IMG/VR virus record: IMGVR_UViG_3300007511_001023
Coordinates: 1 to 40,981 of that record
DNA from: a virus
Length of the DNA stretch: 40,981 nt
Strand: one strand, 5' to 3'
Shown here: positions 1-40,981 of the stretch, piece after piece
Numbering within the stretch: position 1 is the first letter of the stretch
Layout: each line of letters starts with the position of its first letter
Translations under genes and position numbers: made by a program
The notes under the pieces: model-generated
Databases searched by the model: none
The model's input: the letters and a program-made list of their open reading frames with translations, nothing else
What the model was told of the DNA's origin: nothing

Positions 1-119
1 TGGTTATGGTGTAGAAATTACTGGTTCTACACCTGGCGGTAATGAAGATGGAAAAAATGTAACAATATATGGCGCAGCTGGTAGTGGCAGCGGAGTTGAT
101 GGTTATGTAAAAATTGGAC
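1..119. repeat. Terminal direct repeat, left copy (contig closure)
   Basis: These 119 bases are identical to 40863-40981. The gene that runs off the right end (started at 39769) continues in frame through this copy to its stop at 1045. The repeat therefore marks circular closure or circular permutation rather than two separate genetic elements. A fixed overlap of this size is what a de Bruijn graph assembler leaves on a circular contig, so it need not be a physical terminal repeat of the virion DNA. Confidence 0.95.
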
Positions 120-1045
120 AAGGAGCAGTTACAGTAGCAGTAACACCTGATGATGATGATATGGTTGTCGTAGATACTATTCATTGCAGTAAATATTGTG
201 CAACTACTACTGGCGGTGCAATGATATGGGATAATTTTAAAGATGGTGCTACAGCTATTACACAAATTACTAATACAGGAACAGGTGGTTGTGATTTAAG
301 TGTAGATAATGATATTTCATCAGATACTCTTAATATAACGAATGCGGCTAGTGTAGGCAGTTTAACTTCTACTGGAAATGTAACAATAGATGCAGGAAGT
401 GGTGATTCACCTCTTTTAGATTTAATAGATGGAGATAATAATTATTTTAGAATAAAAAAGGACGATGATGGACATACTAATTTGTTTAATAATGAAGGGC
501 AGATTAATGTAATTACTAATAATGATGTAGATGATTATTTTGTTCTTCAAACAGTTAGTAATGTTCCAACAATAGGGACTGCTGGTGCTTGTAATTTAAA
601 GCTTACAGCATCAAGTGGAACGATAGATTGTGATGATGATGATGTTACAACAACTGGAGCAGTCACAGATAAGACAGATTTTAAAGTTAGAAGTATTGGA
701 ATTACGATAGATGGAGCTGGCAGTGCTATAACAACAGGCATAAAAGGTTATATTGAAATACCTTACGCTTGTACAATTAATCAGGTTACTATGCTTGCAG
801 ACCAATCTGGGAGCGCAGTAGTAGATATTTGGAAAGATACTTATGCCAATTATCCTCCAACAAATGCAGATAGTATTACCGCTTCGGCAGTTCCGACTAT
901 TACTACAGCTACTAAATCACAAGATTCTACTTTAACTGATTGGACAACCGCAATTACAGCTGGGGATATACTTGGTTTCAACGTAGATTCCGCAACTACA
1001 ATTACGAGATTACACATTATTTTGAAAGTTACTACAGATGTATAA
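1..1045 (+). CDS. Tail fibre/appendage protein, C-terminal part (gene spans the contig ends)
   Basis: This is the 3' part of the gene that starts at 39769. Joined across the closure, the product is 712 residues. This part is rich in Gly, Thr, Asp, Ser and Asn, with short beta-strand repeats of the type T-G-x-V-T-I-D-A-G and N-T-G-T-G-G, as in beta-helical phage fibres. It ends in a compact-looking domain (about the last 120 residues) with a pattern of alternating hydrophobic strands (ITIDGAGSAI, GYIEIPYACTINQ, GDILGFNVDSATTITRLHI). That domain resembles conserved C-terminal domains seen on many phage tail and fibre proteins, where it may trimerise or bind a receptor. Role is inferred from composition and position beside other fibre genes. 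Confidence 0.7.
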   Translation, partial: GYGVEITGSTPGGNEDGKNVTIYGAAGSGSGVDGYVKIGQGAVTVAVTPDDDDMVVVDTIHCSKYCATTTGGAMIWDNFKDGATAITQITNTGTGGCDLSVDNDISSDTLNITNAASVGSLTSTGNVTIDAGSGDSPLLDLIDGDNNYFRIKKDDDGHTNLFNNEGQINVITNNDVDDYFVLQTVSNVPTIGTAGACNLKLTASSGTIDCDDDDVTTTGAVTDKTDFKVRSIGITIDGAGSAITTGIKGYIEIPYACTINQVTMLADQSGSAVVDIWKDTYANYPPTNADSITASAVPTITTATKSQDSTLTDWTTAITAGDILGFNVDSATTITRLHIILKVTTDV

Positions 1046-1053
1046 TTAAAAAT

Positions 1054-1299
1054 ATGCCTAAACAAGTCAAAGAAAAAATTGATGTGAAATTAACAGCTGA
1101 TAATCCTGATGAGCTAGGATATTTATTGCCAGATATAATTGATATTCAGAAAGGGGCTAATAAAATAAAAGAAGATATTGATTTAGATATTCGATGTCTT
1201 GTAGATATTTTTTCTATTGTAAGTTCAGACAGTGAAATAAAAAAAGAAGATTTAGAATTTATAAATGAAATGGAAGCTAAATATGCTTCTAAAAGTTAA
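1054..1299 (+). CDS. Small hypothetical protein, 81 aa
   Basis: The start at 1054 is chosen because it follows the fibre stop directly and fits the local aaaatATG pattern; an upstream in-frame ATG at 940 lies inside the fibre gene. The product is charged and mostly helical (it begins MPKQVKEKIDVKL), has no membrane segment and matches no family I recognise. It sits between two tail-appendage genes in one transcript, so an accessory structural or assembly role such as a fibre chaperone is possible but not shown. Confidence 0.6.
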   Translation: MPKQVKEKIDVKLTADNPDELGYLLPDIIDIQKGANKIKEDIDLDIRCLVDIFSIVSSDSEIKKEDLEFINEMEAKYASKS

Positions 1300-1304
1300 A
1301 TAAT

Positions 1305-2543
1305 ATGGCTAGTTATGAAAATTTTGCTTTAAATGGTACATGGACTGGTTCAAGCGCTCATGCTAGTTACCCAGTTACTAATTTGGGTGATGAGGCTTAT
1401 GTGATTACTTATAATGTAAATACTACTTGGTTAAGCGCCGCTGGGGTTGTGGCTAATATAACTTTAGATTGTGATTTTGGTGCTGTTAAAACTTTTAGAT
1501 ATGTGGAGGTTATAAAAATATCGGGAGTAGGGACTACTTTAAGTATACAAGATTATGAAATTTATGTTTCATCTAATGGTGTTGATTGGGGAGCAGCAGT
1601 AGCAAACGGAACATTATCACAACCAGCTACTGCTTATGTTGAATCAGAAATTATTGATATAGGTTCAGACCAAACTTATCAATATATTAGATTTAAAGTT
1701 TTGAATAATTATGGTCATGCGACTTATGTTGGTGCTAACGAAATATTGGTTTACCCAGATAATGTAAACTTAAGTGCCGATGAAACCACTAATATAGTTG
1801 CTGATTCAATGGCTGGGGCTACAAGGGCTGATGATAATTTAGAAAATTCTGTTTTTGGAACGACTGCTAATACTGAAGCATGGCTTACTGCAATTTTACA
1901 CGAAAGATGGTTTTCAATAGATTTTGATTTTGGTTCTCAAAAGTATATTGATTATATTGCATTATTTTTATGGAAAGGTGGTAGTATTGAACCAAAGAAT
2001 TATCAATTATCTACTTCTGCTGATAATGTAACTTGGGAACAACCATTTGCTACTGGAACATTAGCGGAAAATGCTAATGTTTGGGGTGAAGTAAGAAATA
2101 TAGATTTTTCTTCTACGCCAAGATATACAAGATATTTAAGACTACAATTTAGGGATTCATGGCATAGTGGTACTTATGGTGCAGCCTTGCACATGGCAAG
2201 ATGTTATGAAACTTCTACACCTGCTGTACCGAGTGCTCCAGATAAACCTGTTGCTACTGGCTGTGGCACGCAAGATGTTTATATTACTTGGACATATTCA
2301 GAACCAGCAGATTTTGATTATTATGAGGTGCATCGTAGTGCAGATGGAGGTGCTTATTCAAAAATTTCAACTGATGAACAAGTTAAAGAAAAATATTATC
2401 TTGATGTAGCTCCAGCAGGTACTAATTTTACATATCAAATTAAAGCAGTAACTAAAGTACCGACAACATCAGCTGCTTCTACTGCTTCTGATAGTACAAC
2501 TAAGGGAGCGGCAGGCGGTGAAACTTCACATACATTTTCATAA
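1305..2543 (+). CDS. Carbohydrate-binding tail protein: two discoidin-like domains plus fibronectin type III
   Basis: The 412-residue protein has two F5/8 type C (discoidin)-like beta-sandwich repeats at about residues 5-150 and 155-300. Both show the family pattern: a D-F-G strand (DCDFGAVKTFRYVEV; DFDFGSQKYIDYIAL), then a YxIYxSxxxxxW strand (YEIYVSSNGVDW; YQLSTSADNVTW), then an R-x-(I/L)-R-(F/L) strand. A fibronectin III-like domain follows at about 305-400 (PSAPDKPVATGCG, then YYEVHRSADGGAY). Such domains bind polysaccharides or decorate phage surfaces. The location in the fibre cluster fits a host-surface-binding appendage. It starts six bases after the preceding stop, with no Shine-Dalgarno. 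Confidence 0.75.
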   Translation: MASYENFALNGTWTGSSAHASYPVTNLGDEAYVITYNVNTTWLSAAGVVANITLDCDFGAVKTFRYVEVIKISGVGTTLSIQDYEIYVSSNGVDWGAAVANGTLSQPATAYVESEIIDIGSDQTYQYIRFKVLNNYGHATYVGANEILVYPDNVNLSADETTNIVADSMAGATRADDNLENSVFGTTANTEAWLTAILHERWFSIDFDFGSQKYIDYIALFLWKGGSIEPKNYQLSTSADNVTWEQPFATGTLAENANVWGEVRNIDFSSTPRYTRYLRLQFRDSWHSGTYGAALHMARCYETSTPAVPSAPDKPVATGCGTQDVYITWTYSEPADFDYYEVHRSADGGAYSKISTDEQVKEKYYLDVAPAGTNFTYQIKAVTKVPTTSAASTASDSTTKGAAGGETSHTFS

Positions 2544-2561
2544 ATTAATATATAAACAAAT

Positions 2562-3260
2562 ATGAAATTATCAAGTTCAGCAGATGCTACGGGTCTTATA
2601 GAAGATATTGATTTCTTCTTAGGGACTAATAGTACAAATTATACAACCAATGATAAGAAACGTAATATTAATCGTTGGTATCAAAAGGTTGTTGCTATAA
2701 TCTTGGAATCTATGGATGAATGGACTTTTCAAGAAGAATCAGCTACAGCTAGTTTAGTGGCAGATCAACAGGAATATTCTTTTCCTACTGATATTCTTAA
2801 AATTGATAGAATTGAAGTAACTTATGATGGTTCTAATTGGTATAAAGCTGAACCTTTTACAAGAGCAGAATACTCTGAAACTTCAGAAGCAGCAGCTATT
2901 GCAGATAATTTTACTTCTACTGAACCTTTTTATAATGTACGAGAGACTGATGGAACTGGTTATGTTGAGTTATTTCCTATTCCATCATCAGCAGTTACTA
3001 ATGGATTAAAGATTTGGTATACAAAAGAAATTACAGAATTATCTGCTAATGCGGATGAGCCAGCGTTTAATGAGATGTTTCATAGAATTTTATCATTAGG
3101 AGCAACTTATGATTGGAGTATTAAAGAAGATTTAACTAAAAAAGCTGCTGCTTTAAGGACAGATATTAATATGATGATGGAAGATTTGAAGAAGTTTTAT
3201 GGTTCAAGGCAAGAAGATAGGCATGTACGTCTTAGAGCAGCTAGTGAAAATTATGAATAA
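2562..3260 (+). CDS. Putative head-tail adaptor protein (SU10-like)
   Basis: The 232-residue protein has an N-terminal helical part with a conserved-looking INRWYQKVVAIILES stretch, then W-x-F-Q-E and Y-S-F-P-T-D-I-L-K-I-D-R-I-E-V, and a C-terminal helical part (ILSLGATYDWSIKED). A helical start, a 'YxxPxDxxxIxxV' strand and a helical end are the pattern of adaptor proteins at the portal of SU10-like and other podoviruses. The capsid protein here also looks SU10-like, which supports the call. No enzyme motifs. The family call is from remembered pattern, not from an alignment. Confidence 0.55.
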   Translation: MKLSSSADATGLIEDIDFFLGTNSTNYTTNDKKRNINRWYQKVVAIILESMDEWTFQEESATASLVADQQEYSFPTDILKIDRIEVTYDGSNWYKAEPFTRAEYSETSEAAAIADNFTSTEPFYNVRETDGTGYVELFPIPSSAVTNGLKIWYTKEITELSANADEPAFNEMFHRILSLGATYDWSIKEDLTKKAAALRTDINMMMEDLKKFYGSRQEDRHVRLRAASENYE

Positions 3261-3265
3261 AAAAT

Positions 3266-3403
3266 ATGGCTACTACATGGAAAAGTATAGAAGATATTCC
3301 ACTTAAATGGGAAGATTTTGATACAGAAACATGGACTGCAGTTGGTTCTAATACTTGGAATACTTATGTTGCAACAGCTTGGACGGAACGTACAACTCCT
3401 TAA
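3266..3403 (+). CDS. Tryptophan-rich small protein, 45 aa
   Basis: A short reading frame with the local aaaatATG start, placed between the adaptor and a fibre-like gene. The product begins MATTWKSIEDIPLKWEDF and contains repeated W-containing turns (TWTAVGSNTWNTYVATAWT). Short Trp-rich proteins of this kind occur beside tail genes in many phages, but no function is known to me. The compact spacing (5 bases after the previous stop) and the phage-typical start context support it being real. Confidence 0.5.
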   Translation: MATTWKSIEDIPLKWEDFDTETWTAVGSNTWNTYVATAWTERTTP

Positions 3404-3424
3404 ATAATTAAATAAAATAATAAT

Positions 3425-4222
3425 ATGGCTGTAACAACAATTAATGCTGGTGATACTTTATCAGACAGCAGAACAACAATAAACGATAACTTTACCGCAG
3501 TTGATTTACCTAGTGGTAATAAGACTATTACACCAACTAGTAATAATTTTGGTTTAAAAATTGATAATGATGGTACAGGTAATAGTTTATACATTGATAC
3601 TGATGGTAATGGTATTAGTATTAATGTAGAAAATAATGGAACTGAGAGTGGAATTTATTTTAATCAACAAGCAGTACTTGCTGCTTCTAAGTATGCTTTA
3701 TGGATTTATTCTAATGCTGTACAGGTTAATTCAGGGCTAGTGTTCTTTGAACAAGATAATGCTTCTTCTGATCAAGATGTAGTTACAGTACAAAATGATG
3801 GTACAGGTGATGGTGTTTTTGTTGATCAGAATGGAGATGCTGTAGCTATTAAAGTTGATAGTGAATCTGCTTCTTTTGCTGCAGTACAGGTTAATGGTAA
3901 ATATCCAATACTTTGTACTCAAGATATTACTGGCGGTTATGGTTTAAAGGTTAGTAGAAATTTAGGTAATTCTTCTACTGATTTAATACAATTATTCGAA
4001 GAACATGCTTCTGAGAGTGGTAATGTAGTTAAAATTCAAAATGCTGGTACTGGAATATCTTTGTATATTGATCAAAATGGTACACCAGATGCTTCAGCTA
4101 TTAGATTAGATGGTTGTACTGGAACTTCTACTAAAAATCCTGAAGCAGATGCAGAAGATGGTTGGGTAAAAGTTAATATAGATGGTACAGATAGATATAT
4201 TCCTTGGTATGCGGCTTCTTAA
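3425..4222 (+). CDS. Beta-helical repeat tail fibre/structural protein
   Basis: The 265-residue protein starts with MAVTTINAGDTLSDSRTTIN, a common opening of phage fibre proteins ('...INDNFTAVD'). It then carries degenerate repeats of about 30 residues around V-x-I-x-N-x-G-T-G-x-x-L-Y-I-D-x-x-G (NDGTGNSLYIDTDGNGI; NDGTGDGVFVDQNGDAV; NAGTGISLYIDQNGTP), consistent with a beta-solenoid. It ends with a D-G-W-V-K-V-N-I-D-G-T-D-R-Y-I-P cap as found at the C terminus of many phage fibres. Probably a second fibre or spike component. Role inferred. Confidence 0.65.
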   Translation: MAVTTINAGDTLSDSRTTINDNFTAVDLPSGNKTITPTSNNFGLKIDNDGTGNSLYIDTDGNGISINVENNGTESGIYFNQQAVLAASKYALWIYSNAVQVNSGLVFFEQDNASSDQDVVTVQNDGTGDGVFVDQNGDAVAIKVDSESASFAAVQVNGKYPILCTQDITGGYGLKVSRNLGNSSTDLIQLFEEHASESGNVVKIQNAGTGISLYIDQNGTPDASAIRLDGCTGTSTKNPEADAEDGWVKVNIDGTDRYIPWYAAS

Positions 4223-4316
4223 AGATATAATAGAATTAATTAAGTTTATCTTTTATTGGAGAGATTTTGATTTTGAAATAACAGAAGAAGACTTAAATAA
4301 ATCAAGACAACTATGA
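4209..4316 (+). CDS. Possible 35-aa small protein between fibre and lysis genes
   Basis: A short frame that starts inside the end of the preceding gene and stops at an ATGA overlap with the next one, the junction style seen throughout this genome. The product begins MRLLKDIIELIKFIFYWRDF: an amphipathic or hydrophobic start followed by an acidic tail (FEITEEDLNKS). Its position just before the membrane-protein and amidase genes suggests a lysis-accessory peptide. There is no homology evidence, and the start overlaps coding sequence, so it stays tentative. Confidence 0.35.
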   Translation: MRLLKDIIELIKFIFYWRDFDFEITEEDLNKSRQL

Positions 4317-4630
4317 ATCAAGAAGAAATGACTAAAAAAATTATAGAACAAGGCGCTGACATAAAAAATATTAAACAAGGCGTTTCCGACATTAAGGATG
4401 AGTTATCTGAATTCAGAAAAGAAGTGAAAGAAGAAAGCCGCCAAAGCAATTATAGAAATAATAATATTATGTCTGAATGGAAAGCAATAACTGAAAAGCG
4501 CATGGATAAAACTGATGGCAGGCTAGAGGCAAAGGCTGACAAGGATAATTTTGAATTTTGGCGTAATATTTTAGTAGCTGGTATTTTATTAACTATTTTT
4601 ACTGCCGTTATTATCGGTTTTATAACATAA
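4313..4630 (+). CDS. Coiled-coil protein with C-terminal membrane anchor (XhlA/holin-accessory-like)
   Basis: The 105-residue product has a long charged coiled coil (about residues 1-75, with heptads such as IKNIKQGVSDIKDELSEF) and a single C-terminal transmembrane helix (about 84-104, FWRNILVAGILLTIFTAVII). This is the architecture of XhlA-like hemolysin/holin-accessory proteins of phage lysis cassettes. The amidase and a holin-like gene follow within 1 kb. A structural membrane-anchored role is an alternative. Confidence 0.6.
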   Translation: MNQEEMTKKIIEQGADIKNIKQGVSDIKDELSEFRKEVKEESRQSNYRNNNIMSEWKAITEKRMDKTDGRLEAKADKDNFEFWRNILVAGILLTIFTAVIIGFIT

Positions 4631-4656
4631 TAAACATTAGATAAGGAGGATTTCTA

Positions 4657-4839
4657 ATGAAAATTTACTGCAAGTGCAGTACCAAGATGAGTAAAGGCAC
4701 GGATAGTCATAAACATGAGTATTACTATTGTTCAAGATGTGGCTACAAGATTCCTTTTTGGGTGGCAGCAATAATTTACCATTACCAGAAAGGAGGCAGA
4801 TTCGATGAAGAAGAAGCAGAAGCGAGTTGTATACCATAG
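4657..4839 (+). CDS. Zinc-ribbon small protein with strong Shine-Dalgarno, 60 aa
   Basis: The sequence aaggagg lies eight bases before the ATG, a canonical ribosome site that most genes here lack. The product has Cys pairs C-x-C (residues 5-7) and C-x-x-C (YYYCSRCGYK, about 25-28), a zinc-ribbon layout, then an acidic tail. Function unknown. It overlaps the next gene, which has a similar YYYCYRCR motif, so the two look like diverged copies. The different translation signal and slightly higher GC suggest separate acquisition. Confidence 0.6.
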   Translation: MKIYCKCSTKMSKGTDSHKHEYYYCSRCGYKIPFWVAAIIYHYQKGGRFDEEEAEASCIP

Positions 4840-4975
4840 CTGCGGTATGCCGATGACAGTAATAGAAGTCAACGAGGTGCAATATTATTACTGCTATCGG
4901 TGCAGAGCTAAATGTACATGGGAACAACTCAAAGCAAGAGGACTGACATTTTTACGTGCTTGGGGGCATGCTTGA
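4805..4975 (+). CDS. Second zinc-ribbon small protein, 56 aa
   Basis: The sequence aaaggagg ends eight bases before the ATG at 4805, inside the previous gene, so the two genes appear translationally coupled. The product starts MKKKQKRVVYHSCGMPM and has a C-terminal C-x-x-C-x-x-x-C (YYYCYRCRAKCTW). Together with the N-terminal Cys this could bind zinc. It resembles the upstream protein in the YYYC-Y/S-RC motif. Function unknown. A hairpin follows the stop. Confidence 0.55.
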   Translation: MKKKQKRVVYHSCGMPMTVIEVNEVQYYYCYRCRAKCTWEQLKARGLTFLRAWGHA

Positions 4976-4983
4976 CAGGCAAT

Positions 4984-5013
4984 GAGGGGCAGCCTGAGTA
5001 TCCAATGCCCCTC
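4984..5013 (+). terminator. Stem-loop after the zinc-ribbon pair
   Basis: GAGGGGCA (4984-4991) pairs perfectly with TGCCCCTC (5006-5013) around a 14-base loop. The downstream GCTAATTAAAT is A/T-rich but has no T-run, so this may slow or end transcription weakly, or protect an mRNA end before the amidase gene. It is the end boundary of the Shine-Dalgarno-bearing cassette. Confidence 0.4.
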
Positions 5014-5036
5014 GCTAATTAAATAACTTTAAGTCT

Positions 5037-5597
5037 ATGAAAATTATCGACATTCAGAATAAATTACCTTATAAGAATTCTAATGGGGAAATAGATAAAG
5101 TAAAGTATATTGTAGTTCATCATGATGCACAATGGAGACCTAAAGTATATGATTCTATCAAACGTTACATTAATCAGGCTTATTATCACCTTAATAAAAA
5201 TTATGGTCATATTAGTTATCACTATAAAATTGATAATGTAGGAGATATATTTCAATGTGTTCGTTTAGATGAAGTTTGTTATCATGCTGGAGATTTGGCA
5301 ACGAATAAAGAATCTATAGCGATTTGTTTAGATGGTTATTTAGAAAATAGACAATACTTAACACCGCAGCAAAAAAAATCTTTGTTTGATTTACTTACTT
5401 ATTTAAAAGGAAAATATCCTGGAGCAAAGATTGAAGGACATGAAAGATTTAGTTCTACAATATGTCCAGGTAGTTCTGGAATGGCTGCTTTAAAGGAATT
5501 TAGAGAAAGTACTATGCCATCTCAAATTGATATTAAGAAATCTATATTAGAAAAATTATTAGAGATACAAAAATTATTAACTAAATTACAAACATGA
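5037..5597 (+). CDS. Endolysin: N-acetylmuramoyl-L-alanine amidase (amidase_2/PGRP fold)
   Basis: The 186-residue protein shows the zinc amidase pattern. KYIVVHHDA carries the first zinc His (H28 or H29). ISYHYKIDNVGDIFQ is the usual 'YHxxIxxxGxIxQ' strand. IEGHERFSSTICPGSSG supplies the second His (H135) and the Cys ligand (C143). The enzyme would cut the bond between MurNAc and L-Ala in peptidoglycan. There is no signal peptide, so export would need a holin, and a holin-like gene overlaps its stop codon. A helical tail (IDIKKSILEKLLEIQKLLTKL) follows the catalytic domain. It is about the size of T7-type lysozyme amidases. Confidence 0.9.
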   Translation: MKIIDIQNKLPYKNSNGEIDKVKYIVVHHDAQWRPKVYDSIKRYINQAYYHLNKNYGHISYHYKIDNVGDIFQCVRLDEVCYHAGDLATNKESIAICLDGYLENRQYLTPQQKKSLFDLLTYLKGKYPGAKIEGHERFSSTICPGSSGMAALKEFRESTMPSQIDIKKSILEKLLEIQKLLTKLQT

Positions 5598-5776
5598 AAA
5601 AAGTTTTAAAGTATCTTAAAGGCAAAAAAACATATATTGTTGCTGCCTTAATGGTAGTTTATGCTCTATTAGGTTATTATTTAGGAGAGCTTGAACATGC
5701 TAGTACTGTTAATTTATGCTTAGAAGGCTTAGCTATTGCTGGCTTAAGAGCAGGTGTTTCAAAAATTAAAAAATAA
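5594..5776 (+). CDS. Putative holin, 60 aa
   Basis: It starts at an ATGA overlap with the amidase stop. The basic N terminus (MKKVLKYLKGKKTY) leads into one clear membrane helix (about 14-31, IVAALMVVYALLGYYLG). A second, weaker hydrophobic segment (about 40-53) and a basic tail follow. Small hydrophobic proteins immediately after an endolysin gene are commonly holins, which open the inner membrane at lysis. The call rests on topology and position only. Confidence 0.65.
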   Translation: MKKVLKYLKGKKTYIVAALMVVYALLGYYLGELEHASTVNLCLEGLAIAGLRAGVSKIKK

Positions 5777-5781
5777 AAGAT

Positions 5782-7194
5782 ATGCCTTTTATAACTATTA
5801 ACAAATTTAACGGTGGTCTAGCTGATAGTAAATATTCTGGTATTGCTGGAAGTTTTGCTAATGGTTATGGCATAGACATTCATTCAGAAATTGGTGTGTT
5901 GCAGAGCCAGCAAGCATTAGCTAAAGATAGTGGTGCTACTGTCGATGGTTTAATTGTTTGTGGATTTGCTGGCTCTGACGGTAACACATATTATGGAGAT
6001 GAAAATGGAGCAGTTTATAGAAGAACAGCAGATGGTGTTTGGTCAGAAGAAATAGATTTAGGTGCTAGGGTATGTGGTATGGGAGAATTTAACGGATATT
6101 TTTATGCAGCAACTCATAATACTTTATATCGTATAGTAATAGAAGATGGTATTGGTTCATTAGCTTCTTATCAAACATGGACAGACAACGAGATAGATAA
6201 TTTATGGCATCCTATGTTACAAGCTCCTTCAGGACAATTTTGTATAGGAGCAGGTCAATATATATCAACAATAGATAGTGCTGATGCTTGGAATAGTCAA
6301 GCCTTAGATTTACCTTTAGATTGGAGTATTAAAACATTAGCAGCTTTTGGTGATTATTTGCTTATTGGTGCTAGTTATAATGTTGATACAATTAATAAAT
6401 GTGGATTATATCCTTGGGATGGAACAGCAGATAGTTTTATAACACCTAAGTTTTTAAATGAACCAACTATAGATGCTTGTTTAGTAGATGGTAGTATGGC
6501 TATGATTTTAGCAGGTAATACAGGTAATATTTATGTTTATGATGGAGCTAATTTTACAGATTTAAAAAAGATTCCAGGTAATTATTCACCATCATCTGAA
6601 CTTCAATTTTATCCTAATGCTTTAGTAAATAATAATGGAATATATTTATTTGGTGTATCAGCTAAAATTGGTGGTCCTTGTAATATGGGTGTATATTCTT
6701 GGGGTTCACAAAATAAGAATCAATTTAAAGTTTTAAGTAATGATTATGTAGTATCTACAGGAACACAACAGTTAGTTAAAATTGGTTGTATATTAGTAGT
6801 TGGTACTGATATATTTGTTGCTTGGGAGGATACAGGAACTTATGGAGTAGATAAATTAGATTTTACTACTAAATTTAATAATTCAGTTTATGAAACTATT
6901 GTAATTGGTAAAGGTTATCCTGAAAATGTTTATTCAAGATTTATAATAGATTTTGAACCATTAGCTTCTGGTTGTAGTGTTACATTAAAGTATAAAACAG
7001 AAGCAGATAGTAATTGGCAATCATTTACTAATCAAAGTGGGACAACTTCAACAGCAGGAGTTACAAATTTAAAGATTGATGAAGAAGTTAGAGCTACAAC
7101 TTTGCAGTTACAATTAACATTAGGTATAAGTTCAAATTATACGCCTAAAATTAAACAATTAATAGTTAAAGCAGATGCCACAAAAGAATTCTAA
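5782..7194 (+). CDS. Beta-propeller-like tail protein, candidate tail nozzle
   Basis: The 470-residue product opens with MPFITINKFNGGLADSKYSG, typical of phage tail proteins of the nozzle/tubular type ('..F.GG....'). Blade-like repeats containing G-N-x-Y-Y-G-D, G-Y-F-Y-A-A, G-D-Y-L-L-I-G and G-N-I-Y-V-Y-D follow, suggesting a beta-propeller. The C-terminal part (about 375-470) looks like a separate beta domain. In SU10, P22 and T7 the tail nozzle protein is propeller-based; its place before the internal virion genes supports that role here. No enzymatic motif is visible. An alternative is a receptor-binding propeller. Confidence 0.55.
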   Translation: MPFITINKFNGGLADSKYSGIAGSFANGYGIDIHSEIGVLQSQQALAKDSGATVDGLIVCGFAGSDGNTYYGDENGAVYRRTADGVWSEEIDLGARVCGMGEFNGYFYAATHNTLYRIVIEDGIGSLASYQTWTDNEIDNLWHPMLQAPSGQFCIGAGQYISTIDSADAWNSQALDLPLDWSIKTLAAFGDYLLIGASYNVDTINKCGLYPWDGTADSFITPKFLNEPTIDACLVDGSMAMILAGNTGNIYVYDGANFTDLKKIPGNYSPSSELQFYPNALVNNNGIYLFGVSAKIGGPCNMGVYSWGSQNKNQFKVLSNDYVVSTGTQQLVKIGCILVVGTDIFVAWEDTGTYGVDKLDFTTKFNNSVYETIVIGKGYPENVYSRFIIDFEPLASGCSVTLKYKTEADSNWQSFTNQSGTTSTAGVTNLKIDEEVRATTLQLQLTLGISSNYTPKIKQLIVKADATKEF

Positions 7195-7867
7195 TATTGA
7201 AGCACCTAAAACTGAAGACCCTAAAGCTTGGGATATTGAAGAGCAAAAAGTTGAAGGAATGACAGTTGCTAATGATGTTCCTGGTGTTTCTAGTAAATAT
7301 AAACAAACTAAGATTGTAGATGGTATTCAAGCTGGTCAAGCTAGATTAGATGCTTCTACTGAAGCATTAGAAGTTATTTCATATGTTCATCATGAAGTAC
7401 ATGCTGGTAATATGTTTGAATATACTGTAGCTACAGATTTGGCTCTTAATAATGTATGGGATGTTCAAATAACGACACCTAATACTACTAAATGGGCACA
7501 TATGACTGGATGGTTTCAAACTGAAAGTGAAACAAATTGGTGGTTATGGGAAAATGTAACTATTAATACTCCTGGTACTGCGGTAACTGAAATTAATTGT
7601 AATCGTAACAGTACTACTACGGCTACTACTACGCTTGCTAGCATAACTAATACAAGTTTGGCTAATGCTAATTCTGATACAGCTGTAGCAGGTGCAACAG
7701 AATTAATGAGTGGAATTAGTGGAGCAGGTAAAGATAGTGGTTCAGGACCAGATAGAGAAGAGATTATTTTAAAACAAAATGAAGATTATAGTTTCAGATT
7801 TGAAGCTGCTGCGGCTGGTTATGTATCACTTCATTTAATATGGTATGAGCATACAGATCGTAATTAA
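7175..7867 (+). CDS. Conserved phage virion protein (beta-sandwich type), 230 aa
   Basis: It overlaps the preceding gene by 20 bases. An N-terminal linker precedes ISYVHHEVHAGNMFEY (about 68-83), then DVQITTPNTTKWAHMTGWF, then NCNRNSTTTATTTL, then EEIILKQNEDYSFRFE, then YVSLHLIWYEHTDR at the end. This order ('H-E-x-H-x-G', 'TPxxxKWAH', 'NxNRNS', 'ILKxxxxYxxR', 'WYEHT') is a recurring phage protein pattern that I recognise but cannot name. It is usually encoded among structural genes and is probably a capsid or tail decoration. Function not established. Confidence 0.6.
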   Translation: MPQKNSNIEAPKTEDPKAWDIEEQKVEGMTVANDVPGVSSKYKQTKIVDGIQAGQARLDASTEALEVISYVHHEVHAGNMFEYTVATDLALNNVWDVQITTPNTTKWAHMTGWFQTESETNWWLWENVTINTPGTAVTEINCNRNSTTTATTTLASITNTSLANANSDTAVAGATELMSGISGAGKDSGSGPDREEIILKQNEDYSFRFEAAAAGYVSLHLIWYEHTDRN

Positions 7868-7893
7868 TAATTTATAAATAAAATATTAAAAAT

Positions 7894-10161
7894 ATGGCAC
7901 AGACATTAATTCCAGCAGGACAAGAGATGTGGGATGTTGTAAATAAGGTAAAAAAGGTTGCCCAAGATGTTCAAGAGGGTGGTCAATTCTTTTCTTCTGA
8001 TTGGGTTCCTTATACAGGGCAAGATCAACAACAAGCTCCTCCGCCTCAACCTACTCCTCCATCTCCTGCACCTGCTCCTCAACCTGTTCCTCCTCCTCCT
8101 GGTGGCGGTGGTGGTGCTGATGATTTATGGCAGCAATTTCAGCAACAGAATCCTGGTAGAGATTGGGCGAGGTATGTTCCTATACCTCATCCAAGTTTAG
8201 TATCTCAGTTTCAAGATATTCAAGATCCTGGTAGTGGGACTTTATATGGTTTACCTATAAGTATTCCTTCTACAACTGGAGCGCCTGTTACTCCACCTTC
8301 GCCTTTTGGTACACAACCTATATCAGTTGGTGTAGATTCAACTATTTCTTCTGAATTAATAGGTGGTGGTTTTGAATTTGCTGATATTGAAGTTCCTGAT
8401 TTTTCTACTTATTTTACGCAGTTACAGACTGATTATGATAAAACTAGAGCTGAACTTGATAGATATAGAACTGATTATATGAATCAAGTTCAAAGTTTAG
8501 CTGATTTTCAAACTCAAGAGTTAGAAAGATTAAGAACTGAAGCTGGTATAGAAGATATAGAAGGACAATTAGAAGGTATTAGACAAACAGTTGCTGATAT
8601 TGATACTGATATTAATAGTGGTAATCAAAGGATTGAAGCCGCACAAACTAAATGGGATCAAACATTTAATAATATTCAAAATCAACCTTTATCTTTGAGC
8701 CAGATTACAGGACAAAATGCTCATGCTCAACGTATGGCTGCTGTTGAAATGAATAGTTTAGTTGGACAACAAGAAATGTTAATAGCTCAAAAAGCTAATA
8801 CGTTAGGACAATATGAAATGGCTCAAAATGCTTATGATAAAGCTAATGAATTAATCAGGCAGTCTGTTTTTGATCAGATTGAATTAAGAGAATTAGAATT
8901 ATCTGCTATGTCTGATTTTATAGATGATATTAGTGATGAACTAGATACGACACAAAAACAACAAGCTAGTCTTATTCAAATGGGATTGGATATGGAAATG
9001 TTTATAGAAGAAGAAAGAATTAGATTAATTGGTGAATTATGGAGAGAAGTTCCAGAAGCTGGTATTACCATGAGTGATAGTTTAGAAGAAGCTGGAAGAA
9101 AAGCAGTTCCTTATTTAGTAACTGATCCATCAGATAGTAAAGGTGTTGTTGTAGAAGGAAGATTAGTTAATCCTTTTACAGGAGAAGTTATTTATGAATC
9201 ACCTGAAGATGTAGATTTAGCCGAAGAAATGGAATTAGCTAAAGCAGTTTTAGATGGAACAATTACTCTTAAAGATTTAACTCCTACTCAAAGAACTGCA
9301 ATAGCTCCAATATTAAATAGTGAGGGTTATAAATCAGCAATTAGTGTAGAAATGAAGCAAGATATAGAATCTATTTCAAAAGGATTAGATGATACATTAA
9401 GATTGTTAGAAGATGTTTCTGGAGTATATAAAGGAAAAGTCCAAGGTTGGATTTCAGAGAAACTTGGAGCTGAAGATTGGAATGAAAAAGTTGCAGCATT
9501 CAATTCTTCTGCTAAAATTGTAGGAATGCAATTAACTAGATTGTTTGAGAAAGGAAGAATATCTGATCAAGATAGATTATTTTATCTTAGTTTAATGCCT
9601 AATCTACAACAGAATAAAGCAGCAGCAGAAGCTAGTGTAAGAGAATTAAAGAATAGGTTAAATTCAAAGATTGGTGAATATCTTGGTGAATTAGAATTTG
9701 AAGGAGAAATAACTGAAGAAGAGTTTAATATTTTACGTCAACAATTTCCTGATTTAACCGATCAAGAATTATTAGAGTTAGATTTTAGTAGAGTTGGTGG
9801 CGACACGAATATAGCCACAGGAATGAGAACTGATAGGCATAATAATCCTACTGCTTTAATGTGGACACCAGGTGTAGAGAATTTTTTTAGAAGTAAAGGA
9901 TATAATGTAGCTAAGGGTGATAAATTTCCTGATAGTGCTAATTATACTTTAGATATGAGTGGTGTATCAGATCCAGTTGAAGCTACAATAGATTATATAG
10001 ATGAATATAGTTTTTATCTTAATGGTCAACCACGTTGGACACATACTGCTATACCTAAATCAGAATGGAATAGAATGAGTACGAATGAAAAGAAACGTGT
10101 TGTAAAAGATATGTATAGGAAAGAAGGTAATCAAGGTGTATTAAATCAATTTTTTGTTTAA
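7894..10161 (+). CDS. Large internal virion/ejection-type protein with proline-rich linker
   Basis: The 755-residue protein has a short helical start, a Pro/Gln-rich low-complexity stretch then poly-Gly (about residues 45-74), a long coiled-coil region (about 165-345), an alpha-helical middle (about 440-590) and a distinct C-terminal domain (about 628-755). The C-terminal domain contains RTDRHNNPTALMW, then DPVEATIDYIDEYSFY and GQPRWT. The R-H-N-N-P motif resembles that in phage virion proteins with peptidoglycan-active or lysozyme-like ends; catalytic residues cannot be assigned. In a podovirus without a tape measure, such large helical proteins encoded after the tail genes are usually ejected with the DNA. 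Inference from layout. Confidence 0.55.
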   Translation: MAQTLIPAGQEMWDVVNKVKKVAQDVQEGGQFFSSDWVPYTGQDQQQAPPPQPTPPSPAPAPQPVPPPPGGGGGADDLWQQFQQQNPGRDWARYVPIPHPSLVSQFQDIQDPGSGTLYGLPISIPSTTGAPVTPPSPFGTQPISVGVDSTISSELIGGGFEFADIEVPDFSTYFTQLQTDYDKTRAELDRYRTDYMNQVQSLADFQTQELERLRTEAGIEDIEGQLEGIRQTVADIDTDINSGNQRIEAAQTKWDQTFNNIQNQPLSLSQITGQNAHAQRMAAVEMNSLVGQQEMLIAQKANTLGQYEMAQNAYDKANELIRQSVFDQIELRELELSAMSDFIDDISDELDTTQKQQASLIQMGLDMEMFIEEERIRLIGELWREVPEAGITMSDSLEEAGRKAVPYLVTDPSDSKGVVVEGRLVNPFTGEVIYESPEDVDLAEEMELAKAVLDGTITLKDLTPTQRTAIAPILNSEGYKSAISVEMKQDIESISKGLDDTLRLLEDVSGVYKGKVQGWISEKLGAEDWNEKVAAFNSSAKIVGMQLTRLFEKGRISDQDRLFYLSLMPNLQQNKAAAEASVRELKNRLNSKIGEYLGELEFEGEITEEEFNILRQQFPDLTDQELLELDFSRVGGDTNIATGMRTDRHNNPTALMWTPGVENFFRSKGYNVAKGDKFPDSANYTLDMSGVSDPVEATIDYIDEYSFYLNGQPRWTHTAIPKSEWNRMSTNEKKRVVKDMYRKEGNQGVLNQFFV

Positions 10162-10180
10162 TTAAATAATAAATAAATAT

Positions 10181-11605
10181 ATGGCAATCAAAGAAGACAG
10201 ACTATTAGAAGCTCAAATGGCTTTAATGGCAATGCGATCAGAAGAAAAAAGAAAAAAGTCTTTGATAGAGAGAGGTGCCAGAACTTTAGCACCAAAAAGT
10301 GTAGAAGGTTTTGGTGCTACTTTAGGAGGAGCTTTAGCTACTAAATCTAAATTTTTTAAAGGTGCTCTTAAATCACAAGCTGATTTAGATGATATAACTT
10401 TGAAGTTAGTTAAAAAAATTGTTGAAAAAAGACGTAAAGGAGAAGACACTTCAAGATTAGAAGCTCAATATAGAAGAAATGTTGGGCAACAATTTAATTT
10501 AGAATCAATTATTCCTGAAACTCAAAAATCAGCTAAACAAATTGTCGGAGAAGGTTTAGGGGTTCTTGGAACAGTTGCATTGGGAGCTAAGCCTTCTAAA
10601 TCATTAGCAAAACGATTAGCTTTTGGAACTGTTTATGGAGCTGGTGCTGGAGCTAAAAGAGGATTAGAAGTAGAAGAAGAAGCTGAAAAAATAATTAAGA
10701 AAGCTGCTATTGGTGGTTTGATTGGTTTTGGAATTAGTGGTTCATTAGAACTAGCTGGGTATGGTTTAAAAAAATTAGCTAAAGGAAGATGGATGAGTAG
10801 AAGAACTGGCAATATTTATAATAAAGAATTACAACCAAAAACTAGTGAATTAGCAGGTCAGATTAAAAGAGAAGCTCAAACTACAGGTCAAAGAGTTCGT
10901 GATGTAGTTGATGCTAAAGGAAATCCAGTATATGTTGGTAAATATTCTACTTTGTTAGATAAATCAAAGAATGAAATTAAAAAACACGGACAATTACTTA
11001 GTGATAAAATTAAAGTATATGATGATATAACAATTAATAGAAGCGAAGCCACTAGAGGGATGTTTGCTAAATTAGGTGATGAATATGGTCATCTTGAACC
11101 AAGTCAACTTAAAACAGTAAATAAGTTAGTTAAAAAAATGCCTACTGAAATGAATATGTCAGGGGCATTAAAGAATAAAAGAATGTATGATGGTTTAATT
11201 TCTGATACTAGTTGGTCTAAAATTGTAGCTGATAAAGTTGATCCTCAAGTTGCTTTTGCTACTGAAGTTAAATATTTGTTAAGAGATAATTTAAGGAAAT
11301 TGATTAATGAAAAAACAGGAGATGCTGCTATCCAACAATTAAATTATAGGATGAGTACAGGAATGCAAGTAAGAGATTTAGTTTCTCAACAATTAGCTAT
11401 TAGAGCTAAACAAAAAATATCAGGTAGTGGTGGTATCTTTTGGAAAATGTATGGTAGAGTTATAGATGATGTTATATTTAATCCTGCTATTACTACAAGA
11501 TGGGCACAATTTCAAACTAGATTAGGTGAAAAAGTTGGACAAACTATACCAAGACAAGCTGCTAGAATAGGAGCTATTACAGAAGGAATAGAAGAATTAG
11601 AGTAA
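10181..11605 (+). CDS. Internal virion protein with glycine-rich hydrophobic segments
   Basis: The 474-residue product is basic and mostly helical. Two Gly/Ala-rich hydrophobic segments (about 119-156, IVGEGLGVLGTVALGA and LAFGTVYGAGAGA; about 173-193, AAIGGLIGFGISGSLELAG) resemble membrane-active glycine-zipper helices. Amphipathic helices flank them. Proteins of this kind in podoviruses are stored in the head and form a channel on ejection. It follows the larger ejection-type gene directly and is the last large gene before the terminator, consistent with that set. Confidence 0.5.
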   Translation: MAIKEDRLLEAQMALMAMRSEEKRKKSLIERGARTLAPKSVEGFGATLGGALATKSKFFKGALKSQADLDDITLKLVKKIVEKRRKGEDTSRLEAQYRRNVGQQFNLESIIPETQKSAKQIVGEGLGVLGTVALGAKPSKSLAKRLAFGTVYGAGAGAKRGLEVEEEAEKIIKKAAIGGLIGFGISGSLELAGYGLKKLAKGRWMSRRTGNIYNKELQPKTSELAGQIKREAQTTGQRVRDVVDAKGNPVYVGKYSTLLDKSKNEIKKHGQLLSDKIKVYDDITINRSEATRGMFAKLGDEYGHLEPSQLKTVNKLVKKMPTEMNMSGALKNKRMYDGLISDTSWSKIVADKVDPQVAFATEVKYLLRDNLRKLINEKTGDAAIQQLNYRMSTGMQVRDLVSQQLAIRAKQKISGSGGIFWKMYGRVIDDVIFNPAITTRWAQFQTRLGEKVGQTIPRQAARIGAITEGIEELE

Positions 11606-11731
11606 TTATTCAAATTTTTTACTTAACCATTCTTCGATTGTTTGTAATCCGACCCAAGTCCATCCTATAATTCCAATTATACCTAAAATTATAATAGGTA
11701 GAATGATTAAGAATAACATTAGTTTTAACAT
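11606..11731 (-). CDS. Possible 41-aa single-span membrane peptide, antisense to the late unit
   Basis: Reading the minus strand, an ATG in the genome's usual aaaaaatATG context opens a frame of 41 codons. The product has one strong membrane helix (LMLFLIIL then IIILGIIGIIGW) and a polar end (TIEEWLSKKF). It converges exactly on the stop of the upstream plus gene. It lies beyond the terminator from the leftward operon, so it would need read-through or its own promoter. The start context and protein-like composition favour a gene, but size keeps confidence low. Confidence 0.4.
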   Translation of the reverse strand: MLKLMLFLIILPIIILGIIGIIGWTWVGLQTIEEWLSKKFE

Positions 11732-11767
11732 ATTTTTTAGATTAATTAATTAAATAAATAAACAATT

Positions 11768-11866
11768 ATGCGTTATTTTGATGAAGCTCCTGCAGAAGCT
11801 CCAGCAGAAGAAGAAGCTGAGGCTACTGAAGAAGTTGTTGAAGAGGCTGAAGAAGAAGCTGCCTAA
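11768..11866 (+). CDS. 32-aa Ala/Glu-rich acidic peptide
   Basis: The frame begins MRYFDEAPAEAPAEEEAEA and continues with E-E-V-V-E-E-A repeats to the stop. About half of the residues are Glu or Asp and there are almost no basic residues. It is the last gene of the rightward unit, directly before a strong terminator. No family recognised. A nucleic-acid-mimic or head-interior filler role could be imagined but nothing shows it. Confidence 0.4.
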   Translation: MRYFDEAPAEAPAEEEAEATEEVVEEAEEEAA

Positions 11867-11871
11867 ATATT

Positions 11872-11896
11872 AAGACCCTCACTCCGAGGGTCTTTT
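11872..11896. terminator. Intrinsic terminator between converging units
   Basis: AAGACCCTC (11872-11880) pairs with GAGGGTCTT (11886-11894) around the loop ACTCC, followed on the plus strand by a TTTT run. It ends the rightward late unit. On the minus strand the same stem is followed by TTAATATT, so it may also end the leftward operon, whose last gene stops at 11895. This is the only classic terminator seen in the window. Confidence 0.85.
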
Positions 11897-12254
11897 ATTC
11901 TAATTTATCTAATGTTTGATGTATAAGAGAATCCATAACTTTTTCATAGAACTCTTCCTCGTCTCCTGGGCAACCTTTAAACTCCCACCAAGACCTTATA
12001 GCATAACGTAACTGTTGGCTTTTTTTACGTTTATCTTTACTTACTATTACCTTATCAGATTCTCCTTTCACTTCAACATTGTAAGGTCTTATCTTGTAAA
12101 TAACATCAATACTTCCGTCTTGGTTATCTAACTCCTCACGCTTATAACAACTACCTTTCAAAAGCAGTTCATAGTCTTGTCCGTGAGATAAGGCTTCTGG
12201 TAGATTAACACTACCTGTGAATTTAAGGACGTATTCATCAATTCTTAGTTTCAT
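11895..12254 (-). CDS. Conserved phage protein of unknown function, 119 aa
   Basis: The last gene of the leftward operon; its stop is inside the terminator. The sequence begins MKLRIDEYVLKFTGSVNLPE and includes NQDGSIDVIYKIRPYNVEV, a beta-rich pattern that I have seen in uncharacterised early phage proteins. A helical C-terminal half (SQQLRYAIRSWWEF) follows. It overlaps the RusA-like gene by 17 bases. No catalytic motif visible. Because it pairs with a resolvase gene, a recombination or DNA-processing link is possible. Confidence 0.55.
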   Translation of the reverse strand: MKLRIDEYVLKFTGSVNLPEALSHGQDYELLLKGSCYKREELDNQDGSIDVIYKIRPYNVEVKGESDKVIVSKDKRKKSQQLRYAIRSWWEFKGCPGDEEEFYEKVMDSLIHQTLDKLE

Positions 12255-12603
12255 ATATTTCTACTTCAATGCTATTTAAATTCTTATTCCCTTTTTTAAA
12301 ATGTAAAGCTTTAATTACTTTTGTATTATCATCAGTTAATATTCCCATTCCGACAAGTGCATCACAGGTAAATTTATGTGCAGTAAAACCAAAGTTATCT
12401 AAATCTCTTCTGCGTTTATCCATAAAATTTAGTGTATATGATATTTCTACAGGTTTTTTGAATTTCTTCTTTTTTACTTTTTGCATAGCTATTTCATAGT
12501 GTATATCTGCCATCCATTTATTTTTAATGTTTTTCTTTTGTCCCCAATGCAAATGAAGATAATTATTAAGGGACATTGCCGCTTGGTAGATTATAAATTT
12601 CAT
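12238..12603 (-). CDS. rusA: RusA-like Holliday junction resolvase
   Basis: The 121-residue product matches the RusA family in length and pattern. A basic central segment is followed by MDKRRRDLDNFGF (D67, D69, N70), then a helix with CDALVGMGILTDDN (D81, D91, D92). In RusA, acidic residues at these places bind metal and cut four-way junctions, helping to resolve replicating or packaging DNA. It is the only clear DNA-metabolism enzyme of the early operon. ATG overlaps the stop of the preceding gene (12600-12603). Confidence 0.85.
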   Translation of the reverse strand: MKFIIYQAAMSLNNYLHLHWGQKKNIKNKWMADIHYEIAMQKVKKKKFKKPVEISYTLNFMDKRRRDLDNFGFTAHKFTCDALVGMGILTDDNTKVIKALHFKKGNKNLNSIEVEIYETKN

Positions 12604-12827
12604 AGCATTGCCTCCTGATAGGGTATATAAGCGTATTCAGCATAATTCTTAGGATTACGTCGTCTTTTGAGTTTTCCTTCGTTAGAGAGTAACCTCAGCG
12701 TCCTAGAGCCATTACTGGCACTATATCCCCATTCCCATGCTAGTCTTTCTAATTCTACGCCTAAAAACCATTGATTAGAATTTTGTCTTAGATAGTTTAG
12801 GTATTTTGTTTTAAGATTTTCTTTCAT
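12600..12827 (-). CDS. Winged-helix DNA-binding protein, 75 aa
   Basis: The sequence KTKYLNYLRQNSNQWFLGVELERLAWEWGYSAS, then SRTLRLLSNEGKLKRRR, has the helix / helix-turn-helix / wing order of a small winged-helix domain, with the recognition helix around NGSRTLRLL and the basic wing KRRRNPKNYAEYAY. The start at 12827 is preferred over an in-frame ATG at 12851 because of the ttaaaaATG context and smaller overlap. It likely binds DNA as a regulator or as a partner of the resolvase. Specific role unknown. Confidence 0.6.
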   Translation of the reverse strand: MKENLKTKYLNYLRQNSNQWFLGVELERLAWEWGYSASNGSRTLRLLSNEGKLKRRRNPKNYAEYAYIPYQEAML

Positions 12828-12981
12828 TTTTAATAGCTCTAAATAATTCAACTATTAAATTTGTTTTACTACAATATTCACATTTAAAGGATTCTACGCT
12901 TGAACTTGGTGCATAGTATATATCATCATTTAACTTATTACAGTATGCACATTTAAGTTTTAAGTGATAATTAGTTCCCAT
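12811..12981 (-). CDS. Zinc-ribbon protein, 56 aa
   Basis: Two C-x-x-C knuckles (KLKCAYCNKL and FKCEYCSKTN) about 20 residues apart form a classic zinc ribbon. The start MGTNYHL at 12981 is preferred: an upstream in-frame ATG (13023) would add a basic segment encoded by one arm of a long inverted repeat. It overlaps the next gene by 17 bases. Function unknown. Confidence 0.55.
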   Translation of the reverse strand: MGTNYHLKLKCAYCNKLNDDIYYAPSSSVESFKCEYCSKTNLIVELFRAIKNERKS

Positions 12982-12989
12982 ATATTTTT

Positions 12990-13092
12990 TAGTTCGTTTC
13001 CTCCGCCCAAAGGAAAGCTTCACATCCCTATGAAATCATTATCGTAATAGGAGAAACGATAATTAAAACCTTTGGGCTAGAGGAAGAAACTA
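12990..13092. repeat. Long imperfect hairpin with nested stem in an early intergenic gap
   Basis: Plus-strand arm 12990-13013 and arm 13069-13092 pair in three blocks (TAGTT, TTCCTC and GCCCAAAGG with their complements; 5+6+9 bp), separated by small bulges. Inside is a second stem, ATTATCG (13038-13044) with CGATAAT (13057-13063). The structure fills the only sizeable gap in this part of the leftward operon and includes the stop codon of the gene at 13090. It may be an RNA processing or attenuator structure, or a protein-binding site. Confidence 0.6.
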
Positions 13093-13329
13093 AGAATCTT
13101 TAAATTCTTTAATTACTTTTTTTGCTTCCTTTCCAAAATATATATTATTTCTAACTAAAATCTCCATCTCCATCTCATCAGCAACTCTGTGGCAGGCTTT
13201 TTTAATAAAAAAATTAACAGCTTCTTGGCAATAATATTTGTCTCCCTCAGGATTATCTAAAGTATCTTTATAATCATACCTATAATCAACCTCTTTTTTA
13301 ATCTCTTCAATAATTTTATTTAATGTCAT
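13090..13329 (-). CDS. Small hypothetical protein, 79 aa
   Basis: A charged, helical product (MTLNKIIEEIKKEVDYRYDY ... KEAKKVIKEFKDS) with no membrane segment and two Cys too far apart for a zinc ribbon. Its TAG stop lies in the arm of the 12990-13092 hairpin. It is followed and preceded by other small early genes on the same strand. Not recognised. Confidence 0.55.
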   Translation of the reverse strand: MTLNKIIEEIKKEVDYRYDYKDTLDNPEGDKYYCQEAVNFFIKKACHRVADEMEMEILVRNNIYFGKEAKKVIKEFKDS

Positions 13330-13333
13330 TTTT

Positions 13334-13498
13334 TTAATTTTCTAAAATATCTACCCAGCCATTAATAAGCCCGATTAAATAACGTGTCTTGCAATCAATA
13401 CAATCGGAATGCAATTCTTTACACATTTCTTTACCCATACGTTTATGCAATTCTTTACGAACTGTTTCAAGTAATTCTATAAAGTTTTTATCAGTCAT
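13334..13498 (-). CDS. Small Cys-containing protein, 54 aa
   Basis: The start at 13498 (MTDKNFIELLETVRKELHK) is chosen because it overlaps the stop of the preceding gene by 8 bases; a longer in-frame version would run across another real gene. The product has C-x-x-x-x-x-x-x-C-x-x-C (CKELHSDCIDCKTR), a possible metal knuckle, in a helical protein. Function unknown. Confidence 0.5.
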   Translation of the reverse strand: MTDKNFIELLETVRKELHKRMGKEMCKELHSDCIDCKTRYLIGLINGWVDILEN

Positions 13499-13667
13499 TT
13501 GGAGGAAGATTATTAATATATTCAGTAATTCTTTTCGCAGTATCCTTATTTTTACATTTCTCATGCCAATAATGGCCATTGTAGCACCAAGGAGCTTTTT
13601 TAATTAACTTCTTGCATCTATAACATTGTTGGTTTTTTCTGAGTTTGGGCGCGTCTTGTTGTTGCAT
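13491..13667 (-). CDS. Zinc-binding small protein, 58 aa
   Basis: On the minus strand an ATG at 13667 opens MQQQDAPKLRKNQQCYRCKK, followed by KKAPWCYNGHYWHEKCKNK. The Cys/His set C-x-x-C ... C-x-x-x-(H)-x-x-H-x-x-C suggests a zinc-binding treble-clef or HNH-remnant-like fold. It ends in the AATGACTGA overlap with the next gene. Its Cys pattern and tight coupling are better than those of competing frames. Function unknown. Confidence 0.55.
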   Translation of the reverse strand: MQQQDAPKLRKNQQCYRCKKLIKKAPWCYNGHYWHEKCKNKDTAKRITEYINNLPPND

Positions 13668-13692
13668 ATTTACTTATTATTTGTATAGTTTT

Positions 13693-13722
13693 AACCATTT
13701 CGTTGACGTCAACGAAATGGTT
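13693..13722. repeat. Perfect 30-bp palindrome
   Basis: The half-site AACCATTTCGTTGAC (13693-13707) is followed at once by its exact reverse complement to 13722, with no spacer. The centre is GACGTC. It lies in the gap just upstream of the 13491-13667 gene, so it could be an operator for a dimeric regulator, a nuclease or resolvase target, or a replication or processing site. There is no T-run on either side, so a terminator is unlikely. Confidence 0.85.
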
Positions 13723-13779
13723 CTAATTGCTTCTAAAAATATTTAGCTAACATTAGCATTGCTTTTAATTATTCCCAAA

Positions 13780-13877
13780 TTGCTGTCTAGTATAGAAATC
13801 CCTAGGGCATTGCTGTAAAACGCAAAACTTTCTATTCTGGCTATAAGCCTCTGGGCAATATCCCCACTAGACAGCAA
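13780..13877 (-). ncRNA. Candidate small structured RNA with 12-bp closing stem
   Basis: TTGCTGTCTAGT (13780-13791) is the exact complement of ACTAGACAGCAA (13866-13877). Between these arms the minus strand can form three arms: GGGG/CCC, GGCT-TAT-AGCC, and ATAGAAA/TTTCTAT, the last containing TTGC/GCAA. A long perfect closing stem with several branches suggests a discrete RNA rather than a simple terminator. It lies between two small minus genes; strand is inferred from the operon. It has no tRNA T-loop or CCA and matches no family I recognise. Confidence 0.45.
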
Positions 13878-13878
13878 A

Positions 13879-13995
13879 CTAGAAACAACTATTTTTAAAA
13901 ATAACAAAACCCATAGTAAAAATCGCAAAACCAAGTCCTAGTACCCCAAAACTTATTCCTAATATCATACATGTCCAATATATTTTATCTAACAT
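13879..13995 (-). CDS. Membrane peptide, 38 aa
   Basis: Minus-strand frame beginning MLDKIYWTCMILGISFGVLG and continuing as one long hydrophobic stretch (LGLGFAIFTMGFVIF) before a short polar end. One membrane span. It begins five bases after the stop of the preceding minus gene, so the spacing fits the operon. An overlapping 63-codon frame (13743-13934) is less likely because it runs through the structured element. Function unknown; early phage membrane peptides often block host defences or superinfection. Confidence 0.45.
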   Translation of the reverse strand: MLDKIYWTCMILGISFGVLGLGFAIFTMGFVIFKNSCF

Positions 13996-13999
13996 AATT

Positions 14000-14266
14000 T
14001 TATTTAGGGTTAGATTTTTTATAACCTTTTTTAACCTGTTCTTCTTTCCATTCGTATCTCATTATTTCTGCCAATTTATCTATTTTCTCTTCTAATTTTT
14101 TTAGAGTATTACTTTCAAATTTATAATTATCACAATGTAATACGTCAGGCGAGATAGGGACTAAATAACAATCTAATAATTCTTTGTATCTTTCTAACTC
14201 TTTAAGTATATTTTTAAATTCTTTAGTCAAGAATTTAATATCTTGTTGTATTTCTTTTTTCTTCAT
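14000..14266 (-). CDS. Coiled-coil small protein, 88 aa
   Basis: The ATG at 14266 follows AATAAT, the typical start context. The product is strongly helical and charged, with heptads in the first third (IQQDIKFLTKEFKNILKELERY) and again later (TLKKLEEKIDKLAEIM). No membrane helix or catalytic motif. Two Cys residues are isolated. It sits between two membrane-peptide genes. Function unknown. Confidence 0.55.
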   Translation of the reverse strand: MKKKEIQQDIKFLTKEFKNILKELERYKELLDCYLVPISPDVLHCDNYKFESNTLKKLEEKIDKLAEIMRYEWKEEQVKKGYKKSNPK

Positions 14267-14277
14267 ATTATTTAGGG

Positions 14278-14370
14278 TTAATTCTTTCTTAGCATAATAA
14301 TTATGCTAAGAGCAAAAAACCATACTAAATTAGTTATTAAAGCTCCAATAGCTACGTCTGTATAATTCAT
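14278..14370 (-). CDS. Membrane peptide, 30 aa
   Basis: Minus-strand frame beginning MNYTDVAIGALITNLVWFF with a single hydrophobic span through ALSIIIML and a basic end (RKN). Start context is AAAAATATG. It resembles other one-span peptides of this operon. A 25-nt inverted repeat lies inside its coding sequence. Because it is so short, it could also be leader sequence. Confidence 0.35.
   Translation of the reverse strand: MNYTDVAIGALITNLVWFFALSIIIMLRKN
14287..14311. repeat. 25-nt inverted repeat (12-bp arms, 1-nt centre)
   Basis: TCTTAGCATAAT (14287-14298) and ATTATGCTAAGA (14300-14311) are exact complements around one A. The repeat lies within the 30-codon membrane-peptide frame. Being nearly spacerless, it looks more like a dimeric protein-binding site than an RNA hairpin. 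Confidence 0.6.
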
Positions 14371-14378
14371 ATTTTTAT

Positions 14379-14876
14379 TCAATTAATTATTATATACTCC
14401 AGCTCCTGCCTGCCAAATTGCAAACAAGATTCTACTGCCTCCTCTCCGTGTCCCCAGTATACGTCCCAGTAGGAGCAACCATAGCGTTTGTTCATTCGAT
14501 CTTTGACCACGAGTTCTTTGGTGTTTCCTTCAGATATTTTGACCAGAATTTTTTCATTGAAGGCAAGGCAATTATTTGCGACAATACCCATTCTAACTCG
14601 TGCACCTGAAGCGGTAACAAACGGGCTTGAATCACACTCAGAAGCTCTTGACGTGTAACAGGTAAAGATTCCTGTTTTATATTTGCAGTTTTCTTCATTT
14701 TTGCAAATATGGTTATTTATATTTTCAACTAAAGGTATATATATCACGGGCCAGTCTTTAGTCATGGGACTGGATTCAATCAGCATGTCAGCCGCTACAG
14801 CGGACATTTCCTCCATGCCACTCCCTTGCAAGAAGACCAGCCCTGTGATTAGTAATAATAATATAAGACGTTTCAT
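14379..14876 (-). CDS. Secreted 3D-domain (double-psi beta-barrel) protein, possible muralytic enzyme
   Basis: The 165-residue product has a signal peptide (MKRLILLLLITGLVFLQGS), a linker, and a 3D/MltA-type barrel at about 69-163: TGIFTCYTSRASECD, then FVTASGARVRMGIVANN, then LVVKDRMNKRYGCSYWDVYWG, then a final FGRQELEYI. The T-A-S-G, G-I-V-A, D-R-M (D126) and Y-W-D-V-Y-W-G (D138) motifs match the 3D family, which includes lytic transglycosylase-like enzymes acting on peptidoglycan. Extra Cys residues (several between 58 and 151) suggest disulfides outside the cytoplasm. Early-operon placement, away from the lysis cassette, suggests modification of the host envelope. Activity is inferred. 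Confidence 0.7.
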   Translation of the reverse strand: MKRLILLLLITGLVFLQGSGMEEMSAVAADMLIESSPMTKDWPVIYIPLVENINNHICKNEENCKYKTGIFTCYTSRASECDSSPFVTASGARVRMGIVANNCLAFNEKILVKISEGNTKELVVKDRMNKRYGCSYWDVYWGHGEEAVESCLQFGRQELEYIIIN

Positions 14877-14883
14877 TTTATCA

Positions 14884-14961
14884 AGACCCAGACCCAGACC
14901 AAGACCAATACCAAGACCCAGACCCAGACCTAGACATAGACCTAGACATAGACCTAGACCA
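14884..14961. repeat. Hexamer tandem repeat, 13 units of AGACCN
   Basis: Thirteen head-to-tail 6-base units: AGACCC, AGACCA, AGACCT or AGACAT, plus one ATACCA. The array fills the gap between two minus-strand genes and ends seven bases before the start codon of the secreted 3D-domain gene, so it forms most of that gene's leader (GGTCTN on its sense strand). It may be an iteron array, a slippage-prone regulatory spacer or a translation-modulating leader. A plus-strand frame through it encodes Arg-Pro repeats and is probably spurious. Confidence 0.85.
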
Positions 14962-14986
14962 AAATTTAATAAATTGATTCATATTT

Positions 14987-15301
14987 CTACCATTTCATTT
15001 TATAAAATGCTTCTATTGACTGACGCATAATAAAACAATTTTTAGGTAAAGACTGTTTGTCTTCAGCTTCTTTGTTGTCATAAGCGCCAGTTTCAAAAAC
15101 CACACTAGCATTTTTAAGTTCGATATAATCAGAATTTACTGATTTAACTTCTCCGTGATAGATATATCTAGCACATTGGAAAAGATAAACTTGTCCGATT
15201 AAATCATTCAAATTTTCAATTTCTTTAATTTGAATTTCCTCGCCTAACTGTTCTTTGATTTTGTCATAAGTCTCGTCAGAGACTTCAATTGTTTTTGACA
15301 T
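14987..15301 (-). CDS. Conserved early phage protein, 104 aa, unknown function
   Basis: It begins MSKTIEVSDETYDKIKEQLG, a helix pattern like the N terminus of antitoxin- or regulator-type proteins. A beta-rich domain follows (NLNDLIGQVYLFQCARYIYHG, then VKSVNSDYIELKNASVVFE, then LPKNCFIMRQSIEAFYKM). I recall similar layouts in uncharacterised phage proteins, without a known role. The hexamer repeat lies immediately downstream. Confidence 0.55.
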   Translation of the reverse strand: MSKTIEVSDETYDKIKEQLGEEIQIKEIENLNDLIGQVYLFQCARYIYHGEVKSVNSDYIELKNASVVFETGAYDNKEAEDKQSLPKNCFIMRQSIEAFYKMKW

Positions 15302-15319
15302 AATTTTTATCTTAATTAA

Positions 15320-15628
15320 TTAATCTTCTAATACCCATTTTACCCAAGTATCCATTGTAATTAGTTTTTCTGGTTCAGGATTAACACCTGCTTGGATAGC
15401 AGCAGCAGCTAATGCACACTTAGTTTTTTTTCTGCCAATATCTTCCCACTTCTTGTCTTGGTTATCTTGGTCTAAACTTTGTTCAAACTTTTTTTCTGCT
15501 GTAGGAGGGTTGTTTTTAAGCCAGCACTTATTTTCGCAAAACACTTTACCAGTCTTAGGATTTTTAACTAATTTGCCTTCGTGGCAGAACTGACAAGTTT
15601 TACCAACATCGTTAAGTGAATAAGCCAT
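15320..15628 (-). CDS. Zinc-finger-containing protein, 102 aa
   Basis: The N-terminal zinc knuckle C-x-x-C ... C-x-x-x-C (GKTCQFCHEGKLV, then KVFCENKCWLK) resembles the zinc-binding segment seen in small phage proteins. An acidic linker and a helical C terminus (KTKCALAAAAIQAG, WVKWVLED) follow. The C-terminal part resembles the small helical domain of recombination or ssDNA-binding accessory proteins only loosely. Function unknown. Confidence 0.55.
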   Translation of the reverse strand: MAYSLNDVGKTCQFCHEGKLVKNPKTGKVFCENKCWLKNNPPTAEKKFEQSLDQDNQDKKWEDIGRKKTKCALAAAAIQAGVNPEPEKLITMDTWVKWVLED

Positions 15629-15632
15629 ACAT

Positions 15633-15848
15633 TTATTTATTTAGTTTGTTAGAAATTTGTTTAAATTTATTTTTTGAAGATAATATTTTTTTTAAATTAT
15701 TTTCTTTGTTTTTTAAACTTTCTTTAATAGACTTACCTATCTTAAATTCTACTAAAATTTTTTTGTTACATTTTTGACAAATAGCTAAATCAGGACAAGT
15801 ATTATGATATAAAAATCTAAAATCTTTAAAAGTATGCTTGCATTTCAT
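15633..15848 (-). CDS. Zinc-binding basic small protein, 71 aa
   Basis: The start MKCKHTFKDFRFLYH at 15848 is preferred over a longer in-frame version because it has the ttttaatATG context and directly follows the preceding gene's stop at 15850. Cys/His residues (C-x-H ... H-x-x-C ... C-x-x-C in NTCPDLAICQKCNKK) suggest a zinc site. The rest is Lys/Asn-rich and helical. Function unknown. Confidence 0.5.
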   Translation of the reverse strand: MKCKHTFKDFRFLYHNTCPDLAICQKCNKKILVEFKIGKSIKESLKNKENNLKKILSSKNKFKQISNKLNK

Positions 15849-15849
15849 A

Positions 15850-16041
15850 TTAAAATGGTAAATTGAATTCTTCTTGATTAATATTTTTAACTTTAGTATC
15901 TTTTTCAATTACTTCAGGTTCAGGTATATTAAGTGCTTCTTCAAATTCATTAAACTTATGTTTATTCTTCTTTTCAGAATAATACTGTTCGTTATAATCG
16001 TGATGATGTGGGTCGTCCCAAAAGTTATTTAGTTTTTGCAT
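15850..16041 (-). CDS. Acidic small protein, 63 aa
   Basis: The product begins MQKLNNFWDDPHHHDYNEQY and is polar with a His-rich patch and many acidic residues; the C terminus (NINQEEFNLPF) is short and hydrophobic-capped, like ssDNA-binding-protein-type tails that dock partners. It overlaps the preceding gene by 17 bases. It looks disordered. Function unknown. Confidence 0.45.
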   Translation of the reverse strand: MQKLNNFWDDPHHHDYNEQYYSEKKNKHKFNEFEEALNIPEPEVIEKDTKVKNINQEEFNLPF

Positions 16042-16270
16042 TTTTCTTAGATTTAGTTGCCCAACTATTATAATAATTAACTGCCATTCTTGTCAGAGGA
16101 TTTTCGTTATAATCCATAATCTTTTTATAACAATCATCACAAACTACTGGGTCATCTGGTTGTAAGCAACAACCAAAATGGTCTTCGCATTCTTTTTTAG
16201 CTTCCTCATCACTCCAGCCTTTCTCAAATATTTCTTTACAATTAGCACATTGGTATTCGTTATCTTTCAT
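16025..16270 (-). CDS. Zinc-finger protein, 81 aa
   Basis: The motif YQCANCKEIFEKGWSDEEAKKECEDHFG, continuing with VVCDDCYKKIM, provides two C-x-x-C pairs in an order common to small early phage zinc proteins ('CxxCxxxxEKGWSDEEA'). The C-terminal part is basic. It probably binds zinc; whether it binds nucleic acid or host protein is unknown. Confidence 0.6.
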   Translation of the reverse strand: MKDNEYQCANCKEIFEKGWSDEEAKKECEDHFGCCLQPDDPVVCDDCYKKIMDYNENPLTRMAVNYYNSWATKSKKNAKTK

Positions 16271-16274
16271 ACAT

Positions 16275-16436
16275 TTAAAAATTAGCTTTTTTAGTTTGAT
16301 ATTTTCTATGGTTTCTATCTATATTCTCTGCTCCGTGAATAAGGCAATCTATAAAATACTCTCCATGTTTAAACCCTTCATTCTTTCTTAAAGTTCTTTT
16401 TAATTTTCTATGAGCTTTATTTAATTCCTTGTTCAT
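16275..16436 (-). CDS. Small basic protein, 53 aa
   Basis: Minus-strand frame beginning MNKELNKAHRKLKRTLRKN, then GFKHGEYFIDCLIHGAENI and a basic end. It fits exactly between its neighbours: it overlaps the preceding gene by 20 bases and stops five bases before the next start. No motif recognised. The high Lys/Arg content of the first helix could bind nucleic acid. Confidence 0.5.
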   Translation of the reverse strand: MNKELNKAHRKLKRTLRKNEGFKHGEYFIDCLIHGAENIDRNHRKYQTKKANF

Positions 16437-16584
16437 AATCTAATCTAGTTAGTAAATTACGAATAGTTTGAAAGGTTGTTTCATTATCTAAATCTTCTAT
16501 TGTAAAACAGCTTAACCTATTACACTTGTCATAGTTTCCAAAAGGTATATTATAATTTCTTTTGAAGGTTATTGTTTGTTTCAT
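16417..16584 (-). CDS. Small hypothetical protein, 55 aa
   Basis: Minus-strand frame beginning MKQTITFKRNYNIPFGNYDK with CNRLSCFTIEDLDNE in the middle and a helical end (IRNLLTRLDYEQG). Overlaps both neighbours (35 bases upstream, 20 downstream), as expected in this packed operon. Unknown function. Confidence 0.45.
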   Translation of the reverse strand: MKQTITFKRNYNIPFGNYDKCNRLSCFTIEDLDNETTFQTIRNLLTRLDYEQGIK

Positions 16585-16768
16585 TTTTAGGTTTTTTATA
16601 AGACATAAATTGTTTTCTCTCCATTTTATTATATTCTTCTACGGTCATACCTCCAAGCATTTCAAGTTTTTCATGTTTAAGATTATGTTTCCATTGTTTG
16701 TAAGTCTTAGCTAAAAACTTACTATGTTCTTTTTCTTTTTTTGTAGACATGGGTTTATAAGGTTTCAT
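16550..16768 (-). CDS. Small basic helical protein, 72 aa
   Basis: The product is very Lys-rich and helical (MKPYKPMSTKKEKEHSKFL, then TYKQWKHNLKHEKLEML, then MTVEEYNKMERKQFM). A second possible start is seven codons in. A 115-base gap lies upstream. No recognised family. Confidence 0.45.
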   Translation of the reverse strand: MKPYKPMSTKKEKEHSKFLAKTYKQWKHNLKHEKLEMLGGMTVEEYNKMERKQFMSYKKPKNETNNNLQKKL

Positions 16769-16883
16769 CTTCTTATTTGTTATGCCTTCAGAGCCATTCT
16801 AAGCCCTTCTAAGCGTTTTTACGCCTCATAGTGTCCCCTTTTGAGTATTTAGGGTAAAAGAGCGTGTAGGGGCTTTAAATGAG
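16769..16883 (-). other. Early-operon gap with short repeats
   Basis: This gap has no convincing frame. It carries two tandem TTCTAAGC copies and a small GCGT-TTTT-ACGC hairpin (16813-16824). The 11-mer AACGCTTAGAA (minus strand of 16807-16817) recurs in the plus-strand gap at 18395-18405. It may hold an internal promoter or an operator for the downstream early genes. Confidence 0.35.
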
Positions 16884-17072
16884 TTAGCTAATTATTATTA
16901 AATAAAGAGATGTTCCTAATAAGATAATACAAACGAAAAGGAAAAGTGAATATATAAAATGTTCCCATTCTTTTTCTTGAGCTGTTTCAATTAAAGCCCA
17001 AAGCATAAGTCCTATAAAACTCAAACAGATAAAAGCTATTGTTGAAAGTCCTATTTTTTCTCCTATCCCCAT
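16884..17072 (-). CDS. Two-span membrane protein, 62 aa
   Basis: Two hydrophobic helices, about residues 9-30 (LSTIAFICLSFIGLMLWALI) and 39-61 (FIYSLFLFVCIILLG...), are joined by a charged turn (ETAQEKEWEH). A short N terminus precedes. It starts eight bases after the stop of the HTH gene, so it is the second gene of the leftward operon. Early two-span peptides of phages can act in superinfection exclusion; no evidence here beyond topology. Confidence 0.55.
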   Translation of the reverse strand: MGIGEKIGLSTIAFICLSFIGLMLWALIETAQEKEWEHFIYSLFLFVCIILLGTSLYLIIIS

Positions 17073-17079
17073 ATTTTCA

Positions 17080-17292
17080 TTATTTTAATTCAAATAAATC
17101 TTCTACTTTGCAGTCTAGGATTTCGCAAAGTCTAAGAGCTTGAGTTATTCTAGGTTCTCTTTTAAGTATGTAATGAATACTCTCCGCATCATTGTTGTAT
17201 TTTAATCCCAGACTAGATTTGCTGACATTGTGTTTTTTACAATACTTTTCAATAACAGCTTTCCGCTTGTCTATAAGTTTTCTAACTTTCAT
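17080..17292 (-). CDS. HTH transcriptional regulator, Cro/CI-like
   Basis: The 70-residue product is a single helix-turn-helix domain: KYCKKHNVSKSSLGLKY forms helix 2 and the recognition helix, and ITQALRLCEILDCKVEDLFEL is the typical end of XRE/Cro-type domains ('L..I...L.v...dLF'). It is the first gene of the leftward operon and lies beside a divergent promoter region with a 15-nt palindrome overlapping its own promoter. It probably represses itself and may switch between leftward and rightward transcription. Confidence 0.75.
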   Translation of the reverse strand: MKVRKLIDKRKAVIEKYCKKHNVSKSSLGLKYNNDAESIHYILKREPRITQALRLCEILDCKVEDLFELK

Positions 17293-17320
17293 AATTATTA
17301 TTTTATCTTGTTATATTACC

Positions 17321-17348
17321 AGTATAGCACACTGACAAGACTTGTCAA
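17321..17348 (-). promoter_or_regulatory. Leftward early promoter
   Basis: On the minus strand TTGACA (17348-17343) and TATACT (17326-17321) are separated by 16 bases. A short leader leads to the HTH gene at 17292. The -35 matches the sigma70 consensus fully and the -10 at five of six positions. Confidence 0.7.
17333..17347. promoter_or_regulatory. Operator-like palindrome in the leftward promoter
   Basis: TGACAAG-A-CTTGTCA is a perfect 7-bp inverted repeat with a one-base centre. It covers most of the -35 and part of the spacer of the leftward promoter, so a bound dimer would block RNA polymerase. The neighbouring Cro/CI-like protein is the obvious candidate ligand. A second TTGACA lies in the rightward promoter 40 bases away. 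Confidence 0.65.
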
Positions 17349-17358
17349 GTAGGGGGGA

Positions 17359-17367
17359 TGTGGATAA
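17359..17367 (-). promoter_or_regulatory. Consensus DnaA box
   Basis: The minus strand reads TTATCCACA, the full DnaA consensus, in the gap between the divergent promoters, next to an AT-rich stretch (17368-17384). It could recruit host DnaA for replication of a phage that encodes no visible initiator. A single box is weak evidence for an origin. Confidence 0.4.
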
Positions 17368-17384
17368 CCTATTATTTTTTAAAC

Positions 17385-17414
17385 TTGACATTACCCCTAT
17401 TTTCTGTATATAAT
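17385..17414 (+). promoter_or_regulatory. Strong rightward promoter
   Basis: TTGACA (17385-17390) and TATAAT (17409-17414) are both perfect sigma70 consensus, with an 18-base spacer. It drives the rightward unit starting at 17500. No comparable promoter is evident elsewhere on the plus strand, so it may transcribe a large part of the genome. Confidence 0.85.
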
Positions 17415-17499
17415 GAATGTGGTAGCCCACCATTGGCTCTAAAGCTAATCGTGAGGCTTTAAGGGGATACCTGAGGCCTCGATCCGCCCCTTTAAAATT
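17415..17499 (+). promoter_or_regulatory. Structured 5' leader
   Basis: The leader between the promoter and the first rightward gene can fold into successive hairpins: AGCC/GGCT; TAAAGC-(10)-GCTTTA; then AGGGG/CCCCT enclosing the GAGGCCTC palindrome and GGAT/ATCC. It is GC-richer than the coding sequence. It may be a cis-acting regulatory RNA. There is no recognised riboswitch class. Confidence 0.45.
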
Positions 17500-17697
17500 A
17501 TGAAAAAGAAACTTAAACCTAGTAATCCAAAATCAGCTAAAATGGCATTAGGCTGGCTTCGTGTCAGTAAGAAACGTGCTCTTGCTAATTTAGATTCTAA
17601 AAGGCTAAAAGTTATAGATAAGAAAATAGATAATATAAAAGACATTTTAAAAAAGATAGATAGAAAAATAAAAGAAGATAGTAAAAATTTAAAATAA
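17500..17697 (+). CDS. Small basic helical protein, 65 aa
   Basis: First gene of the rightward unit. The product is Lys-rich: MKKKLKPSNPKSAKMALGWL, then a coiled-coil-like half (VIDKKIDNIKDILKKIDRKI). No acidic patches or Cys. Probably a nucleic-acid-binding or structural peptide, but unrecognised. It follows a strong promoter and structured leader and precedes the long structured non-coding stretch. Confidence 0.5.
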   Translation: MKKKLKPSNPKSAKMALGWLRVSKKRALANLDSKRLKVIDKKIDNIKDILKKIDRKIKEDSKNLK

Positions 17698-17701
17698 TAC
17701 A

Positions 17702-18016
17702 ATTTGTGCAGCGTCGTGATTAGTAACTTGCGACGTTAAACACAAGTGGCTAAAAAGGAAGGCCTATATCTCACTTCCTCCAAGAGTCTCTACCTTGCCC
17801 TCCTCACCTGGTCTGGGTGGGGAGTGGAGGCGGGGATTCTTGGAGTGAGTCATGGACCAGACCTAGGCATTCTGATAACACACAAAATAGTTGTTCTGAG
17901 GTAGGAATAGCTAAGATGTGTAGCCTGCACAATACATATCTTAGTTATTTCTTCCTTCGTACAACTATGGAGGTAGAATGGTCTGGTTATGGAGATAATA
18001 AAATAATATAAACTCT
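17702..18016 (+). ncRNA. Candidate large structured non-coding RNA (~315 nt)
   Basis: Three independent stems fill this gene-free stretch. Stem 1: ATTTGTG/CACAAGT closing CGTCG/CGACG (17702-17747). Stem 2 (17770-17849): CTCACT + TCCAAGA pair with TCTTGGAGTGAG; inside, CCTTGCC/GGCGGGG and CTCCTCACC/GGTGGGGAG, partly by G-U pairs. Stem 3 (17887-17968): ATAGTTGT/ACAACTAT enclosing AATAGCTAAGATGTGT/ACATATCTTAGTTATT. The loop of stem 2 contains GGTCTGG (17810-17816), complementary to CCAGACC (17857-17863), a possible pseudoknot. A second GGTCTGG (17980-17986) could compete just before the next gene. A 64-codon frame here (17817-18011) looks spurious. It matches no RNA family I recognise. Confidence 0.6.
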
Positions 18017-18346
18017 ATGCGAAAAATCAACTTAGAACCTTATAAAGTTAAAGTTTTAAATGAAAAAAGAGAGCTTACAGAGATAGATTATAGTATGAAA
18101 GATAGTGTAATTATGATTATGTTTGGAAATGATGAAGAAAAATTAAATGCTGTACAAGTTTTAGAAAGAAATTTAATAGCAGAAAAGATTTTAAAAGCAG
18201 AAAAGGAGATTTTATTAGAAGAAGCGGATTATCAGAAATTGAAAGAGATTTTTGATAAGTTTACTGGATTTGGTAGAAATGAGGTTGAAATGGTTAAGCG
18301 TGTTTTAGAAGCAGAAGAAGTTAAGGTCAAAGAAGAGAAGAAATAG
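18017..18346 (+). CDS. Conserved phage protein of unknown function, 109 aa
   Basis: The sequence begins MRKINLEPYKVKVLNEK, followed by EIDYSMKDSVIMIMF, then a helical and very charged C-terminal half (ILKAEKEILLEEADYQKLKEI, EVEMVKRVLEAEEV). The pattern 'L-E-P-Y-x-V ... (V/I)DYxxKxS' recurs in uncharacterised proteins encoded upstream of phage packaging genes. Function unknown. It follows the structured RNA element, which may control it. Confidence 0.55.
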   Translation: MRKINLEPYKVKVLNEKRELTEIDYSMKDSVIMIMFGNDEEKLNAVQVLERNLIAEKILKAEKEILLEEADYQKLKEIFDKFTGFGRNEVEMVKRVLEAEEVKVKEEKK

Positions 18347-18373
18347 CTAGAGTGATAGGGTATATGTCATCTT

Positions 18374-18414
18374 TTGCATATAAACGCTTAATTTAACGCT
18401 TAGAATTGCATATA
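18374..18414. promoter_or_regulatory. Paired direct repeats in the gap before 18456
   Basis: TTGCATATA occurs at 18374-18382 and 18406-18414, and AACGCTTA at 18383-18390 and 18395-18402, arranged as a mirrored block. The extended 11-mer AACGCTTAGAA (18395-18405) is also found in the leftward operon gap at 16807-16817. These look like regulator-binding sites. No clear promoter hexamers could be fitted. Confidence 0.4.
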
Positions 18415-18455
18415 CGTAGTGTTAGAATAGACTTGTTAATTAAAATAATAAGGTT

Positions 18456-18611
18456 ATGGAAAATAAAGACTTTTTTAAAAACTTAATTAAAAGTGAAATT
18501 GAATGTTTGCATGAGCAGATTGAAGCGTTAGAGAAGCGTAAGGATTATTTAGAAGAGATTATTCAAGCTAGTTATTATCCTGGAGATGACGATACAAAAA
18601 GCAGTAAATAG
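18456..18611 (+). CDS. Small coiled-coil protein, 51 aa
   Basis: The frame begins MENKDFFKNLIKSEIECL and has an evident coiled coil (LHEQIEALEKRKDYLEEII) followed by a polar tail. AATAAGGTT precedes the ATG and gives only a weak ribosome site. It overlaps the next gene by 26 bases. Not recognised. Confidence 0.5.
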   Translation: MENKDFFKNLIKSEIECLHEQIEALEKRKDYLEEIIQASYYPGDDDTKSSK

Positions 18612-18840
18612 GGCAGACAAGACTAGACAACAAATTAATTATTATAAGACTGCTAATAGATTAAGACCTATGCCTAATTTACATTCTACTTGGTGCCCAC
18701 GTTGTAGGGGCTATTTAGGGGATTATGTTAAGGGGGTAAAAGTAAGATGCGGTAAATGTAGGAAAGAAATAGAAGTTAAAAAACCTATAACTTATGAACA
18801 TTATCATAATGGCAGCGGGAAAGGCGGAGAGGTGGAATAA
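18586..18840 (+). CDS. Zinc-ribbon protein, 84 aa
   Basis: The central zinc ribbon is formed by WCPRCRGYLG and VRCGKCRKEI (two C-x-x-C pairs 15 residues apart). A basic N-terminal helix (QKAVNRADKTRQQINYYK) and a His/Gly-rich tail flank it. It overlaps the nucleotidyltransferase gene by 47 bases. Possibly nucleic-acid binding. Function unknown. Confidence 0.55.
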   Translation: MTIQKAVNRADKTRQQINYYKTANRLRPMPNLHSTWCPRCRGYLGDYVKGVKVRCGKCRKEIEVKKPITYEHYHNGSGKGGEVE

Positions 18841-19408
18841 TCATTTAGATATTCCTAAGCAATTAGCGCCAGTAGGAGGAGAACCAGTTATCCACAGGCT
18901 ATTTAGATTACTTAAAGAGAGAAAGAAGAAGTTCGTAGTAACGGTGCCAGAGATAGGATATTTAGGTGAAGTGCCGTGTAAGGAGTATGTTGGTAGTTCC
19001 TATCCTGAAATAGATAAGTTTTTAAACGGGAGTAAGTTATTTAAAGAGCATGTCCTATTTCTTTACGGGGATGTGTACTGGTCAGCGCAAGCTCTAGATA
19101 CGGTGTTAGAGGATAAGAGTGAGAATATGTTTTTCGGAAGATCAGAGAAGAGTGAGGTTTTTCACTATGATGCTGGCAAAGAAATATTCGCAGTTAAGTT
19201 TACAAGAGGAGTATTTGATAAGTTAAATGAGTTTAAAGCCAGATATTTAGATAAAGAGTTTGAAGAGAGCGGCACATGGATTTTATACGAGTGGCTAGGG
19301 AGAAAAGAGTTTACAGAGATAAACGATCTTACGGAAGATTTTGATTCTCCACAAAACTACGGAGCATTTTTACAAAGTTATAATAGAATTAAAGATTTAT
19401 TAAAATGA
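18794..19408 (+). CDS. Sugar nucleotidyltransferase-like protein (NTP-transferase fold)
   Basis: The 204-residue product opens with MNIIIMAAGKAERWNNH, then PKQLAPVGGEPVIHRLFRLL, the nucleotide-binding loop and 'PKxLxPVxGxPxI' segment of sugar-1-phosphate or MobA-like nucleotidyltransferases. LFLYGDVYWS provides the metal-binding Asp strand (D-V), and NDLTEDFDSPQNY is the usual late D-x-D/N motif. It would make an NDP-sugar (or similar activated compound) from an NTP. It is shorter than typical 230-300-residue enzymes. Separated from the main sugar island by the head genes, but likely part of the same glycan pathway. Substrate unknown. Confidence 0.7.
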   Translation: MNIIIMAAGKAERWNNHLDIPKQLAPVGGEPVIHRLFRLLKERKKKFVVTVPEIGYLGEVPCKEYVGSSYPEIDKFLNGSKLFKEHVLFLYGDVYWSAQALDTVLEDKSENMFFGRSEKSEVFHYDAGKEIFAVKFTRGVFDKLNEFKARYLDKEFEESGTWILYEWLGRKEFTEINDLTEDFDSPQNYGAFLQSYNRIKDLLK

Positions 19409-19494
19409 GAGAAGAATCTCAATCAAAAGAAGAAGCTACAGATTATGAATTTACAGGAGATTATGATTATATAATTGAAGGGCAAGATTTATAA
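19405..19494 (+). CDS. Possible 29-aa acidic peptide
   Basis: A frame that begins at an ATGA overlap with the nucleotidyltransferase stop and ends three bases before the terminase small subunit start. The product is acidic (MREESQSKEEATDYEF, then GDYDYIIEGQDL). The precise fit into the gap supports it. Unknown function. Confidence 0.35.
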   Translation: MREESQSKEEATDYEFTGDYDYIIEGQDL

Positions 19495-19497
19495 AAA

Positions 19498-19842
19498 ATG
19501 GCAAAATATAATGAAGAAACTGTTAAGAAATTAGAGGAAGCATTTGCCATAGATGCAAGTATTCCTGAGGCTTGTTATTACGCTAATATTAGCACAGTTA
19601 CGTATTATGATTGGATAAAGAAGAATGAGGATTTAAAAGAGAAACTTAATCGATTAAGGCAAAGACCAGTTTTAAAGGCAAGACAAGCTGTAAATAAGAA
19701 ATTAGATATAGGAGATATTGATACTGCAAAATGGTATTTAACTAGAAAAGCTAAAAAAGAATTTAGTGAAAGACAAGAACTTACTGGAGGGGATGGAGAA
19801 GATTTGAAAATAGTATTGCAGAACTATAATGGAAAAGAATAA
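19498..19842 (+). CDS. terS: Terminase small subunit (putative)
   Basis: The 114-residue product has an N-terminal helix-turn-helix (EETVKKLEEAFAIDASIPEACYYANIS, TVTYYDWIKKN), the typical DNA-recognition layout of small terminase subunits. A helical oligomerisation segment and a charged tail follow (DTAKWYLTRKAKKEF, a motif frequent in this family). It directly precedes the large terminase gene with one small gene between. It would bind the packaging site and regulate the large subunit. Family call from pattern and position. Confidence 0.75.
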   Translation: MAKYNEETVKKLEEAFAIDASIPEACYYANISTVTYYDWIKKNEDLKEKLNRLRQRPVLKARQAVNKKLDIGDIDTAKWYLTRKAKKEFSERQELTGGDGEDLKIVLQNYNGKE

Positions 19843-20038
19843 AAAAAACAGAGGATACTCTGAAGAAGTTCAAAAAAGAGTAGATAAGATTGAAAAAAGA
19901 AAAGATTTTTGTAATTGGTATGGAGGTTATCCAGTTTTTAGAACAAGGGATAGTAAATGTTATGGTAGTTACTTAAGTTTTGATCCATTATTTAAAAAGT
20001 TTATTGGAGACGAACCAAAAGAATTTTATATGGGTTAG
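19829..20038 (+). CDS. Small basic protein between terminase subunits, 69 aa
   Basis: It overlaps the small terminase gene by 14 bases and ends one base before the preferred large terminase start. The product begins MEKNKKNRGYSEEVQKRVDK and has aromatic-rich FCNWYGGYPVFRTRDSKCY. No recognised family. Its place suggests a packaging accessory role. The fact that it fills the gap exactly favours a real gene. Confidence 0.5.
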   Translation: MEKNKKNRGYSEEVQKRVDKIEKRKDFCNWYGGYPVFRTRDSKCYGSYLSFDPLFKKFIGDEPKEFYMG

Positions 20039-20039
20039 T

Positions 20040-21308
20040 ATGGAGATAAAGATTCCTCATAACTATGAACCTAGAGAATATCAGTTAGATGTATTAAAAA
20101 GTAAAGCAAGATTCAAGGTTATAGTTTTTCATAGAAGAAGTGGTAAAACACTTACAGCTTTAAATGAGCAGATACGTAAGGCTATGGGCAAGAAAGGAGT
20201 ATATGCTTATATCCTGCCTACTTTCAAACAAGCTAAACGTGTTATTTGGCAAGATCCTGCTATGCTTGATGCTCATATTCCTCCTGAGATTATTAAAAGA
20301 AAGAATGATAGTGAGTTGTTTATAGAGTTTGTAAATGGTAGTATGTGGTATCTCTTAGGTGCAGATGATCCTGATAAAGTAGTTCGTGGTATGAATATGT
20401 GTGATGTAGTACTTGATGAGTATGCTGAAATGAAAACAGATGTATGGCCAACACTTAGGCCTATGTTAGATGAGAATAAAGGAACAGCAACTTTTATATT
20501 CACACCTAAAGGAAGAAATCATGCTTGGAAGATGTTTGAGTATGCTAAACAGAATAAGGGAGAATGGCAAGCTTGGTTACAGACTTCAAAAACTACAAAT
20601 GTATTTACAGATGAAGAGCTAGAGAATATCAAGAAAGATCCTCAGATGACGGAAGCGTTCTTTAATCAGGAGTATATGTGTGATTTCGTAGAAGGTGCAG
20701 GACAGTTCTTCAAAAGAATAGATGTAAATATAGGAGATCATGAAGATATATATCCTTCAGAAGGTAGACTATTTCAAACAGGAGTAGATTTAGGTAAGTA
20801 TCAGGACTGGACAGTTATTACAGCAGTAGATAAACATACTTGGGAGGTAAGTAATCCTGAACGTTTTAATCAAATAGATTGGAATTTACAAAAATCTAAG
20901 ATAGAATCAACAGTATTTAGATTTAATAATGCTAGATGCGTTGTAGATGCTACAGGACTTGGAGACCCTGTAGTAGATGACTTAGCTCAGAGAGGGGTTT
21001 CAATAGAAGCATTTACTTTTACAGAAAAGACACGTACAGAACTCTTAAATAATCTACGTGTACTTTTAGAACAGGATTTAGTTAAACTTCCAAGACATGC
21101 TACGCAACTGCATGATGAATTACGTAGTTTTCAATACGAACTTAATCCTGAAACTCGTAAAACAAAGATTACAGTTCCAGAAGGATTGCATGATGATTGT
21201 GTAATGAGCTTGGCACTTGCTGTATGGGGATTAAATTCTAAGATTCCTGAACCTGATGAGAGAAAGCCTTCGGATAATGTTATAACTCCAATAATTGAGA
21301 AATATTAA
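20040..21308 (+). CDS. terL: Terminase large subunit (ATPase and nuclease)
   Basis: The 422-residue product carries the Walker A-type FHRRSGKT (about 30-37), the Walker B VVLDEYAEM (D126, E127) and coupling residues around FIFTPKGRNHAW (the TPxG motif). The C-terminal RNase H-like nuclease has GVDLGKYQDWT (D250), CVVDATGLGDPV (D303) and GLHDDCVMSLALA (D385/D386). It pumps DNA into proheads and cuts it. The start at 20040 is used because the previous gene stops at 20038; an in-frame ATG at 19980 would overlap that gene by 59 bases. Confidence 0.93.
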   Translation: MEIKIPHNYEPREYQLDVLKSKARFKVIVFHRRSGKTLTALNEQIRKAMGKKGVYAYILPTFKQAKRVIWQDPAMLDAHIPPEIIKRKNDSELFIEFVNGSMWYLLGADDPDKVVRGMNMCDVVLDEYAEMKTDVWPTLRPMLDENKGTATFIFTPKGRNHAWKMFEYAKQNKGEWQAWLQTSKTTNVFTDEELENIKKDPQMTEAFFNQEYMCDFVEGAGQFFKRIDVNIGDHEDIYPSEGRLFQTGVDLGKYQDWTVITAVDKHTWEVSNPERFNQIDWNLQKSKIESTVFRFNNARCVVDATGLGDPVVDDLAQRGVSIEAFTFTEKTRTELLNNLRVLLEQDLVKLPRHATQLHDELRSFQYELNPETRKTKITVPEGLHDDCVMSLALAVWGLNSKIPEPDERKPSDNVITPIIEKY

Positions 21309-21320
21309 ATATAAAATAAA

Positions 21321-23207
21321 ATGCCTGAATATACTCCAAGTGATATAGAAAGAGAAGCTATATTGCAAGTACATGAAGAAGTAGCTAATTGGCAAGATGC
21401 TACTTGTTTTGTGACTGAAGATGTTTCTTTTCAAATGCGGGAAGTCATTAAAAAAGCTCGCAAAAACTATTATTCAATATTTGAAGAACAAAAGGACTCT
21501 ACTACTGGTAGGGAAAAGGTTTTTGTGCCTTTAACAGAGTGGACAGTAGAGAGTGTAATTAAGAATACTGATCTTGATACAAAAGATATTAATGTACGTG
21601 CTAAAGCGCCTAAGTTTATAGGATCAGCTAATCTTATACGTCATTTCCTACGTGATAGATTAACAGGACTTAACTTTGGTGAAATATTAGATGATATTAT
21701 TCGAAACATGTGTATTGACGGAACATGTGTAGCAAAGATATGGGAGGATAAGAAAGCTAAAAAATATCATACAAAGATTAAAAGTGTAGATTTGCTTAAT
21801 TTCTACATTGATCCAGTATCAGAAAGTATCCAAGAATCATCAGCTGTTATTGAACGTTGTTTATTAACCATAGATGAGCTGGATAGTTACGAAGGACAGT
21901 GGATGAATATAGAATTTGTGAATAGGAGAGATACTACAGTTGAACCATACACAGATGTAGCTAGAGGATATGATGCTGGAATACCTATGGTAGAGTTGTT
22001 TGAAAGATGGGGCAAGATTTCTAAGCGTTGGATTACTGGTAAAGAAGCAGATAGAGATAAATGGATAGATGGTGTTATCATAATCTCTGGTCTTTTATCA
22101 GATGCTCCTGTAGTGCATAAGATTATAGAGAATCCTGATCCTGATGGGAAAAAACCTTATGAAGAATGTTGGCTTAAGAAAGCTCCTGGACGTTGGTATG
22201 GACGTGGTATTGCAGAACAGTTATTTGGTATGCAAGAACAAGTAAATGAAGTTGTAAATGTAAGAAGGAATGCAGGAAGGATCTTAGAACGTGGTTTATT
22301 TGAAATACGTAAAGGGTCTGGTATTCGTCAGCAAGCTTTATCTAAACTTAAAGAAGGTGGTGGTGTATTAGTAAACAAGATTGGTGAGGACATACGAGAG
22401 ATGCAAACAAGGAATTTTGCTTTTGACCAATCAATAGCAGATGAGCAGAATATGTATCAGTTATCACAAAAGGTTACTAATACTTATGAGATAGTTACAG
22501 GTGAGAATACTCCAGCGTCAATGCCTGCAACAAACGCAGTATTACAATCGCAGTCAGCCCGATCTGCGTTTGTTTTGATTCAAGAAGAATTAGGAATGTT
22601 TCTCCAGCGTGTTATAGAAGATCATTTCTTACCTATTATGCGTAAGTATATTACGCAAGATGAAATACTTAGAATTACAGGAGATATTGGAGAGTTAGAA
22701 AAGTTTGATGAAAGTGCAGTAAGCCAAGGAGCTACACAAGCATTACTTGATTATATGCAGGAGAATATGAAGTTTCCTTCTCCTGAAGAGTTTGAGAATG
22801 CTAAAGAAAAAGCTACTAAAAAGCTAGAAAAGTTAGGAACAGATAGATATGTTAAATTAGGTAAGGAAGTCTTTGATGCTGATTATGATGTGGAAGTATA
22901 TGTAACTAATGAAGAATTTGATAAGAATACTTTGGTACAAAATCTAATGCAAGTACTTGCTAACTTTAGAAACTTTGATCCAACTATGGATGTTACTCCT
23001 GTACTCAAAGAATTATTTGATATACTTGGATTAAATTCAATGGTTCTTAAAAAAGAAGAAGTTCCTGGAGCGGCTGGTGTAGTACAACCTCAGCCTCAAG
23101 GTGGAGTACCTAGAAGTGCAGTACCACCTAGAGCACCAGGAGCACCTCGTCAATCAGTACCACAGCGTGTAGCAGCAGAAACTGTGGGTGCTGTAGGGAG
23201 AGCATAA
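21321..23207 (+). CDS. Portal protein
   Basis: The 628-residue protein follows the large terminase and has the portal layout: a helical N-terminal clip and wing region (AILQVHEEVANWQDA, IFEEQKDSTTGREKVFVPLT), the motif LLNFYIDPVSESIQESSAVIERC typical of podovirus-type portals, then APGRWYGRGIAEQLFGMQEQ ('GxGxxExLxxxQ') and a long helical crown. The C-terminal tail (about 585-628) is Pro/Arg/Ala-rich and likely disordered. It would form the dodecameric DNA channel. The start aaaATG at 21321 follows the terminase stop closely. Confidence 0.88.
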   Translation: MPEYTPSDIEREAILQVHEEVANWQDATCFVTEDVSFQMREVIKKARKNYYSIFEEQKDSTTGREKVFVPLTEWTVESVIKNTDLDTKDINVRAKAPKFIGSANLIRHFLRDRLTGLNFGEILDDIIRNMCIDGTCVAKIWEDKKAKKYHTKIKSVDLLNFYIDPVSESIQESSAVIERCLLTIDELDSYEGQWMNIEFVNRRDTTVEPYTDVARGYDAGIPMVELFERWGKISKRWITGKEADRDKWIDGVIIISGLLSDAPVVHKIIENPDPDGKKPYEECWLKKAPGRWYGRGIAEQLFGMQEQVNEVVNVRRNAGRILERGLFEIRKGSGIRQQALSKLKEGGGVLVNKIGEDIREMQTRNFAFDQSIADEQNMYQLSQKVTNTYEIVTGENTPASMPATNAVLQSQSARSAFVLIQEELGMFLQRVIEDHFLPIMRKYITQDEILRITGDIGELEKFDESAVSQGATQALLDYMQENMKFPSPEEFENAKEKATKKLEKLGTDRYVKLGKEVFDADYDVEVYVTNEEFDKNTLVQNLMQVLANFRNFDPTMDVTPVLKELFDILGLNSMVLKKEEVPGAAGVVQPQPQGGVPRSAVPPRAPGAPRQSVPQRVAAETVGAVGRA

Positions 23208-23440
23208 TGTATTATAAACATTGGTGGCCAGATATATTTTGTAGGATAGGATTACATAATTGGTCTAGTAGAGTTATAGATCAGCAATATAGAAAACCTG
23301 ATGAGTATTATTGGAAGATTTGTCATATTTGTAAGAAACGTAAAACTTTATTCGTAAGGAATAGTTTAGAAGATTTAAAATTCTTTATAGAAAATAGAAA
23401 AATTAAAAAGATAAAAAGAAATGCCAAAAGGATTCGATAA
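23207..23440 (+). CDS. Small Cys-containing basic protein, 77 aa
   Basis: The ATG shares one base with the portal stop. The product starts MYYKHWWPDIFCRIGLHNW and has an ICHICKKRK knuckle (C-x-x-C) and a lysine/arginine-rich end. The 'F-C-R-(I/L)-G-L-H-x-W' segment with a later C-x-x-C recurs in small zinc-binding proteins. Function unknown; encoded in the portal-scaffold interval. Confidence 0.5.
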   Translation: MYYKHWWPDIFCRIGLHNWSSRVIDQQYRKPDEYYWKICHICKKRKTLFVRNSLEDLKFFIENRKIKKIKRNAKRIR

Positions 23441-23561
23441 GTGTGTTCGTGATGGTGGTCGTATTCGCACTAAAAAAATAAGTAATAAGAAGTTTATGTA
23501 TATCTGCTATAAAGACGGTAAGTCTTATCCTGGATATGTAAAAACTAAGAAAGGAAAATAA
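23421..23561 (+). CDS. Small basic phage protein, 46 aa
   Basis: The frame begins MPKGFDKCVRDGGRIRTKKI and continues with YICYKDGKSYPGYVKTKKG. The pattern 'P-K-G-F-x-x-C-V-x-x-G-G-R-(I/V)-R-T' followed by 'Y-x-x-I-C-x-x-x-G-K-S-Y-x-G' is a small conserved protein that I have seen near portal and capsid genes in many phages. It overlaps the previous gene by 20 bases. Function unknown, but presence in this place supports the call. Confidence 0.6.
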   Translation: MPKGFDKCVRDGGRIRTKKISNKKFMYICYKDGKSYPGYVKTKKGK

Positions 23562-23562
23562 T

Positions 23563-24009
23563 ATGCCTAAAACAACATTACGTAGTTCTGTTAGGAGTGC
23601 AATAAGAGGAGCTGGAGAAACTAGAAGAAACCTAGCTGCTATTAGAAGAGCAAGAAGAGCGACTAAAAGGAATGTTAGAAAAATAGCTCAAAAAAGGGCT
23701 GAAAAGAAGTTTTCTAGTAGAACAGAAGGAAGAAGTTTAAATCCTTTAAATCCTAGACCTCCATTACAAGTATCTGAAAGAAGAATACAAGAAAGTAAAT
23801 TAACAAAACAGTTTTTAAAACCTAAACCAAGACCTGTTACAGAGGCAGTAGTAGGAAAGTTTAAAGGTATTAAATCAAAAATAGAAAAGAAGAGATTTAT
23901 TAGAAGAAAGATGGTACCTTTGAGAAAGAAGATGAGAAATGGCTCTGCAACACAACGAGATATATCTCAATTAGATTATTATGAAGCTCAATTAAAGAAA
24001 TTAAAATGA
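23563..24009 (+). CDS. Very basic head-region protein, 148 aa
   Basis: The product is unusually rich in Arg and Lys (IRRARRATKRNVRKIAQKRAEKK in pieces over residues 27-49) and Pro-containing (LNPLNPRPPLQ, LKPKPRP), with little hydrophobic core. It could be a DNA-binding virion component or head-assembly partner of the acidic scaffold encoded next. No family recognised. Confidence 0.5.
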   Translation: MPKTTLRSSVRSAIRGAGETRRNLAAIRRARRATKRNVRKIAQKRAEKKFSSRTEGRSLNPLNPRPPLQVSERRIQESKLTKQFLKPKPRPVTEAVVGKFKGIKSKIEKKRFIRRKMVPLRKKMRNGSATQRDISQLDYYEAQLKKLK

Positions 24010-24251
24010 ACAAAAAAACAGAACAAGAAGCCATTCAAGCCTTTATAGAGACAGAAGCTTGGAAAGGAATTAATAGAAGATTAGCAGAGAAGATAAACAA
24101 GAAAAGAGATATTATGAACCTTCCACAAGGATCTAATGTAGAAGTTTATAGGGAAGCAATAGAATTAGTAAAAGAGTGGTTAAGCGAAATAAATAATATT
24201 CAGGCAGAAGTAGATTTTGAACTGCCTGAGGATATTGAAAAGGTCGATTAA
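24006..24251 (+). CDS. Small helical head-region protein, 81 aa
   Basis: It starts at an ATGA overlap. The product (MNKKTEQEAIQAFIETEAWK, then YREAIELVKEWLSEIN) is helical and mildly acidic. The 'AWKxxxxxL ... REAIExVKEWL' pattern appears in small proteins encoded before scaffold genes in other phages, function unknown. Likely structural or assembly-related. Confidence 0.5.
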   Translation: MNKKTEQEAIQAFIETEAWKGINRRLAEKINKKRDIMNLPQGSNVEVYREAIELVKEWLSEINNIQAEVDFELPEDIEKVD

Positions 24252-24278
24252 ATAAGCGATTAAGTAACTTAAAAATCT

Positions 24279-24917
24279 ATGGCAGAAGAAAACAATCCTT
24301 CTTCTACCGTCCCTGAAGAGCAAGACGTTAGCTCTCCAGAAGGCGAAGAAAATGTTTCTACACCTGAGACAGCGGAGAAACTCCCCGAGCCTTCTGAAGC
24401 ACAGCCTGAACAGGCTGAAGCGTCCCAGGAGTCGGCGGAAGAAGCAATCTTAAAGTTTGCCGAAGAGGCAACTGGTAAGAAGTATACATCTGTAGAAAAG
24501 GCAGCTAAATCTATTAAAGATACTCAAAGCCATGTAGGTAGGCAAAAGAAGGAAGCTTTTAAAGAACCTGTAGAGCCTGAACCTGAAATCGATAGAGATG
24601 CAAAAGTATCTTTATTGGAAGAAGAAGTAGAGGCACTTAAATTTCTTAAAAAAGCTCCTGAATGTGAACCATATATGGATTTAATCAAAGATTTAGCACT
24701 TGCTAGAGATGAATCTTTTGACGAGGTTGCTAAGAGTGAAGAAGTCCAAACTCTTATTAAATCCCGCAAAGATACGAAATCGCCAATCTTAGAAACTAAT
24801 CGACGGGTTGGCGTAACTAAAAGCAAGTATCAAGACTTGCTTAATAAAGCAGCTAAAGATCCTAAATACTTGAGTGATCAAGAAAAAGAGGATCTTGTAA
24901 AAGCATTTGAGCAGTAA
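24279..24917 (+). CDS. Scaffolding protein (putative)
   Basis: The 212-residue product has a very acidic, Pro/Glu-rich N terminus (about 1-55), a central coiled coil (VSLLEEEVEALKFLKK) and a helical C terminus (SKYQDLLNKAAKDPKYLSDQ). An acidic, disordered-plus-helical protein directly before the capsid gene is the usual form of an internal scaffold, whose C terminus binds the capsid shell. Codon usage is GC-richer at the 5' end than in its neighbours. Confidence 0.7.
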   Translation: MAEENNPSSTVPEEQDVSSPEGEENVSTPETAEKLPEPSEAQPEQAEASQESAEEAILKFAEEATGKKYTSVEKAAKSIKDTQSHVGRQKKEAFKEPVEPEPEIDRDAKVSLLEEEVEALKFLKKAPECEPYMDLIKDLALARDESFDEVAKSEEVQTLIKSRKDTKSPILETNRRVGVTKSKYQDLLNKAAKDPKYLSDQEKEDLVKAFEQ

Positions 24918-24946
24918 ACCAACTTGTCGAAAAAGGACAAGTTACG

Positions 24947-25381
24947 ATGGCTACTGACAATATCTTGCGTACTTATGATGACGCAAATAGTAGAAAAGAA
25001 GACGTCCTAGGATTGGTTGAAATCTTGACAGCGAAAGAAAACTGGTTCCTTGCAAACTTGGGTAAAACTAAAGCCATTAATACTATCCATAATACCTTGT
25101 ATGATACATTGAGGACTACTGCAACTGCTGCCGTAGCTGAGTCTGGTGATTACACCAACTTAGCTCGAACAGCTCCTTCAAGGTTTACCAACATTGTAGA
25201 AAATGTTGCTATTCCTTTCAGAGTTTCTCGCACTGAGCAACTCGTAGAGCAGTATACTGGCCAAAATGAATTAGCAAGGCAAACCCAGAAAGCATTAGTC
25301 GAATGGGGTAATGCTGCAGAGTTTGACCTGGTAAGAAGTACTTTAACTTCTGGTGTGTCTGGTACTACTCCTAAGATGAGT
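24947..25381 (+). CDS. Major capsid protein, exon 1 (SU10-type)
   Basis: The first 145 codons of the capsid gene end at SGTTPKMS; the frame then reads into a group I intron. Joined to 25950-26435 it gives 306 residues. The sequence has the SU10/DUF5309-type capsid features: an N-terminal VLGLVEILTAKENWFLANLG, RFTNIVENVAIPFRVSRTEQ ('N...I....VSxT'), and AALVEWGN-type helices before 'L(V/T)SG.SG'. Reading on without splicing would add about 50 unrelated residues, so splicing is required for a normal product. Confidence 0.82.
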
Positions 25382-25949
25382 AAGCTTGTGGAGTTGTTCT
25401 TTATAGGATATAATAGAGTTGTAATTAACTTAAAACAATTCTATGAGAAAATGTCCAAAGTGTGGAGAAAATATAAAGAACAAAAAAGCGAAAACTTGTT
25501 GGGCGTGTTATGTCCGCTATCGTCCAATACCTAAAACAGCCTTTAAAAAAGGACAATTAAACGGGGATAAACATCCTGGTTGGAAAGGTGGAATGATCAT
25601 TTATTGGAGAAAGCAAGCGCTGAAAAGAGATGATTATACCTGTAAAAACTGTGGTTTAAGAGAGCCTGAAATAATGGATGTGGCTCACTTAAAACCAATA
25701 AATGGTAATAAGAATAGAAGGTATACGGTTCAAGATTTAAATAATCTTATTACTCTTTGTCCTAATTGTCATAGAAGATTTGACAAGGGCTTAATAGAAG
25801 ATACTGCTCATCTAAAATCCCGCTAAAACGGCGAACCCTAAGAACGCCGTGCTAGCAGAAGCAATGACCGCGTTTAGGTCGCTTCGGGCAAGTGTAGAGA
25901 CTTTACACGGGACTCTCCGAAAGGAGATGAAGACAAAGTCCAATAATAG
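25382..25949 (+). other. Group I self-splicing intron in the capsid gene
   Basis: The 3' part has a complete catalytic core: P3 TCCCG (25818-25822) with CGGGA (25908-25912); a P4-P6 region with ACGGCG...CGCCGT around AACCCTAAGA; P7 GACTTT (25899-25904) with AAAGTC (25935-25940); P8 CTCC-GAAA-GGAG (25915-25926). A P2-like stem AGAGTTGT/ACAATTCT lies near the 5' end. The exon ends in U and the intron in G (25949), as required. Removal restores the capsid frame (PKMS|GILEAIS). The exact P1 pairing is not resolved. Confidence 0.88.
25443..25826 (+). CDS. HNH homing endonuclease inside the intron
   Basis: The 127-residue product begins with a zinc ribbon (MRKCPKCGENI ... TCWACYVRY), then the linker HPGWKGG typical of intron HNH enzymes. 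The HNH domain follows: YTCKNCG, MDVAHLKPI (the DxAH equivalent of the first His), LNNLITLCPNCHRRFDKG (the central N and last H with its C-x-x-C zinc site). It would cut intronless capsid alleles and copy the intron. Its 3' end overlaps the P3 strand of the intron core, and its frame differs from the capsid exon. Confidence 0.88.
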   Translation: MRKCPKCGENIKNKKAKTCWACYVRYRPIPKTAFKKGQLNGDKHPGWKGGMIIYWRKQALKRDDYTCKNCGLREPEIMDVAHLKPINGNKNRRYTVQDLNNLITLCPNCHRRFDKGLIEDTAHLKSR

Positions 25950-26435
25950 GGTATCTTAGAAGCTATTTCTAAAGCTTCTAATTATTCCGCACAAACATCA
26001 GGTACAGCTTTGGTAGCGACTATCATTCAAGCTATGCACATGGACAATTATGATGATAGTAATGGTGATGTAGCAACTGATATGTTCTTGAGTTCATACT
26101 TAAAGAATGCAGTTGATACACAGACAAGTTCAAACACCAAGTATGTAATGGCTAATGAAAAGAAAGTTGTTGATGCAATGAGTGTATATGAAACTGGTTT
26201 CGGTATGTTGAAAGTTCACGTCCACAGATATCTTTATCAATCAACTGACAGTTATGGTAGGGTTCTCCTTGCCAGACCTGAGAAGTTGAAGATTGCTTAT
26301 CTTGAAAAACCACGTATTGATACTGGTCTATCAAGAAGCGGTGATTATGATTCGAGAGCTGTGGTTGGTAAACTTTGCTTAGAGGTACGAAACCAGGATT
26401 CTCATGTATACCATGAAGGATTCTTCAACGGATAA
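25950..26435 (+). CDS. Major capsid protein, exon 2
   Basis: The exon starts GGT-ATC (GILEAISKASNYSAQTSG) and continues for 161 codons to the stop. Features common to the SU10-type capsid C-terminal half: FLSSYLKNAVD, NEKKVVDAMSVYETGFGML (E-loop/A-domain strands) and VHRYLYQSTDSYGRVLLARPE then a final EVRNQDSHVYHEGF. Taken alone this part has no good ATG near its beginning (only a TTG at 26010), which also indicates it is an exon rather than a gene. Confidence 0.82.
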   Translation, partial: GILEAISKASNYSAQTSGTALVATIIQAMHMDNYDDSNGDVATDMFLSSYLKNAVDTQTSSNTKYVMANEKKVVDAMSVYETGFGMLKVHVHRYLYQSTDSYGRVLLARPEKLKIAYLEKPRIDTGLSRSGDYDSRAVVGKLCLEVRNQDSHVYHEGFFNG

Positions 26436-26450
26436 TTTAGTTAATTAGCT

Positions 26451-26484
26451 TCTCCTACCTATTTCCTTTTTGATGGGTAGGAGA
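26451..26484 (+). terminator. Stem-loop after the capsid gene
   Basis: TCTCCTACC (26451-26459) pairs with GGTAGGAGA (26476-26484), loop of 16 bases, in the gap between capsid and the next gene. There is no T-run after the stem. It could attenuate transcription or stabilise the 3' end of abundant capsid mRNA and so lower expression of the sugar island downstream. Confidence 0.5.
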
Positions 26485-26501
26485 CAAAAAGGAAGTTAAT
26501 T

Positions 26502-26822
26502 ATGTGGCAACAAGATCCATTACGAGCAAAATTTATTGACGATATTATTCAGTTTTATTGGAAACGTAGAGGTCCAGAAGCTAAAGATGTATGGAAAAGA
26601 AAAATGCACATGCAAAGGAATAATCTAAAAAACCCTTTTGCTAGTGTTGATATGAAAGATTCGTCAGCAAGTGAGTTTAGAAAGATTTTGGATATGCCAG
26701 TTGATTTAGGGAAGCAATTAGAGCTCCTTGACAATCCTCCGTTTTTAGGAGAAGTAGCCGAAGTTAGATGGTTTCTTAAAAAATATCCAGAATTTAAAGT
26801 ATCTGAAAAATCAAATATATGA
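26502..26822 (+). CDS. Hypothetical protein after the capsid gene, 106 aa
   Basis: AAGGAAG lies about seven bases before the ATG, so this gene has a moderate Shine-Dalgarno. The product starts MWQQDPLRAKFIDDIIQFYW and has RNNLKNPFASVDMKDSSASE, then EVRWFLKKYPEFKV. I recall similar small phage proteins with the 'RAKFIDDxxxxYWKRRG' opening but no role. Likely head-related from position. Confidence 0.5.
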   Translation: MWQQDPLRAKFIDDIIQFYWKRRGPEAKDVWKRKMHMQRNNLKNPFASVDMKDSSASEFRKILDMPVDLGKQLELLDNPPFLGEVAEVRWFLKKYPEFKVSEKSNI

Positions 26823-27079
26823 AGTGTAAACAGTGTGGTGACTGTTGCAAAAAAGTATATTTTCCATTATTCGATAGAGATCATGCCGAGTGGGCTTTGT
26901 ATCATGGGTTTAGATGTTTTACTATCGAAGGTACTGGAGAGTATAGAGTGATGATTGAGAGAAGATGTAAGAAATTACAGGATAATAAATGTATAATTTA
27001 TGATAAACGACCAATGATGTGTAAAGCATATACTTGTGAAGCTGTAAAAGATAAATATTTTAAAGAAATATTCTTATGA
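26819..27079 (+). CDS. YkgJ-type cysteine-cluster protein, 86 aa
   Basis: The sequence MKCKQCGDCCKKVYFPL gives C-x-x-C-G-x-C-C. RRCKKLQDNKCIIYDKRPMMCKAYTCE follows in pieces: C-x-x-L, C-I-I-Y-D-x-R-P, C-x-x-Y-x-C. This is the UPF0153/YkgJ family, thought to bind a metal or iron-sulfur centre; function unproved. It overlaps both neighbours (ATGA with the next). First gene of the sugar island and co-transcribed with it. Confidence 0.75.
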   Translation: MKCKQCGDCCKKVYFPLFDRDHAEWALYHGFRCFTIEGTGEYRVMIERRCKKLQDNKCIIYDKRPMMCKAYTCEAVKDKYFKEIFL

Positions 27080-29388
27080 AGTTATCATTATGTATGATTG
27101 TTAAGCCTAGCAATGAGGAAGCAGAGCTTTTAGATAGAGCGCTTGAGAGTTGCGCTAAGTATATGGATGAAATATGTATTACTCAGGCTGGTGAGAAGCC
27201 AAATAAAAAAGTTAGTGAAGTAATTTTGAAATATGGCGGTAGTGAGTCGTTCTTTCGGTGGCGGAAGGACTTTGCTGCCGCCAGAAATTATAATTTTAAA
27301 CAGGCTACAGGCGATTTTATATTCTGGATAGATTCTGATGATGTAGTAAGGAATGTTAAAAAGTTAAAGGAAGTTATTACTCAAATGAATCCGTCAGATA
27401 GGTATATCATGATGGAATATTTGTATGATTTTGATGAGAATAATAGTTGTATTGTAAAGCATAAAAAGATAAGGGTAATTAAAAACGATGGATCGTTTAA
27501 ATGGGAAGGTAAATTACATGAGGATTTAGTTACCAATATTCAAATGGAAGGTAAGTACACTGGAGATATTGAGATACTGCATTTATTAGATAAAGAAATG
27601 ATGGATGAAAGAATTGAAAGGAATATTCAAATATCTAAACAAGCTGTAGAAGAAACTGATGATCCAAGAGATTGGTTCAATTATGCTAATAGCCTTAAGA
27701 TGGGTAAGAGATATGAGCAGGCTAACGAAACTTATAAAAAATTTATTGAATTATCAAAGTCTGATGATGAAAAATATTTGGCATATCTACGCATCGCTGA
27801 GAATTATTACCATCTTGATGATATTGACCATGCTTATGAGTATTGTCTTTATTGTATTGGATTGAGACCATGGTATCCTGATGTATATACTGATTTGGGT
27901 TATTATTCATTTATGAAGGAGAAGTATGAACATGCTAAAACTTTCCTTCTTATGGGTTTATCTTTTCCTGTTCCTGAAGCTAGTCTTGTTCAGAACCCAC
28001 GTGATTACTCCCTTAATCCGTTAGAATTATTAGCTAAAGTATATTTTAAACTAGGTAAGTTTGAAGAAGCAGCTAAGACTATAGAGGAGTATTTGAAATA
28101 TAGGCCTGATGATAAAGGAATGAAAGAAGTTTATGAAAAGTTAAAGAAGGAAACAGATAGGTTAAAGATTATAGATGAGTATTTGGCTAAGTTAAAAAAT
28201 GTAATAGATAAGAATAAGATTAAAGCTATTTTAGATAAGATTCCAAAAGAGTTGCAAGATCATCCAAAAGTTTGTCATGTTAGAAATATTCATTTTATAA
28301 AGAAAGAGTCATCAGGCAAGGACATTACATTTTATTGTTCAACTACAGCAGAGGAATGGAGTCCTGAATCTGTAAAGAAAGGGATAGGTGGAGCAGAAGA
28401 AGCTGTGATTAATTTAGCTCAAAAATGGGCTGATATGGGTTGGAATGTTACGGTATATAATAATTGTGGTCATAAAGCGAAGAAGTTTGATGGAGTTACT
28501 TATAAGCCATTTTGGATGTGGAATTATAGGGATAAAACTGATATTACGATTATGTGGAGACATCCTTTTGCAGCAGATTATCCGATTAATACAGATAAGC
28601 TATATTTAGATGTACATGATTGTTTACCCCCAGAAGAGTTCTTGGAGAATAGATTAAAGCGAATAGATAAGATATTTGTTAAAACTAAGGCACATAGAAA
28701 ATTGTTTCCTAAGGTTCCTGATGATAAATTTTTAGTTATTCCTAATGGTTTAGATCCTAAACATTTTGAAAAAAAGCCTGATAGGATTCCTAAGCGTTGT
28801 ATTTGGACATCATCACCAGATAGGGGGTTAGAAGGTTTGATTGATATGTGGCCTGAGATTAAGAAGAAACATACAGAAGCAGAATTACATTTTTTCTATG
28901 GTTGGTATGTTTGGGATGAGATACATAAAGATAATGAAGAAATGAAAGAAGCAAAAGAAAGGATACTTCAGAAAATGGAAGACACAGAAGGTGTATTTAA
29001 TCATGATAGAGTAGGACATGAGGAAATTGCTCAAGAATATATGAAAGCAGATTTGTTTTTATATCCAACAGAGTTTTATGAGATTCATTGTATTAGTGCG
29101 GCTAAAGCGCAAGCTGCAGGAGCTATTCCTTTAACAACGAATTATGCAGCACTTGATGAAACAGTGCAATGGGGTGAGAAATTACCTATTAGTCAAGAAC
29201 CTAGACCTGGTCCAATATTTAATTTAGAAGAAAAACATAGGGGAGCATATATTGCTTTAGTAGATGGAGCATTGAAGAATAATATATCTATGGAAAATGG
29301 TTATAGGAAAGAGATGTCTAAATGGTCAATCAAAACTAATAATTGGGAATATATAGCAAATCAATGGGACAAAGAATTCAAAAGATGA
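27076..29388 (+). CDS. Bifunctional glycosyltransferase: GT2-like + TPR + GT4-like
   Basis: The 770-residue protein fuses three parts. Residues 1-230 form a GT-A (family 2-like) domain with SLCMIVKPSNEEAELLD, an ARNYNF helix and FIFWIDSDDV (D-S-D-D, 86-89). TPR-like helices follow at about 195-360 (DWFNYANSLKMGKRYEQAN; FKLGKFEEAAKTIEEYLK). Residues about 410-770 form a GT-B (family 4-like) domain: GIGGAEEAVINLAQKW, KFLVIPNGLD, WTSSPDRGLEGL, then FYEIHCISAAKAQAAG, the usual E-x7-E acceptor/donor region in altered form. It probably adds two sugars, or one with a regulatory partner. Substrates unknown. Confidence 0.8.
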   Translation: MKLSLCMIVKPSNEEAELLDRALESCAKYMDEICITQAGEKPNKKVSEVILKYGGSESFFRWRKDFAAARNYNFKQATGDFIFWIDSDDVVRNVKKLKEVITQMNPSDRYIMMEYLYDFDENNSCIVKHKKIRVIKNDGSFKWEGKLHEDLVTNIQMEGKYTGDIEILHLLDKEMMDERIERNIQISKQAVEETDDPRDWFNYANSLKMGKRYEQANETYKKFIELSKSDDEKYLAYLRIAENYYHLDDIDHAYEYCLYCIGLRPWYPDVYTDLGYYSFMKEKYEHAKTFLLMGLSFPVPEASLVQNPRDYSLNPLELLAKVYFKLGKFEEAAKTIEEYLKYRPDDKGMKEVYEKLKKETDRLKIIDEYLAKLKNVIDKNKIKAILDKIPKELQDHPKVCHVRNIHFIKKESSGKDITFYCSTTAEEWSPESVKKGIGGAEEAVINLAQKWADMGWNVTVYNNCGHKAKKFDGVTYKPFWMWNYRDKTDITIMWRHPFAADYPINTDKLYLDVHDCLPPEEFLENRLKRIDKIFVKTKAHRKLFPKVPDDKFLVIPNGLDPKHFEKKPDRIPKRCIWTSSPDRGLEGLIDMWPEIKKKHTEAELHFFYGWYVWDEIHKDNEEMKEAKERILQKMEDTEGVFNHDRVGHEEIAQEYMKADLFLYPTEFYEIHCISAAKAQAAGAIPLTTNYAALDETVQWGEKLPISQEPRPGPIFNLEEKHRGAYIALVDGALKNNISMENGYRKEMSKWSIKTNNWEYIANQWDKEFKR

Positions 29389-30494
29389 TTCCAATATTCT
29401 GGCCTAATCTTTATAGAAAAGAATGGATTCAGGAATTAGATAAAATATTTAAAACTAGGTGGATAGGACAAGGACCTGTAGTTGATAAGTTTGAGAAAGA
29501 ATTTGGAAAGAAGTTTGGATACAAGAATTGTCTTGCTGTAAATTCTGGAACGTCAGCTCTTGAACTTGCTTATCATATGATTGGTTTTAAAGAAGGTGAT
29601 GAAGTTATTACACCAGTTTTAACCTGTACCGCTACTAATGTTTGGTTCTTAAGAAACAAAGTTAATATCGTATTCGCTGATATTAAATCAAATACATTAA
29701 CAATTAATCCATTTAGTGTTGGTAGAAAGATTACCCATAAGACGAAAGCAATAGTAGCTACCACATTAGGAGGAATGCCGATAGATGAAGAAATTTTCGA
29801 GTTGGGTCGTAAGAACGGAATTCCTGTTATTGTCGATGCTTGCCAGTCCCTTGGAGTGGCGGAAAGTCAAGGAGACTATATCTGCTATTCTTTTCAAGCA
29901 ATAAAACATTTTACAACTGGGGATGGTGGAATGTTGGTTTGTAAAAGAAAGAAAGATTATAAACGAGCCAAAAAACTTAGATGGTTTGGAATAGATAGAG
30001 AGGCAAAGATTAGAGCTAACTGGAAGCCATATAAGAAACGAGAAATGACCATGGATATAGAAGAACCTGGTTTTAAATATCATATGAATGATATAGCAGC
30101 TATTTTAGGTTTGGTAGGTTTAAGAAATTCAGATAAAGCATTAGCATATAGACGGAAAATAGCAAAGTATTATGATAAGCATCTTAAATTTCATAGAGTA
30201 ATGCCAGACTTCTATTTTAAGGGCATTTCAGGCGGTTCATATTGGCTTTACGGCGTTTTAGTGAACAATCGGGATAAAGTAGCTAAAAAGCTAGAAAAAG
30301 CGGGAATAGAGACAAATATGGCACATTTACGTAATGATATTTTTAAATGTTTTGGTGGCAAGCGTTTAGATTTACTTGTTATGAATTCTATTGAAGATTT
30401 ATATTTATATTTGCCAATTAATACAAAGATGAATATGGCAGATGTAAAAAAAGTAGTAAAAGAATTTAACAAATGTTTACTAAAGAAGATTTAA
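29385..30494 (+). CDS. DegT/DnrJ/EryC1/StrS-type PLP aminotransferase
   Basis: The 369-residue product has the family order: WIGQGPVVDKFEKEF, LAVNSGTSALELAYHM (cofactor phosphate loop), GDEVITPVLTCTATNVWFL, VIVDACQSLG (PLP-binding Asp), YSFQAIKHFTTGDGGML (the expected Schiff-base Lys in QAIKH), then a C-terminal domain with FKYHMNDIAAILG. These enzymes transaminate keto-sugar nucleotides to make amino sugars. The start at 29385 is chosen for its ATGA overlap with the previous stop. It suggests an amino-deoxy sugar in the glycan. Confidence 0.85.
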   Translation: MIPIFWPNLYRKEWIQELDKIFKTRWIGQGPVVDKFEKEFGKKFGYKNCLAVNSGTSALELAYHMIGFKEGDEVITPVLTCTATNVWFLRNKVNIVFADIKSNTLTINPFSVGRKITHKTKAIVATTLGGMPIDEEIFELGRKNGIPVIVDACQSLGVAESQGDYICYSFQAIKHFTTGDGGMLVCKRKKDYKRAKKLRWFGIDREAKIRANWKPYKKREMTMDIEEPGFKYHMNDIAAILGLVGLRNSDKALAYRRKIAKYYDKHLKFHRVMPDFYFKGISGGSYWLYGVLVNNRDKVAKKLEKAGIETNMAHLRNDIFKCFGGKRLDLLVMNSIEDLYLYLPINTKMNMADVKKVVKEFNKCLLKKI

Positions 30495-31387
30495 ATAAAT
30501 ATTCAACGAAGGAGTTAAAGAAATTATATAAAGAGCATTATGATGACTTGATAACTAGACGTGTAATTGATGATATGATTCATGAGCGGGAGATTAATGA
30601 TTCGTTTTTAGTAAAAAAACATGGGCTTACACAGGAACAGATTGATGAAAAAGAACGGATTGAGAAGCTTATACAGCGTCCTTTAAAAAAGGATAAGAGT
30701 ATTAAGAGAGTTGAGATATGTATTTTGGGTTGGGAGATGCCAAAAGTTGAAGCAGAATGCTTGAAAAGAATTATTGAGAAAACAAAACATCCTTATAAAA
30801 TAACTTATTGGGATAATCGTCCTGATTCATATAAAGGATGTAATACAGCAAAGATTTGGAATAAGTTAATAGAACAAGCAACATGTGAATATGTGTTAAT
30901 CATGGATACAGATGCGTTTGTAGAAACAGAAGGTTGGCTTGGAAAGTTAGTAGATGCTTTTGAAAGTAAAAAGAATACTGCTATTGTTGCGCCTTCTTCA
31001 GAGTCTGGAGCTTGCTTAGTACAGCAGGAGTATGCAAGGACTAAGACGTTTATGGAAATAGAAGGTCATGTATCTGGATATTGTTGGATGACTTCAAAAA
31101 AGATGTTTAAAAAGATTGGTTCCTTTGATGAGAGATATTATGTTTGGGGGCAGGATAGTGATTGGATGAATAGAATACTTGCACTTAAATATCCTATATT
31201 AGTTCATCAAGGAGTGTTAGTACGGCATGGGAAAGGAGGAGAGAAGTTTAGTTTATCTACGACAGAGGCTAAAAAGAGATACAGGTTTAGTTGGGCAGAA
31301 GATGCTCATTACGCAAATTTATTAACGCTTAAGAAACGAGCAGAGTATAATCAAGGAGAATTTAAGCATGCAGAGTGGCGAATATGA
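30473..31387 (+). CDS. Glycosyltransferase family 2-like, with N-terminal helical extension
   Basis: The first ~75 residues are helical and charged (DLNKYSTKELKKLYKEHYDD). A GT-A domain follows: VEICILGWEMPKVEAECLKR, YWDNRPDSYKG, EYVLIMDTDAFVETEGWLGKL (D-T-D), HVSGYCWMTSKKMFKKIGSFDE ('G(F/Y)CW(M/L)...F..IG.FDE'), then WGQDSDWMNRI. The arrangement is that of glycan-adding GT2 enzymes. It overlaps both neighbours by about 20 bases. Donor and acceptor unknown. Confidence 0.8.
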   Translation: MFTKEDLNKYSTKELKKLYKEHYDDLITRRVIDDMIHEREINDSFLVKKHGLTQEQIDEKERIEKLIQRPLKKDKSIKRVEICILGWEMPKVEAECLKRIIEKTKHPYKITYWDNRPDSYKGCNTAKIWNKLIEQATCEYVLIMDTDAFVETEGWLGKLVDAFESKKNTAIVAPSSESGACLVQQEYARTKTFMEIEGHVSGYCWMTSKKMFKKIGSFDERYYVWGQDSDWMNRILALKYPILVHQGVLVRHGKGGEKFSLSTTEAKKRYRFSWAEDAHYANLLTLKKRAEYNQGEFKHAEWRI

Positions 31388-32372
31388 TAGTCCAAAACAT
31401 TTTGTAGAAAAATATCCAAAGATTGCCTGTATAATGGTAACTCATGTGAATAAAGAAGGATTTACAGGTAAGGGATATAGAGCGTTTGATATTAAACCAG
31501 AATATAAAAGATTTAGAGAGCTTATTATTGAATCAATTAGATTTACCTGGGCTTGCTTTGATCATTATGAAGCAGGCGTAGATTATGAATTAATTATAGT
31601 AGACAATGCTTCACCTAATAAAAAGTTTCAAAAGATTTTGGAAACGTGTCCATACAAAGTTATCCACAGAGAAAATAAAGGGTATAGTTACGGAGGTTAT
31701 AAGCATGCTTGGGAAGAGTTGGGTGATAAGTACGATTATTATTTATTCTTTGAGCAAGATTGGGTGCCTTCTAAAGATGGATGGCTTGCTGAATTACTTT
31801 TAAAGTTTCATGAGGATAAGAAGGTTGGTATGGTAGGAAATTGTATGGAACATAGATCATATCCTACAGGAATTCCTAAAGAGCAGTGGAATGCAGGACA
31901 ATGGACATCAGGAACGCATATGGCTAGAGTTTGTCCAGGCAGAGAATGGATGTGTAATTTAGATGGAGAATATCATTTCACATCTTCACGTATTTTAAAA
32001 CAAGTTGATGAGATAGCAGGTGGATTGATGGTATTTAAGTGTCATCCTGAACATGAAGGTGTTTCCCCTAGCGTTAATGAATTAGCTTTTCAACAGCCGA
32101 TATTAGAATTAGGTTATAGATTAGAATCGTTTAATGATGGTAAGCATATATTTACACATGGAGCGTCTCGTAGGAACAGGAATCCAAAGCATAAAGGATT
32201 GCCAATTACAGAACTTGCTCCTATGATTAATGGTTATGTTAAAGATTCAATTAATGATAGGGCTATTAGGAAACATTTTGCCTGGTATCCCGTTAAAATA
32301 GGTTTTTATGTCAAGGATAAAAAGACTAAGAAAGTTATTCCTAATAGCGGGAATGCACAGGTCGGGAAGTAG
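31368..32372 (+). CDS. Glycosyltransferase family 2-like
   Basis: The 334-residue product has IACIMVTHVNKEGFTG, DYELIIVDNASPNKKFQ, VIHRENKGYSYGGYKHAW (the 'N-x-G' nucleotide region) and YYLFFEQDWVPSKDGW (E-Q-D in place of D-x-D), followed by an atypical C-terminal part of about 170 residues with ASRRNRNPKHKG. An E-x-D variant is found in some GT2 proteins. The sulfotransferase gene starts inside its 3' end (65-base overlap), so the two are tightly coupled. Confidence 0.75.
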   Translation: MQSGEYDSPKHFVEKYPKIACIMVTHVNKEGFTGKGYRAFDIKPEYKRFRELIIESIRFTWACFDHYEAGVDYELIIVDNASPNKKFQKILETCPYKVIHRENKGYSYGGYKHAWEELGDKYDYYLFFEQDWVPSKDGWLAELLLKFHEDKKVGMVGNCMEHRSYPTGIPKEQWNAGQWTSGTHMARVCPGREWMCNLDGEYHFTSSRILKQVDEIAGGLMVFKCHPEHEGVSPSVNELAFQQPILELGYRLESFNDGKHIFTHGASRRNRNPKHKGLPITELAPMINGYVKDSINDRAIRKHFAWYPVKIGFYVKDKKTKKVIPNSGNAQVGK

Positions 32373-32964
32373 TTTAGTAGCAAAGATATTTGATGAAATA
32401 GGATTTTGGATAGGTGGTGATAGAATGGGGCCTGATGGTGCTAATCCAGATGGATTTTATGAGAGTTGGAATGTTGTTAGGATGAATACGCATATTCTAA
32501 TGAATTCTAAGGGAGACTGGAATAGACCGCCTAAGATACCAGTAGAAAAAGGAGATTTTGATAAACAGATTAAGGAGACTATAAAGAATAATGTAAATGA
32601 TTTTTGTGCTTTAAAAGATAATAGATTTGCTTTTACCCTACCAGCTTGGGAGAAACACTTAGAAGATTTTAAGTTAGTTATAGTGGATAGAGATAAAGAT
32701 GCTGTTATAAAATCATTAGATAGAACTCATAAGATGTTGTTTCAAGAAAGTATAAGGAATGATGAATATTATGGTTGGTTGTATGATGAACATTATAAAC
32801 GATTAAATAAATATGCTAAGAAATATCCAACACTTAGAGTAAAGTATGAGAATTTCTTTAAAGAGCCTGGCAAAGAGTTTGAAAAGATTATAAATTTTAT
32901 TGAGTTTCCTGTTAATCCAGGGAAGTTATTAAAGTGTATTAATAAAGAATCTAAACATTTTTAG
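32308..32964 (+). CDS. Sulfotransferase (PAPS-dependent, putative)
   Basis: The 218-residue product begins LFLIAGMHRSGSSLVAKIF: the 5'-phosphosulfate-binding loop of the sulfotransferase superfamily (G-x-x-R-(S/T)-G-(S/T)-(S/T)). FKLVIVDRDKDAVIKSLDRT is the 3'-phosphate-binding strand and helix (R/D-x-x-x-x-x-x-S). LRVKYENFFKEPGKEFEKI gives the usual 'V.YE.....P...' end. It would transfer sulfate from PAPS onto a sugar hydroxyl (or protein). The APS kinase further downstream can supply PAPS. It has unusually long overlap with the preceding gene; no alternative start retains the loop. Confidence 0.8.
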   Translation: MSRIKRLRKLFLIAGMHRSGSSLVAKIFDEIGFWIGGDRMGPDGANPDGFYESWNVVRMNTHILMNSKGDWNRPPKIPVEKGDFDKQIKETIKNNVNDFCALKDNRFAFTLPAWEKHLEDFKLVIVDRDKDAVIKSLDRTHKMLFQESIRNDEYYGWLYDEHYKRLNKYAKKYPTLRVKYENFFKEPGKEFEKIINFIEFPVNPGKLLKCINKESKHF

Positions 32965-32965
32965 T

Positions 32966-33463
32966 ATGAGAAAGTTAATGTTTAATATCGGGTGTGGAAG
33001 ATTGCAGAAAGTTTCTACACCTGAAGTTGAGTGGATAAATATAGATAAGTTTAATTTAAAAGAAGAAAACCCAAAAGCTAGGTTTGTTCAAGCAGATATT
33101 ACTAAGGATATGCCGTTTAAAGGAGGTGAGGCTAGTCATATAGAAGCCTTTGCTATGCTTGGGCAGATTGTAGATAATGATGATTTTAAAACTGTTATGA
33201 ATGAATTTTGGAGATTATTATTGCCAGGTGGGACTTTAAGAATATATGTTCCGCATAAAGATTTTGGACATGCTTATATTGATCCGTTTAATAGAAGATA
33301 TTTTAATGAATTAAGTTTTAGTTCATTTCATTATAATAGTCCGCAATACAAGGATCATTTATCATATTATGGATTTAAACCTTGGGATGTAAAAGAAGTT
33401 AAGACTAATAAACAAGGATTTATAGATGTAATAATGGAAAAATATGAGAGAAAAGATAATTAG
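32966..33463 (+). CDS. Methyltransferase-like protein (class I fold), 165 aa
   Basis: MFNIGCGRLQKVSTPEVEW carries the SAM-binding G-x-G-(x)-x loop, FVQADITKDMPF the acidic strand 2/3 region, and VMNEFWRLLLPGGTLRIYVPH the 'E..R.L.PGG.l.i' strand of type 11 SAM methyltransferases. It lacks a clear second substrate domain. A paralogue lies at 36145. It may methylate a sugar, or be a structural relative without activity. Confidence 0.7.
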   Translation: MRKLMFNIGCGRLQKVSTPEVEWINIDKFNLKEENPKARFVQADITKDMPFKGGEASHIEAFAMLGQIVDNDDFKTVMNEFWRLLLPGGTLRIYVPHKDFGHAYIDPFNRRYFNELSFSSFHYNSPQYKDHLSYYGFKPWDVKEVKTNKQGFIDVIMEKYERKDN

Positions 33464-34073
33464 AGATTTTCATCAGTTATGGAGGAAGGAATATTTAAAT
33501 GATAAATTAGAGTTTTTAGGTGTACAGGTATGTAAAAGTCCGATGGATCTATGGATATATCAAGAAATTATGTGGGAGTTAAAACCTGATTTAGTTATAG
33601 AATGTGGAACATACAAAGGTGGTGGAGCATATTATTTAGCTTCACTAATGGATTTGATTGGTAAGGGTGAAATTGTAACTATTGATATGAAAAAAGAGGA
33701 AGTTCCTAAACATAAACGGATTAAATATATTATAGGTTCTACAGATGAGGAAGAAATTGTAGAACAAATAGAAAAGTTAGCTGAAGGAAAGAAATGTGTA
33801 TTAGTAATTTTGGATTCTAATCATTCTCGTAATTATGTTTTAAAAGAATTGAATATTTATAATAAGTTTGTTACGCCTGGGAGTTACATGGTTGTAGAGG
33901 ATAGTGATTTGGGTGGACATCCTACGGATATTTCTACATGGCCAGAAGATTTAAGGGGACCACATGAAGCAATAGAAGCGTTCATGAAAGAAAATGATGA
34001 GTTTATTATAGATAAGCAAAGAGAAAAGTTTTTAGTCGGTGTAATTAAAGATGGATATTTAAAAAAAATATGA
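33444..34073 (+). CDS. CmcI/rhamnosyl O-methyltransferase-like protein
   Basis: The 209-residue product has LVIECGTYKGGGAYYLASLM (SAM-binding loop with E/G-x-G), GEIVTIDMKKEEV (D strand), CVLVILDSNHSRNYVLKEL (metal-type 'D-S-x-H' motif) and YMVVEDSDLGGHP then GPHEAIEAFM. This matches the cephalosporin hydroxylase/CmcI family (PF04989-type), whose members include sugar O-methyltransferases such as rhamnosyl O-methyltransferases. It likely modifies a glycan. Overlaps its neighbours by 20 and 4 bases. Confidence 0.8.
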   Translation: MREKIIRDFHQLWRKEYLNDKLEFLGVQVCKSPMDLWIYQEIMWELKPDLVIECGTYKGGGAYYLASLMDLIGKGEIVTIDMKKEEVPKHKRIKYIIGSTDEEEIVEQIEKLAEGKKCVLVILDSNHSRNYVLKELNIYNKFVTPGSYMVVEDSDLGGHPTDISTWPEDLRGPHEAIEAFMKENDEFIIDKQREKFLVGVIKDGYLKKI

Positions 34074-34570
34074 AAGCAGAATATGGTGATATCCAACATC
34101 CATTTTTAGATACTCCCTCAACTGTTGCTGATGTTATAAGGCCTTTAATTGAAGGAAAAGTAATTTGTGATGTTGGTTGTAGAGTAGGTGTGTTTATGGA
34201 TTCATTAGCGAAGTATGCTAAAGAAGTTGTGGGAATAGAAAAAGATAGAAAAGCATATCAAATAATAACGGCAAGCAAAGAATATAATATTATATTTGGT
34301 GATGCTAGAAGATGTAGGATACCTGAAGCTGATGTATATTATGTATGGGTTGAAATGCCACATAGTGAGATGTTAATTGATATTTATAAGCGGATTAAAC
34401 ATAAAACAGTTATATTTGGAAGTTACTTTCGATTTCGTGAACATTTACCATTTTTAGATAAAGGGATAACAATAGATGTTCCTAAGCAAATTACTGAAAG
34501 TGGATGGGAAAAAGTATTTCAATTAACTATAATGAAACCATATGAAAATAGCAGTAACAGTAGCGATTGA
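34070..34570 (+). CDS. SAM-dependent methyltransferase-like protein, 166 aa
   Basis: VICDVGCRVGVFMDSLAKYAKEVVGIEKDRKAY in pieces shows the SAM loop (D-V-G-C-R-x-G) followed by the ribose-binding acidic end of strand 2 (G-I-E). IIFGDARRCRIPEADVYYVW provides strand 4. The remaining part is short. It is smaller than most methyltransferases, so its acceptor-binding region may come from a partner. Starts with ATGA overlap. Confidence 0.6.
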   Translation: MKAEYGDIQHPFLDTPSTVADVIRPLIEGKVICDVGCRVGVFMDSLAKYAKEVVGIEKDRKAYQIITASKEYNIIFGDARRCRIPEADVYYVWVEMPHSEMLIDIYKRIKHKTVIFGSYFRFREHLPFLDKGITIDVPKQITESGWEKVFQLTIMKPYENSSNSSD

Positions 34571-35471
34571 AACAGAGCCAACAGCTATAGATCACATTGG
34601 TGTTAAGCAAGGTTTAGATTGGCTTGGATGGGATTATTTACTTGTTGATCCTATTAGAAATAGAATAGATGATGTTGTAAAACAAATTATTGATTACAAG
34701 CCAGATGTTATATTGCATTACATGGATAATATGCTTAGAGGAAGAGCGCCTGAAAAGATAGCAGATGGATGCAATGCTAAACAAGTATTTTGGGAAATGG
34801 ATTATCGTCCTTTAAAATCTACATTAGAAAATAGTTATGATGGACAATGGGGTGCTTGGAGAGAGCAAATGCAGTATATGGATAGAATATTTTTATCAAA
34901 TAAAGGTCAAATGGCAGATTGGGAACATTTCTTTAGAGTTCCAACATCTTTTTTGCCTCATGGTTGTTATGTTCCTAAAAAGTTAGTTTTTAAAAAGAAA
35001 TTAAGTCATCCTTGTTTATTTATGGGTGGTATGAATTCAGCTCCTCCATTTAATGAAAGAAAACAGTTTATAGAAAAGATTATGGAATTAGTAGATATAA
35101 CGCATATAACTGATAGTGGGAGAGAGAAACGTAATCAGAATTGGAGTGATATGCCTTCACTTTATTATTCATCAGATACTGTATTAGATATTTCACACTT
35201 TTGGGATAATCCTGGTTATTGTTCTGGTAGATACTTTTATACAGCAGGTTTAGGTGGTTGTTCAATAACAAAACGTTTTCCTGATTGTGAAAAGTTATAT
35301 CCACAAGGAACTAAATTATATTTTGATACACCTGAAGATGCAGTAAGTTTAATTACTTATTATCAGAAACATAAAAAAGAAAGAGAAGCGGTTAAGCAAA
35401 GAGCGTATGAATATAACAAAAAACATCATAATTTTAAAAAACGTTTTGAGGAAATAGTAAGATGGCTATAA
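34542..35471 (+). CDS. Glycosyltransferase, GT-B fold (CgeB/family 1-like)
   Basis: The 309-residue product has an N-terminal Rossmann domain (MKIAVTVAIETEPTA, DVILHYMDNML) and a C-terminal domain with TSFLPHGCYVPK, PCLFMGGMNSAPPFNERKQF, then SDTVLDISHFWDNPGYCSGR and YFYTAGLGGCSITKRF. The 'SxR(xFE)xxAxGx' portion matches the glycosyltransferase family 1-like/CgeB-type C domain in which the nucleotide-sugar binds. An HAD gene overlaps its 3' end by ten bases. Sugar specificity unknown. Confidence 0.7.
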   Translation: MKIAVTVAIETEPTAIDHIGVKQGLDWLGWDYLLVDPIRNRIDDVVKQIIDYKPDVILHYMDNMLRGRAPEKIADGCNAKQVFWEMDYRPLKSTLENSYDGQWGAWREQMQYMDRIFLSNKGQMADWEHFFRVPTSFLPHGCYVPKKLVFKKKLSHPCLFMGGMNSAPPFNERKQFIEKIMELVDITHITDSGREKRNQNWSDMPSLYYSSDTVLDISHFWDNPGYCSGRYFYTAGLGGCSITKRFPDCEKLYPQGTKLYFDTPEDAVSLITYYQKHKKEREAVKQRAYEYNKKHHNFKKRFEEIVRWL

Positions 35472-35788
35472 AAACTATTTGTTTAGATTTTGATGGTGTA
35501 ATTCATAAGTATAGTAAAAAATATGATGATGGAAGTATTTATGATGTTCTGATGGAAGGAGCTTTAGAAGGAATAATTAAATTGCAGAAAGATGGTTATA
35601 AGATAATTATAAGCTCAGCTAGACCTAATTGGGATGAAATAAAAGATTGGCTTTTTGATCAAGGATTACCAGAAAAGAATTTAGAAAAGATTGAAATAAC
35701 TGACAAGAAACCAAAAGCTTTTGCTTATGTGGATGATAGAGCAATTAGGTTTATTAATTGGAAAGATTTATTAAATTATTTTATTTAA
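35462..35788 (+). CDS. HAD-family phosphatase, 108 aa
   Basis: TICLDFDGVIHKY holds the catalytic D-x-D (D9, D11). IIISSARPNWDEI gives the motif II Ser (SSAR), ITDKKPKAFAYVDDRA provides the motif III Lys and motif IV acidic pair (D-D). It is a small cap-less HAD, as in phage and sugar-phosphate clusters. Probable substrate: a sugar phosphate or other pathway phosphate, or a nucleotide 3'-phosphate (e.g. PAP recycling after sulfation). The latter is speculation. Confidence 0.78.
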   Translation: MAIKTICLDFDGVIHKYSKKYDDGSIYDVLMEGALEGIIKLQKDGYKIIISSARPNWDEIKDWLFDQGLPEKNLEKIEITDKKPKAFAYVDDRAIRFINWKDLLNYFI

Positions 35789-35789
35789 G

Positions 35790-36155
35790 ATGGCTATTAC
35801 ATGGTTTTTTGGAAATAGTGGGGCAGGAAAAACTACATTGTCTGATAGTATCAAAACAGACGATATTCGCTCTCCTTATTATAACGCAATTAGATTGGAC
35901 GGAGATAAGATGAGGGGAGTTTGGCGAGATTTAGATTTATCAAAAAAAAGTAGATATGAACAGAATCGCAGAGTAGCTAGATTAGCACAAATGTTTGATA
36001 AGATGGGTTTTAATGTAATTGTCTCAGTAATATGTCCTTATGCAGAATTAAGAAAGGAAATTAAAGAACAGATTAATTGTAAATTTATATATATAGAAGG
36101 CGGAAAGGAAGGCAAGAATTATCCTTTCGATAAACCAAACTTATATGAAACTTAA
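35790..36155 (+). CDS. cysC: Adenylylsulfate (APS) kinase, short form
   Basis: The P-loop FFGNSGAGKTTLSDS (8-16) is followed by AIRLDGDKMRGVW (the APS kinase 'LDGDxxR' motif) and RYEQNRRVARLAQMFDKMGFNVIVSVICPY ('NxRRvaevAxxfxxxG...SxxxPY' substrate region). These pieces identify CysC. The enzyme turns APS into PAPS. The usual family has about 170-200 residues; this is 121, with a short end (GGKEGKNYPFDKPNLYE) that still resembles the family tail ('Y...P.PdL...'). The gene begins two bases after the HAD stop and its end overlaps a methyltransferase-like gene. Confidence 0.82.
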   Translation: MAITWFFGNSGAGKTTLSDSIKTDDIRSPYYNAIRLDGDKMRGVWRDLDLSKKSRYEQNRRVARLAQMFDKMGFNVIVSVICPYAELRKEIKEQINCKFIYIEGGKEGKNYPFDKPNLYET

Positions 36156-36591
36156 TATCGGATGTGGGCGTTTACCACAGGACGGTTATAAGAATATAGA
36201 TATTTCTAAAGAAGCAGCGGCTGATGAGTTTTATGATGTATGTGAGGGAATTAAAGAGAAAGATAATAGTGTAGAAGAAGTATTTTCTGGTTGTATGTTA
36301 GAACAAATTGAATCAAATAAAGATTTTGTGTTTGTGATGAATGAGATATGGCGTGTTTTAAAACCAAATGGAATGTTTGCTGGATATGTTCCAACACCGC
36401 ATCAGAATGTTATTTATCAAGATCCTATGGATAAGAGATTTTTCAGGATGGAAACCTTTGATTACTTTGATTCAGATAAACATCATTGGAAGGAATTTGG
36501 CAGTATATATGGTTTTAAACCTTGGCACAGCATAGAATTAAACCTAGCAGATAATGGAATATTACATTTTAAAATGAAACCTCAAAAATGA
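36145..36591 (+). CDS. Methyltransferase-like protein, 148 aa (paralogue of 32966-33463)
   Basis: MKLNIGCGRLPQDGYKNID supplies the SAM-type loop, SVEEVFSGCMLEQIES the middle acidic segment, and VMNEIWRVLKPNGMFAGYVP the 'NEIWRVLKPxG' strand. YGFKPWHSIELN parallels YGFKPWDVKEVK in the gene at 32966, so the two arose by duplication. Function: probable sugar or small-molecule methylation, or an inactive relative. ATGA overlap with the sulfoquinovose synthase gene. Confidence 0.68.
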   Translation: MKLNIGCGRLPQDGYKNIDISKEAAADEFYDVCEGIKEKDNSVEEVFSGCMLEQIESNKDFVFVMNEIWRVLKPNGMFAGYVPTPHQNVIYQDPMDKRFFRMETFDYFDSDKHHWKEFGSIYGFKPWHSIELNLADNGILHFKMKPQK

Positions 36592-37619
36592 AAGTATTAA
36601 TAGCAGGACAAGATGGATATTTAGGTTGGGCTTTAACACAGTATCTTAAGGAGAAAGGTCATAAGGTTACAGGTTTTGATAACTTTTCAAGAAGAGATAT
36701 TGCAAGAAGTTTAGTACCACTCGGAAATAGAGAAATAACGCCATTACAGTTACACAATTTTGATTTTTATCACAATTTAAAGGAAATGATACATGGAGTG
36801 GATGCGATTGTACATTTAGCAGAAATTCCTTCTGCGCCGTATAGTATGGATGGTCCTTTTAAAAGTTATGTTACTCAATGGAATAATGTTTTAGGAACTT
36901 TAAATTTATTATGGGCAATGAAAGAGAATAATCCAGATGCGCATTTGGTAAAATTAGGTTCTATGGGTGAATTTGGCATTCAAGGAGATAGAGTGCCAGA
37001 AAATGATTGGTCATATCCTAAAAAGCCTGGTAGTTTCTATCATGCTTCAAAAGTACAAGATACTGTTAATATAGAATTTGCTTGTAGGAATTGGGATTTT
37101 AGAAGTACAGATATTATGCAGGGTGTAGTCTACGGAACATATAAGGGAACACGATTTGATTATGATGAGGAGTTTGGCACAGCCATTAATAGATTTGTTG
37201 TGCAAGCTATAGCTGGAGAGCCTTTAACTGTGTATGGTAAAGGAGCTCAAAAGCGGGGTTTTTTGCCGATTTTAGACAGTTTGCAGTGTTTGACCCTTAT
37301 TTTGGAGAATCCACCTGAGAAGGGCGTTTATAGGGCATATAATCAATTCTGTGAGGTATATGAGCTGAATCAGCTAGCAAAAACAGTTCAAAAGGTAGGA
37401 AATGAGTTTAAATTGAATGTAAAGGTAAATAATATTAAAAATCCTAGAAATGAGAAAGAAGAACATGCTTATGAAGTTGAGCATGAAGCATTAAAGAAGT
37501 TAGGTTATAAAACAAGTATTTCTATGGAAGATATGTTAAGGCAAATGTTTAAAGATTTAATTCCTTATAAAGATAAGATTAATAAAGATAAACTAATGCC
37601 CAAAATTCTATGGAAATGA
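36588..37619 (+). CDS. sqd1: UDP-sulfoquinovose synthase (SQD1-like)
   Basis: The 343-residue SDR protein has a GQDGYLGW NAD loop (7-14) and SQD1-type signatures: VDAIVHLAEIPSAPYSMDG ('H-x-A-E-x-P-S-A-P-Y-S-M'), QWNNVLGTLNLLWA, VKLGSMGEFG, YPKKPGSFYHASKVQDT, DIMQGVVYGT, RFDYDEEFGTAINRF, TVYGKGAQKRGFL and NPRNEKEEHAYEVEHEAL. These match UDP-sulfoquinovose synthases, which join UDP-glucose and sulfite. Y151 and K155 are present; the usual active-site Thr is Ser125 here. The length is close to bacterial SqdB. A neighbouring reductase gene (next) would make the sulfite. Confidence 0.88.
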   Translation: MKVLIAGQDGYLGWALTQYLKEKGHKVTGFDNFSRRDIARSLVPLGNREITPLQLHNFDFYHNLKEMIHGVDAIVHLAEIPSAPYSMDGPFKSYVTQWNNVLGTLNLLWAMKENNPDAHLVKLGSMGEFGIQGDRVPENDWSYPKKPGSFYHASKVQDTVNIEFACRNWDFRSTDIMQGVVYGTYKGTRFDYDEEFGTAINRFVVQAIAGEPLTVYGKGAQKRGFLPILDSLQCLTLILENPPEKGVYRAYNQFCEVYELNQLAKTVQKVGNEFKLNVKVNNIKNPRNEKEEHAYEVEHEALKKLGYKTSISMEDMLRQMFKDLIPYKDKINKDKLMPKILWK

Positions 37620-38236
37620 CATTTTTACAAAAAATCAAAGAAGCGAAAGATTTAATTAGAGAAGCAGTTGAAAGGTACGGAGATAAACTTATACTCGCTT
37701 GTTCGTTTGGTAAAGATTCAATGGTACTTTTACATCTTGCTAAAAGTATTGAACCTAAAATTAAAGTATTTTCTGTGATGATGGATACAGAGTTTGAGAA
37801 CACTTATCAGTTTGCTAAAGAAATATCTGAAAATTGGAGATTAAGTTATAAGGAATATGTAGTTAAGAATAATCCTGATGATTGTTGTGGTAAGGCTAAA
37901 GTAGAAAAGACTAAGGAAGTTTTATCTGATTATGACGCTTGGCTCACAGGTGTTAGAAGTACAGAAGGAATTACTAGAAATAATTTTCATTATATAGAAG
38001 AAGATAAAACACCAGTTAAAATTAATCCTATATTAGAATTTACTGAAGCTGAGATTTGGAGATATCTTTCTTTATATGGAGTTAGTGTAAATAGAGAGTA
38101 TAAAAATGGTTATCGTTCTCTAGGTTGTAAGTTATGTTCAGCTAAAGAACAGCCTGGTGATAAAACTGAAAGAGAAGGTAGATGGCGTGGTACAAAAAAA
38201 CAAGGCGGAGAGTGTGGTATACATACAAAGATATGA
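37616..38236 (+). CDS. cysH: APS/PAPS reductase (CysH-type)
   Basis: The 206-residue product has the PP-loop SFGKDSMVLLHL, MDTEFENTYQF, DAWLTGVRSTEGITRNN, PVKINPILEFTEAEIWRYL and the C-terminal EREGRWRGTKKQGGECGIH. It carries CC at 90-91, C-x-x-C at 171-174 and C200 in the ECGIH motif. CC...CxxC ligates a 4Fe-4S cluster in APS-type reductases and ECG(L/I)H holds the catalytic Cys. It would release sulfite from APS (or PAPS), the sulfur donor for the enzyme encoded just upstream. The start at 37616 has ATGA overlap; 37610 is possible. Confidence 0.88.
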   Translation: MTFLQKIKEAKDLIREAVERYGDKLILACSFGKDSMVLLHLAKSIEPKIKVFSVMMDTEFENTYQFAKEISENWRLSYKEYVVKNNPDDCCGKAKVEKTKEVLSDYDAWLTGVRSTEGITRNNFHYIEEDKTPVKINPILEFTEAEIWRYLSLYGVSVNREYKNGYRSLGCKLCSAKEQPGDKTEREGRWRGTKKQGGECGIHTKI

Positions 38237-38442
38237 TAGAAAGAAGAAAAAGAACACTTTGTAAAACAATCGTTTGGAGAATCGTAGCTTCTTCAGCAAC
38301 AGCAATAATAGCTTTTATTGTTACAGGTGAATTTTCTATAGCATTGGGAATTGGCGTAATAGATATCTTTATAAAGTTAATAATTTATTATTTACATGAA
38401 AGAATATGGGACAAAATAAAATGGGGAAAAGTGTTTCGATAG
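38233..38442 (+). CDS. DUF2061 membrane protein, 69 aa
   Basis: KTIVWRIVASSATAIIAFIVTGE forms membrane helix 1, ALGIGVIDIFIKLIIYYLHERIWDKI helix 2 plus the conserved 'K-x-x-x-Y-Y-L-H-E-R-x-W' end. This is the DUF2061 pattern, a family often found next to or fused with sulfate-activation genes. It may help transport or retain a sulfur metabolite; unproved. The start at 38233 overlaps the CysH stop (ATGA); a 38182 start is less likely. Confidence 0.82.
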   Translation: MIERRKRTLCKTIVWRIVASSATAIIAFIVTGEFSIALGIGVIDIFIKLIIYYLHERIWDKIKWGKVFR

Positions 38443-39077
38443 TAATCCCCCACCTTATTCTGGATGATCAGATATATGATTTAGCAAAGAGTTGTTTAAA
38501 AAGTATAAAAGAATATACTTCTAATTATGAATTGATAAATATTGATAATGCTTCACCTGAAAGGAATGAATGGTTAAGAATGAACTCAGATATTTATGTT
38601 CATAATAAAAAGAATGTAGGTAATGGTCCTGGTTGGAATCAGGGTATTAAATTAGCTACTGGAGATTATATAGCATTTTGTGATAATGATATTTATGTGG
38701 AAGAAGGTTGGTTAGAAAAGTTAATAGAAATTTTAGAGGATAAGAAAGTTGGTATAGCTTTTCCAATGACTAAGTGTAAAGAAGAACCAGATTATAATTC
38801 TAAGTTAAGTGGGTTTTGTTGGGTTACTAGAAGAGATATTATAAATGAAATAGGTTTAATAGATGAAAAGTTCGGTATAGCTAATTTTGAAGATGTAGAT
38901 TATTTTAAGAGAGTTCAAAATGCTGGATACAAACTTAAGTGTGATGCACGGGTAAGAGTAGCGCATTATTCAAGAGCAACGTGTGATAAAGTACAGGAAG
39001 TTAAAGATATATTTGATAATAATGAGAAATATTTTTTACAAAAACATAATAGTGTTTATCCACATTTAGATATATGA
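38406..39077 (+). CDS. Glycosyltransferase family 2-like
   Basis: SVSIVIPHLILDDQIYDLAKS opens the GT-A fold. YELINIDNASPERNEW, NVGNGPGWNQGIKLATGDYIAFCDNDIYVEEGW (in pieces: N-x-G-x-x-x-x-x-N-x-G and D-N-D) and SGFCWVTRRDIINEIGLIDE with FEDVDYFKRVQ complete a typical family 2 enzyme. The D-N-D replaces D-x-D. An alternative start at 38421 (MGKSVSIV) would shorten the protein by five residues. Last gene of the sugar island; probably transfers one of its activated sugars. Confidence 0.82.
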   Translation: MGQNKMGKSVSIVIPHLILDDQIYDLAKSCLKSIKEYTSNYELINIDNASPERNEWLRMNSDIYVHNKKNVGNGPGWNQGIKLATGDYIAFCDNDIYVEEGWLEKLIEILEDKKVGIAFPMTKCKEEPDYNSKLSGFCWVTRRDIINEIGLIDEKFGIANFEDVDYFKRVQNAGYKLKCDARVRVAHYSRATCDKVQEVKDIFDNNEKYFLQKHNSVYPHLDI

Positions 39078-39460
39078 GCATTTTAGAACAAGCAGATGTT
39101 GTTGAAATAACATCAGAAGTTAAAGAAGAATTTAGTAAAATGGCAGAAAGTTTATCTGCTAAAGAAGATTTAAACGTATATTATCTTTTCCAATACTTTG
39201 ATTTACAGGGAGATGACGTGGTAGATAGGAATATTATGGGTAAAATAAAGGAAATATATGAGTGGATGCAGAGTAGGGGAGAGGGGCTTACGTCTATTAG
39301 GGATTTAGATATTCAGCTTGGAAAGCCTAATTATTTAACTAAATTAGATAAAATATTTACATATATTAAACTAGATAAAGATAAAAATAGAGCTATTCAA
39401 GAAGCAACTTTAATTCATAAGCAACAACAAAAATTACATGAGGATAGCCATTTTATATGA
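39074..39460 (+). CDS. Hypothetical protein before the fibre genes, 128 aa
   Basis: It begins at an ATGA overlap with the last glycosyltransferase. Product: MSILEQADVVEITSEVKEEF, a helical protein with YYLFQYFDLQGDDVVDRNIM, then IYEWMQSRGEGLTSIRDLDI. The pattern 'KIKEIYEWxxxxG.sl.DldxxlG' recalls small proteins encoded near phage fibre genes; no function known. It marks the passage from the glycan island back to virion genes. Confidence 0.5.
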   Translation: MSILEQADVVEITSEVKEEFSKMAESLSAKEDLNVYYLFQYFDLQGDDVVDRNIMGKIKEIYEWMQSRGEGLTSIRDLDIQLGKPNYLTKLDKIFTYIKLDKDKNRAIQEATLIHKQQQKLHEDSHFI

Positions 39461-39602
39461 TGATAGCAAACGTGTATTTGTCGAATTTAATCCTGAGAAA
39501 TTCAGGAATCTCTTTAAAGAATATTTTAAGAAAAATAAGGACATTGACAAAACGTTTGATGCTATTATCAGTGATTTAAAGAGGGAAACCTCTACTAAAT
39601 GA
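39438..39602 (+). CDS. Small hypothetical protein, 54 aa
   Basis: A frame beginning MRIAILYDDSKRVFVEFNPEK that overlaps the previous gene by 23 bases and the next by 4 (ATGA). Product: two beta strands then helices (FRNLFKEYFKKNKDIDKTF; AIISDLKRETS). Amino-acid composition and perfect fit in the overlap chain support a real gene. Unknown function. Confidence 0.5.
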   Translation: MRIAILYDDSKRVFVEFNPEKFRNLFKEYFKKNKDIDKTFDAIISDLKRETSTK

Positions 39603-39766
39603 TGCCTGATACAGCAGCGACAAATATAGAAATCATGCGAGCGGAACATGAAGATGCTGACCCTGCAACACAAAAAGGGCTTGCTTATGGTTGGGATTCT
39701 AGTGCTTCAACTAAGCGTAGATTAGCTTGTGATTCAACTGGTAAGTTAAAAATTAATGATTCTTAA
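39599..39766 (+). CDS. Stand-alone copy of the fibre N-terminal domain, 55 aa
   Basis: The product contains EIMRAEHEDADPATQKG, then AYGWDSSASTKRRLACD, then GKLKIND. The long fibre gene starting three bases downstream opens with EIMRAEHEDTSPETKKI, then LYGWDSDASTKRRLLCN, then GELIVD. The two are clearly diverged copies of one ~45-residue domain. In the fibre this domain likely attaches to the tail. The single-domain copy may cap or occupy the same socket, or be a decoy or assembly partner. ATGATG gives two possible starts. Confidence 0.7.
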   Translation: MMPDTAATNIEIMRAEHEDADPATQKGLAYGWDSSASTKRRLACDSTGKLKINDS

Positions 39767-39768
39767 AT

Positions 39769-40981
39769 ATGTCTCCAGTTACTGGCGCTACTGAGCGTGA
39801 AATAATGCGGGCAGAGCATGAAGATACTTCGCCAGAAACGAAGAAGATTTTGTTGTATGGTTGGGATAGTGATGCTTCTACTAAGAGAAGATTACTTTGT
39901 AATGCTTCAGGAGAATTGATTGTAGATGTCAGTGGAATTAGTGATGTATATCTAAGATTAGATGCTTCTAATGATCCTGTAACTGGAGTGTTGGCGATAG
40001 CAGTAGATTTTGCTTCTACAAATAGTATTGAAGATGTTTTAACGTTAACTAGGACAACATCAGGAACTCCAGCAACTAATATAGGCGGTGGAATTAGTTT
40101 ATTAACCGAGAATGATACTCCTGCAAATGTAGAGGCAGCAAGTATAGATTGGAGATTAACTGATATAACTTCAGGAAGTGAAACTGGTCAGATAATTTTT
40201 ACTGCGCCTATTGGTGGTTCTGTTTCAACACGGATGAGTATATCGACTAATATTATTATTACTGGTGATTTGAGAGTAGATGGTGGAGATATAGGGATTA
40301 GTGCTGATACAGATTTAATACAATTAGCTAATAATTTTTTAACAGTAAATGGTCGTGTATTGATTGATGGCAAGGAGGATGCGGAACAATTAGTAATACA
40401 AGGACATAGTACGCAATCAAATAAAGTATTTGTAGTTGAACAATCAGATGGAACAGAAACGTTTAATATTAAAGCTACTGGAGATACTAATTTAATATTA
40501 GGGCAATCTGATAATTTTGTTATAGACGCATCTACTACAGAACATTCTGATGATGGTCCGCTTACAATTAATATAACAACAGGTAATCAAGGTGTTAATG
40601 CGCAGAGTGTTAATGTTATTTCTTCTGGAATAACAGCTGGTTCTCCCGTTGGTGGTATTTCTGCTCAAATTCAAACACATGCTGATGATGCAGCTGGTTC
40701 TATATTTCTTTGTTATGGTGGTGGACTTGATGATACTGCTGGAGGTAGTGCGACTACAATATTTGCAGGACCTGGACCTAGTACAAATAATGATTGGGAT
40801 ATAACATTTGGTGCTGCTAATCAAGATGTAATTATTAAATCTGCAAGTTTTGGTGTAGATACTGGTTATGGTGTAGAAATTACTGGTTCTACACCTGGCG
40901 GTAATGAAGATGGAAAAAATGTAACAATATATGGCGCAGCTGGTAGTGGCAGCGGAGTTGATGGTTATGTAAAAATTGGAC
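39769..40981 (+). CDS. Tail fibre/appendage protein, N-terminal part (continues at 1-1045)
   Basis: This frame opens at 39769 and runs to the window end without a stop. Across the 119-base closure it joins position 1-1045 in frame (712 residues in all). N-terminal residues 1-50 form the domain shared with the 39599 gene. The rest is Gly/Thr/Ser/Asp/Asn-rich with repeated short strands (TLTRTTSGTPATNIGGG, NIKATGDTNLILGQ, ADDAAGSIFLCYGG), typical of elongated beta-structured fibres. Candidate receptor-binding fibre. Its domain order suggests tail attachment at the N terminus and host binding at the C terminus. Confidence 0.75.
   Translation, partial: MSPVTGATEREIMRAEHEDTSPETKKILLYGWDSDASTKRRLLCNASGELIVDVSGISDVYLRLDASNDPVTGVLAIAVDFASTNSIEDVLTLTRTTSGTPATNIGGGISLLTENDTPANVEAASIDWRLTDITSGSETGQIIFTAPIGGSVSTRMSISTNIIITGDLRVDGGDIGISADTDLIQLANNFLTVNGRVLIDGKEDAEQLVIQGHSTQSNKVFVVEQSDGTETFNIKATGDTNLILGQSDNFVIDASTTEHSDDGPLTINITTGNQGVNAQSVNVISSGITAGSPVGGISAQIQTHADDAAGSIFLCYGGGLDDTAGGSATTIFAGPGPSTNNDWDITFGAANQDVIIKSASFGVDTGYGVEITGSTPGGNEDGKNVTIYGAAGSGSGVDGYVKIG
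40863..40981. repeat. Terminal direct repeat, right copy (contig closure)
   Basis: Identical to 1-119. Both copies lie inside the long fibre gene, in the same reading frame, which would be unlikely for a chance repeat. It gives a circle of 40,862 bp. Confidence 0.95.

Follow-up and report, generated by a model that had tools for sequence, protein, structure and literature searches.

The locus raises the question of why a virus would carry a gene resembling that of UDP-sulfoquinovose synthase (SQD1) joined to a gene for a CysH-type reductase. The window, that is the whole stretch of DNA analysed, is the IMG/VR virus contig IMGVR_UViG_3300007511_001023 of 40,981 nt, and the sulfur genes examined lie at 35790-38442. 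Profile searches identified the viral hallmark genes of a terminase, an SU10-type portal and an SU10-type capsid, and the contig also encodes an amidase endolysin; together these genes make a bacterial host likely. An earlier note on this DNA had read the sulfur genes as a phage-encoded sulfosugar pathway. Our analysis makes a related reading rather probable, in which the phage would encode a sulfonate-transfer module within a glycan operon, leading from host APS to sulfite, then to UDP-sulfoquinovose or a close sulfo-sugar, and finally to a virion or surface glycan.

The CysC-like (APS kinase-like), SQD1-like, CysH and DUF2061 open reading frames are all intact and lie on one strand. They form part of an operon of 17 genes (27076-39460), which begins immediately after the capsid gene, with no gap of more than 1 nt between them, and with a GC content of 32.0% versus 33.1% in the preceding 27 kb. 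The SQD1-like (36588-37619) and CysH (37616-38236) reading frames were found as the earlier note had described them, including the four-base overlap; this is an ATGA overlap, and a second one joins CysH to DUF2061. The APS kinase gene that had been placed upstream of the SQD1-like gene is present, but it is truncated and a methyltransferase gene (36145-36591) sits between the two. By Pfam, the operon holds at least five glycosyltransferases and further methyltransferases. The features that bear on the question are as follows.

27076-29388, plus strand: large glycosyltransferase (GT2, TPR and GT1 domains), 770 aa, first gene of the operon (Pfam, PHROG 13126)
29343-30494, plus strand: DegT-type sugar aminotransferase (Pfam DegT_DnrJ_EryC1, 228 bits)
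30473-31387 and 31368-32372, plus strand: two GT2 glycosyltransferases (Pfam; homologues in G018, a related virus described below)
32308-32964, plus strand: PAPS-type sulfotransferase (Sulfotransfer_3, Sulfotransfer_1)
33444-34073, plus strand: CmcI-type sugar O-methyltransferase (RMNT_CmcI, 189 bits)
34542-35471, plus strand: glycosyltransferase (Glyco_trans_1_2; 59% identity to the G018 homologue)
35790-36155, plus strand: APS kinase-like protein, 121 aa, lacking the C-terminal third with the lid region (APS_kinase profile)
36145-36591, plus strand: small methyltransferase (Methyltransf_11; 56% identity to the G018 homologue)
36588-37619, plus strand: SQD1-like nucleotide-sugar enzyme, 343 aa, probably of a Pro-type sister subfamily of UDP-sulfoquinovose synthase (NF041015, PDB SQD1, AlphaFold)
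37616-38236, plus strand: CysH, APS reductase type, 206 aa (CC..CxxC iron-sulfur and ECGIH catalytic motifs)
38233-38442, plus strand: DUF2061 small membrane protein (PF09834; ATGA overlap with CysH)
38406-39077, plus strand: GT2 glycosyltransferase (Pfam; 44% identity to the G018 homologue)

The SQD1-like protein matched the UDP-sulfoquinovose synthase profile NF041015 over its full length (positions 1-384 of 384; 367.9 bits, E 5.6e-110), and the second-best family reached 58.5 bits. The score lies below the curated NF041015 cut-off of 575 bits, a strict threshold that was passed by one of 14 control genomes, with Synechococcus elongatus and Sulfolobus acidocaldarius both among the 14. Comparison with PDB sequences gave 267 bits for SQD1 and 66 for the next SDR, with an identity to SQD1 of about 38-43%. 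An AlphaFold model was built from 34 homologues (pLDDT 91), and the top three PDB entries in a fold search with this model were those of SQD1 (1qrr, 1i2b and 1i24; TM 0.93 to 1qrr). The best of these had an E of 5.5e-43, and the first protein after them 8.7e-22. Sequence profile and predicted structure thus agree with the identity originally proposed. The best matches are SQD1 and not the other SDRs that would be expected of an unrelated epimerase; the point that departs from SQD1 is a Pro at the equivalent of Arg101.

In Agl3 of Sulfolobus acidocaldarius, point mutants of H95, R101 (R101A), M145, Y182 and K186 are inactive, and mutants of E147, Y148, S180 and T185 are impaired (PMC4388408). 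In an alignment with SQD1, the equivalents of H95, M145, E147, S180, Y182 and K186 were retained in the phage protein, Thr145 was replaced by Ser, and Y148 by Phe. The Arg101 of the EQRSAPYSM motif corresponds to Pro81 (EIPSAPYSM). Most critical residues are therefore kept, but the change at Arg101 means that the protein does not stand as a canonical synthase. As judged from the alignment, the Pro is not a lesion, because 59 of the 131 homologues compared, from viruses and cells alike, share it; the remaining 72 have Arg. In the covariation count, Asp40 was present in 68/69 Arg-type sequences and did not figure among the residues listed for the Pro-type ones (Pro in 53/53). The joint loss suggests that an ion pair or structural pair was swapped as a unit, and not that a catalytic step was lost.

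The phylogenetic tree placed the Arg-type sequences (cyanobacteria, plant, Bacillota, Amycolatopsis and some viruses) on one side of a branch with an SH-aLRT of 88. The set that contains the SQD1-like protein, 21 viruses and one Nitrosotalea MAG, is well supported, within a quick tree with long branches in which the exact placement of the protein is unsure. Since Arg101 is Pro, Asp40 is lost and the clade is separate, the protein is best filed in a sister subfamily, largely of viral members, with a probable activity like that of UDP-sulfoquinovose synthase, and not as a canonical member. Where the type was readable, CysH neighbours were found only beside Pro-type SQD1 genes, and the same was true of above-cut-off sulfotransferase neighbours.

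The CysH protein matched PAPS_reduct with 118 bits, exceeded the cut-off of NF002537 (156.6 bits; cut-off 154) and scored below that of TIGR00434 (136.5 bits; cut-off 165.1). The PAPS_reduct and NF002537 scores, like those of the SQD1-like protein, are far above what chance would give. The catalytic motif is complete (E199 C200 G201 I202 H203), and the 4Fe-4S cysteines are present (C90 C91 and C171 xx C174). The combination of CC...CxxC and ECGxH is the signature of 4Fe-4S APS reductases. Among the aligned CysH proteins, ECGxH and the CxxC pair were kept in all, and the CC pair in all but the odd one. The best solved-structure match was the APS reductase 2goy. By its motifs, the protein is an intact 4Fe-4S APS reductase of the APS-using type. 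Two close viral relatives of this CysH, L162 and L166, are encoded in glycan cassettes that have no SQD1 gene; in L162 the CysH gene is inside a NeuB/CMP-sugar cassette.

To determine how often the pair recurs, alignment queries were needed, as viral scans with single SQD1, CysH and CysC proteins returned 1, 0 and 0 loci, respectively. An SQD1-like gene was present in 49 other viral records. Three of these, from two distinct lineages, also had a CysH-family gene, always adjoining or with DUF2061 between, as found by neighbour searches with an HMM trained on viral sequences, which very divergent CysH may escape. The other 46 records, many of them fragments, had no CysH on the contig; the CysH link of viral SQD1-like genes is optional. 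In G018, CysH lies directly before SQD1, an order swapped relative to 36588-38236. This virus is a distant relative of the phage, with collinear terminase, portal, capsid (64%) and glycan cassette, and its CysH and SQD1 are each near 49% identity to their phage counterparts. It was also the sole match when the glycosyltransferase at 34542-35471 was used as a probe. In G010 and G011, the order CysH-DUF2061-SQD1 is found between terminase and portal. A CysH-led scan added a third viral lineage (L165/G051), in which CysH is followed by an SQD1 gene cut by the contig end. The pair was also present in one cellular genome of 0.7 Mb (L101/G076), beside groEL and glycan genes.

By a rough estimate, a random CysH among about 50 genes would adjoin SQD1 with a chance of ~4-6%. 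With three viral cases and one cellular case, the coupling is very unlikely to have arisen by chance. The pair is kept in G018 despite divergence and rearrangement, which argues for selection acting on it. The recurrence in three further lineages of viruses and in a cellular genome, together with the intact reductase cysteines, is consistent with the original proposal that CysH and the SQD1-like enzyme would act as consecutive steps. The pair does not appear to be a common bacterial operon, as CysH was found at one of the 80 nearest cellular SQD1 loci (L101). SQD1 is not common in the phylum of L101 either, with a strong match in 2/287 genomes. The module was found in none of 20 records of other capsid relatives, many of them short. 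The phage GenBank records offered nothing closer than ordinary epimerases (about 25% identity) and distantly related CysH; there is thus no cultured relative among them.

The longest reading frame for DUF2061 is 38182-38442, and the ATG at 38233, which gives a 4-nt overlap with the CysH stop, is the likelier start. The protein matched PF09834 with 70.9 bits (cut-off 23.1). Its coupling to CysH is seen here, in G011, and in L162, where SQD1 is absent, so that DUF2061 follows CysH and not sulfoquinovose. The position after CysH given in the earlier note therefore stands, and a part in the sulfosugar step does not. The proposed link to sulfate genes is weak in cells: DUF2061 was largely rejected as a marker, with one of 30 Pseudomonadota loci near cys genes, a CysH-CysC-DUF2061 operon (L237).

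The APS kinase-like protein matched the APS_kinase profile (69.2 bits; cut-off 21.1) at positions 4-104 of 152 only, and scored below the cut-off of TIGR00455 (72.5 bits; cut-off 138.7). The P-loop (GNSGAGKTT) and the DGD motif (LDGDKMR) are present. The sulfotransferase at 32308-32964, which the earlier note had missed, exceeded the cut-offs of Sulfotransfer_3 (35.6 bits; cut-off 27) and Sulfotransfer_1 (33.4 bits; cut-off 22), and contains the RSGSS 5'-PAPS loop within AGMHRSGSSL. A sulfotransferase near a Pro-type SQD1 gene is also found in L017/G015 and in a Desulfobulbaceae locus (L094). The place originally given to the APS kinase in the sulfoquinovose route was not upheld: the protein is truncated, an APS kinase gene was found in 0/49 of the other SQD1-bearing viral records, and a CC...CxxC reductase uses APS. 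Since such a reductase needs no PAPS and the sulfotransferase would, the APS kinase-like protein fits better as a putative PAPS supplier for the sulfotransferase branch.

Among 19 non-identical loci of capsid relatives, 18 have the 770-aa glycosyltransferase immediately after the capsid genes, and the remaining contig ends before it. Because this first gene is so conserved, the site behind the capsid looks like an old glycosylation locus of these viruses, and the sulfur genes look like its variable cargo. No exporter, polymerase or oligosaccharyltransferase was recognised among the proteins scanned. These two observations favour the virion over lipid, and the sulfo-glycan probably decorates the virion, although the destination is the weakest step of the explanation.

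From what the genes encode, the predicted fold, the conserved motifs, the layout of the operon and the recurrence of the pair, we infer the following substrate flow, product and destination. APS would be made by the host ATP sulfurylase; using thioredoxin or glutaredoxin of the host, the 4Fe-4S APS reductase of the phage would turn it into sulfite. The co-translated SQD1-like enzyme would use its bound NAD to oxidise C4 of UDP-glucose, and water would be eliminated to give a 5,6-ene. The enzyme would then add sulfite at C6 and re-reduce C4, yielding UDP-sulfoquinovose or a close UDP-6-sulfo-sugar, which an operon glycosyltransferase would transfer onto a glycan. In a parallel branch, the APS kinase-like protein would provide PAPS to the sulfotransferase, and sulfate esters may be added. 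As a tentative extension, which we consider possible but would not expect to hold, the Pro-type proteins could form a virus-centred subfamily that turns CysH-derived sulfite into a new sulfonated nucleotide sugar and, with the sulfotransferase, gives virion glycans doubly modified by sulfur (sulfonate and sulfate).

The reductase might instead be a general auxiliary metabolic gene for the supply of host cysteine or methionine, its position beside SQD1 being accidental. Phage cysH is common and is usually read in this way (PMC10914622, PMC7785012). However, in all three other viral lineages with both genes these are adjacent or separated by DUF2061 only, as a cellular pair is too, and where the nearest viral relatives of CysH lack SQD1, they too sit among genes of glycan type, which makes this account unlikely. 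It is likewise doubtful that the Pro-type enzyme acts as an epimerase or as a UDP-glucose 5,6-dehydratase, or adds a different nucleophile, with the sulfite serving something else. The absence of both Arg101 and the covarying Asp40, and the inactivity of R101A in Agl3, would agree with such an activity, but all other critical residues are kept, and the restriction of CysH and above-cut-off sulfotransferase neighbours to Pro-type genes fits sulfur chemistry. The joint loss, if it reflects replacement of a structural pair, would also speak against it.

Sulfolipid synthesis or an altered host surface had been among the outcomes first suggested, and SQD1 is known for its role in sulfolipid in plants and cyanobacteria; DUF2061, as a small membrane protein, could agree with this. 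We consider it very improbable that the module acts on lipids or the host surface and not on the virion. This account is at odds with an operon containing an aminotransferase, O-methyltransferases, several glycosyltransferases and the conserved glycosyltransferase behind the capsid, and with the lack of a recognised exporter or oligosaccharyltransferase among the genes scanned. The sulfonate-transfer module thus remains the preferred reading, and suggests that some phages may build their own sulfonated sugars, beyond feeding host sulfur metabolism. The recurrent, translationally coupled pair in glycan operons offers a testable alternative to the cysteine-supply role of phage cysH. If true, sulfite would be a building block of sulfonated sugars, phage sulfur genes would be structural rather than metabolic, and sulfonates would join the chemistry of virion or surface glycans. 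Furthermore, the Pro-type proteins define a candidate enzyme subfamily with a natural substitution of Arg101, a residue supposed to be essential.

In the literature searched, we found no description of the coupled CysH-SQD1 pair or of the Pro-type subfamily. The novelty claimed in the earlier note holds for the coupling to CysH, but not for a viral UDP-sulfoquinovose synthase alone, a putative one having been reported for a Mu-like Cariaco Basin virus (PMC7785012). That virus likewise encodes an SQD1-like gene; the main text of the paper, however, reports no CysH partner or sulfotransferase and proposes no coupled pathway, and the PAPS reductases in the same study were interpreted separately, as amino-acid metabolism. 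Phages with cysC and cysH are widespread; 7,334 genomes of freshwater phages contained 167 cysH genes (PMC10914622). These auxiliary genes (PMC10914622, PMC7785012) belong to the same enzyme families, but here CysH lies beside a sugar enzyme of a sulfite-consuming type in a glycan operon, and the APS kinase is truncated. The phage protein shares full-length homology, fold, the SDR triad and the H95 and M145 equivalents with SQD1 (Arabidopsis), Agl3 and SqdB, and differs from them in the replacement of Arg101 and Asp40, its mostly viral clade, a score below the NF041015 cut-off and an operon with CysH. A parallel in destination is the Agl3 N-glycan pathway of Sulfolobus acidocaldarius, where sulfoquinovose is used for protein glycans (PMC4388408), as a glycan destination is proposed here; Agl3 is cellular and has Arg101, whereas the present enzyme belongs to a bacteriophage, as indicated by the amidase endolysin, with its own CysH.

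The SU10-type major capsid gene of the window is broken at 25390-26000, leaving two parts (24947 to approximately 25388 and approximately 25990-26435) that correspond to a single continuous ORF in the viral relatives L188, L191, L194, L199 and L205. The following feature lies between the two parts:

Window 25443-25826: HNH endonuclease ORF

A weak match to a group I intron (RF00028; 19.8 bits, E 0.013) was also identified between them. The insert splitting the gene is likely a group I intron. Similar capsid gene interruptions were present in G018, a distant viral relative of the window phage, and in the viral loci L189 and L192.

Among the loci sharing this capsid gene, the 7.1 kb contig L186 (IMGVR 3300008954_001339) showed 100% protein-level identity to the structural genes of the window virus and, on that identity, is the same virus in a second record. 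In L201, a DUF2061 gene (11783-11971) was observed 3' of the glycosyltransferase, with the contig ending shortly beyond. The window also encodes, close to the phage structural genes, a protein with F5/8 type C domains of the carbohydrate-binding type (1305-2543).

Two groups of viral SQD1-like sequences were divergent. The Arg-type clade L041-L049 carries GTMGVYG in place of GTMGEYG, with loss of Glu147, and was placed on a long branch; its function may be different. The pair in L002 (8001-9053) and L038 (3077-4120) carries GTAGEYP, with loss of the Met145 equivalent, and was placed on a very long branch. In the cellular locus L094 (Desulfobulbaceae; 7268-8221), the gene after a Pro-type SQD1 scores strongly as a sulfotransferase, at 120 bits to Sulfotransfer_3.

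CysH was also present in a further viral locus:

L162 (IMGVR 3300033149_001893) 3029-10870: viral sugar cassette

The cassette comprises two NeuB-type synthases, a CMP-sugar cytidylyltransferase, a Polysacc_synt_2 dehydratase, a DegT aminotransferase, DUF2061 and CysH. SQD1 was absent from this interval despite the presence of CysH and DUF2061; because CysH here lies in a sugar cassette without SQD1, the sulfite may be destined for a different sugar.
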